The notes under the pieces: generated by a model | The model's database searches: none | Told to the model about the DNA's origin: nothing | The model's input: the letters and a program-made list of their open reading frames with translations, nothing else | Made by a program: the position numbers and the translations under genes | NCBI RefSeq assembly: GCF_009687865.1 | Contig: NZ_BLAE01000018.1 | Span: 101,895-142,358 of the forward strand | Length of the DNA: 40,464 bases | Direction: 5' to 3' | Source: Acrocarpospora macrocephala | GTDB lineage: Bacteria; Actinomycetota; Actinomycetes; Streptosporangiales; Streptosporangiaceae | In this document: positions 1 to 40,464 of the stretch, one piece after another | How positions within the stretch are numbered: the first letter of the stretch is position 1 | How the letters are laid out: every line of letters begins with the position of its first letter

Positions 1-2025
1 GTCGCCCGGCTGCTGGGCGGCGAGCGCGCGCGGGTCGATCTCCTCGGCGGAGCCGATCAGGAGGGTGGGTTCGGGGTTGAGCGAGCCCGCCCATTCGTTG
101 CCCGACATGCTGGGCATGTCCATCGGGCCGATGTTCTCGTGCAGGGCGATCAGGGCGCGGAGGGCGTCGTCGTCCAGCTGACCGGCGGGCACGGAGAGCA
201 CGTCGCCCGGCTGCTGCGCGGCTAGCGTGCGCGGATCGATCGCGGATCCCGACCCGTTCGAGGCGGCTCCGTAGTTTCCTGACGCCGCGTTATCCGAGGT
301 TCCCGGGCTTTCCGAGGTTCCCGGGCTCGGGCAGTCGTCGCCGTCGCGTGCCGGAGGGTTCTGGGCGGAGGGCGAATCCTGATCGCGCGGGGAGTCCTGG
401 GCGGGCGGCTGGTCCTGGCCACGCGGCGAATCCTGCGCAGGCGGCTGATCTTGACCGCGCGGGTAATCCTGCGTGGGTGGCTGGTCCTGGCCGCGTGAGT
501 CCGGTACGGGCGGCTGATCTTGGCCGCGCGGCGAGTCCTGGGTCGGGGTGTCCTGGCTGGGTCCAGGGTTCTGGGCGGGCAGGTCGCCGCCCGCTCCGAT
601 GGCCGAAGGCTCGCCCTGGCCGAGTGGGGCGGTGGGGCCGATGATGTCCGGCGAACCGGAGGGCTCCTCGGTGGGGTTGCCCGCGGTGCCGGAAGAGTTG
701 TCGGCTTCGGACGGGGGGTCCTCGGTGGGGTTGTCCGCCGGGGTGCCGATGTAGTCACCCGTCGGGTCGCCTGGGGTGAGGTCCGGGTTGGTGAGTCCGG
801 CCGGGTTGGTGGCACCGGAGGAGTTGTCGGGGCCGGACGGGGAGTACGGGGGTTCCTCGGTGAGGTTGTCGGCCGGGGTACCGATGTACTCGCCCATCGG
901 GTCGCCGGGGGCCAGCCCTGGCTGGGGCGGATCGAAGGGAATGCTCGGTTCCATCGGCTGCACCAGACCGGCCGGGCCGACAGGTTGCGGTCCGTCGCCG
1001 TTGGTGATGTAGACACCGTCCAGCGTGCCGGGCGTGTCGATGGGATCGATCTCCTGCATGTGCTCGCTCAACCAGGCCAGATACTCATCCGACGGCTGGT
1101 TGAGCGGAGTAGAGACGACCTTCACCCCATCCACAATGATCACCTGACGCCCACCGGTCTGATCGATGTCGTCCCGGTGATCCTTCCGCGGCGTGTCCAC
1201 CTGGGTGTCATCGTCGCAAGGCTGCTTCGGCTCGACGGGCCGCTCATCTTCACCCTTGGACGGCGGAGGCTGCTCGGTCTCACCCTTCGATGGCGGAGGC
1301 TGCTCCGACTCACCCTTCGATGGCGGAGGCTGCTCCGACTCACCTTTCGAAGGTGGTGGCTGCTCCGACTCGCCCTTGGACGGTGGTGGCTGCTCCGATT
1401 CACCCTTCGATGGCGGTGGCTGCTCCGACTCGCCCTTCGATGGCGGTGGCTGCTCCGACTCGCCCTTGGACGGTGGTGGCTGCTCCGATTCACCCTTCGA
1501 TGGCGGTGGCTGCTCCGACTCGCCCTTCGATGGCGGTGGCTGCTCCGACTCGCCCTTCGAGGGTGGCGGCTGCTCCGACTCACCCTTGGACGGTGGTGGC
1601 TGCTCCGACTCGCCCTTTGTGGGTGGTTTCTCAGATTCGCCCTTGGGGTCGGGCTTTTCTGGGGAGCCGTCGGAGGCGGGTTTGCTGGGTTTGGGGTCTT
1701 CGGCGGGCTTGGTGGTGTCGTTGTTGGTGTCGGACGAGGGGCCGCCGGAGGGGTTGGGGGGTTTCTCGTCGGTGGCGGGACGAGGTGGGGGGTCCTGCTT
1801 CTCGCGCTTTTCGAGGAGGGCGAGGCGGGCCGAGACGTCCTTGACCATGGTGGCGCCCGCGTCGGCGACCAGGGAGGGACGGTGGGTGGCGCGGATGGGG
1901 ACGCCGGCGGTTCTGGTGAACTGGGCCACCTTCGCCTCGACGAGGTCCATCTGCTCACCCGCACGAGTGATCTGCGCCAGGAGTTCCCGGACCAGCTTGG
2001 GGTCCATCCCGTCCAGCTTCGCCAT
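1..2025 (-). CDS. Repetitive Pro-rich protein with a short helical N-terminal domain, 3' end outside window
   Basis: A single minus-strand frame stays open from an ATG at 2025 to the left edge (at least 675 codons). The ATG has a GGAG seven bases upstream. The N-terminal ~75 residues (MAKLDGMDPKLVRELL...) look helical and moderately charged, and end at ARLALLEKRE. They resemble the heads of actinobacterial WXG100-like or secretion-linked proteins, which is inference. Next comes a Pro/Ser/Glu tract with twelve near-perfect decapeptides of the type KGESEQPPPS. A short ordered segment follows (about residues 275-345, including QVIIVDGVKVV and EYLAWLSEHMQEIDP). After this comes a Pro/Asn/Asp-rich part with about four 12-residue PRGQDQPPAQDS units, then a segment that repeats every 67 codons (IDPRxLAAQQPGD at 1-40 and 202-241). 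No signal peptide or membrane span is visible in the part present. Function unknown; the repeats suggest a surface-exposed or secreted stalk. Confidence 0.75.
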   Translation of the reverse strand, partial: MAKLDGMDPKLVRELLAQITRAGEQMDLVEAKVAQFTRTAGVPIRATHRPSLVADAGATMVKDVSARLALLEKREKQDPPPRPATDEKPPNPSGGPSSDTNNDTTKPAEDPKPSKPASDGSPEKPDPKGESEKPPTKGESEQPPPSKGESEQPPPSKGESEQPPPSKGESEQPPPSKGESEQPPPSKGESEQPPPSKGESEQPPPSKGESEQPPPSKGESEQPPPSKGESEQPPPSKGESEQPPPSKGETEQPPPSKGEDERPVEPKQPCDDDTQVDTPRKDHRDDIDQTGGRQVIIVDGVKVVSTPLNQPSDEYLAWLSEHMQEIDPIDTPGTLDGVYITNGDGPQPVGPAGLVQPMEPSIPFDPPQPGLAPGDPMGEYIGTPADNLTEEPPYSPSGPDNSSGATNPAGLTNPDLTPGDPTGDYIGTPADNPTEDPPSEADNSSGTAGNPTEEPSGSPDIIGPTAPLGQGEPSAIGAGGDLPAQNPGPSQDTPTQDSPRGQDQPPVPDSRGQDQPPTQDYPRGQDQPPAQDSPRGQDQPPAQDSPRDQDSPSAQNPPARDGDDCPSPGTSESPGTSDNAASGNYGAASNGSGSAIDPRTLAAQQPGDVLSVPAGQLDDDALRALIALHENIGPMDMPSMSGNEWAGSLNPEPTLLIGSAEEIDPRALAAQQPGD
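1251..1637 (-). repeat. Tandem 30-bp coding repeat (12 units plus one degenerate)
   Basis: Twelve consecutive 30-bp units, each beginning CRCCCTTsGA/CGA on the plus strand, cover 1251-1610, with a shortened thirteenth copy at 1611-1637. On the minus strand each encodes a decapeptide of the form SKGESEQPPP. There is higher-order structure: 1371-1460 and 1461-1550 are identical over 90 bp (three units), so part of the array arose by recent block duplication. The units are phased with the reading frame, so copy-number change would lengthen or shorten the protein without a frameshift. Confidence 0.95.
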
Positions 2026-2271
2026 GAGCACGCTCCGCGAGAAGTCAGCGTCAATGGTCGCGCTGGCTGCGGGCGCAGCGGCCGGGCGCGTTTCCTTGAT
2101 TCACGGTAGCTTCGGCGGACGCCGTACACGGAGGGCGATAGCCAGACGGCATGAATCGGCCCTAATGGATCAACCGGAGGTTGGCCAGGCCGAATACCGG
2201 GGACAAGACAGGGATTACCCGGGAACCTGAGTTCGTCATTCCGCCGTCAGAATGCCGCTCTTGGCGGTGGC

Positions 2272-2916
2272 TCAGTCGGTCGCCAGATAGCCCACGATGG
2301 CCTTGATCTTGTCGGCCGGGATCGCCCCCTGGCGGAGCACCCGCGGGACCGCTGTGGTGAGATCCAGGATCGTGGAGGGCACACTGTCGTCACACGGTCC
2401 ACCGTCCAGATAGACGGCGACGGACTCGCCGAGCTGCTCCTCGGCCTGGGCCGCGGTGGTCGCGGGCGCCGCGCCGGAACGGTTGGCGCTGGAGACGGCC
2501 ATCGGCCCGGTCTCCTTGAGCAGGTCGAGGGCGACCCCGTGCAGCGGCATCCGCAACGCCACCGTGCCCTTGGTCTCCCCCAGATCCCAGGTCAGCGACC
2601 GGTTCACCCGGCAGACCAGGGTCAGCGGCCCCGGCCAGAACGCGTCCACCAGATCCTGTCCATACGTCCCGAGCCCCTCCACCAGCGCATTCGCCGCGCG
2701 CACGGTCCCGACCAGCACCGGCACCGGCATGTCCCGCCCCCGGCCCTTGGCTTCGAGCAGCGCGGTGACCGCGGTCGGGGTGAACGCGTCCGCGCCGATG
2801 CCGTACACGGTGTCGGTCGGCAGCACGACGAGTTCGCCGCTGCGCACCGCCGAGACCGCGTCGATCAGCCCGGACGCCCGCTCACCGGGGTTCGCACACA
2901 AATACCGACGACTCAT
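2272..2916 (-). CDS. tsaC: L-threonylcarbamoyladenylate synthase (YrdC/Sua5 family)
   Basis: This 214-residue YrdC-domain protein makes threonylcarbamoyl-AMP from threonine, bicarbonate and ATP, the first step of the t6A37 modification of ANN-decoding tRNAs. Family signatures are visible: LVVLPTDTVYGIGADA near residue 30, the KGRGRDMPVPVLV nucleotide-binding stretch, PGPLTLV, and SSANRSG near residue 145. The C-terminal Sua5 extension is absent, so it is TsaC-like in length. The ATG at 2916 (MSRRYLC) is preferred over a longer upstream frame because GAGGG lies just before it and prmC ends only eight bases upstream. It is the last gene of the prfA-prmC-tsaC run, matching the order seen in M. 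tuberculosis. Confidence 0.93.
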   Translation of the reverse strand: MSRRYLCANPGERASGLIDAVSAVRSGELVVLPTDTVYGIGADAFTPTAVTALLEAKGRGRDMPVPVLVGTVRAANALVEGLGTYGQDLVDAFWPGPLTLVCRVNRSLTWDLGETKGTVALRMPLHGVALDLLKETGPMAVSSANRSGAAPATTAAQAEEQLGESVAVYLDGGPCDDSVPSTILDLTTAVPRVLRQGAIPADKIKAIVGYLATD

Positions 2917-2924
2917 GACATCCC

Positions 2925-3779
2925 TCACTCTTGACCGAACTTGGCCGTGACGAAACGATCCCGCCCGGTCAGATCCTGCCGCAGCCGCGCGTCCCGCCAC
3001 CCGTTGTCCTCGGAGAACAGCCAGTAAACGGCGTTGCCCTGCTCGTCCGCGTGCTCCACCGCGACCAGACCGCCGGGCCGCAACAGCCGCCTGGCCGTGC
3101 GCTCCACCGCTCTGACCTCGTCCAGGCCGTCCTCGCCCGAGCCGTACAGCGCGCGGCTGGGATCGTAGTCGCGGACCTCGGGGTCGCGCGGCACCGCCCC
3201 CGGCGGAATGTACGGCGGGTTGGAGATGACCAGATCGACCTGCCCGTCCAGCTCCGGCAGGCAGTCGGCGAGATCCTCCGGATGCAGCGAGGTGCGCCCC
3301 TGCCCGTGCTCGAGGATGTTCCGCTTCGCCCAGCCGTACGCCACCGGGTCGATCTCCACCGCGTGCACCTGGGCCAGCGCGACCTCCTGGGCGATCGACA
3401 GCGCGATCGCGCCGGAACCCGTACCCAGATCGACCACCACCGGGGACGCCACGTCCATCTCGCTCAGCCGGTCGATGGCCCAGCCCGCGACCACCTCGGT
3501 CTCCGGGCGCGGCACGAAGACGCCGGGCCCGACCTCCAGCGAAAGGTAACGGAAGTATGCCCTTCCGGTTATGTGCTGGAGTGGCTCCCGGGATTCGCGG
3601 CGGGCGACGCCCTCCCAGAACAGGGCGTCGAAGTCGGAGTCCTTGACGGAGTGCAGCCGCCCCCGGCTGACCCCGTGGACGAACGCGGCGATCTCCTCGG
3701 CGTCGGTGCGCGGCGAGGGCACACCGGCCTCGGCGAGCCGGGCGGTGGCGAGGGCGATCTCGTCCAGGAGGAAGGTCAT
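2925..3779 (-). CDS. prmC: Peptide chain release factor N5-glutamine methyltransferase
   Basis: PrmC (HemK) methylates the glutamine of the GGQ motif of release factors, raising their peptide-release activity. The 284-residue protein has the expected N-terminal helical release-factor-binding part. A Rossmann SAM domain follows, with motif I VVDLGTGSGAIALS at about residue 120 and the diagnostic ISNPPYIPP motif at about residue 185. It lies directly downstream of prfA, its substrate gene (26-bp gap), and eight bases before tsaC, in the order conserved across Actinobacteria. No oddities in length or motifs. Confidence 0.95.
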   Translation of the reverse strand: MTFLLDEIALATARLAEAGVPSPRTDAEEIAAFVHGVSRGRLHSVKDSDFDALFWEGVARRESREPLQHITGRAYFRYLSLEVGPGVFVPRPETEVVAGWAIDRLSEMDVASPVVVDLGTGSGAIALSIAQEVALAQVHAVEIDPVAYGWAKRNILEHGQGRTSLHPEDLADCLPELDGQVDLVISNPPYIPPGAVPRDPEVRDYDPSRALYGSGEDGLDEVRAVERTARRLLRPGGLVAVEHADEQGNAVYWLFSEDNGWRDARLRQDLTGRDRFVTAKFGQE

Positions 3780-3805
3780 GTTTTCACTGGGTTCATTTAC
3801 AGGGT

Positions 3806-4852
3806 TCAGGAGTGGGCGGCCAGTTTCTCCGCCAGCTCGGCGTCGAGGAGTGCTTGGATGACGGCGTCCAGGTCGCCGTCGAGGACCTGGTCCAGGTTGT
3901 AGGCCTTGAAGCCGACCCGGTGGTCGGAGATGCGGTTCTCCGGGAAGTTGTAGGTCCGCACCCGTTCCGACCGGTCCACGGTGCGGATCTGCGACTTGCG
4001 CTCGGCCATCGCGGCGGCGTTGGCCTCCTCCTCGGCCAGCGCCTGCAGCCGGGCCCGCAGCACGCGCATCGCCGACTCCTTGTTCTGCAGCTGGCTCTTC
4101 TCGTTCTGGCAGGAGACGACGACGCCGGTCGGCAGGTGGGTGATCCGCACCGCCGAGTCGGTGGTGTTCACGCTCTGCCCGCCGGGCCCGCCGGACCGGT
4201 AAACGTCGATGCGCAGGTCGTTCGGGTCGATCTGGACGTCGACCTCCTCGGCCTCGGGGTAGACCAGCACCCCGGCGGCGGAGGTGTGGATGCGCCCCTG
4301 CGACTCGGTGGCCGGAACGCGCTGCACCCGGTGCACGCCGCCCTCGAACTTGAGCCGCCCCCAGGCGCCGTTCTTGGCCTTGATCGCGACCGTGACGTCC
4401 TTGTATCCGCCTAGGTCGGAGTGCTGCGCGTCGATGACCTCGGTACGGAAACCCACCCGTTCCGCATATCGCTGATACATCCGCAGGAGGTCGCCCGCGA
4501 ACAGGGCCGACTCCTGGCCGCCCTCGCCCGCCTTGATCTCCATGATGATGTCTTTGTCGTCGTTGGGGTCGCGCGGCACGAGCAGGTGCTTGAGCCGTTC
4601 CTCCAGCGCCGGAATCCGCAGCTCCAGCTCGTCCGCCTCGGCGGCGAACGAGGCGTCCTCGCCGGCCAGCTCCCTGGCGGCCTTGATGTCCTCGCGGACG
4701 CCGTCCAGCTCGCGGTAGGTGGCCACGATGGGCGTCAGCGCCGCATACCTCTTGCCGTACGCCTTCGCCTTGGCCTGGTCGGCGTGCACGGCCGGATCGG
4801 CGAGTTTTTGCTCAAGATCCGTGTACTCGCCGATGAGTTCGTCGAGATTCAC
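3806..4852 (-). CDS. prfA: Peptide chain release factor 1
   Basis: RF1 recognises UAA and UAG in the ribosomal A site and triggers peptidyl-tRNA hydrolysis. The anticodon-like PAT tripeptide is present in [10 protein letters not shown], which separates RF1 from RF2 (SPF). The catalytic [12 protein letters not shown] is at about residue 220. Taking the GTG at 4852 as start gives 348 residues beginning [16 protein letters not shown] lies six bases upstream of that GTG, whereas a longer reading from 4891 adds a basic stretch not typical of the family. It is followed at 26 bp by prmC and preceded by rpmE across a 110-bp gap that holds a hairpin. Confidence 0.95.
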
Positions 4853-4900
4853 CGCGCGTCCTTTCTTGGAAGAAGCCCTGCGACAGCCCAATCACCAAGA

Positions 4901-4951
4901 ACGCCGACCCGGGTCCGCCCCCGACGAAAGGGGACGATTCCGAGTCGGCGT
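4901..4951 (-). terminator. Hairpin between rpmE and prfA
   Basis: ACGCCGAC at 4901-4908 pairs with GTCGGCGT at 4944-4951. A wobble pair and three more GC pairs extend the stem, and there is an inner CCCC/GGGG stem. It sits just downstream of rpmE on the minus strand. The following run is only weakly T-rich (TCTT), so it may be an attenuator or processing site that lowers prfA expression relative to rpmE rather than a full terminator. Confidence 0.5.
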
Positions 4952-4962
4952 CTGGAAAGGAG

Positions 4963-5181
4963 CTACTTGCCCGCGGTCTTCTTGCCGAAGCGGGCTTCGA
5001 AGCGGGCCACCCGGCCACCGGTGTCGAGGATCTTCTGCTTGCCCGTGTAGAACGGGTGGCAGGCCGAGCAGACGTCGGCGTGGATCGAACCGCTGGTGGC
5101 GGTGCTCCGCGTAGTGAACGTGTTCCCACACGTGCATGTCACGTTGGTGACGACATACGCGGGGTGGATGTCGGGCTTCAT
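4963..5181 (-). CDS. rpmE: 50S ribosomal protein L31 (zinc-binding form)
   Basis: This 72-residue protein begins [16 protein letters not shown] and has the typical L31 core ending in KKTAGK. Four cysteines (C16, C18 and the CSAC pair near residues 37-40) mark the zinc-containing C+ form, usually the zinc-replete paralog in Actinobacteria that also carry a C- copy. The start at 5181 is supported by AGAGGA seven bases upstream. In related genomes rpmE follows rho directly. Here about 5 kb of unrelated genes separate them, so rpmE needs its own promoter in the 260-bp divergent region upstream. Confidence 0.95.
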
Positions 5182-5243
5182 ACCATTTTCCTCTCCGAGG
5201 GGCGGTCGCCGGGTCGCCTCTGCCAGCCTGGGGGCGGGAACCG

Positions 5244-5258
5244 GAACCGCTGCGGTTC
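5244..5258. promoter_or_regulatory. 15-bp dyad in the rpmE / secreted-protein divergent region
   Basis: GAACCGCTGCGGTTC is a perfect inverted repeat around a central T. It lies about 60 bp upstream of the rpmE start and about 185 bp upstream of the first secreted paralog. The position suits an operator for the divergent rpmE promoter. No regulator family can be assigned from the sequence alone. Confidence 0.35.
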
Positions 5259-5358
5259 GGCTACCAGTGTGCCAGATGCTGGAACCCTCCCAGGCCAATC
5301 CGCATTCCCGGGGCCAGATCGGGAGCCTGGGAACTCCGTGAGAACCCACACGATCAGG

Positions 5359-5388
5359 TGGACCGCGCCCCACCAGCCCCAGTAGGCT
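5359..5388 (+). promoter_or_regulatory. Putative promoter of secreted paralog 1
   Basis: TGGACC, an 18-bp spacer and TAGGCT form a plausible sigma-70-type pair about 55 bp upstream of the start codon. The spacer and -10 region (CCCACCAGCCCCAGTAGGCT) are almost identical to the block upstream of paralog 2 (6629-6648). This conservation between duplicated genes is the main evidence for function. Confidence 0.5.
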
Positions 5389-5441
5389 CACGTGCTCAAA
5401 CCCGAACTTTTCCCTCAAAATTACCTAAGTTAGGGGAATCC

Positions 5442-6542
5442 ATGAGGAAAGGCCTGCGGAATCTCATTGCAGGCGTGAGCGGGGCGGCGATGATCGCCAG
5501 CGGTGTGGCCATCACCGCAACCCCCGCCAGTGCGGCTCCCATCTTCGATGGAGCCGTCTCGTTTGTGGACTCGTTCCTGCCGCCGAGTGGCAGCAGCGTG
5601 ATCGACTTCTCGGTCAAGCTGAAAGATCCCTACACCGCTTCCGGAACGCCCGAGAAGACGGTCTGGGCCCGGTTCACCAAGGACGACACGGCGTCGCCTA
5701 AGACGTGGGCAGCCGCCAACGTCACACAGCCTGCCAACGTCACGGGGACCCCTCCTACGGAAGTTGTTGTCAAGGGCAGTGTTCCCGTGTCGGTCAGTGA
5801 CACGGCGAGCGAAAAGTGGCAGCTGCAACTCGCGCTCAACAATGCCACGACCGCCCCCGCTGCCGACGACCCTCTTTGGGGCGCAACCACCGACTTCACC
5901 GTCCAGCCCGCCACCAAGGTGGCCAACTTCGATATCGACCCGGACAACGTCACGCTGAAGTCCGGCTCCTCTGTCGACGTGGGCATTCGGGCCATCGTCG
6001 AGAAGGGCGGGTCCGAGGTCTTCAAGGACGCGCGCGTCGAGAGCGACGAGACCTCCGACTACTACTCGCTGCAGACCGGCTTCGAGGCTGACGGAAAGAC
6101 CTACTACGACTACGTCTCGATGGACTCCTCCACCGCGACCGGTCGCTGGCAGGCCAAGCTCACCTTCACCCGTGGCACCAAGACGTACGAGTTCGTCAAG
6201 AGCTTCAACGTCAGCAAGGGCACCACGTCCAAGGCCAAGTCGAAGATCACCTTCAAGGTGAGCCCGACGAAGGTCAAGAAGGGCAAGTCCGTCAAGATGT
6301 ACGGGATCGTCTACCGCGGCTACACCTCGTGGGGCCCCTGGAAGAAGAAGATCCTCAAGCTCTACTTCAAGAAAAAGGGCACCAAGAAGTGGAAGTTCGC
6401 GGGCTACATCGGCGCGAACAACTCCGGCAAGTTCACCAAGACCGTGAAGCCGAAGTACGACGGCTACTGGCGCGTGGGCGCCTTCGCCACCTCGGTCACG
6501 CTCGGTAAGTGGTCGTCCTACAAGTACGTGGACGTTCGCTAG
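5442..6542 (+). CDS. Secreted Ig-like protein, tandem paralog 1
   Basis: A 366-residue exported protein. It has a Sec signal peptide: basic MRKGLRNL, a hydrophobic Ala/Gly/Ile core, and AxA-type cleavage near TPASAAP at residue ~31. A central acidic, Ser/Thr-rich beta-type region follows. The C-terminal ~105 residues are unusually rich in Lys, Tyr and Trp: KSKITFKVSPTKVKKGKSV, then WKKKILKLYFKKKGTKKWK and KPKYDGYWRVGA. This tail resembles the Ig-like modules seen in many Streptosporangiales secreted proteins. The ATG at 5442 is preceded by AGGGG. It is flanked by its own promoter-like block and a strong terminator, so it is probably monocistronic. Exact function unknown; binding to an acidic surface polymer is one possibility for the very basic tail. 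Confidence 0.85.
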   Translation: MRKGLRNLIAGVSGAAMIASGVAITATPASAAPIFDGAVSFVDSFLPPSGSSVIDFSVKLKDPYTASGTPEKTVWARFTKDDTASPKTWAAANVTQPANVTGTPPTEVVVKGSVPVSVSDTASEKWQLQLALNNATTAPAADDPLWGATTDFTVQPATKVANFDIDPDNVTLKSGSSVDVGIRAIVEKGGSEVFKDARVESDETSDYYSLQTGFEADGKTYYDYVSMDSSTATGRWQAKLTFTRGTKTYEFVKSFNVSKGTTSKAKSKITFKVSPTKVKKGKSVKMYGIVYRGYTSWGPWKKKILKLYFKKKGTKKWKFAGYIGANNSGKFTKTVKPKYDGYWRVGAFATSVTLGKWSSYKYVDVR

Positions 6543-6552
6543 CGCAAGTCCT

Positions 6553-6597
6553 GAAAGCTCGCACAGAAGTCCGTTTCTGTGCGAGCTTTCACGTTTT
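6553..6597 (+). terminator. Intrinsic terminator after secreted paralog 1
   Basis: A perfect 16-bp inverted repeat (GAAAGCTCGCACAGAA at 6553-6568 and its complement at 6575-6590) with a six-base loop, followed by ACGTTTT. It begins 11 bases after the stop codon and separates the two paralogs into independent transcripts. Confidence 0.88.
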
Positions 6598-6619
6598 CCG
6601 CTACGTTATGCCCTTTGGC

Positions 6620-6648
6620 TGGACGACTCCCACCAGCCCCACTAGGCT
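6620..6648 (+). promoter_or_regulatory. Putative promoter of secreted paralog 2
   Basis: TGGACG, a 17-bp spacer and TAGGCT. The stretch CCCACCAGCCCCACTAGGCT differs by one base from the block upstream of paralog 1, and the downstream CCCGA...TTTTCCCTC leader is also shared. The -10 is about 50 bp upstream of the ATG at 6699. Confidence 0.5.
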
Positions 6649-6698
6649 CACAAGCCCGACTTTTCCCTCCAATTGACTGATGTAAGGGGCCATCCAAC

Positions 6699-7811
6699 AT
6701 GAGGAAGACCCTGCGGCTGGTACTTGCGGCCGTAACGGGGGCAGCGGTTATCAGCAGCGGTGCGGCCATCACCGTCGCCTCCCCCGCCAACGCCCTCGCC
6801 GTTAGCATCGGCACCATCACGGTGTCCGATAATTTTGTCCCGCCCAGCGGCAGCGACAAGATGCCCTTCAAGTTCACCATCACGGAGCCGCCCTTCGTGG
6901 AGGGCAAGGCACCCAAAGTGACGGCTGTCTTCTACAAGGAAGGCGAGGCGACGTCTGGCGCGGGCACAGCTGCCACCGTCAACGCCATCGCCAACCTCAG
7001 TTCCGCCACGGCGACCCCGCCGGCGACTCTGGACGTGACCGGCTCGATTCCGATCGCTTCCTCCGACAAGCCGACTACCACGGGCAAGTGGACGATCAAG
7101 GTTTCGGTTGCCGGGGACGCTACCCCCGCGCCCAACCCTGTGGTCAGGGACGACCCCTTCGAAGTTGCCAAGGCCACCCGGGTGACCAGCGCGAGCGTGG
7201 ACCCCAGCACGGTCAAGCTCAAGTCCGGCTCGGACATCGACGTCTACGCGGCGTTCAAGCTGGAGCGCGGCGGTGCGGCCAGCGACGAGAAGGTCACCGA
7301 TGTCCGGCTGGAGAGCAAGGACAGCGACGACTACTACTCGCTGAACACTGGTCTGGAGTCGGACGACTCCTACCACGACTCGACCTCGATGGACTACGAC
7401 ACCACGGCCGGTGCGTGGCAGCTCAAGGTGAGCGTCACCCGGGGCTCCAAGACCTACGCCTTCGTCAAGGGCTTCACGGTCACCAAGGGCACCTCCGGCA
7501 AGGCCAAGTCCAAGATCACCCTGGTCGCTTCGCCGTCCAAGGTGAAGAAGGGCAAGGCGACCAAGCTCTACGGCAAGGTCTACCGCGGCTACACCTCGTG
7601 GGGCGCCTGGAAGAAGAAGATCCTCAAGCTCTACTTCAAGAAGAAGGGCACCAAGACCTGGAAGTTCGTCGGCTACGTCGGCTCGAACTCCTCCGGCAAG
7701 TTCAGCAAGTCCGTCAAGCCCAAGTACGACGGCTACTGGCGCCTGGGGGCAACCGCGACCAGCACGACCAAGTCGGCCTGGTCTCCGTCGAAGTTCGTCG
7801 ACGTGAGGTAA
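6699..7811 (+). CDS. Secreted Ig-like protein, tandem paralog 2
   Basis: A 370-residue paralog of the preceding gene with the same layout. The signal peptide is MRKTLRLVLAAVTGAAVIS... with cleavage near ASPANALA, followed by a variable central region and a conserved basic C-terminal module. Motifs such as PPSGS, LKSGSDIDV, SDDYYSLNTG and VYRGYTSWGAWKKKILK align one-to-one with paralog 1. The C-terminal ~100 residues are far more similar than the central region, so selection is strongest there. The ATG follows a GGGG-type Shine-Dalgarno sequence. It is bracketed by its own promoter-like block and terminator. The neighbouring two-component system on the opposite strand could control the pair, but nothing in the sequence proves it. 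Confidence 0.85.
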   Translation: MRKTLRLVLAAVTGAAVISSGAAITVASPANALAVSIGTITVSDNFVPPSGSDKMPFKFTITEPPFVEGKAPKVTAVFYKEGEATSGAGTAATVNAIANLSSATATPPATLDVTGSIPIASSDKPTTTGKWTIKVSVAGDATPAPNPVVRDDPFEVAKATRVTSASVDPSTVKLKSGSDIDVYAAFKLERGGAASDEKVTDVRLESKDSDDYYSLNTGLESDDSYHDSTSMDYDTTAGAWQLKVSVTRGSKTYAFVKGFTVTKGTSGKAKSKITLVASPSKVKKGKATKLYGKVYRGYTSWGAWKKKILKLYFKKKGTKTWKFVGYVGSNSSGKFSKSVKPKYDGYWRLGATATSTTKSAWSPSKFVDVR

Positions 7812-7827
7812 CTCGCCGTTGAATACT

Positions 7828-7863
7828 CGCCCCCGTGTCCGGGCCTGGACACGGGGGCGTTTT
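7828..7863 (+). terminator. Intrinsic terminator after secreted paralog 2
   Basis: A perfect 13-bp stem (CGCCCCCGTGTCC at 7828-7840 and its complement at 7847-7859) with loop GGGCCT and a TTTT tail. It lies 16 bases after the stop codon. Confidence 0.92.
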
Positions 7864-7998
7864 CATGCCCGGACCATGCCCCAGAACCAACACCCAGCCC
7901 ATGCCCCAGAAACAATCCCAGCCCCGTGTGCCAGATCCAACACCCAGCCCAAGGTTCCAACCCGCGGCCCAGCCGCTCCCCCCAGCCAGTGCCGTACC

Positions 7999-8637
7999 TC
8001 AATGCCCCAGATAGGCGAGCACGGCGAGCACCCTGCGGTGATCGTCCGGTGCGGGATCCAGCCCCAGCTTGAGGAAGATGCTGGAGATGTGCTTCTCGAC
8101 CGCCCCCTCGGAGATGACCAGCCGGGCGGCGATGGCGCTGTTGGAGCGCCCTTCCGCCATCAGCCCCAGCACCTCGTTCTCCCGCCCGCTCAGCCGTTCC
8201 CTCGGCAGGCGGCGCCGGCTCAGCAACTGCACGACCACGTCGGGATCGATGACCGTCCCGCCCCCGGCCACCCGCCGTACCGCGTCGAAGAACTCCGCGA
8301 CGTCGGAGATGCGCTCCTTGAGCAGGTATCCGACGGCGGCGGCACCGCCACCGATCAGCTCGGTCGCATACCGCTCCTCGACATACTGCGACAGCACCAG
8401 GATCGGGAAGCCCGGCCGCTGCGCCCGCACCTCCAGCGCGGCGCGCAACCCCTCATCCGTGTGCGAGGGCGGCATGCGCACGTCGACCACCGCCAGGTCG
8501 GGCAGGTGCTCCTCGACCGCCGCCACCAGCGCGGGCCCGTCCCCGACGGCCGCCACCGTCGCCACCCCGCCGTCGGCGAGCAGCCGCGTGAGCCCTTCCC
8601 GCAGCAGCACGGAATCCTCCGCGATCACGACCCGCAT
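7999..8637 (-). CDS. LuxR/NarL-family response regulator
   Basis: A 212-residue two-domain regulator. The receiver has acidic-pocket residues E7-D8, phospho-acceptor D52 in AVVDVRMPP, and the conserved lysine at about K107 (LLKERI). The C-terminal LuxR HTH runs from LSGRENEVLGLMAEG through NSAIAARL and GAVEKHISSIFLKLG. It is downstream of the histidine kinase with a 17-base gap, so the two are almost certainly co-transcribed and a cognate pair. The ATG at 8637 begins MRVVIAEDS at the canonical family start. In-frame GTG codons just upstream are possible but would overlap the kinase stop. Targets are unknown; the adjacent secreted paralogs are candidates. Confidence 0.9.
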   Translation of the reverse strand: MRVVIAEDSVLLREGLTRLLADGGVATVAAVGDGPALVAAVEEHLPDLAVVDVRMPPSHTDEGLRAALEVRAQRPGFPILVLSQYVEERYATELIGGGAAAVGYLLKERISDVAEFFDAVRRVAGGGTVIDPDVVVQLLSRRRLPRERLSGRENEVLGLMAEGRSNSAIAARLVISEGAVEKHISSIFLKLGLDPAPDDHRRVLAVLAYLGH

Positions 8638-8654
8638 GCCGTCCAGACTAGAGC

Positions 8655-10043
8655 TCACCACGTGCAGGGCAGCTCCGCCCGGACCAGGGTGGGCCCGCCG
8701 GGCGGGCTGTCCACGGTGACGATCCCATCGATGGTCGCGGCCCGATCGGCCAGCCCCGCCAGCCCACCCCCCGGTACGGCGACCGCCCCGCCGACCCCGT
8801 TGTCGGCCACCTCCACTACCACCCGCAGATCCTGCCTGCTGACGTGCACCCGCGCCTCGGTCGCCGCCGCGTGTTTGGCCATGTTGGTCAGCGACTCGGC
8901 CACGATGAAGTAGGCGATGCTCTCCACGGCCGGCGGCGGCCGCTCGGTGATCTCCACCGACACGTCCACCCGGACCGGGGCCCGCCCGGCCAGCGACGAC
9001 AGCGCCGCGTCGAGCCCCCGATCCGTGAGGATCGCCGGATAGATCCCCCGAGCCAGATCCCGTAGCTCGGCGATCGCCGCCTTGGTGCCCGCGTGCGCGC
9101 TGGCCAGCAGTTCCCGGACCGCTTCCGGATCGGCGTCCATCTTGGCCTGCGCGCGACCGAGATCCAGCGCCACCGCCAGCAGCCGCTGCTGGGCGCCGTC
9201 GTGCAGGTCCCGCTCGATCCGGCGGCGCTCGGTCTCGGCCGCGTCCACACCTCTGGCCCTGCTGGCCCGCAACCGGTCGGCCCTGGCCGCGAGGACCTTG
9301 GTCTCGTCGGCCCCCAGCAGCAGCCGGGCCAGGGCGCCGTGGAGCCAGGCCAGGCCGCGTATCGCGTACAGACCGGCGAAGACCAGCGCGAATCCTAGGA
9401 TCGTCACCGGAACGGCCTCGGCGACCGTGTCCACCTCGAACTCGCCGATCGACAGCCACTCGTTCCCGAGCACGATCGGAATCGGGCCGACGATCAGCCA
9501 AAGCGAGACACACCAGAACACCATCGAGGCGACGAACTCCACCATCCCCACCGGGAACAGCAGCAGCAGGTATCCCAGGTCCTTCCAGGTGGCCGGATCC
9601 CCGAACAGCCACCCGACGTGGTTCCAGAACCCCCGCTCCGGCCTGGCCCGGTAGGGATCCTCCAGTTTCACCCCGAACGACCACCGCACCAGCCGCCGCT
9701 CCAGCATGGCCGCCCACCGCCACAGGAACATGGTGAGCACCAGCATCGGCACCCCCACCCAGACCACTATGAACGCCACCGACACCGGAATCGCGAAAAC
9801 CAGCCCGACGAAGTAGCACCCCCCGAGCACGATGCTCCCCAGCAGGTACGGCACCGCCCGCCAGGTGGCCGGATCGACCGCCACTCCCAGCGGCCCCCAC
9901 CGCCCGAACGGCACCCGATCGCGCAGCGGCCCACGCTCCGCCACGTCCGCGGCGGCCGGACCTTCGCTCGAGTGTTCCGCACCCGATTCCCCGAGCAGAG
10001 CCTCGAACGCTGCGGCAGAACCCCGCTGGTCAGCCGTCATCAT
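8655..10043 (-). CDS. Membrane sensor histidine kinase (HisKA_3 type)
   Basis: A 462-residue kinase. After a soluble N-terminus it has two related membrane segments, each opening with a DPATW motif (residues 57-61 and 149-153) and followed by hydrophobic hairpins. This matches the duplicated putative-sensor domain common in actinobacterial kinases. The dimerisation/phosphotransfer helix contains ERRRIERDLHDGAQQRL with phospho-accepting H281. The ATPase domain has SLTNMAKHAAA (N box) and VADNGVGG (G1). Two adjacent ATG codons (10043 and 10040) both suit the upstream GGGAGG. It pairs with the response regulator immediately downstream. The input signal is not evident; no periplasmic sensor loop of useful size is seen. 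Confidence 0.92.
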   Translation of the reverse strand: MMTADQRGSAAAFEALLGESGAEHSSEGPAAADVAERGPLRDRVPFGRWGPLGVAVDPATWRAVPYLLGSIVLGGCYFVGLVFAIPVSVAFIVVWVGVPMLVLTMFLWRWAAMLERRLVRWSFGVKLEDPYRARPERGFWNHVGWLFGDPATWKDLGYLLLLFPVGMVEFVASMVFWCVSLWLIVGPIPIVLGNEWLSIGEFEVDTVAEAVPVTILGFALVFAGLYAIRGLAWLHGALARLLLGADETKVLAARADRLRASRARGVDAAETERRRIERDLHDGAQQRLLAVALDLGRAQAKMDADPEAVRELLASAHAGTKAAIAELRDLARGIYPAILTDRGLDAALSSLAGRAPVRVDVSVEITERPPPAVESIAYFIVAESLTNMAKHAAATEARVHVSRQDLRVVVEVADNGVGGAVAVPGGGLAGLADRAATIDGIVTVDSPPGGPTLVRAELPCTW

Positions 10044-10140
10044 CTCGCCTCCCGCAAACCGGACATATACAGCTTGTGCAGCATGCCAAGCCCGCCTGGC
10101 GCGGCGGTATGGAGCGAGCGGGCGTCTCCATCCTGGAGCT

Positions 10141-10345
10141 GTCCCCAGGGCGCACCCATGACAACCGCATGCGGTGAGCCCGGGGCGATAACGTTACGGG
10201 GCTTCCTCCGGTGTCACGTCCACGTCCGGGCACGCCGCGAGGGCGACCCACGAAACGAGCATCCAGGGCGAAACATTGTGGGGTCTCACCTGTGCCACGT
10301 CCGCATCTGGGCGCGTCGCGGGGGCGTACCCACGAAAAAAGCCCC
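10141..10345. repeat. Degenerate ~80-bp tandem repeat between kinase and rho
   Basis: The 338-bp gap between the kinase start and the rho stop holds no gene. It contains two clearly related copies, about 10188-10265 and 10270-10345. Both read roughly GGGG-TC-CC-GTG-CACGTCC-C-T-GGGC-CG-CGCG-GGGCG-ACCCACGAAA. A more diverged third partial copy is at about 10145-10187 (GGGCGCACCCATGA...CCGGGGCGA). The last copy runs into the rho terminator. Function is unknown; it may be a remnant of an expanded intergenic element. Confidence 0.6.
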
Positions 10346-10365
10346 GGGTGGCGAGCACCCGGGGC
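10335..10365 (-). terminator. Intrinsic terminator of rho
   Basis: A 10-bp perfect GC stem (GCCCCGGGTG at 10341-10350 with its complement at 10356-10365, five-base loop) is followed on the minus strand by six T residues (AAAAAA at 10335-10340 on plus). It starts 16 bases after the rho stop codon. Confidence 0.92.
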
Positions 10366-10381
10366 GTTTCTCGGAGTGAGG

Positions 10382-12427
10382 CTAGTCGCGGTCGTTGCTG
10401 ACGGTGGTCTTCTGGACCTGCATCAGGAACTCGGCGTTGGACTTGGTCTCCTTCATCTTCTCCAGCAGGAGTTCCAGGGCCTGCTGCATGTCGAGCGCGT
10501 GCAGCACCCGGCGCAGCTTCCAGACGACCTGGAGCTCCTCCTTGCCGAGCAGGATCTCTTCCTTACGCGTGCTGGAGGAGTCCACGTCCACGGCCGGGAA
10601 GATGCGCTTGTCGGCGAGCGAGCGGCTGAGCTTGAGCTCCATGTTGCCGGTGCCCTTGAACTCCTCGAAGATGACCTCGTCCATCTTGGAGCCGGTCTCC
10701 ACCAGCGCGGTGGCCAGGATCGTCAGCGAGCCGCCGTTCTCGATGTTGCGCGCGGCGCCGAAGAACCGCTTCGGCGGGTAGAGGGCGGTCGAGTCGACAC
10801 CACCGGACAGGATGCGCCCGGACGCCGGGGCGGCCAGGTTGTAGGCCCGGCCCAGGCGGGTGATCGAGTCGAGCAGCACGACCACGTCGTGGCCCAGCTC
10901 GACCAGGCGCTTGGCGCGCTCGATGGCCAGCTCGGCGACCGTGGTGTGGTCCTCGGCCGGACGGTCGAAGGTGGAGTGGATGACCTCGCCCTTCACCGAC
11001 CGCTGCATGTCGGTGACCTCTTCAGGACGCTCGTCCACCAGGACGACCATCAGGTGGCACTCGGGGCTGTTGCGGGTGATCGCGTTGGCGATGGACTGCA
11101 GCACCATGGTCTTGCCCGCCTTGGGCGGGGAGACGATCAGACCACGCTGGCCCTTGCCGATCGGCGAGACCATGTCGATGATCCGCGTCGTCATGATGTT
11201 GGGCTCGGTCTCCAGGCGGAGCCGCTCCTGCGGATACAGCGGGGTGAGCTTGTTGAAGTCGGGCCGCTGCCTGGCCTGGTCGGGCTCCATGCCGTTGACC
11301 GTGTCGAGGCGGACCAGCGCGTTGAACTTCTCCCGGCGCTCGCCCTCGCGGGGCTGGCGGACCGCCCCGGTGATGACGTCGCCCTTGCGCAGGCCGTTGC
11401 GGCGGATCTGGGCGAGCGAGACGTAGACGTCGTTGGAGCCGGGCAGGTAGCCGCTGGTCCGGACGAAGGCGTAGTTGTCCAGGATGTCGAGGATACCGGC
11501 GATCGGGATGAGGACGTCGTCCTCGCTCACCACGGGCTCGTTGCTGTCGCCGAAACGGTCCCGGCCACGGCGGTTGCGCTCCCGGAACCTGCCGCGACGG
11601 CCACGCGGGTCGTCGTCCTGCCCGGGGGGCCCGCTCTGGCGGTCCTGGCGGCTGTCCTGCCGGGTGTCCTGACGGTCGCGGCCCCGATTGTCGCCGCCGT
11701 CGGCCGCGCGCGTGTCGATCCGCTCGGTGCGCTCGGTGCGCTCGCCCCGATCGGTGCGGTCGTTACGGTCCGTGCGCTCGGTGCGGTCCGCACGGTCGGT
11801 GCGGTCGCCCCGGTCCCCGCGGTCACGGCGGTCGCCGCGCTCCCCGCGGTCGTTGCGTCCCCGGCGCTCGCGGCGGTCGTTCATCCGCTCGCCCCGGCTG
11901 TCGCGGGAGTCACCGTGCGTGACCTCGGTCTGTGCGGCCTGAGCCGGAGCGGCCTGCGGCTCGGGCGCGGACTGCACGACGGGCTGGGCCGCAGACTGGG
12001 CCGCAGACTGTACGGCGGACTGGACGGCGGGCTGGGCCGCCGGAGCGCTGTCCACGCGCTCCAGAGCGACGGGTTCCGGCTCCGGGCGAGGCTCGGCGAC
12101 GGGCAGCGTGGCCTGCTCGGGAGCGGCGGTGGCCCGGGAACGTTCCCGGCGGGCACGGGTGGGGCGCTCAGCCGGCGCCGGTTCCGCCGGCTTCGCCTCC
12201 GCGGGTGCCGCGGCCCCCCCCTGCTTCTCCTGGATGGCCGCGATGAGCTGGCTCTTGCGCATCCGTCCGGTGCCGCTGATGCCGAGACTGGTGGCCATGG
12301 CCTGCAGCTCGGGCAGCACCATGGCGGACAGGCCGGTGCCGGAGCGACGACGCGGCGAGCGCGCCGCGGCGGCGGTGGGGGCGTCGCCGGCGGGTGCGTC
12401 GGCGAGGAGTTCGGTGGTGTCGCTCAA
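10382..12427 (-). CDS. rho: Transcription termination factor Rho with long Arg/Asp-rich insertion
   Basis: A 681-residue hexameric RNA translocase/ATPase. The N-terminal Rho_N helices (to about residue 70) include GRMRKSQLIAAIQEKQ. Residues ~72-280 form a low-complexity insertion: first Ala/Pro/Gln/Glu, then tandem DR/ER/TD runs. The cold-shock RNA-binding domain follows (GILDILDNYAFVRTSGYLPG). The ATPase core has Walker A SPPKAGKT near residue 436, Walker B VVVLLDSITR, and the Q/R loops. Large Arg-rich insertions are known for high-GC actinobacterial Rho proteins and extend primary RNA binding. The start is a TTG at 12427: the preceding codon is a stop, and GGAAGGA lies seven bases upstream. 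It has its own terminator and is separated from thrB by a 398-bp leader. Confidence 0.95.
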   Translation of the reverse strand: MSDTTELLADAPAGDAPTAAAARSPRRRSGTGLSAMVLPELQAMATSLGISGTGRMRKSQLIAAIQEKQGGAAAPAEAKPAEPAPAERPTRARRERSRATAAPEQATLPVAEPRPEPEPVALERVDSAPAAQPAVQSAVQSAAQSAAQPVVQSAPEPQAAPAQAAQTEVTHGDSRDSRGERMNDRRERRGRNDRGERGDRRDRGDRGDRTDRADRTERTDRNDRTDRGERTERTERIDTRAADGGDNRGRDRQDTRQDSRQDRQSGPPGQDDDPRGRRGRFRERNRRGRDRFGDSNEPVVSEDDVLIPIAGILDILDNYAFVRTSGYLPGSNDVYVSLAQIRRNGLRKGDVITGAVRQPREGERREKFNALVRLDTVNGMEPDQARQRPDFNKLTPLYPQERLRLETEPNIMTTRIIDMVSPIGKGQRGLIVSPPKAGKTMVLQSIANAITRNSPECHLMVVLVDERPEEVTDMQRSVKGEVIHSTFDRPAEDHTTVAELAIERAKRLVELGHDVVVLLDSITRLGRAYNLAAPASGRILSGGVDSTALYPPKRFFGAARNIENGGSLTILATALVETGSKMDEVIFEEFKGTGNMELKLSRSLADKRIFPAVDVDSSSTRKEEILLGKEELQVVWKLRRVLHALDMQQALELLLEKMKETKSNAEFLMQVQKTTVSNDRD

Positions 12428-12532
12428 CTAATGGTCCTTCCCAGGGGTCGGGCGCCGGGCTTGTTCGTCCAGGCGTCCCGGTGGTGCGACCCGGCGGGAC
12501 AGACCGGGTCGGGCTTCGCGAACCTCATGCAT
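12428..12532 (-). CDS. Putative rho leader peptide (34 aa)
   Basis: An ATG at 12532, with AGAGGG about five bases upstream, opens a 34-residue frame starting MHEVREARPG and ending GKDH. Its TAG stop (12430-12428) directly abuts the TTG start of rho (12427). The good ribosome-binding site and zero-gap junction suggest translational coupling or autoregulation of rho. E. coli has a similarly sized rhoL leader, but no sequence similarity is claimed. It could be chance in GC-rich DNA. Confidence 0.4.
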   Translation of the reverse strand: MHEVREARPGLSRRVAPPGRLDEQARRPTPGKDH

Positions 12533-12571
12533 GGATCCCTCTGGGTACCGAGATTCACGAGCGGTAGAGGC

Positions 12572-12589
12572 CCGGGGGAATCCCCCCGG
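12572..12589 (-). promoter_or_regulatory. GC hairpin in the rho 5' leader
   Basis: CCGGGGG, a four-base loop and CCCCCGG form a perfect 7-bp stem about 40 bp upstream of the leader-peptide start. No T tract follows, so it is unlikely to be an intrinsic terminator. It may shape the rho leader RNA. The rest of the 398-bp thrB-rho gap shows no convincing gene. Confidence 0.35.
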
Positions 12590-12825
12590 ATTGCCACCAC
12601 CGACCAGATGTCGAGGTGGTTCGAACGCGCATGTCTCCGAATACACCGCCCCTGACCGCGTGAGCGACTGGAGGAGGCAGATTCCGGGAAATCCCCACTG
12701 CTTCGGCGAAGCGAAGTGCGGAGATGTGCGAATGACAAGCACGCACCCAACACGGGGGCACCTGGTGCGGCTATCAGCCTAACATCACCAGCGCACACAG
12801 CTATTCCCTGAAGGTCGAAGAGGCA

Positions 12826-13725
12826 TCAGCGTGTCTCAGGAAACTGAACGAACGCACCCACCGGGTCGACGTTCAGCGGCTGGATGTGCCAGTCACTACC
12901 CACTTCTGGCGCGATCAAATCCTGCGCAGATCCGATGGAAAACGCAAGAATTGTGGGCCCCGCTCCTGAGACTACCGCGGGAACCCCGGCAGAGCGCAGA
13001 CGTTCTACCAGGTCAGCGGTGCGCGGCATGGCAGGCGCGCGATATTTCTGATGAAGATGGTCGTGCGTGGCGGTCAGCAGGAGATCCGGCCGCCGGGTCA
13101 GCGCGTGCACCAGCAGCGCGGCGTTGGCGGCGTTGGCGGCGGCCTCGGCGTGCGGCACGGTGGCGGGCAGCAGGCCCCGGGCCGCCTCGGTGGACAGCCG
13201 GAAATCAGGAATCAGGACCACGGGCCGCACGTCCTCGTGCACGGGCAGGGTGACCGCCTGCGGCGTGCCCTGGGCGGTGTAGGCGATGGTGAAGCCGCCG
13301 TACAGGCAGGGTGCGACGTTGTCGGGATGGCCTTCGATCCGGGCGGCGAGTTCGAGCGCGCACGCGTCGTCGAACCCGGGAGCGTCGGCGAACGCGCGGG
13401 CGGCGAGCACGCCCGCCACGATCGCGGCCGAGGACGAGCCGAGGCCGCGGGCGTGCGGGATCCGGTTGCGGCAGCGCAGCCGGATGCCCTTGGGCTGGTC
13501 GACGCCGAGCGTGTCGAAGGTCGCCCGCATGGTGGAGATGATCAGGTGGCCTTCGCCGGGGTCCACCTCCCCCGCCCCGTGGCCGTCGATCTCGATCTCG
13601 ACGTCGTCTCCCGCGAGCTCGACCTCGACCTCGTCGTGCAGATCGAGTGCGAGTCCCAGGCTGTCGAATCCGGGTCCCAGATTGGCGCTGGTCGCGGGCA
13701 CCCGGACCAGAACGCTCATTGGCAT
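12826..13725 (-). CDS. thrB: Homoserine kinase
   Basis: A GHMP-family kinase that phosphorylates L-homoserine to O-phosphohomoserine in threonine synthesis. The 299-residue protein opens with VRVPATSANLGPGFDSLGLAL, conserved in ThrB. It carries the ATP-binding PHARGLGSSSAAIVAG at about residues 90-105, and the C-terminal VSGAGPTILAF motif. The ATG at 13725 follows GGGGAG by four bases; a second ATG at 13719 is possible. It follows thrC with an 11-base gap, so substrate production and use are encoded together. Confidence 0.95.
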   Translation of the reverse strand: MPMSVLVRVPATSANLGPGFDSLGLALDLHDEVEVELAGDDVEIEIDGHGAGEVDPGEGHLIISTMRATFDTLGVDQPKGIRLRCRNRIPHARGLGSSSAAIVAGVLAARAFADAPGFDDACALELAARIEGHPDNVAPCLYGGFTIAYTAQGTPQAVTLPVHEDVRPVVLIPDFRLSTEAARGLLPATVPHAEAAANAANAALLVHALTRRPDLLLTATHDHLHQKYRAPAMPRTADLVERLRSAGVPAVVSGAGPTILAFSIGSAQDLIAPEVGSDWHIQPLNVDPVGAFVQFPETR

Positions 13726-13736
13726 GCGTCTCCCCG

Positions 13737-14795
13737 TCAGGCAAGTTCCAGTGCGGCCGCCGCCGCGTACACGTCGATCGGGATGGTGACCGGGGTGGGC
13801 GCGCCCGAGATGGCCCAGTCCGGGTCCTTGAGTCCGTTGCCGGTGACCGTACAGACGATCCGCTCGCCGGGGTTGATCAGCCCGCGCTCGTGCGCCTGCA
13901 GCAGCCCCGCCACGCTGGCCGCCGAGGCCAGCTCGACGAACACGCCCTCCCCCTGGGCGAGCAGCTTGTAGGCCGCCGCGATCTGCCGGTCGGTGACGGC
14001 CTGGATGTCGCCGCCCGACTCGTCCCTGGCCGCCTCGGCGAGCCGCCAGGAGGCGGGGTTGCCGATCCGGATCGCGGTGGCGATCGTGTGCGGGTGGGTC
14101 ACCGGCGCCCCGTTGACGATCGGCGCCGCCCCACTCGCCTGGAACCCCAACATTCTGGGCCGCTTGCTGGCGAGGCCGTCCGCCGCGTATTCCCGATATC
14201 CCATCCAATATGCCGAGATATTGCCCGCGTTCCCCACCGGGATGCAGTGCACGTCGGGCGCGTCGCCGAGCGCGTCCACGATCTCGAACGCGGCCGTCTT
14301 CTGCCCCTGCAACCGGTACGGATTGACCGAGTTGACCAGCGCGATCGGGTAGTTCTCGGCCAGCTTCTTGGTCATCTCCAGGCAGTCGTCGAAGGACCCC
14401 TCGACCTGCAGCAGCTTGGCGCCGTGCACGAGCGCCTGGGCCAGCTTGCCCATCGCGATCTTCCCGCGCGGGACCAGCACGGCGCAGGTCAGCCCGGCCC
14501 TCGTCGCGTACGCCGCCGCGGACGCGCTGGTATTGCCGGTGGAGGCGCAGATGACCGCCTGGGCGCCCTCCTCCACGGCCTTGCTGATGGCCATGGTCAT
14601 GCCCCGGTCCTTGAAGCTCCCGGTCGGGTTGAGACCCTCGACCTTGAGGTGGACCTCGCAGCCGACCAGCTCGGAGACCCGGCGCGCCGGAACCAGCGGC
14701 GTGCCGCCCTCCAGCAGCGTCACCACGGGCGTCGCCGCACTCACCGGGAGCCGATCCCGGTACTCCTCGATGAGACCACGCCAAGCCCTGGACAT
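13737..14795 (-). CDS. thrC: Threonine synthase
   Basis: A PLP-dependent enzyme converting O-phosphohomoserine to threonine. The 352-residue protein begins [18 protein letters not shown]. It has the PLP-lysine motif [12 protein letters not shown] (K62), the phosphate-binding [13 protein letters not shown], and a late [11 protein letters not shown]. The ATG at 14795 has GGAG five bases upstream, and a longer upstream frame lacks family similarity. It is normally the gene after hom; here the neighbour across the divergent 260-bp region is a glycosyltransferase, which marks one edge of the inserted island. A possible promoter lies in that region (TAGACT/TACCGC-like boxes), but this is weak. Confidence 0.95.
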
Positions 14796-15055
14796 GATTG
14801 CTCCGTCCCGCGCGCGCGGATGGCACACGCTACCTGCGGTATTGGGCACCGAGTCTAGGGCCAACCGGCCACCGCCGGTGATGCCGTGTCCATCAGGTGG
14901 ACACGCAGCTGGACAGCCGTCCCGGCTTCCGGACACCTTCTCGGAGAACTCCCAGGCTCCTTCGATACCCTCAGCGCACGGGGCAGTAACAACGGCAAGG
15001 TTCGGTGCGGGCCACCGCGACCGCGACGACATCGACAACATGAGGTGCGGGAGCA

Positions 15056-16528
15056 ATGACGGGGCGGACAGCGGGACGGCGCCCACTGATCGCGCACAAT
15101 GACTACTCGCCGCTGACGCCCCCGGTGCTGGGGCAGTGGGAACCGGCGACCTCGGTCAGCGTGATCGTTCCGGCGCACGGCGGGCAGCACCGTCTCGATC
15201 TCACCCTGGCCTCGCTCGTGGCGCAGAGCTACCCGGCGGACCTCACCGAGGTCGTCGTCGTGGACGACGGCAGCGATCCGCCGCTGGGGCTGCCCGAGAT
15301 CCGGCCCCAGAACACCCGCCTGGTCCGCGCCGACGGCGACGGCTGGGGGCCCGCGCACGCGGTGAACGTCGGCGCCGCCGCCTCGGAGGGCACGGTCATC
15401 CAGCGGCTGGACGCGGACATGATCCTCTACCGCGAGCACCTCGAGGCGCTCATGCGCTGGCACCACCTGACCGACTACCTGGTCACCATCGGCTCCAAGC
15501 AGTTCGTCGAGGACTCGGGGGGCGCCCCCGCGGCCGTGCGTGACGCGGTGGCGCAGGACCGGGTGGAGGAGCTCTTCGACCTGTCCCACGCGGTGCCGAG
15601 CTCGACCGAGCGCACGATCCAGCGCCTGGACGGCCTGCGGCGCAGCAAGAACCCCTACCACGTGTGCACCGGGCCCACCCTGTCGTTGCACCGCCGGCTC
15701 TTCCAGGACGCCGGGGGGTTCGACCCGGAGGTGATCCGGGGCGAGGACACCGAGTTCGCCTACCGGCTGGCCCAGGCCGGTTCGGTGTTCGTGCCCGACC
15801 CGGAGGCCAGGGCGGTCCACCTCGGGCTGCCCTCCCAGCGGCGCAACCGGTCGGCGACCGTGCGGGCGGTCGAGCCGTTCCTGGCCCATCGCATCCCGCT
15901 CCGCCGCGACCTGCGCAAGGAGCGCTCCAGGCAGTGGCTGGTGCCCTACGTCGAGGTGGTCCTGAACGTCGAGCACGTGGCCGAGCGGGACGGCCGCAGG
16001 GCGGTGGACGCCGCGCTCAGCGGAACGCTCCCCGACGTCTCGGTCACCCTGGTCGCGCCCTGGTCCAAGCTGCCCCTGGGGCGGCACGGCGTGCTCAGCG
16101 ATTCCGGGTTCGAGCTGCGGATGTTGCGCGAGGGCTTCGCGCACGACCCGCGCGTCCGGCTCACCGAGGAGATCCCGCCGAGCGCGGCGCCGATCCCGTT
16201 CCGGTATGTCGGCCCGGTGGACCTGCCGCTCGAACCGACCTCGCTGGAACGCATGACCAAGCGGATGACTGAGGACGGTCTCGGCCTGCTGGTGGTCACC
16301 CTGCCGGACGGCAGGACCGCCAGGATGGAGCGGACCGAGGCGGTGAGCCGGGCCCTGCTGCTGGCCGATCCGGCGTCCTCACCGGCCCAGGTGATCGCCC
16401 AGACCCATGGCGTACGGCACAGCGAGGCCAAGACCTTCTGGGCGGGCGAGCTGCCTGCCCTGCCGCCGGCGCCACAGCCGGAGCCACCGTTGCGGGTCCG
16501 CATCTTCCGCCGGCCTTCCCCGCGATGA
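15056..16528 (+). CDS. Family 2 glycosyltransferase
   Basis: A 490-residue soluble GT-A glycosyltransferase that would transfer a sugar from a nucleotide-sugar donor. Visible features are SVIVPAHGG near residue 35, the first acidic cluster VVVVDDGSD at ~67-74, and the metal-binding IQRLDADMI with D119/D121. The acceptor-side [11 protein letters not shown] lies near residue 230. The C-terminal ~200 residues look like a second, unassigned domain. No membrane spans are seen. It is divergent from thrC and ends eight bases before the convergent deacetylase, opening the glycan island. The acceptor and sugar cannot be read from the sequence. Confidence 0.87.
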
Positions 16529-16536
16529 GGACGGAC

Positions 16537-17370
16537 TCAGCCCTTGGTGGTGATCAGCGTGGCGCCTTCCTCGCGCTCAGCCATCAGGTCCGACACGGTG
16601 ACGAACTCGTAGCCCTTCGCCCGGAGCTGCCGGATGATCGGCCCGAGCCGGCGCAGGAAGACCGGTTCGTAGGTGTTGACCGCGTCATGGGCGAGAAAGA
16701 TCGTTCCTGGGGTGACGTTGTCCACCACGTACGGGATGACCGAATCCGGGTCCTTCTGGAAACTCGCTTCGACGACGCCCTGCGACCACAGGACGACCCG
16801 GTATCCCAGCCCGTCGGCGACCCGCATCGGAACCGCGCCGAGGTGGCCGAACGGCGGCCGGAGCAGCCGCACCTCCCGGCCGGTGATCTTGGCGATGGCT
16901 TCGTGCGCTTGGGTGAGGTCGGTCCGGACGGCCTCGTAGTCGCCGAGGTCGTTGAGGCTCTTGTGCAGCCAGCTGTGGTTGCCGATCTCGTGCCGGTCGA
17001 TCCTGCCGTCCAGGATCTTGGGATTCCTGGTCAGCGTCCGGCCGACGAGGAAGAACGTGGCGGGCACCTTCTCCTCGTCCAGGGCGTCCAGGACCAGCGG
17101 CGTGTAGTTCGGCACCGGGCCGTCGTCGAAGGTCAGCGCGATGAGCTTCTTCCTGGTCTCGACCGCCCAGGTGATCATCCCGTGGCCGCGGGCCCGGTCC
17201 GACGGCTTGGCCGTCGCGAGGGCGGGGGCGGGCTTCTCCGTGCGCGCGGCGGAGTCTCCGGAGCGCAGGTACCGGTCCGCGGCGACCCCGGCCGCCGCTC
17301 CCCCGGCGAGGACGGCCGACAGCCCGCCAATCGTCTTCAGCGCTTTGCGCCGGTCAACTGGCGATTCCAT
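16537..17370 (-). CDS. Exported polysaccharide deacetylase (NodB/CE4)
   Basis: A 277-residue exported CE4 enzyme that removes N- or O-acetyl groups from a polysaccharide or peptidoglycan. The N-terminus has a twin-arginine-like DRRKALK followed by a hydrophobic Gly/Ala stretch, suggesting Tat export or a membrane anchor. Catalytic motifs: LTFDDGP (D82, D83), the metal-binding HEIGNHSWLH (H132 and H136), RPPFGHLG (R171), and a late IFLAHDAV. The ATG at 17370 follows GAGG. It sits inside the glycosyltransferase island on the opposite strand, so it is a likely modifier of the same surface polymer. Confidence 0.9.
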   Translation of the reverse strand: MESPVDRRKALKTIGGLSAVLAGGAAAGVAADRYLRSGDSAARTEKPAPALATAKPSDRARGHGMITWAVETRKKLIALTFDDGPVPNYTPLVLDALDEEKVPATFFLVGRTLTRNPKILDGRIDRHEIGNHSWLHKSLNDLGDYEAVRTDLTQAHEAIAKITGREVRLLRPPFGHLGAVPMRVADGLGYRVVLWSQGVVEASFQKDPDSVIPYVVDNVTPGTIFLAHDAVNTYEPVFLRRLGPIIRQLRAKGYEFVTVSDLMAEREEGATLITTKG

Positions 17371-17506
17371 TGATCCTCTTCATCTGCCGATGGGCCGCCC
17401 ATCCTAACCAAGGACCTGTCAGCTTATGGCCATATGTCGCGTGACCTGGTCCGCCACATTACGATCTTTGCCTTTACCACCTGGTTGCGCCCCTGTAAGT
17501 GATAGC

Positions 17507-17534
17507 TTGACTTTTCTAGCAGTTTGCGTAACTT
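17507..17534 (+). promoter_or_regulatory. Putative promoter of the methyltransferase-glycosyltransferase operon
   Basis: TTGACT at 17507-17512, a 16-bp spacer and TAACTT at 17529-17534, about 57 bp before the GTG start, in a local AT-rich stretch. It is the best sigma-70-like match in the island. Confidence 0.6.
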
Positions 17535-17590
17535 CTGTGCCCGTACGAGGCCTGAGTGCCACCCGGGGCAGATCTTTATAGAGGATCCTG

Positions 17591-19921
17591 GTGAACAACG
17601 ATTCCGTAAACGAGGCCTACCACGGGCGTGGAGTCGATCAGGCCACGCAGTCACTGACGCGTAACCGGATCAACTGGGTTCTGGACCACCTGCCGGCTGG
17701 GCGCATCATCGACGTGGGCTGCTCGCAGGGCACCGTGCCACTGCTCGCCGCGCAACGCGGCGACGAGGTGCTCGGCCTGGACCTCGACGAGACCGCGATC
17801 ACGTACGCGACCGCCCGCCGTGCCGAGTTGCCCGTGGACGTGGCCCGGCGGCTGGACTTCCAGGTCGGCGACGGCCAGACCCTCACCGGCGTGGCCGACC
17901 AGTCCTTCGACGCCGCCGCGGCGACCGAGGTGCTGACCCAGGTGAGCGACCCAGGCGCGCTGCTGACCCAGCTGTTCCGCGTGCTCAAGCCCGGCGGGAC
18001 GCTGGTGGTGACCGTGCCGTACGGCATGCTGGACCAGCAGGACCACCACCGCACCTTCTACCGGGCCGCGCTGCGCCGGTTGCTCGAGCCGCTCTTCGAG
18101 ATCCACGAGCTGACGGTCCTGGAGCGGCACGTGGCCGCCGTGGGCAGCAGGAGGGCCGAGCCACTCGGGGAGCCGCGCTATGCGCTCGACTCCGAGGAGC
18201 GGGCGTTCCTGGCCCGCGAGCGGCAGCTGACCGAGGACCTGCACGGCACCCGGGCGAAGCTGGACTCGGCGAACGCCGCCTACCGGCGCGCGACCGGCCA
18301 GAACGACGACTTCAAGCAACGCCTGGCCGAGAGCACCGCCGCGGCGAGGGAGCTGCGGGTCAAGCTCGACGCCGCGAACGCCGCCTACCGCGCGGCCACC
18401 CAGCGGGCCGGTGAGACCCGGGCGACGATGACGGCCAGCCTGGAGAGCGAGCGGGAGCAGGTCACCGAGCTGCGTGCCGAGTTGAGGCTGATGCGGATTG
18501 AGGCCACCCGGCTCAAACAGCAGATCCAGACCCTGCGCCGGACAATTCAGGACCATCGCGCGCAGATCGAGCGGATCCGCAAATCGAGGGCGTGGCGGCT
18601 GATCACGGGGTATCGCCGGATTCTTCATCCACGCGAGCGGGCCAAGGTCCTGTCCGCCCCCGCGCCTCGCCAGGAAACGCCTCGCCCGGAAACGCCGCCG
18701 AACGCCGAGGTCGCGCCCAACCCCGCGCCCAACCCCGTCAAGGCGCCGGTGGCCAAGCCCGCCGAAGCCGTGGCCGTCCCGATGGAGGTCGTGGAGGCCC
18801 AGTTCCGGGAGTGGCTGGACGCCGCCAGAGCCGCGGACGGCGATGAGGTGATCCTGATGTTCTCCGGGACGACGTTCGTCCAGGAACACCGGGGGAACCG
18901 GCCGATCCGGCTGACCAACGTCTACCTGAAGCGGCACTGCCCGGTCTTCTTCAACTACTACCGCTGGCACGCCACCGACCCGCTGCCGGAGCACCCGGAC
19001 GTGCTGCTGTTCCAGAGCCCGATCGACATCACGCCGAGCCTGCTCGACGAGCTGCTCCGCGCCGACTTCGGCGGCAAGCGGAAGCTGCTGTTCGCCTCCT
19101 TCCCGCACGACCTCATGGTCCGCAACCTGGTGACGGCGGCCCAGCACGGCTGGGTCACCATCTACGACGCGCGTGACGACTGGGAGGAGTTCGCCAAGGT
19201 CGGGATGGCGAAGTGGTACCACCCGGGGCACGAGCGCTACATCGCCGCCCACGCCGACATCGTCACCGCCGTCTCCCGCCCGCTGGCCAGGAAGATGTCG
19301 GCCATCGCGGCCTCGCGCGAGGTGCATGTGGTGGCGAACGCGCTGGACACCGCCTTTCCCGAGCCGCCACGGCCGCGCCGGCCTGCGGACCGGCCGGTGA
19401 TCGGCTACTTCGGCCACCTGACCGACAAGTGGTTCGACTGGCAGCTGATCATCGACACCGCCGAGCGCTACCCGGACTACGTGCTGGAACTGGCCGGGCA
19501 CCAGGAGCCCAAGCTGAACCTGCCCGCCAACGTCCGGCTGCTCGGCATGGTGGGTCACCAGGAGCTGGCCGAGCGCAGCCTGACCTGGGGCCTGGCGGTG
19601 ATCCCCTTCAAGAACGGCCCGCTGGCCGACGCGGTCGACCCGATCAAGGTGTACGAGTACCTGCACCTCGGGCTGCCGGTCCTGGCCACCTACTTCCCGC
19701 AGTGCCGCGACTACCCCGGCGTGACCGTGACGGAGTCCGCCGAGGAGTTCCTGGCCCTCGTGCCGCGCCTGCTGGGCACCGAACCGGACACCGAGCGGAT
19801 CGCCCGGTGGCTCCAGGACAACACCTGGGAACGCCGGGTGGAAACCTACTCCCGGCTCTCCCACCACACCGAGGCCAAGGGCCGTACCGGGCTCATGGCG
19901 CTACTGGACGGGACACGATGA
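17591..19921 (+). CDS. SAM methyltransferase / coiled-coil / glycosyltransferase fusion
   Basis: A 776-residue multidomain protein. Residues ~1-200 form a class I SAM methyltransferase (IIDVGCSQGTVPLLAA at 39-54). Residues ~208-345 are a long coiled coil with an internally repeated unit (KLDxANAAYRxAT twice), ending in SRAWRLITGYRRI. A Pro/Ala linker leads to a GT-B-type glycosyltransferase (about 400-776) with VIGYFGHLTDKWFDW, LAGHQEP and VYEYLHLGLPVLATYFPQC. The GTG start follows AGAGG. Its stop overlaps the next gene by ATGA, so translation is coupled. Such fusions are typical of cell-surface glycan assembly, where the methyl group may cap a chain; this last point is inference. Confidence 0.85.
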   Translation: MNNDSVNEAYHGRGVDQATQSLTRNRINWVLDHLPAGRIIDVGCSQGTVPLLAAQRGDEVLGLDLDETAITYATARRAELPVDVARRLDFQVGDGQTLTGVADQSFDAAAATEVLTQVSDPGALLTQLFRVLKPGGTLVVTVPYGMLDQQDHHRTFYRAALRRLLEPLFEIHELTVLERHVAAVGSRRAEPLGEPRYALDSEERAFLARERQLTEDLHGTRAKLDSANAAYRRATGQNDDFKQRLAESTAAARELRVKLDAANAAYRAATQRAGETRATMTASLESEREQVTELRAELRLMRIEATRLKQQIQTLRRTIQDHRAQIERIRKSRAWRLITGYRRILHPRERAKVLSAPAPRQETPRPETPPNAEVAPNPAPNPVKAPVAKPAEAVAVPMEVVEAQFREWLDAARAADGDEVILMFSGTTFVQEHRGNRPIRLTNVYLKRHCPVFFNYYRWHATDPLPEHPDVLLFQSPIDITPSLLDELLRADFGGKRKLLFASFPHDLMVRNLVTAAQHGWVTIYDARDDWEEFAKVGMAKWYHPGHERYIAAHADIVTAVSRPLARKMSAIAASREVHVVANALDTAFPEPPRPRRPADRPVIGYFGHLTDKWFDWQLIIDTAERYPDYVLELAGHQEPKLNLPANVRLLGMVGHQELAERSLTWGLAVIPFKNGPLADAVDPIKVYEYLHLGLPVLATYFPQCRDYPGVTVTESAEEFLALVPRLLGTEPDTERIARWLQDNTWERRVETYSRLSHHTEAKGRTGLMALLDGTR

Positions 19922-20976
19922 GCAGGCCACGGATTGTCTTCTGTTACCGGTACGGCGTGCTCGGCGGTGTCTCCACCCAACTGCTCAACCGCTACCCGCA
20001 CCTGTCCGACGAGTACGACGTGACCGTCCTCTACGAGGCCGACCACGGGATGGCGGGCAACTTCCCGCCCGGCGTGGTGCGGATGACGCCCAGCGCGGAC
20101 GACCGCGTCCAGGCCATCCGCGAGCTGCGCCCCGACATCGTGGTGGTCATCGACAGCCCGCGCTTCATCGCCGCCTGGCAGGAGGCGGGCGAGCCGGGCC
20201 GCCTGGTGCTTGAGGTGCACACCACCACGCCCAACCTCGCCTACCTGCGCGACCAGGGCCAGTTCAACGGGCTCACCCACATCGTCACGGTGAGCGAGTA
20301 CATGGAGCGCATGCTGCGGGACCAGGGTCTCGGCGACGTGGCGCCCATCTCGATCGTGCCCAACTGCCTGGACGACGACTGGCGGGCCGACGCCAACCCG
20401 CCGCAGCTCAACGAGGCGCCCATCGCCTGGGTCGGCAAGCTCGACGGGCACAAGCGGTGGCGGACGGCGACCGACATCATGGACACGGTCTGCCAGAGCG
20501 TGGGCCTGGACGTGGTGCCGCTCATCATCGGCGGCTACACCGCGCCGGCCCATCAGGTGCAGGCGCTCACCACCAAGCTGGCCACCTTTCCCTCGCTGTC
20601 GCGCGGCCAGTGGTGGCCCCGGCTGGAGTACCGGAACATGCCCGCGGTCTACTCCACGATCGGGTTCAACGGCGGCGTGCTGCTCTCCACCACCACCAAC
20701 GAGTCGTTCGGCATGTCGGTGGCCGAGGCCCTCATCCGCGGCTGCCCGGTGATCGCCCCGGCGGTGGGCGCCCTGCCGGAGATCCTCCCCGCCGAGGCGA
20801 TGTACGCCCAGGGCGACTGGGACGCCGCCGCCGCGCTCACCCGCCAGGCCCTGCTGGACTCCGACTTCCGCACCCGGCTGCTGTCCACCGTTCCCCAGGT
20901 GGCGGAGCTGACCCGCCCGGTGAACGCGCTGGCCGCCTACCAGAAGATGATCAACGCCACGCTCGAAAAGATCTAA
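19918..20976 (+). CDS. Family 4-like glycosyltransferase
   Basis: A 352-residue GT-B glycosyltransferase. The N-terminal domain has the acceptor-loop motif YGVLGGVSTQLLNRYP. The C-terminal donor domain has APIAWVGKLDGHKRW, the E-x7-E-like stretch ESFGMSVAEALIRGCPVIAP, and GALPEILP. The start codon overlaps the preceding stop (ATGA), and the following membrane protein begins nine bases downstream, forming a three-gene operon with the fusion protein. Sugar specificity is unknown. Confidence 0.87.
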   Translation: MSRPRIVFCYRYGVLGGVSTQLLNRYPHLSDEYDVTVLYEADHGMAGNFPPGVVRMTPSADDRVQAIRELRPDIVVVIDSPRFIAAWQEAGEPGRLVLEVHTTTPNLAYLRDQGQFNGLTHIVTVSEYMERMLRDQGLGDVAPISIVPNCLDDDWRADANPPQLNEAPIAWVGKLDGHKRWRTATDIMDTVCQSVGLDVVPLIIGGYTAPAHQVQALTTKLATFPSLSRGQWWPRLEYRNMPAVYSTIGFNGGVLLSTTTNESFGMSVAEALIRGCPVIAPAVGALPEILPAEAMYAQGDWDAAAALTRQALLDSDFRTRLLSTVPQVAELTRPVNALAAYQKMINATLEKI

Positions 20977-20984
20977 AGCCTCCG

Positions 20985-22403
20985 ATGGCGCGGCACGTCC
21001 GGGACAACCCGCTGTTCGTCGTGCTGCTGGCCGGTGGCGCGGCGCTGCGCCTCGTCACCATGCTGGGGTTCCGGCCGGCCCTCTGGTTCGGCGGCGACAC
21101 CGACGTCTACGTCCGCGCCGCCGCCGACCTGGAGCCGCTCGCCTCCCGGCCGGTCGGCTACTCCTTCCTGCTCAGGATGCTGATGCCGGGGCACTCCTTC
21201 ACGCTCGTGGTGGCGGTGCAGCACCTGCTGGGGCTCGGCGTGGCCGTCCTGGTCTACCTGCTGCTCCGCCGCGCCGGTGTGCTCAAGTCCCTGGCCGCCC
21301 TGCTCACCACGCCGCTGCTCTTCGACGCCTACCAGGTGCAGCTGGAGCATCTGATCATGTCGGACACGCTGTTCGGCTTCCTGGTGGTCGCGGCGGTCGC
21401 GATGCTCCTGTGGCGGCCGGTGCCCACCCCGGCGCTGGCCGCCGCCGCGTGCCTGACGCTCTCCCTGGCCGCGGTGACCCGGACGGTGGGCCTGCCCCTG
21501 CTCGGCCTCGCCGTCGCCTACCTGCTGGTACGGCGGGCCGGGTGGCGAGGTCTCGCCTGTGGCCTGCTGGCGGCGGCGGTGCCGCTCGTCGCGTACGCCA
21601 CCTGGTTCCATGCCGCGCACGGGCAGTTCGCGCTCAGCCGGGCCGACGGCGTCTTCCTCTGGTCGCGCACGATGACCTTCGCCGACTGTTCGGTCCTGAA
21701 GCCGCCGCCGGAGGAGGCGGTGCTCTGCCCGGAGAACGTGCCACCGGAGATCCGCGCCGAGCGGCCCGCAGCCTCGCGGTGGATCTGGAACGAGTGGTCG
21801 CCCATCCAGCGAGCGCCGGGGGACCTGTTCAGCGTGCAGACCAACGACGTGGGCCGCAGGTTCGCGCTGCGGGCGATCTTCGGGCAGCCGCTGGACTATG
21901 CGGGGGCGGTGGCGCGGGACACGGCGCGGGCGTTCTCCTGGGTGCGGCAGCCGCATCCCGGCACGTACACGGTCGGCTTCTACGAGTTCGACCTGGCCGA
22001 CCTGCCGCTGCCGACCGAGCACTCCGCCGGGAGCGTGACCGTGGCCGAGATCGCTCGGATCTACGCCCCGATGCCGGGAACCGACAGCGTGCCGCCGTAC
22101 TCCTCCCTGATCCGGAAATATCAGGACTACGTCTTTCTGCGCGGGCCGATCCTTGCCCTGCTTCTCCTGGCGGGGCTGGCCGGAGTCCTGGTCAGGCGGC
22201 GGGCCGTGATCCTCTTCCCGTGGCTGGTCGGGGTGGCGCTGCTGGTCGCGCCGCCCATGCTCGCCGACTTCGACCATCGGTACGTGCTGCCCGCAGTGCC
22301 GCTGCTCTGCCTGGCGGCGGGGCTGGCGGCCGTGCGACGGTCAGATCATGACGTGGTCGTCGGGGGGCCCGTAGAAGGAGAGCGCCGCGTCCTGCCGGTC
22401 TAG
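20985..22403 (+). CDS. Polytopic membrane protein, GT-C glycosyltransferase-like
   Basis: A 472-residue protein with about nine to ten hydrophobic segments. The first extracytoplasmic loop has the acidic GGDTDVYVRAAADLEP, and RPVGYSFLLRML follows. This layout is typical of GT-C enzymes that use polyprenyl-phosphate sugars on the outer face of the membrane. A long soluble segment (~residues 225-370) with two cysteines (FADCSVL, VLCPEN) precedes the last membrane spans. It is the third gene of the operon (nine bases after the GT4). Its last 63 bases overlap the 3' end of the convergent CgeB-like gene. Confidence 0.7.
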   Translation: MARHVRDNPLFVVLLAGGAALRLVTMLGFRPALWFGGDTDVYVRAAADLEPLASRPVGYSFLLRMLMPGHSFTLVVAVQHLLGLGVAVLVYLLLRRAGVLKSLAALLTTPLLFDAYQVQLEHLIMSDTLFGFLVVAAVAMLLWRPVPTPALAAAACLTLSLAAVTRTVGLPLLGLAVAYLLVRRAGWRGLACGLLAAAVPLVAYATWFHAAHGQFALSRADGVFLWSRTMTFADCSVLKPPPEEAVLCPENVPPEIRAERPAASRWIWNEWSPIQRAPGDLFSVQTNDVGRRFALRAIFGQPLDYAGAVARDTARAFSWVRQPHPGTYTVGFYEFDLADLPLPTEHSAGSVTVAEIARIYAPMPGTDSVPPYSSLIRKYQDYVFLRGPILALLLLAGLAGVLVRRRAVILFPWLVGVALLVAPPMLADFDHRYVLPAVPLLCLAAGLAAVRRSDHDVVVGGPVEGERRVLPV

Positions 22404-24275
22404 GCCCCAGGCCGAGCCGAGGTCGTCGATCTCGACGAAGCCGAACCTGTCGGCGGCGTAGATCCGGATTCCGGCCTGCGCGCAGTCGGCGAAAAGGTCC
22501 TCTCCCCCGGCGGGCAGGTCGCGGAGCGCCTGGGTGCTCACGAGCATCGCGGCCGGGTTGAGATCGCTGACGTACCGGTGTTCGTCGGCGGGGTTGACGA
22601 TCAGGTTGGCGGCGCTGGGGGTGTGGTGGGTGTAATACGCCCGTTTGCCGACGATCCCGGCCTCGGTGTAGTCGAAGGCCATGAGCAGGTCGGCCAGGAA
22701 GTGCCTGCCGTACCTGGCGGTGGGTGCGAAAGGGGCCATGTAGTCGCCGACCGCCGCCTCGCGGACCAGCCGAGCGGAATCGGTGGGCCCGGCGGGCAGG
22801 ACGAGGACCTGGTCCACCCCGGCTTGGGCCGCGCGCCGGCCGAGGGCTGCCTCGTCCGGGCCGGAGGCCACCAGCACCAGCCGGGTGGGCCGCAGCGTCT
22901 GGGCCGCCACCGACGCGACGACCCGATCCAGCTGGGCCGGGCCGTCCACGGCCGCCACCACGGTCACCTCCGGCCGCCGCCGCTCAGGCACGTCCCGGCC
23001 CAGCTCGCGCAGCACGGAGTCGATGCGATGCCGGTAGGTGTGCGCGGTCAGCACCTCGCGCATCGCCAGGTGGCCCACCCGGTCCCTCAGCTCGGCGCTG
23101 CGCAGGAGGGTGCGCAGCAGCGCCCGGGTCTCCTCCCTGCCACCGGACATCGGGATCAGCTCGCCGAAGATCTCCCGGATGGCCTTGGCGTACCCGGAGA
23201 CGAGCGGGGTCCCGGTCGCGGACACCTCGAAGACCCGGCGGGCGCACATGGTGGGCGAGTCCACCACCGTGTTCACGTTCAGGATGACCTTGTACAGCTT
23301 CTGCGCGGCCAGCATCTTCTCGTACGGCAGCATGCCGACGATGCTGGGCACGTACTCGGGCGGGAAGTCGTACAGCTTGTCCCCCGGCTCGCGGCGGCTG
23401 TAAATGTGCAGGCCGTGGTCGATGGCCGGGGCGACGACCGCGTCCATCTGCTCCTGCCGCTCGGGGTGGCGCGCGGCGAAGTAGGTGCCCGCGAACACCA
23501 CCTCCAGGCTGCCGTGGCCGTCCACCCTGATCGGGTTGTGGATCCGCGGCTGGGCGCCGAACGGCATCAGCCCGACCCGGTCGTGCCCGAGATCCTCCCG
23601 ATACTGGGCGAGGCACTCCTCGTCCACGGTGAAGACGTGGTCGAACAGCTTCGCGGCCTTGAGGAAGACGTCGTAGTTCGGCGGATCCTCCTTGTTCCAG
23701 AAGACCGTGGGGATGCCCTGCTCCCGGCACCAGGCGACCAGGTCGATCAGGGGCTGCTTCGGCTCGGTCCTGATCAGGAAGCGCCACCGGAAGTCGTTGC
23801 CCCGCCAGGCCGACTCCACGAAGAGCAGGTCGGGCTTCTCCCTGGTCAGGACCTCGCGCCAGTCATCGGGGCCGAAATCCCCGATCTGGGTCCACTCGTA
23901 GGAGAGCGCGAGCGCGGAGAAGGTGTCCAGGATGGTGGCCACCCGCAGGCCCGGACGGTTGACCATCCCGGCCGGGAACTCGATCTCCGGAATATCGGGC
24001 AGCAGGCTCGGCTCGGGCTCCGGCGGGCGCGGCGGCGGGGCCGGGATGCTGATCCGGGTGGGGGGCGCCAGCGGCGGCAGGGGGCGCAACGCCCCGAACA
24101 CCATGCGGGCCGAGTTCCGCAGCTGGCGCTTCCTGGCGGCGCCGCCGGCGGCGGCGAGGCGATACCACCGGCGCCGCCGGGTCGACTCGAGCTGCCACTT
24201 GGCGTAGTCGGCGCGGTAGATCTCGCGTTCCAGCCGACGTCTCAGCTCCGCCGCCTCGTCATCGCCGCCCGGCAT
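22341..24275 (-). CDS. CgeB-like glycosyltransferase with degenerate GT2 domain
   Basis: A 644-residue protein. A charged helical N-terminus (RRRLEREIYRADYAKWQLE) and a Pro-rich linker precede a GT-B fold of the CgeB/Glyco_trans_1_2 type. Visible motifs there are WNKEDPPNYDVFL, FDHVFTVDEECLAQYR, VVFAGTYFAARHPERQ and SPTMCARRVFEVSATGTPLVSGY. The last ~200 residues resemble a GT2 domain (VTVVAAVDGPAQLDRVVASV), but the acidic metal-binding cluster expected after YMAPF is replaced by APTARYG. The second domain is therefore probably not catalytic. The start is uncertain: ATG 24275 is taken, though AAAGG lies 12 bases upstream, and a TTG at 24287 is possible. It is divergent from the first Asn-synthetase-like gene. 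Confidence 0.8.
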   Translation of the reverse strand: MPGGDDEAAELRRRLEREIYRADYAKWQLESTRRRRWYRLAAAGGAARKRQLRNSARMVFGALRPLPPLAPPTRISIPAPPPRPPEPEPSLLPDIPEIEFPAGMVNRPGLRVATILDTFSALALSYEWTQIGDFGPDDWREVLTREKPDLLFVESAWRGNDFRWRFLIRTEPKQPLIDLVAWCREQGIPTVFWNKEDPPNYDVFLKAAKLFDHVFTVDEECLAQYREDLGHDRVGLMPFGAQPRIHNPIRVDGHGSLEVVFAGTYFAARHPERQEQMDAVVAPAIDHGLHIYSRREPGDKLYDFPPEYVPSIVGMLPYEKMLAAQKLYKVILNVNTVVDSPTMCARRVFEVSATGTPLVSGYAKAIREIFGELIPMSGGREETRALLRTLLRSAELRDRVGHLAMREVLTAHTYRHRIDSVLRELGRDVPERRRPEVTVVAAVDGPAQLDRVVASVAAQTLRPTRLVLVASGPDEAALGRRAAQAGVDQVLVLPAGPTDSARLVREAAVGDYMAPFAPTARYGRHFLADLLMAFDYTEAGIVGKRAYYTHHTPSAANLIVNPADEHRYVSDLNPAAMLVSTQALRDLPAGGEDLFADCAQAGIRIYAADRFGFVEIDDLGSAWGLDRQDAALSFYGPPDDHVMI

Positions 24276-24333
24276 GCTGGTGACCAACCTTTCCGCAAAG
24301 CCGCTTCAACAGACCTGAAGGCTATCGAATAAC

Positions 24334-24348
24334 TACAATTGCTCAGTG
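24334..24348 (+). promoter_or_regulatory. Leaderless-type -10 box before ligase 1
   Basis: TACAAT at 24334-24339 lies six bases before the GTG start at 24346, so the transcript would begin at or next to the start codon. No Shine-Dalgarno sequence is present. The same ACTACAAT element occurs before the second ligase. No clear -35 box is seen. Confidence 0.6.
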
Positions 24349-25995
24349 GAGATTTCGTACCGGGCTCGGCCCTTCGTCTGCGGCGCCCTGGGCCGGTGGG
24401 ATGCCGCCGCGCTGTCCCGGTTAGTCGCCGCGGCGCCGGAGGGGCTCACCCGGGCGGTCCGCACACCCCACGCCGAGCTGTGGAGCACCGCCGCCCCCGA
24501 GCGCTGGTCCGCTGCGGGCAGCCGCGGCTTCAGCTGGGCCCCAGGCGCGGCGGGCCGCCGCCCCCGCTCCTGGCCCGACGCCGCCGAGCGCCGGCTGGCC
24601 GCGGGCCTGGTCCTCACCGGCAGGGACGAGGCGCTCCTGCACACCGACGCCCTCGGCCTGCAGGAGCTCTACCTGCGCAGGATCGGTGACGGCCTCTACT
24701 TCGCCTCCCGGATCGACCCCCTGGTCGGGTTGGACGAGCAACGCCTGCACGTGGACTGGAGCGCATGGGCCAACCTGCTGGTCACGGCGGCCCTGGACGA
24801 CCAGACGCCATTCGAGGAGATCCGGCGGGTCCGGCCCGCCACCGCGCACGCGTTCCGGGACGGCAGGCATCAGCCGCTCTCGTTCACGCCCGGCTGGCTG
24901 AACGTGGAGCCCGGGGAGCGGCCCGACCCGGGCGAACTGGTGGACGTGGTCGCCGCCGCCGTTCCGCGCCGCCTGCTGCGCCGGGTCTCGATCTCGCTCA
25001 GCGGCGGCTGGGACTCCCGTTTCCTGGCCATGCTGCTCAAGGGCCGGACCAGGAACCGCTCCCGCGCCCTGTCGACCAGCAACGACGACGGGCTCGAGCA
25101 CGACCTGCGGCTCTCGGAGCAGGTGGCGGCGGCGCTGGGCCTGCCGTACGAGGCGGTGATCCCCGGGCCGGAGGGGTGGCTGGAGGCGCACGCGGAGGTG
25201 CGGCGGCGGCTGGAGTACCAGTCGTGGCAGCACACCTGGCTGTACCCGCTGGCCCAGCTGACCCACCAGCGGGACGACATCATGCTGGACGGCTTCGGCG
25301 GGGACGTGCTGTTCCGGTACAAGGGCTACTACGCCGACATCGACCGGGATCGGGCCCACGGCCGCGACATCATGTGGAGCAAGGTCATCGCGGCCCGGTT
25401 CACCCACGACGGCGTGTACGCGGACGGGGTGCGCGGCGCGGTCACGGAGCTGTCCCGCCCGGCTTTCGACCGGGTGGCGGAACCGCTCCTGGGCCACCAC
25501 GCCTGGCCGGTGTTCGCCCGGATCGGGTTCGCCTCCCGTAGCGTCGGCATGTCGCCGTCCCTGCTGTTCGGGCCGGAGACCGACGTCCGGCTGCCGTTCA
25601 TCCAGCCGGACGTGCTGACGCTGGCCGCGCGGCTGCCACTGGGCGCGCGCGGCGAGAGCGACGATCTTTACCGGACCATGATGTCCCTGGCCAACCCCCA
25701 GGTCGCGACGCTCCCTTCCACCAACGACCCGCAGCCGAAGGTGGATCCGCCGATCCCGCGCCGACAGGCCAGCCCGGCCGCGCTCGCCACGATGGCGCAG
25801 GCGATCAACGCGCGGGACGAGGTGCGACCGTTCTTCGGGTGGTCGCTGCTGCGGGTGCTGGACGATGAGGAGGTCAGGAACCGGCAGGGGGTGTGGAACC
25901 CCACGCTGTACCCGCTGGAGTGGGGAAGCCTGCTGGCCCAATGGCTCGACAGGTACGACTCCCGGCTCGCCCCAACCAAGGCACCGTTTGCGTAA
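24346..25995 (+). CDS. Asparagine-synthetase-like ATP-dependent ligase, paralog 1
   Basis: A 549-residue protein of the AsnB / beta-lactam-synthetase superfamily. The C-terminal domain has the PP-loop SLSGGWDSRFLAML at about residues 217-230, the second metal/phosphate motif MLDGFGGDVLFR, and ETDVRLPFIQPDV (compare AsnB E-x-R-x-PF-D). This chemistry adenylates a carboxylate and attacks it with an amine. The N-terminal domain keeps the Ntn-fold pattern (LLHTDALGLQELYL), but the protein starts VEISYRARPFVCG with no cysteine at position 2, so glutaminase activity is unlikely. It would use free ammonia or an amine, possibly intramolecularly. The adjacent glycosyltransferases suggest amidation of a sugar acid, but this is inference. 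The GTG start aligns exactly with paralog 2. Confidence 0.82.
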   Translation: MEISYRARPFVCGALGRWDAAALSRLVAAAPEGLTRAVRTPHAELWSTAAPERWSAAGSRGFSWAPGAAGRRPRSWPDAAERRLAAGLVLTGRDEALLHTDALGLQELYLRRIGDGLYFASRIDPLVGLDEQRLHVDWSAWANLLVTAALDDQTPFEEIRRVRPATAHAFRDGRHQPLSFTPGWLNVEPGERPDPGELVDVVAAAVPRRLLRRVSISLSGGWDSRFLAMLLKGRTRNRSRALSTSNDDGLEHDLRLSEQVAAALGLPYEAVIPGPEGWLEAHAEVRRRLEYQSWQHTWLYPLAQLTHQRDDIMLDGFGGDVLFRYKGYYADIDRDRAHGRDIMWSKVIAARFTHDGVYADGVRGAVTELSRPAFDRVAEPLLGHHAWPVFARIGFASRSVGMSPSLLFGPETDVRLPFIQPDVLTLAARLPLGARGESDDLYRTMMSLANPQVATLPSTNDPQPKVDPPIPRRQASPAALATMAQAINARDEVRPFFGWSLLRVLDDEEVRNRQGVWNPTLYPLEWGSLLAQWLDRYDSRLAPTKAPFA

Positions 25996-26025
25996 CGAGA
26001 TATGCCTTTATGGATCACCCGTAAC

Positions 26026-26041
26026 TACAATCGCGCCCGTG
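26026..26041 (+). promoter_or_regulatory. Leaderless-type -10 box before ligase 2
   Basis: TACAAT at 26026-26031 lies seven bases before the GTG at 26039, inside the 43-bp gap after ligase 1. It repeats the TAACTACAAT element of ligase 1. No Shine-Dalgarno sequence precedes the start. Confidence 0.6.
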
Positions 26042-27694
26042 CCAATGCAATACCGGGCTCGCCCGTTCGTCTGCGGAGCCATCGGTCCGTGGAACGAGAA
26101 AGTGCTGAATCGCCTGATCGACGCCGCCCCCGGGGGGCTCAGCGCGATTCACCGCGAGCCCAACGCGATCTTATTGTCCTCGGCGAAGCTTGAGCGGTGG
26201 ACGGCAGGATCGGCGCATGGCTACCTCTGGTCTCCGGTGAGCGAAGGCGGCAGGCCCGGCTCGTGGCGGGAGGCCGCCGAGGAGCGCATGGCCGCCGGGC
26301 TGTGCGTGGAGAACGGCGTGCCGGTGCTGCACTCCGACGGTCTCGGCCTCCAGGAGATCTACCTCAGAGCGCACGGCGCGGCCCTGTACTTCTCCGTACG
26401 GATCGATCCGCTGCTGCACCTGGACGACAGCCGATTACACGTTGACTGGGCGGCCTGGGCGGCCCTGCTGATCACGGCGGTGCTCGACGACCAGACCCCG
26501 TTCGAGGAGGTCCGCAGGGCCGAACCAGCCACCGCCTACCGGTACGCGGACGGCAGGACCTCGAAGGTCGGCTTCCTGCCGTCCTGGCTGACCGAACGGA
26601 CCGGCCCCGAGGTCACCCCGAAGGCTCTGGTCGAGACGATCGCCGCCTGCCTTCCCCGCCGCCGCCTGCGCCGGGTCTCGGTCACCCTCAGCGGCGGCTG
26701 GGACTCCCGCCTGCTGGCCGGCCTCAACAGGACCATCACCCGCAACCGCATGCACGCCCTCACCACCAGCAACGACGACGGCGCCGAGCACGACACCGGC
26801 TACGCGACGGAGGTCGCCCGCGCGCTGCGCATCCGCCAGCACACGGTGATCCCCGGCCCCGAGGCCTGGCTGGCCGAACACCATGAGGTCCGCCGGCGCC
26901 TGCAGTACCAGTCCTGGCAGCACACCTGGCTGATGCCGATGGCCAGACTGACCCACCAGCGCAGAGACCTCGTCCTGGACGGCTTCGCCGGGGACGTGCT
27001 GTTCCGCGCCAAGGACTACTACACCGACGTGGCCGCAGCACCGGACCCGGCCGCCGCGCGCCAGATCATGTGGGAACGCGTGGCCTCGGCGCGATTCACC
27101 CACGAGGGCGTCTTCGCGCCGGGAGTGCCGGAATCGGTCACCGAGGCCTCCCGGCCCGCCTTTGACCGAGTCGCGGACGCCCTCGGCGAGCATCACCTGT
27201 GGCCGCTGTTCGCGCGCCTAGGCTTCGGCACCCGCCAGGCTTCCACCTGGCTGTTCGAGCCCGAGACCGACCTGCGGTTCCCATTCGCCCACCCCGACGT
27301 CCTACGGGCAGCTGCCCGGCTACCCCTGACGACCAGAACCACCGGAGACCCGCTCTACCGCTCGATGCTGCGGCACGCCCACGCGACGAGCGCCGCCCTA
27401 CCCTCCACCAACGATCCATGGCCGAAGAAGCCCCTCCAGGCCCGCCGACAGAGCAGCCCGGCCGCGCTGGCCCGGATGACCGAGGCGATCCTGGCACACG
27501 ACAGCGTGGTCACCGCCTTCGGACCCCAGCTCCGCCGGGTACTCACCGACCCGGAGATCCGCAACCGGCAGGGCGTCTGGAACCCCACGCTGTACCCACT
27601 GCAATGGGCCAGCCTGCTCGCCGACTGGCTCACCGCCTACGACTCCCGGCTGGTCCCCAGCCCATGGCCGTACGTCACGAAGGTGAGGGCGTGA
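26039..27694 (+). CDS. Asparagine-synthetase-like ATP-dependent ligase, paralog 2
   Basis: A 551-residue paralog of the preceding protein, colinear throughout: VPMQYRARPFVCGAIG at the N-terminus, TLSGGWDSRLLAGL for the PP-loop, VLDGFAGDVLFR, and ETDLRFPFAHPDV. As in paralog 1, residue 2 is not cysteine. The GG of the second loop is AG here, while the aspartate is kept, so activity is still plausible. The GTG at 26039 is chosen because V-P-M-Q-Y-R aligns with V-E-I-S-Y-R of paralog 1 and lies seven bases after a TACAAT box; an ATG at 26045 is the alternative. Its 3' end overlaps the convergent membrane-protein gene by 20 bp. Confidence 0.82.
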   Translation: MPMQYRARPFVCGAIGPWNEKVLNRLIDAAPGGLSAIHREPNAILLSSAKLERWTAGSAHGYLWSPVSEGGRPGSWREAAEERMAAGLCVENGVPVLHSDGLGLQEIYLRAHGAALYFSVRIDPLLHLDDSRLHVDWAAWAALLITAVLDDQTPFEEVRRAEPATAYRYADGRTSKVGFLPSWLTERTGPEVTPKALVETIAACLPRRRLRRVSVTLSGGWDSRLLAGLNRTITRNRMHALTTSNDDGAEHDTGYATEVARALRIRQHTVIPGPEAWLAEHHEVRRRLQYQSWQHTWLMPMARLTHQRRDLVLDGFAGDVLFRAKDYYTDVAAAPDPAAARQIMWERVASARFTHEGVFAPGVPESVTEASRPAFDRVADALGEHHLWPLFARLGFGTRQASTWLFEPETDLRFPFAHPDVLRAAARLPLTTRTTGDPLYRSMLRHAHATSAALPSTNDPWPKKPLQARRQSSPAALARMTEAILAHDSVVTAFGPQLRRVLTDPEIRNRQGVWNPTLYPLQWASLLADWLTAYDSRLVPSPWPYVTKVRA

Positions 27695-29201
27695 CCTGGT
27701 AGATCTGGAGAACCCCATCCGGAGTCTCGAACGCCGTCCGCCACGTCTCAGGGATCTTGAGCGGCGAGCCGAAGACGCGGGAGGCACGGGTGGGGCACAT
27801 GGAGCAGATGTTCCCGTCCACCGCGTCGTACAACATGACGTAGTCACCCGGCCGGGCCTGCTCCGCCTCGGACAGGAGTTCGATCCGGCTGGTGACGACC
27901 GGCGCGCCGAACGGGCCGTTGCGGTAGACCCGCATCAGCACCTCAACCCCGTTGTCGCCCCAGACCGTGTGCTGCGCGCCAGCCGTCTCCGCCAGCCAGG
28001 TCCTGGCCTGGCTCAGGTGGTGGCCACCGGACTTCGGCCAGGTGGTCCACTCCGTGGCGGCCGTCCAGGTGGCGGCGAACCCGACCGTCCCCGCGACCGC
28101 TCCGGCCAGGTACCTGGCCACCGGCGGCCGGCTGGTGAGGCGGTCGACCGCCCACCGTACGAGCAGCCAGATCGTGCCTAGGCCGCCGAGGACGAAGGCC
28201 GGGAATATCGGGAACCAGTACCGCTCCACCCACAGGTTCACGGTCGGGCTCGCCGGATTCACCAGGCCGCCGAGCAGCGTCAGCGGTACCCACAACAGCG
28301 CGATCCAGCCCAGGAAGAAGCCGAGCTTCCTGGGCCGCACGATGCCTCCCGCGACCGTGACGCCCAGCAGCAGAAGCAGCCAGCGCTTCTCCTCGACCCG
28401 GTTGAGGTGGAAGATCAGCCGGTCCAGGTACTCGGTGACCGGTCGGTTGCGGTAGGTCCGCGCGATGTGCTCCTCCTCGCCCTGGGCCGCGATCGCGGTG
28501 GCGTGGATCCTGGCCAGGGCGTCCCCCCTGACGATCGCCATCAGCAGCATCTCGGCCGCCACCACGCCGATCAGCGGCAGGCCGAGGAAGAGCAGGTCGC
28601 GGAGGCTGACCCGGCGCCACAGCAGCGCCGGGATCAGCGGCCAGAGCAGGACGATGAACTCCCGCACCAGGTAGCTCCAGCCGAGCAGCAGCCCGATCAC
28701 CACCAGCGCCAAGCGGGGACGGCTGAGGTCGCCGCGCCGGATCGCCACCGTCAGCGCCAGCGCGAACAGGGTCAGCGCGGTGGCGAGCAGGTCCGGCAGC
28801 AGATCCCCGCTCTTGTCGAACACGTGGGTGTTGAACGACACCAGCAGCGCGGCGGCGATGCCCACCGTCCGCCCGAAGAACTGGCAGCCCAGCACGTAGG
28901 TTCCGACCAGCAGCAGCAAGCCCGCGAAGAGCGGCACCACGTAGTAGGCCGCCTCGGAGTAGCCGAAGACCTCGATCGCCAGCCGGACCGGCAACACCAG
29001 CCCGTAGCGCAGCCACTGGTGCAGGACCGTGGACTCGCCGACCGCCGGAGCGTACGGGAACTCCTGGGCGGCCAGCAGGTAGGTGAGCTGGTCGGAAGGG
29101 ACGGGCGGCGGCAGCAGGGTCAGCCGCACGGTGGCCCAGCCGATCGCCAGTGCCACACCCAGCGCCCACGTCACAGCTCGCGATTCCCGCACCAATAGCA
29201 C
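27675..29201 (-). CDS. Polytopic membrane protein, GT-C / mannosyltransferase-like
   Basis: A 508-residue protein with roughly ten hydrophobic segments. The first large loop has PSDQLTYLLAAQEFPYAP, where an acidic residue after the first span is typical of GT-C enzymes. FDKSGDLLPDLLATALTLFALAL and GWSYLVREFIVLLWPLIP follow. A soluble C-terminal domain of ~130 residues contains an NICSMCP cysteine pair. It is not closely similar to the other membrane protein of the island. The start is uncertain: the GTG at 29201 lacks a Shine-Dalgarno sequence but has CAGAAT seven bases upstream. It lies 45 bases after the hom stop on the same strand, so read-through from lysA-hom is possible. Confidence 0.72.
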   Translation of the reverse strand: MLLVRESRAVTWALGVALAIGWATVRLTLLPPPVPSDQLTYLLAAQEFPYAPAVGESTVLHQWLRYGLVLPVRLAIEVFGYSEAAYYVVPLFAGLLLLVGTYVLGCQFFGRTVGIAAALLVSFNTHVFDKSGDLLPDLLATALTLFALALTVAIRRGDLSRPRLALVVIGLLLGWSYLVREFIVLLWPLIPALLWRRVSLRDLLFLGLPLIGVVAAEMLLMAIVRGDALARIHATAIAAQGEEEHIARTYRNRPVTEYLDRLIFHLNRVEEKRWLLLLLGVTVAGGIVRPRKLGFFLGWIALLWVPLTLLGGLVNPASPTVNLWVERYWFPIFPAFVLGGLGTIWLLVRWAVDRLTSRPPVARYLAGAVAGTVGFAATWTAATEWTTWPKSGGHHLSQARTWLAETAGAQHTVWGDNGVEVLMRVYRNGPFGAPVVTSRIELLSEAEQARPGDYVMLYDAVDGNICSMCPTRASRVFGSPLKIPETWRTAFETPDGVLQIYQVTPSPS

Positions 29202-29246
29202 CGCGGAGATTCTGGTGCTAACCGCATAAAGTCCGCGTAAGGAACG

Positions 29247-30536
29247 CTACGGCGCCTCGTCGCCCTCTACTCGCATGACGCTGGCGACCGCCCGGACGAT
29301 GTCCAGGTCGCGGAGCCGCTCCACGGTCAGCGACAGTGCCGCGTCGCTGGCCCGGTGCGTGACGAGCACGAGCTGCGCGTCGTCTCCCCGGCCCTCCTGC
29401 CGGACCGTCTGGATCGACACGTCCTGCTGGGCGAACACGTCGGCCACGGTGGCCAGGACGCCCGGCTTGTCGGCCACGTCGAGCGACACGTGATACCGCG
29501 TGACCGTCTCCCCGACCGGATGCACGGCGAGGTCGGCGTACACCGACTCGGACGGCCCGCGGGTGCCGGCCAGACGATTGCGGGCCACCGCGACCAGGTC
29601 GCCCAGCACCGCCGACGCGGTGGGCGCCCCGCCGGCGCCGGCGCCGTAGAACATCAGGCGACCGGCCGACTCCGCCTCCACGAACACCGCGTTGTACGCC
29701 TCCCGCACCCCGGCCAGCGGATGCGACCTCGGGATCATCGCAGGATGCACCCGGACGCCGACCGAGCGGCCGTCGTCGGAGCGGGCGCAGATCGCCAGCA
29801 GTTTGATCACGTAGCCCATCGCCTTGGCCGAGGCGACGTCGGCGGCGGAGATCTCGGTGATGCCCTCGCGGTGCACGTCCGCCGCGGTCACGCGGGTGTG
29901 GAAGGCGATGCCGGCCAGGATGGCGGCCTTGGCGGCGGCGTCGAAGCCCTCGATGTCGGCGGTCGGGTCGGCCTCGGCGTAGCCGAGGGACTGCGCCTCC
30001 TCCAGGGCGTCGGTGAAGGACGCGCCGGTGGAGTCCATCTTGTCGAGGATGTAGTTGGTGGTGCCGTTGACGATGCCGAGCACCCGGTGCACCCGATCCC
30101 CCGCCAGCGACTCGCGCAGCGGCCGGATCAGCGGGATCGCCCCGGCGACCGCGGCCTCGAAGTAGAGGTCGGCCCGGTTGGCGGCGTGCACGGTGGCGCC
30201 GTCCTCGGCCAGCAGCGCCTTGTTGGCGGTGACCACGGACTTGCCGCCCGCCATCGCGGCCAGGATGAGCGACCTGGCCGGTTCGATGCCGCCGATCACC
30301 TCTACCACGATGTCGATGTCGTCGCGGGTGACCAGGGCGTGCGCGTCGGTGGTGAGCAGCGACTCGGGCACTGCCACGTCACGTTTTCGGCCCAGTTTGC
30401 GCACGGCCACCCCGGCCAGCTCCAGCGGCGCGCCCACCCGGGCCGCCAGGTCGTCGGCCTGCTCGGTGAGCAGCCGCACCACCTGGGAGCCGACCACGCC
30501 ACACCCCAGCAGGGCGACCTTCAGCGGTTCGCTCAC
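29247..30536 (-). CDS. hom: Homoserine dehydrogenase
   Basis: A 429-residue enzyme reducing aspartate semialdehyde to homoserine, the branch point to threonine and methionine. The NAD(P)-binding [12 protein letters not shown] is at residues 9-20. The catalytic domain has [14 protein letters not shown] and [19 protein letters not shown]-terminal ACT domain ([19 protein letters not shown]), about residues 350-420, probably mediates threonine feedback. The GTG start overlaps the lysA stop (GTGA) with GAGGGGG upstream, so translation is coupled. thrC, its usual next gene, is 14 kb away. Confidence 0.96.
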
Positions 30537-31915
30537 AACTGCCCCCTCAGCAGGTCTTCCTCGGTCTCGCGCTGGACGATCACGCGGGCCTGGCCGCCGG
30601 ACACCGCGACCACCGCGGGCTTGGGCAGATAGTTGTAGTTGTTGGCGAGCGAGCGGCAGTACGCCCCGGTGCCCGCGACGGCGATCAGGTCGCCGGGGGC
30701 CAGGTCGGCCGGGAGGTAGAGGTCGCGGATGACCATGTCGCCGCTCTCGCAGTGCTTGCCGACCAGGCGGGACAGCATCGGGGCCGCCTCGCTGGATCTG
30801 GAGGCCAGGCGGGCGGTGTATTCGGCGCCGTACAGCGCGGTGCGGATGTTGTCGCTCATGCCGCCGTCGACGCTGACGTAGGTGCGCAGGCCCTCGACGT
30901 CCTTGACCGTGCCCACCTCGTACAGCGTGATTCCGGCCAGGCCGGTGATCGAGCGGCCGGGTTCGACGGTGAGGCGGGGCAGCGGCAGCCCGGCGGAGGC
31001 GCAGACGTGCGCCACGATCTCGCGCAGGCTCTCGGCGATCAGCTTGATGTCGGGGGCGTCGTCGCCGTCCACATACGGGATGCCGTAGCCGCCGCCGAGG
31101 TCGAGTTCGGGCAGCACGACCCCGTGCTCCTGCTTGATCTGGGCGAGCAGGCCGGCCAGCCGCCGGGCGGCCACCTCGAAACCGGCGGTCTCGCTGATCT
31201 GGGAGCCGATGTGCGAGTGCAGGCCGACCAGTTCCAGTGAGGGCAGCGCCAGCACCCGGCGGACCGCCTCGGCCGCCGCGCCGCTGCTCAGCGAGAGGCC
31301 GAACTTCTGGTCGTCGTGGGAGGTGGCGATGAACTCGTGGGTGTGCGCCTCCACACCGACCGTCACCCGGATCATCACCTTGGGGCGCACGCCGTGCTTG
31401 TCGGCCAGGTAGCCGAGGCGGGCGATCTCCTCGAAGGAGTCGGCCACGATGTGCCCGACCCCGGTGACGACGGCACGTTCCAGCTCGGCCACCGACTTGT
31501 TGTTGCCGTGCAGGGTGATGCGCTCGGGCGGGAAGCCGACGCTGAGCGCCACGGCGAGCTCGCCCGCGCTGCACACGTCCAGGCCGAGGCCCTCCTGCAT
31601 GATCCAGCGGGCCACCTCGCGGCACAGGAACGCCTTGCCCGCGTAGTGCACGTCGCCGTCGTGGAAGGAGGCGCGGTAGTCGCGGCAGCGGGACCGGAAG
31701 TCCTCCTCGTCCATCACGAGGAGCGGGCTGCCGTATTCGGCCACCAGGTCGCGGACGTCCACGCCGCCGATCGTGATCGCGCCGTCGATTCGCTCGGACG
31801 TTCGCGGCCAGAGCGCCGGGGTGAGGGCGTTCAGGTCGGCGGGGGCGTGCGGCGGGCGTTCGTCAGGCAGCTGCTCGGCGTGCCTGTCACCGGCCGGATG
31901 GGCGAATCGACTCAC
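30533..31915 (-). CDS. lysA: Diaminopimelate decarboxylase
   Basis: A 460-residue PLP enzyme making L-lysine from meso-diaminopimelate. The alanine-racemase-like barrel has the PLP-lysine motif YAGKAFLC (K94), [19 protein letters not shown] and TVEPGRSI. The C-terminal domain carries the GKHCESGDM active-site cysteine region. It has a longer N-terminal extension than many homologs (about 40 residues). The GTG at 31915 has no strong Shine-Dalgarno sequence, but TAACCT sits seven bases upstream, so a leaderless transcript is possible. It overlaps hom by four bases. Confidence 0.95.
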
Positions 31916-31974
31916 CTGAACGAGGTTATCGGACTCCCCACCCCGGATGAGACGGTTGCCCAGGTGCCGAGACG

Positions 31975-32604
31975 CTACATCCGGTCGGGCGGAACCTCCG
32001 CCGACAGCGCCCCCAGCACGACCCGCACGGCGCGGGCCAGCCAGAGCCGCGCGGTGTGCACCTCCCCGGCGGGCTCGTCGCCGACCGGAGTCGCCGGGGC
32101 CCGCTCATGCGCGTCGTGGTACGCCCCTGCCAGCCGTTCCGCGAACGCCTCCCAGCGCGGATCGCGGCTGCTCCGGCGACTGGGCAACTCGGCCAGCATC
32201 CGCAGCACCCCCCGATCCTCCACGCCATCCAGCAACTCCGGCCGGAACCCGATCATCGGCACCTCAAGCTGCGCCCCCCACCGCGCCACCGCAACCGCCC
32301 GCGAATACGCATATTTCACGACAAATCCGGGGTTGTCCCATGTCCGTGGACGGTCGGGCCACGTGCACGAAGCCAGGTGGGGCAGCTCTTCGAGCTCCGC
32401 GACGTGCTCACCGGGAAGCGTCACCGTCACCAGCAGCAGCCCGCTCGGCTGGATCTCGACGTCCGCGATCCCGTCCGCCGCGCGCAGGTCCTCGACGGAG
32501 ACCCCGGCCCGTGCCAAGGGCGAGATGTATCTGGCCGCCTCCGCCCAAGTGCCCACCGGGGTGGGAGGGTAGCCGAGGAGCGCGCCAAGCCGGTCAGGGG
32601 TCAC
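31975..32604 (-). CDS. nrtL: ArgS-related anticodon-binding protein (NrtL-like)
   Basis: A 209-residue protein matching only the C-terminal DALR anticodon-binding domain of arginyl-tRNA synthetase ([18 protein letters not shown]...EVPPDRM). There are no HIGH or KMSKS motifs, so it cannot aminoacylate. It occupies the position of argS upstream of lysA in M. tuberculosis, which suggests descent from an argS copy that lost its catalytic core. A tRNA-binding or regulatory role is inference. The GTG at 32604 begins nine bases after the kinase stop, with no Shine-Dalgarno sequence. Confidence 0.75.
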
Positions 32605-32613
32605 CGGAGGACT

Positions 32614-33501
32614 TTAGCCGGGAACACGGCCGACCACGCGGGCGTACATCCGGCCTGGGGCCGGGACGGGATCGAGGAAGCCCGGCAGCGCGGGCAGGTC
32701 CACGGCGAAGGTCTGGAGCAGCTGGTAAAGGGTGTTGGCGTCCGCAGGGCGGCGTTCGGGTTCCTTCTCCAGCAGGGCTTCGATGAGGTCGGCGAGCGCC
32801 GGAGGGACGCCGGGAACGGGCGGCGGGCGCTCTTTGACCTGGCGTTCGAAGACGACGTAGTCGGTCGTGCCGGTGAACAGTTGCCGCCCGGTGAGCATCT
32901 CGTGCAGCACGCAGCCCAGGGCGTACAGGTCGCTGCGCGGTCCGGCGACGCCGCGTTTGATCTGCTCGGGAGCCATGTACGCGGGGGTGCCGAGAATCTG
33001 CCCGGTCCTGGTGAACTGGGCGCCGTCGGCCTCGCGCAGGATGGCCAGGCCGAAGTCGAGGACCTTGACCGTGCCGTCCGGGCACAACATCAGATTGGTC
33101 GGCTTGAGGTCGCGGTGGCAGATGGCGAGCGCGTGGGCGGCCGACAGGACGGCGCACGCCTGCGCGGCGATCGCGGCGGCCCAGGCCACCGGCAGCGGCC
33201 CGTGCTCGCTGACCACGTCGGCCACGGTGACGCCGTCGATGAACTGCATCACCTGGAAGAGCCGCTGCTCGTGCGTGCCGAAGTCGTACAGGACGGGCGC
33301 GCCCGGATGGTCCAGCCGGGCCAGGATGCGCGCCTCCCGGATGAAACGCCGCTCCAGCTCCTCGTCGGGCCCGCCGGGCAGCCGGAGGAACTTGACCGCG
33401 ACCTTCCGGTCGAGATGCTTGTCGTGGCCGCCGTACACGGCGCCCATACCACCCTGACCGAGGGGGAGGTCGTCAAGCTCGTATCGGTCAGCGATGACCA
33501 T
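32614..33501 (-). CDS. Soluble Hanks-type serine/threonine protein kinase
   Basis: A 295-residue kinase consisting of the catalytic domain only. It has the glycine loop LGQGGMGAVYGG, VAVK (K37), ICHRDLKPTN (D131), VLDFG (D149) and YMAPEQ. It lacks a transmembrane span and extracellular sensor domain, unlike most PknB-type proteins. The stop-to-start gaps to the DNA methylase upstream and NrtL downstream are each nine bases, so all three are probably co-transcribed. The ATG at 33501 has no Shine-Dalgarno sequence. A PP2C phosphatase lies just beyond the methylase and could be its antagonist. Confidence 0.92.
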   Translation of the reverse strand: MVIADRYELDDLPLGQGGMGAVYGGHDKHLDRKVAVKFLRLPGGPDEELERRFIREARILARLDHPGAPVLYDFGTHEQRLFQVMQFIDGVTVADVVSEHGPLPVAWAAAIAAQACAVLSAAHALAICHRDLKPTNLMLCPDGTVKVLDFGLAILREADGAQFTRTGQILGTPAYMAPEQIKRGVAGPRSDLYALGCVLHEMLTGRQLFTGTTDYVVFERQVKERPPPVPGVPPALADLIEALLEKEPERRPADANTLYQLLQTFAVDLPALPGFLDPVPAPGRMYARVVGRVPG

Positions 33502-33510
33502 GCGGCTACT

Positions 33511-35229
33511 TTAGAGGAGATGTCCGCTGGCTAGACCGTCCAAGCCCAGCCGGATGAGCCGCTCGCCCCGCCTGGTGGTGGCCCGCAGCGCGTCGTCCAG
33601 TTCCGCGAGCCGCCGGAACGCCGCCCCGTACGGCCGCTGTTCCGGCAGCGAAAGCCGCGGCACCCGGGTCCGGCGGGCGTCCAGGCGGCTGGTTCCCCGG
33701 CTGTGCCCGCCGCCGGCGCGCAGGAAACCGGCCAGGAAGTCGGAGTCCAGCCGGGCCGGATCCAGCCGGTAGAGGGTGAGCTGGGGCCCGAGCACCGCGC
33801 CGCTCTCCGCGATCACCCGGACCGTCCCGGTGGGCGTGGTCACCACGTCCCCGGCCTCGATCACGATCTGCCCGGCCGCCGACCCCGTCCGCCCGGAGGG
33901 GACGCCGCCGAGCAGCACGTCGTCGCCGGACAGCACCGGCACCTCGCCCTGGTCGGCCACCTCTCCTGGCTTCATCGCCGAATGGTGCACGGCCAGCAGC
34001 CCGGCCTTGGCCAGTTCCCCCACCGTGGTCATGTTCAGATCCCTGGGCTCGTCGAGCACGGCCAGATCCGGCCCGGTCAGGCTGCTCGCCGACGCCCGGA
34101 AGCCCTCCTGCTCGGCGATGAACTCCGCGGGCGTGCCGCGCCGGTCGAAGCGCAGCGGGCTGACGTCCACCTCGTCGTCGAGCAGGTCGATGATGCGCAC
34201 GCCCTGCGGATCACGCTGGAACTCCAGCCAGGCGGGCCACACGCCGGACAGCTCGCCGTTGAACATGAGCACCTGGGCGGGCGGGCGTTCCCCGCTCTCC
34301 GGGCGGCGCAGCACCCACAGGTCGCCGCCGCCGATGGCGATCACCGCCCGCAGGGCGCCGCCTCTGAGCAGGTTGGCGCGGATCCGGCGACCGGGGCGGC
34401 GGGAGGCCGCGGCGGGCGGCATCAGGATCACCACGGTCCCGCCGGGCCGGACCCGAGCCAGGCAGTGCTGCACCCAGGCCAGCTCCGGCTCGCCGCGCGG
34501 CGGCAGGCCATACTCCCAGCGCGGATCCCCGGCCAGCTCGTCATGGCCCCAGGCGCGCTCGTTGAACGGCGGATCGCAGACGACCGCGTCGACGCGCTCG
34601 CCGGGGAAACCGTCCTGGCGGAGCGAATCCCCCGCCACCACGCGGCCGTCCACGCCGCGCATGCGCAGCCGGATCTGCGCGATCCTGGCCGAGGAGCCGG
34701 ACAGCTCCTGGCCCCGGGCCGCCTTCGCGCCCAGCAGCAGCGTCCCGATCCCGCACGCGGGGTCGAGCAGCGTGCCGCCGCCGGACAGCCGGATCATCAG
34801 CTCGGCCAGCTCGGCGGGCGTGACCGCCAGCTGCCGGGAGTGCGCCTCGACATACCGCTCGCACAGGAACTCGAAGGCGTCCCGCGTCCCCCGCTCGTCG
34901 GCGAGTTCCGCGAGTAAGTCGGTGACCCCGGGCCGCAACCCGGACGGACGTCCTTCCAGGAAGTCCCCCGCCGCCGCGACCAGCTCCCCCAGGCGCAGAT
35001 CATCCCCGGACGCCCGCAACCGCTGCCAGGCCAGATCCCCCGGCGACAGCTCGTACGGCTTGCCGTTGCGCCGCAGCCACTCCTCGACCTCGGCGAGCGA
35101 GAACAGCGGGCTCGCGGTGGTCCCGCCGACAGGCTGCGGGAAGTCCTCATGACGGCGACGCCAGTTGCTCACCGCGGCCCGGCCGACATCGGCCAGCCGG
35201 GCGATGTCGCCAGCGTTCACGTAAGTCAC
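33511..35229 (-). CDS. N-6 adenine-specific DNA methylase with N-terminal HTH
   Basis: A 572-residue protein. Residues 1-50 form a MerR/Xre-like helix-turn-helix (AGDIARLADVGRAAVSNWRRR). A type I HsdM-like SAM domain follows, with motif I LLDPACGIGT at 154-163 and motif IV VVCDPPFNE at ~216-224 (DPPF in place of the usual NPPF/Y). The C-terminal ~200 residues resemble a target-recognition region (GLLAVHHSAMKPGEV, VPVLSGDDVL), so specificity may be built in. No restriction subunit is adjacent, so it is probably an orphan methylase or a regulator. The GTG at 35229 has no Shine-Dalgarno sequence; TAGAGT lies six bases upstream. It heads the kinase-nrtL run. Confidence 0.85.
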   Translation of the reverse strand: MTYVNAGDIARLADVGRAAVSNWRRRHEDFPQPVGGTTASPLFSLAEVEEWLRRNGKPYELSPGDLAWQRLRASGDDLRLGELVAAAGDFLEGRPSGLRPGVTDLLAELADERGTRDAFEFLCERYVEAHSRQLAVTPAELAELMIRLSGGGTLLDPACGIGTLLLGAKAARGQELSGSSARIAQIRLRMRGVDGRVVAGDSLRQDGFPGERVDAVVCDPPFNERAWGHDELAGDPRWEYGLPPRGEPELAWVQHCLARVRPGGTVVILMPPAAASRRPGRRIRANLLRGGALRAVIAIGGGDLWVLRRPESGERPPAQVLMFNGELSGVWPAWLEFQRDPQGVRIIDLLDDEVDVSPLRFDRRGTPAEFIAEQEGFRASASSLTGPDLAVLDEPRDLNMTTVGELAKAGLLAVHHSAMKPGEVADQGEVPVLSGDDVLLGGVPSGRTGSAAGQIVIEAGDVVTTPTGTVRVIAESGAVLGPQLTLYRLDPARLDSDFLAGFLRAGGGHSRGTSRLDARRTRVPRLSLPEQRPYGAAFRRLAELDDALRATTRRGERLIRLGLDGLASGHLL

Positions 35230-35235
35230 GTCATC

Positions 35236-35284
35236 ACTCTACACGACATGCCTACTTGTGAAGTGCTTCAACCAATGTTTTACT
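35236..35284. promoter_or_regulatory. Overlapping divergent leaderless promoters with a dyad
   Basis: For the minus-strand methylase, TAGAGT (35241-35236) lies six bases before its GTG. For the plus-strand phosphatase, TTGTGA (35256-35261), a 17-bp spacer and TTTACT (35279-35284) lie six bases before its ATG. The two promoters share TGAAGTGCTTCA (35259-35270), an inverted repeat TGAAG/CTTCA with a two-base centre, which could be a common operator. Confidence 0.5.
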
Positions 35285-35290
35285 GTGCAT

Positions 35291-36100
35291 ATGAAACACA
35301 GCACGCTGGGACTCCGGTACGCCGCCCGATCCGATGTCGGGCAGCGCCGCCAGAAGAACGAGGACTCGGCCTACGCGAGCGGGCGGCTGCTCGCCCTCGC
35401 CGACGGCATGGGCGGCCACCCGCACGGCGCCGTCGCCGGGGCCACCGCGATCCGAGTGCTGTCCGGGCTGCCCATGGACGGCGAGCCGATCGCCGCGCTG
35501 GAGGCCGCGGTGCACGCCGCCGCCCAGACGCTGAAGAGCATGGCGGAGGCCGACCCCGCGATGAACGGCATGGGCACCACGCTGACCGCCATGCTGTGGA
35601 ACGGCCAGGGCTTCGCGCTGGCCCATGTCGGCGACTCGCGCGGCTACATGCTGCGCGACGGCGTGCTGTACCAGATCACCCACGACCACACGCTGGTGCA
35701 GTCCCTGGTGGACGACGGCCGGATGACGCCGGAGCAGGCGGCCGAGCATCCGCGACGGTCGATGCTGATGCGCGCGCTGGAGAGCACCGGCAACGTGAAC
35801 CCCGACATGTCCTCGCGCGGGGCCTACCCCGGCGACCGCTACCTGCTCTGCTCGGACGGCCTGCCCGCCGTCGTGTCGCCGGACACGATCCACGAGATTC
35901 TCACCTCCGTCGCCGACCTCGACACCGTCGCGCGCACCCTCGTCGACCTCGCCAACCGGGGCGGCGGCCCCGACAACATCACCTGCGTCGTCGCCGACGT
36001 GGTCGAAATGCCCGCCGACTGCACCGAAGACGAGCACCCCATCATGGTCGGCGCCGCTTCCTCCGATCAAGACCCAACCCCTGACTCGGCCCGCCTTTGA
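35291..36100 (+). CDS. PP2C-family protein phosphatase
   Basis: A 269-residue metal-dependent Ser/Thr phosphatase. Signature motifs: RSDVGQRRQKNEDSAY, ALADGMGGHPHG (D38), GMGTTLT, AHVGDSRGYML, LLCSDGL and GGPDNITCVV (D228). There is no transmembrane span, matching the soluble kinase across the methylase. The ATG at 35291 is preferred over a GTG at 35258 because the family start aligns there and a promoter ends six bases upstream. It is divergent from the DNA methylase and likely reverses phosphorylation by the nearby kinase. Confidence 0.92.
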   Translation: MKHSTLGLRYAARSDVGQRRQKNEDSAYASGRLLALADGMGGHPHGAVAGATAIRVLSGLPMDGEPIAALEAAVHAAAQTLKSMAEADPAMNGMGTTLTAMLWNGQGFALAHVGDSRGYMLRDGVLYQITHDHTLVQSLVDDGRMTPEQAAEHPRRSMLMRALESTGNVNPDMSSRGAYPGDRYLLCSDGLPAVVSPDTIHEILTSVADLDTVARTLVDLANRGGGPDNITCVVADVVEMPADCTEDEHPIMVGAASSDQDPTPDSARL

Positions 36101-36600
36101 CTCACAGAGGGCCCGTCATTCGGTTCAGCATTCTCTGTACGACGGCGAGGGCGCAAGGGCAGGTCAACCACCAGCTTGTATGACGGCATCCACGGCCGGC
36201 TGGCCGCCCGCTCGCCTGCGATGCGCAACGCCAGGGAAAACCTGCCGCACAGCCTGACCGGCTCGGCCAGGTCCTCCGGCGAGTCCTCTTTCCGGTAGTC
36301 GGCGGTCACATTCCTGATCAGGTCCAGCGACTCCGCTTCCACGAGCATGTCGACCCGGACGCGGTTGGCCCCGTCGCGAGCCACTAGCCTGGACATCCAG
36401 CTCCGGCTCATCACGACCACCAGGCAGCTGTCGATGCCTGGAAGCAGCGGATGCACCTGGGCCTCGCTCACCGCGTTGCACAGCACGATCAGCACGTTGC
36501 CCGGCGAGCCGTGAACGAAATAGAGCCGCGCGGTCTTCGAGTTCTAGCGGGATCGCGCTGATTGGCACCTCAAGCGCGCGCAGAACCCGGCCTTCTGGAC
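36100..36600 (-). pseudogene. Remnant of an NB-ARC/AfsR-type regulator
   Basis: Minus-strand fragments match the NB-ARC part of SARP/AfsR-like regulators. The order is RVLRALEVPISAIPLELED, AALFRSRLAG, LIVLCNAVSEAQVHPLLPG, DSCLVVVMSR, then LCGRFSLALRIAGERAASRP. The first part is in a different frame from the rest: a shift (apparent two-base loss) occurs near 36498. The Walker-B-like VLDNA is now VLCNA. Neither the N-terminal BTAD/HTH nor the TPR part is present. It is clearly non-functional. Confidence 0.75.
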
Positions 36601-36694
36601 CGCCACGCTTCCTCAGTGACAGCCGGACGCCGACAGGAGGCCAGCTTCAATGGAAGGGCTCGCTCCTCAACATGGGAGATCGAGCAAGCCGTGG

Positions 36695-37227
36695 CTACGT
36701 TCGAAGAAGGAGTAATGTCCTCGCTGATCGCGTAAGTCCCGCGATCGGTGCCCGCCAGCGTGTAGCCAACCCGAGTTGATGTATCGGACTCCACCAGCAA
36801 GCAACGCCCCGCTCGTCATAGCGGACCTCGTGCGTGACATCCGGCCCCAGGATTACCACTTCCGGCAACGCGCCCATCACTTCCAACGGCCGGACGGCAT
36901 CCGGACCCACGAGCCGGACGAGCCCGCCGTATTCGTGCCGGAGCCGGAGGAGGCGGTGTTCTATCGAAGATATGGAGTAACCCGGTTCTTCAACTACCCG
37001 GACACGCCAGGTGCGGAACTCCGCCCGAGCGATGCGCTCGTACTAGCCTCGAAGCGACTCGCGCCGCTGGTCGAGCAGCTGGAGCGCCTTTCTCCAGTCC
37101 CCCTGGCTTCCCAGCTGCCCATCGCCGCGTTATTGAAAGGCTTGGCGAGTTCTAGCTTCCAGAAATCATCTTGTCTGATAGCCCAGAAGTCCTCAGCGAA
37201 ATCGTAACGATATTCCGCAGTGGCCAT
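36695..37227 (-). pseudogene. Decayed DUF6879-type gene
   Basis: An ATG at 37227 opens MATAEYRYDFAEDFW...DDFWKLELAKPF, like DUF6879 proteins that accompany Xre/DUF397 genes in actinomycetes. After GSWEA the similarity moves to another frame (GDWRKALQLLDQRRESLRG). It then hits an in-frame TAG near 37050 and continues as YERIARAEFRTWRVRVVEE and ALPEVVILGPDVTHEVRYDERG. At least one frameshift and one stop are therefore present. The C-terminus near 36700 is also scrambled. Confidence 0.65.
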
Positions 37228-37245
37228 CCGGTCACCACGAGACAC

Positions 37246-37818
37246 ATCAAGAAGATCACGCGCCCGGCATATCCGACTTCGCCGTGATGAGCATGAAACG
37301 GAATTACTACCAGCCTTTTGTCAGCAGGCTCGCCAGATAGCACGAATCCTTATGCGACACCGGCTGACATTGGCCCAACAACTAGTGATCCTATACCCAT
37401 CATGACAAGGCATCGCCACTCAGGATTCGATCAGGTCCGAACGAATAGGGAACCACTTCCCCCACCCATCACCAACATCGGATATGCAACCGAATATTCG
37501 ACCCAGGCCCTAAAATCGCGACATTTTTAGTTCTCATCGAGAGGGTCCGCCATTAGCCGAGGTGTTAGCAAAATCACAAGATCGTCCGACGAACAAAGAA
37601 TCCCTGACGGGAAGCTCTGGCCAGAGGCCTAATTATGGGGAGCCGCCACCTACGCGCTATCAGGACTACGGAGAGTACCCAGGCACCTCCAGATCCGTAT
37701 GGCAGCCATCGCGCAGGCGCCCTCGTCCTGCGAGCCATCAAAACCGACCACTATCAGGATGGAAGATTAAATGATATGAAAACACCTGGACGTGATCATC
37801 GACACGAACGGGGCGCAT
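37246..37818. other. Gene-poor, lower-GC gap before the LamG gene
   Basis: This stretch is visibly richer in A and T than the rest of the window. Short open frames here (for example 37318-37530 and 37562-37774) have no good ribosome-binding sites, family motifs or typical codon bias. No tRNA, terminator or repeat was recognised. It probably continues the decayed region to the left and supplies the promoter of the next gene. Confidence 0.5.
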
Positions 37819-37824
37819 GTGAGA

Positions 37825-40464
37825 ATGTCCGTCAAAATACGACTATTAATGGTCGCCGGGGTCATCGCATCGCTACTCACAGTATCTCCGGCATCTGCGG
37901 AAGAAATAACACCGACTCCAGCACCGGTGCAACCGCAGCCGCCGGTGACGCAATTCCCCAGACCGGAGGATCCCGACCTCGCATTACGGCAGGCCATCGC
38001 TGCCGCGAGGGAGCAGAACAAACCCATCGAAGTGACAGCGGTCGGCACGGAATCCAGTTGGACCTGGGCGTACCCGGACGGAAAGCTCACCACCCAGTCC
38101 TTCGCCGGGCAGGCGCGGGTGAAGCAGGCGGACGGTTCATTCCGCTGGGTGGACACCACTCTGGTGGCCGACGGCGACCGGGTTCGCCCTAAGGTGGCCG
38201 TCGCCGAGGTCGAGCTCGGTGGGGGCGACAGCCCTTTCCTGGCGTCCATGGAACGCGACGGGCAGCGTTTCGCCCTCGACTGGCAGGACCGGCTCCCCCA
38301 GCCACGGCTCGACGGCAACAAGGCGATCTACCCGGACGCGGCGGGACCGGGCGCGGACGTCGTGGTCACCGCGCTGGCTGGGGGTTTCCGGCATGACGTC
38401 GTCATCCGGCAGCGGCCGTCGGGGCCGGTGGAGTACCGGTTGCCCATCACCACCGAGGGCCTGGACCTGGCCGAGGCCAAGGGCGGGGGCCTGAAGCTCA
38501 CCGACAACAAGGGCAAGACGGTGGCCTCCGCAGCCACGCCGTATGTCGAGGAGGCCCCCAGCAGCGACCCGAAGAGCGGCATCGCCCATCGTGGCCGCAT
38601 CGACCTGAAGCTCGCCCGGGGCGAGGGCGGGGGTCGAGTGCTGGTGGTCCGGCCGGACCCGGCTTTCCTGGCCGACAAGAACACCACCTACCCGGTTACC
38701 GTGGACCCGGTCGTCTCGCTGACCGCGACCACCGACGCCTGGGTGGAGCACGTGAACAACACGGCCAACTCCACCGGCGAAGTCTTCAACGTGGGCACCG
38801 GGACGTACTGGGCGCAGGAGCGCCAGTGCCAGGGCAGCGTGTGCACCTCGACCAACAAGATCTTCCCGCAGTTCGTACGCGGGTACGTGAAGTTCCAGGA
38901 CTCCAGCGAGTACCTCGGCAAGTACATCGACTCGGCGAGCATCCAGCTGGTCGGCTACTACACGGGTCCGTGCACCGACGCGGTCATCACGGCCTCGGCG
39001 ATCACCTCGGCATGGAGCACCACCGGCCTGTCCTGGAACACCCGCCCGCCGACGACCAGCACGGGCGCAGTGACCACTCAGCCGTCCTGTGATTCCGGGA
39101 TTATCACCAACTCCATCAACGTGACCGAGATGGCCCGCACCTGGGCGGCCGGGACGCCCAACCACGGGGTCGAGCTGAAATCGAACGAGGACCCGCGCTC
39201 GACCTGGCCGGACGACCCCAACCCCCGAGTGACCCAGTACTGGTCGTTCGACTCGGTGGAGTCCGGCCAGAGTCCGGCCATGCTCAGTGTGACGTACCTG
39301 CTGCCGCCGGAGATCCCGACCGTCACCGGGGAGTCGATCGACTCGATCGTCGGCAACGACGCGATCTCCCGCACCACCGACGTGAAGATCAACTACTCGA
39401 CCACGGCGCTGGACGGGAAGAAGCTCGACTACCTGGTCTCCATCGCGGACCCGACCACTGCCCTCGGCGCGCCCGAACCGACGCCGACACCGACACCCAC
39501 TCCGCCCCCGCCTGGCGGAGGCGACACGCAGGCGGCGGCGCACTGGCGGCTGGACGAGCCGTCCGGCACGACCGCTCTGGACACCTCGGGCCACGGCCAC
39601 GATGCGCTGATCTCTAGCCTGGCCACCCGCGGCCCTGGCCGGTTCGGCGGCGCCGTCACCCGAACCCCGGCGGGGTCGGTGGCCATGGCGACCACGCCCG
39701 TCCTGCGCACTGACCAGAGCTACACGGTCGCCGGATGGCTCAAGCTCAACGACCGGGCCGGCTGGTACCAACTCGCGCAACAGAACGGCACCACCCGCGC
39801 CCCCTTCTACCTGGGCGTGGACGCCGGAAGCGGCGACATCCTCTACGTCCATTACAGCGCCGACACCGCCAGTCCCACGCAGTACGGCGTGTACTCCGGC
39901 GTGGATGCCCCCGTCGGCCAATGGTTCCACCTGGCCGGAGTCTACGACGCCACCGCCGGACGACTATCGGTCTACCTCAACGGAAGCCTCCTCGGCACCA
40001 CCACCGGCGTCCCCGCCAGCTGGAACGCCACCGGTCCCACCACGATCGGCACCCACATCAACGGATCAATCGACGACGTCCGCCTCTACCAGAAGGCGCT
40101 GACCGCCACCCAGATCGGCCGCCTGGTCAACCTGCGTGGCTACTGGCCGATGGACGAGGGCACGGGAACGTTCACCGCCGACGCCGCCGGACAGGGCCAG
40201 ACAGCAACCTTGCACCCGTCCGCCACCTGGGGTCCCGGCAAGTTCGGCCGATCTCTCACCAAGGCCGGGGGGATAGCAGCCACGGCGGCGGGTCCCGCGC
40301 TGCGCACTGACCAGAGCTACACGGTCGCGGGATGGCTCAAGCTCAACGACAGGGCCGGCTGGTACCAACTCGCGCAACAGAACGGCACCACCCGCGCCCC
40401 CTTCTACCTGGGCGTGGACGCCGGAAGCGGCGACATCCTCTACGTCCATTACAGCGCCGACACC
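37825..40464 (+). CDS. Giant secreted DNRLRE / LamG protein, 3' end outside window
   Basis: Open for 880 codons to the right edge. A signal peptide (MSVKIRLLMVAGVIASLLTV, cleavage near PASAEE) is followed by an N-terminal region rich in beta strands (about 30-290). A DNRLRE-type module comes next (ATTDAWVEHVNN, then ATTAW-like repeats and RTWAAGTPNHGVELKS). After a TPTPTPTPPPPGGG linker, two LamG/concanavalin jellyroll modules begin (HWRLDEPSGTTALDTSGHG and GYWPMDEGTGTFTADAAG). Homologs are often 2000+ residues and can end in RHS or polymorphic-toxin domains, but that part is not visible. The ATG at 37825 is taken; a GTG at 37819 with GGGG five bases upstream is equally good. Likely cell-wall associated. 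Confidence 0.87.
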   Translation, partial: MSVKIRLLMVAGVIASLLTVSPASAEEITPTPAPVQPQPPVTQFPRPEDPDLALRQAIAAAREQNKPIEVTAVGTESSWTWAYPDGKLTTQSFAGQARVKQADGSFRWVDTTLVADGDRVRPKVAVAEVELGGGDSPFLASMERDGQRFALDWQDRLPQPRLDGNKAIYPDAAGPGADVVVTALAGGFRHDVVIRQRPSGPVEYRLPITTEGLDLAEAKGGGLKLTDNKGKTVASAATPYVEEAPSSDPKSGIAHRGRIDLKLARGEGGGRVLVVRPDPAFLADKNTTYPVTVDPVVSLTATTDAWVEHVNNTANSTGEVFNVGTGTYWAQERQCQGSVCTSTNKIFPQFVRGYVKFQDSSEYLGKYIDSASIQLVGYYTGPCTDAVITASAITSAWSTTGLSWNTRPPTTSTGAVTTQPSCDSGIITNSINVTEMARTWAAGTPNHGVELKSNEDPRSTWPDDPNPRVTQYWSFDSVESGQSPAMLSVTYLLPPEIPTVTGESIDSIVGNDAISRTTDVKINYSTTALDGKKLDYLVSIADPTTALGAPEPTPTPTPTPPPPGGGDTQAAAHWRLDEPSGTTALDTSGHGHDALISSLATRGPGRFGGAVTRTPAGSVAMATTPVLRTDQSYTVAGWLKLNDRAGWYQLAQQNGTTRAPFYLGVDAGSGDILYVHYSADTASPTQYGVYSGVDAPVGQWFHLAGVYDATAGRLSVYLNGSLLGTTTGVPASWNATGPTTIGTHINGSIDDVRLYQKALTATQIGRLVNLRGYWPMDEGTGTFTADAAGQGQTATLHPSATWGPGKFGRSLTKAGGIAATAAGPALRTDQSYTVAGWLKLNDRAGWYQLAQQNGTTRAPFYLGVDAGSGDILYVHYSADT
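39703..40464 (+). repeat. Near-identical LamG segment repeated at 597-bp spacing
   Basis: 39703-39867 and 40300-40464 match over 165 bp with two differences that I can see (at about 39731 and 39753 of copy 1). Flanking parts of the two LamG modules are much more diverged. The second copy reaches the window edge, so its real length is unknown. This indicates recent duplication or gene conversion within the module array. Confidence 0.9.

Follow-up and report, generated by a model that had tools for sequence, protein, structure and literature searches.

Twin ligase genes and their neighbourhood

The window, which is the whole stretch of 40,464 nucleotides of Acrocarpospora macrocephala DNA that was analysed, contains two tandem genes for AsnB-like proteins, referred to here as twins A and B (Table 1). 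Twin B lies within an ORF at 25865–27694 on the plus strand and most likely starts at GTG 26039, which gives MPMQYRARPFVCG. The two proteins share 59% identity (322/550), and both translations contain SGGWDS and DG-x-x-GDVLFR. In twin A, Cys12 is part of VCGALG, SGGWDSR occupies residues 219–225 and LDGFGGDVLF residues 314–323. Both are intact 550-codon ORFs with the GC pattern of coding DNA and a pN (0.29) below pS (0.46) between them, so that their status as genes is beyond chance. An identical 10-mer, TAACTACAAT, is present 5' of each start, these two matches in the window comparing with a mean of 0.00 in 100 shuffles. Its -10-like sequence before A suggests a leaderless transcript.

Table 1. 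Twin ligase genes, upstream elements and neighbouring genes in the window
Feature	Position	Strand	Description
GT2 glycosyltransferase	15056..16528	+	490 aa; homologues near clade I ligases elsewhere
Polysaccharide deacetylase	16537..17370	-	277 aa
Methyltransferase domain with C-terminal part	17591..19921	+	776 aa; domain 67.6 bits
GT4-type glycosyltransferase	19918..20976	+	352 aa
Putative GT-C membrane glycosyltransferase	20985..22403	+	472 aa, hydrophobic; assigned by eye, no Pfam match
Partner glycosyltransferase	22341..24287	-	648 aa, divergent from A; CgeB-like part (PF13524)
TAACTACAAT copy 1	24330..24339	+	10-mer, 6 bp before the start codon GTG of A
Twin ligase A	24346..25995	+	549 aa, GTG start; AsnB-fold PP-loop protein
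TAACTACAAT copy 2	26022..26031	+	identical 10-mer, 7 bp before the start codon GTG of B
Twin ligase B	26039..27694	+	551 aa with the GTG start at 26039, 549 aa if ATG 26045 is the start
PMT_2 type membrane glycosyltransferase	27675..29201	-	508 aa, convergent with B; 28.3 bits, cut-off 26.1

The partner glycosyltransferase has a C-terminal part resembling the GT2-containing half of a homologue (L006:2520-4574), with 33% identity over 268 aa and 35% over 227 aa. The genome also encodes a 47% paralogue of it, next to genes for Epimerase_2 and UDPG_MGDP_dh. The C-terminal part of the methyltransferase domain protein is weakly similar to the TuaH glycosyltransferase, at 36.3 bits for a cut-off of 550. 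A minus-strand ORF of 434 aa (20973-22277) was considered as a gene and rejected as spurious. The description in an earlier note of two AsnB-like paralogues among glycosyltransferases was borne out for both ORFs, both motifs and the neighbouring genes.

The synthetase domain and its active-site residues

PF00733, the AsnB superfamily, is the only Pfam family found in the twins at E values up to 0.001 (9.5e-9 and 4.7e-12), and the scores of 35.8 and 46.7 bits place both within the family, which has a gathering score of 21. In profile comparison, residues 87–546 of A match AsnB at 99.6%; among PDB profiles there are matches to NAD synthetase (7.6e-5), CarA (8.1e-5) and beta-lactam synthetase (BLS; 0.031). 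A phmmer search of the PDB with A gave no match up to E 1, and PADLOC reported nothing for the twins. E. coli AsnB and the TIGR01536 model share with them the C-terminal PP-loop synthetase fold, including the SGGLDSS-type loop, and a CG-x-x-G near the N-terminus. They differ in that the twins have this Cys at residue 12 and are without recognisable glutamine-pocket residues: of the glutaminase site of TIGR01536, residue 2 is not Cys and the Arg, Asn, Glu and Asp lack counterparts; the scores against this model are 56.1 and 53.1 bits versus a curated 267.1.

Ser219, Gly220, Gly221, Asp223 and Ser224 of the PP-loop, the ATP/PPi site, are invariant in the 50 rows compared, all of which have SGGxDS with Arg in place of the last Ser of the SGGLDSS-type loop. 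Arg225, His296, Asp315 and His384 are likewise present in every row and Arg473 in 49, very distant members included. The GEGxDE of AsnB corresponds to DG[FLC]xG[DG] in the family of the twins, and the AsnB Glu348 position is Phe, Cys or Leu in all 46 aligned members. A Glu-Tyr pair is described as common to five AsnB-like enzymes in a preprint (PMC13060819); the corresponding positions, two for Glu and one for Tyr, were located by spacing and have lost these residues in 50/50 rows. In clade II the Asp of GxD is also replaced, by Gly in 29/29. Because the Glu-Tyr pair is missing and clade II has lost this Asp, catalysis may be absent or different in kind.

These losses, with that of Lys at the catalytic Lys position in 40/46 members and the linkage to a glycosyltransferase, are what would be seen if the twins were catalytically dead AsnB-fold partners that bind ATP or act as a scaffold or regulator of the glycosyltransferase. 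This is considered somewhat unlikely, given that the PP-loop and the five residues from Arg225 to Arg473 are retained across very distant members, and that the twins have diverged with a pN of 0.29 and a pS of 0.46, a dN/dS of about 0.5.

BLS and CarA have the AsnB fold and are not known to have glutaminase activity. In BLS, Tyr348 stands at the AsnB Glu348 position, together with a catalytic Lys. The likeness of the twins to these enzymes, proposed earlier for BLS, extends to the fold and to weak profile matches, but fails at the residue level because the catalytic Glu/Tyr residues of AsnB-like enzymes are missing. The Tyr and Lys positions are unconserved in the family, with Lys in 6/46 members, and there is no lactam context; the Lys column comes from an alignment with gaps, and the BLS places were located indirectly. 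The same fold, the weak CarA/BLS similarity and a weak similarity to the lasso cyclase model NF033535 would also fit a peptide cyclase or other RiPP enzyme forming a lasso- or BLS-like lactam. Such a role is highly improbable: NF033535 scores are 16.2 and 17.9 bits, the latter the best, for a cut-off of 525, the BLS-type residues are absent, and the window proteins covered by the Pfam scan included no recognisable precursor, RRE or protease. The adjoining gaps leave no room for a precursor gene, measuring 58 bp before A and 43 bp between A and B, and B overlaps the next gene. There is thus no sign of a lasso cyclase.

Cys12 and the glutamine site

Both twins begin V-E/P-I/M-x-YRARPF, as previously described, with a residue other than Cys at position 2. 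The accompanying statement that they lack the glutaminase cysteine holds only for residue 2, however, as residues 11–16 are V-C-G-A-L/I-G and this CG-x-x-G is conserved. Cys12 is kept in 44/46 aligned members, with Gly13 and Gly16 in 46/46; in 46/50 rows when four more rows are added to this alignment; and at 78/80 named loci, the exceptions being L064 (Ser) and L054 (Val). It is missing from L054 and from both G434 copies. The Cys is preceded by 11 residues in both twins and by 9 to 24 in other members, depending on the choice of start, and this segment is conserved among aligned members as RP[YF][VI].

The VCGAxG of the twins resembles the MCGIxG start of AsnB, and a permissive local profile alignment places V11-C12-G13 on M1-C2-G3, so that Cys12 is suggested to be the equivalent of AsnB Cys2. 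Global profile alignment places CGA on the NGE region of AsnB instead, and when residues 1–75 alone were compared with the AsnB glutaminase part, the score was reached by 3 of 40 column shuffles. On these 75 residues alone, support for the pairing does not exceed chance, which leaves the descent of this part from the glutaminase domain putative as well.

In Bacillus PurF a propeptide is removed to expose an N-terminal Cys. Removal of an 11-residue propeptide from the twins would in the same way give a glutamine-dependent amidotransferase with a working N-terminal Cys12, consistent with the conservation of Cys12, Gly13 and Gly16, the permissive pairing with Cys2, the nucleophilic Ser of L064, and the possible start of the distant member L035 at an ATG directly before the Cys (MCGRMG). 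This reading, whose processed N-terminal Cys the earlier note counted as a refutation of its own view, is very unlikely. Glutamine-site residues Arg, Asn, Glu and Asp, as listed for AsnH (PMC3885529), are without counterpart; in the permissive alignment nothing in the family corresponds to the AsnB HRGPD Arg, NGE or SD-x-E. In A, Cys12 and LHTD lie about 48 residues closer together than Cys2 and GRD do in E. coli AsnB. Conservation of RP[YF][VI] would be unusual in a discarded propeptide, the Cys is absent from L054 and the G434 copies, and the Cys2 pairing is not significant. Glutamine use looks lost in the twins, because the glutamine-pocket residues have no counterpart. The earlier view of ligases that do not use glutamine is consistent with this and with the glycan loci, although the reason given, the lack of a Cys, does not stand.

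The ligase family and a putative role in glycan assembly

The family is defined here by SGG[WY]DSR, TTSxDDG, HxW, DGxxG, His384 and Arg473; of 200 genomes sampled within the host's taxonomic family, 84 carry it. Both twins belong to it, A with STS in place of TTS, and L158, a distant row, deviates with SGGLDSR. The partner glycosyltransferase has a homologue within 6 kb at 71/80 named loci and within 0.5 kb at 54/80. The matches in clade I are weak (62-90.5 bits) and may represent general GT2 similarity. A literature search on the family and its context, with subscription journals mostly outside its coverage, listed no publication whose title or opening abstract text describes the family. These ligases apparently constitute an undescribed actinobacterial family, usually near sugar-transferring enzymes.

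A role in secondary metabolism, with an ATP-dependent ligase whose substrate is a small molecule and not a surface glycan, would suit the nearby methyltransferases and the window, in which no polymerase, flippase or wall-polymer ligase was recognised. It is quite unlikely in view of the gene context elsewhere. The distant members L035 and L157 lie beside ATPgrasp_ST and ATP-grasp/acylphosphatase proteins, L157 also with PGA_cap and an ABC-2 exporter and L035 with a UDP-sugar dehydrogenase and a PGA_cap-like match, and L047 has WecB-, Wzm- and Wzt-like matches. The clade II pair adjoins the housekeeping genes lysA/hom in several genera, unlike a metabolite cluster. A divergent Gln-synt ligase gene is nearby at 3 of 5 named Glycomyces loci.

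WbpS and WbqG keep a full glutaminase domain. They are AsnB-related glycan-pathway enzymes converting uronic acid to uronamide, and relatives lie, like the twins, near glycosyltransferases and a polysaccharide deacetylase (PMC7468200). The WbpS-type model TIGR03108 (eps_aminotran_1) gives A 15.9 bits versus 816.9, and B no match at E up to 0.01. The GT2 glycosyltransferase of C. jejuni Cj1438 requires an amidated uronic acid acceptor (PMC11800379), and in both cases a glycosyltransferase would be coupled to an amide-forming ligase on a sugar acid, this activity being putative in the twins. The Cj1438 ligase is, however, an ATP-grasp enzyme fused to the transferase, whereas the twins are PP-loop proteins encoded separately. 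A uronic acid substrate stays a guess because the link is rare: the two UDP-sugar dehydrogenases queried matched at 1 of 84 loci. None was recognised in the window. Madurose was dropped as a product idea, the word being absent among the literature matches listed.

It is quite possible, if somewhat short of probable, that both twins are adenylating ligases of the AsnB fold and modify a sugar unit on which the CgeB-like/GT2 partner works, a putative activity that is read from sequence and context. In its favour are the invariant PP-loop, the profile match to AsnB, the linkage to the glycosyltransferase, the gene contexts of L035, L157, L047 and the Glycomyces loci, the paralogue of the partner transferase and the Cj1438 precedent; against it are the missing Glu-Tyr pair and clade II Asp, the rarity of UDP-sugar dehydrogenases and the weak clade I matches. 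ATP would adenylate a carboxylate, and the acyl-AMP would then react with an amine (an amino sugar, an amino acid or an amino alcohol) or, less probably, with free ammonia. The resulting amide would be formed on the sugar unit during chain building and enable the partner transferase to act. Catalytic residues would be other than those of AsnB or BLS, with Arg225, His296, Asp315, His384 and Arg473 as candidates, and Cys12 would most likely be structural or a remnant rather than a working glutaminase nucleophile. A bolder form of this proposal, itself unlikely, is a new class of sugar amidoligase on the AsnB fold, in which these five residues form the site unlike that of AsnB or BLS that adenylates the carboxylate, Cys12 is perhaps an acyl relay or ligand, and the amide is needed by the CgeB-like/GT2 transferase for wall glycan extension in filamentous actinomycetes.

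If the main proposal holds, a family present in 84 of the 200 genomes modifies a cell-surface glycan through an AsnB-fold site without the catalytic residues of its relatives, and PP-loop enzymes join the ATP-grasp sugar amidoligases. It would also be a clear test case for the AsnB fold changing both nitrogen source and acceptor. The natural variation of one site between Cys, Ser, Val and Leu is a ready-made experiment.

The second copy would have arisen by local duplication in an accessory locus. A and B are sister duplicates in the tree (support 100/100), and the suggestion that the tandem copies install two different amides is unsupported. The tandem pair was found in 1 of the 200 sampled genomes and is a lineage-specific duplication; in a sister species it is a decayed relic.

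Conserved cysteine and apparent loss of the glutamine site

The twin ligases, A and B, combine a PP-loop synthetase fold, an internal conserved cysteine, linkage to a glycosyltransferase and local duplication, and lack the known catalytic and glutamine-site residues. They are 59% identical and match a single Pfam family, PF00733 (Asn_synthase; E up to 0.001). The window is part of a 12.1 Mb host genome in which PF00733 occurs at six loci: those of three canonical proteins (L120–L122), all with an MCG start, the twins, and a third paralogue of their family approximately 33 kb from twin B. A family orthologue is also present in the same-genus genome G003 and in Acrocarpospora phusangensis, the encoded proteins being identical.

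The earlier note described the twins as lacking the glutaminase cysteine. Residue 2 is indeed not a cysteine, but the motif RP[FY]VCGAxG, present in both twins and in the third paralogue, was overlooked. A scan across named genomes turned up 188 relatives, and in the best 80 of these, retained as named loci, the Cys of VCGAxG is present in 78. It is conserved in the family, occurring in 44 of 46 aligned sequences and in 46 of 50 after addition of the third paralogue and three distant sequences. The preceding stretch is conserved too (Arg8 43/46, Pro9 45/46). Cys is replaced by Ser in Nonomuraea solani and by Val in Actinopolymorpha alba. Of the two G434 copies, one has Thr, in a sequence poorly aligned at the site, and the other has Leu. 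The distant member L035 has the cysteine, directly preceded by a possible start codon.

The CGAxG-type motif of the twins resembles the MCGIxG of AsnB. Descent of Cys12 from AsnB Cys2 is likely but unproven, since canonical AsnB, when aligned locally with permissive settings, has its M1-C2-G3 paired with V11-C12-G13, whereas a global alignment of the same sequences pairs CGA with the NGE region rather than MCG, the full profile comparison begins at residue 87, beyond Cys12, and residues 1–75 alone score 14.3, compared with a shuffled mean of 10.6 and with 3 of 40 shuffles equally high. The residues given for the glutaminase site of L. casei AsnH are Cys2, Arg48, Asn73, Glu75 and Asp97 (PMC3885529). 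Glutamine use looks to have been lost in the twins, since twin A has approximately 48 fewer residues between Cys12 and LHTD than E. coli AsnB has between Cys2 and GRD, and glutamine-site residues are without counterparts. In the permissive alignment of the family with AsnB, nothing matched NGE or SDxE, and of HRGPD the proline alone is left (Pro31, 44/46).

Synthetase site and proposed chemistry

All 50 sequences share an unchanged SGGxDS, and in each the next residue is Arg. By profile alignment, AsnB LSGEGSDEVFGGY is the counterpart of twin A LDGFGGDVLFRYK. The first Glu place of this AsnB motif holds F, C or L (46/46), and its Asp place holds D in clade I (15/15) and distant sequences (2/2) and G in clade II (29/29). 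Glu is found at the second Glu place, and Tyr at the Tyr place, in none of the 50 sequences; Lys occupies the catalytic Lys place in 6 of 46. A Glu-Tyr dyad described as common to five AsnB-like enzymes was examined by mutation in PesC (PMC13060819, preprint); by spacing, it would correspond to the DE Glu and the GGY Tyr. Family-specific residues are Arg225, His296, Trp298, Asp315, Gly316, Gly319, His384 and Trp533 (each 50/50) and Arg473 (49/50). Judged by these residues, the family is an AsnB fold with its own active site or none.

The amide-forming ligases envisaged in the earlier note were partly right in outcome and wrongly reasoned, since the conserved cysteine was missed. The twins may carry out ATP-dependent adenylation, with an amide formed on a sugar unit, and would act ahead of the partner glycosyltransferase. 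Precedents are the uronamide synthesis described for WbpS/WbqG (PMC7468200) and Cj1438, for which glycosyl transfer is reported to require prior amidation (PMC11800379).

Family distribution and neighbouring genes

The tree of 50 sequences has two clades, its root and long branches being unsure. Clade I holds the twins, Sphaerisporangium, Glycomyces, Actinomadura, Hamadaea and an uncultured Thermomonosporaceae; clade II is mainly Streptosporangiaceae and includes the third paralogue. The twins are sisters (support 100/100). Among 200 genomes sampled within the host's taxonomic family, 84 have a family member (E up to 1e-40) and one, the host's own, has an adjacent pair, since the six further genomes with two matches carry them on different contigs or more than 1 Mb apart. 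In a phylum sample of 396 genomes, 96 have a match at E up to 0.001, with matches above 180 bits only in the host genome and G434; the remaining matches listed (61 bits or less) look like general AsnB similarity.

The glycan genes of the window encode the divergent CgeB-like partner glycosyltransferase, a GT2, a GT4, a polysaccharide deacetylase, a methyltransferase whose fused second part is weakly TuaH-like, and two membrane proteins, one of PMT_2 type and the other GT-C-like by eye. The partner is homologous to the glycosyltransferase divergent from the third paralogue. Among the best 80 of 188 relatives, a partner homologue lies within 6 kb in 71 loci and within 0.5 kb in 54; the profile was seeded from 59 matches in these same loci, so the counts speak for presence and not for significance. 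The nine loci without one are four from Glycomyces, three at contig ends (L054, L089, L117) and two plain misses (L052, L098). Clade I matches are weak (62–90.5 bits). Of the 13 named loci in clade I, 10 carry Methyltransf_24 homologues; the window has none. Elsewhere in the host genome, a partner paralogue (47%; L171, G000 C84) lies beside Epimerase_2 and UDPG_MGDP_dh genes, with 46–47% matches in 5/5 genus members.

In three of five named Glycomyces loci (L049, L050, L051) a Gln-synt gene is upstream of, and divergent from, the clade I ligase; DUF6270 genes are downstream in two of these three. At locus L047 there are matches resembling WecB, Wzm and Wzt. The distant members L035 and L157, which the tree places far from the twins, share a setting of ATPgrasp_ST and ATP-grasp/acylphosphatase genes; in addition, L157 has PGA_cap and an ABC-2 exporter, and L035 has PGA_cap- and Wzt-like matches and a UDP-sugar dehydrogenase. 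Two UDP-sugar dehydrogenase queries across 84 loci matched in L035 itself only. The L035 and L157 loci are candidate clusters for peptide- or amide-modified exopolysaccharide.

Locus history and further features

The twin locus is accessory, since sister genome G001 (one draft assembly, 7% contamination) keeps the lysA flank at 96.7% identity, but of the twin region only two short relics, from twin B and the PMT gene, next to hom/lysA. No other part of the glycan locus was found in 20 kb of G001 at the relic site.

Positions of features in the window and in related loci
Feature	Sequence	Position	Strand	Remark
Twin A	window	24346-25995	+	ORF, 549 aa
Twin B	window	26039-27694	+	ORF, 551 aa
lysA side shared with G001	window	29150-36169		
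Twin B/PMT pieces in G001	window	26884-27071, 27624-27815		
G001 relics	L159 (contig 30)	9816-10193		against window 26884-29150
hom	window	within ORF 29247-31625	-	
Two tandem proteins, similar by eye	window	5358-6542, 6699-7811	+	signal-peptide-like starts
L31-Actinobacteria ribosomal leader	window	5204-5250	-	Rfam RF03158, 45.9 bits
Distant-member locus	L157	3-11702		
Distant-member locus	L035	1969-18716		
Partner paralogue locus	L171	8093-14462		

The two tandem proteins have a low first-position GC of approximately 0.5. The same TAACTACAAT precedes the GTG of each twin by 6–7 bp, an arrangement that would be compatible with separate leaderless transcripts. In Sphaerisporangium (L040–L044, 5/5), TAAC(A/T/G)AATACGTCGTTA is found upstream of the clade I ligase, ending approximately 11 bp from the start; it is possibly an operator or promoter element, unlike the TAACTACAAT of the window.
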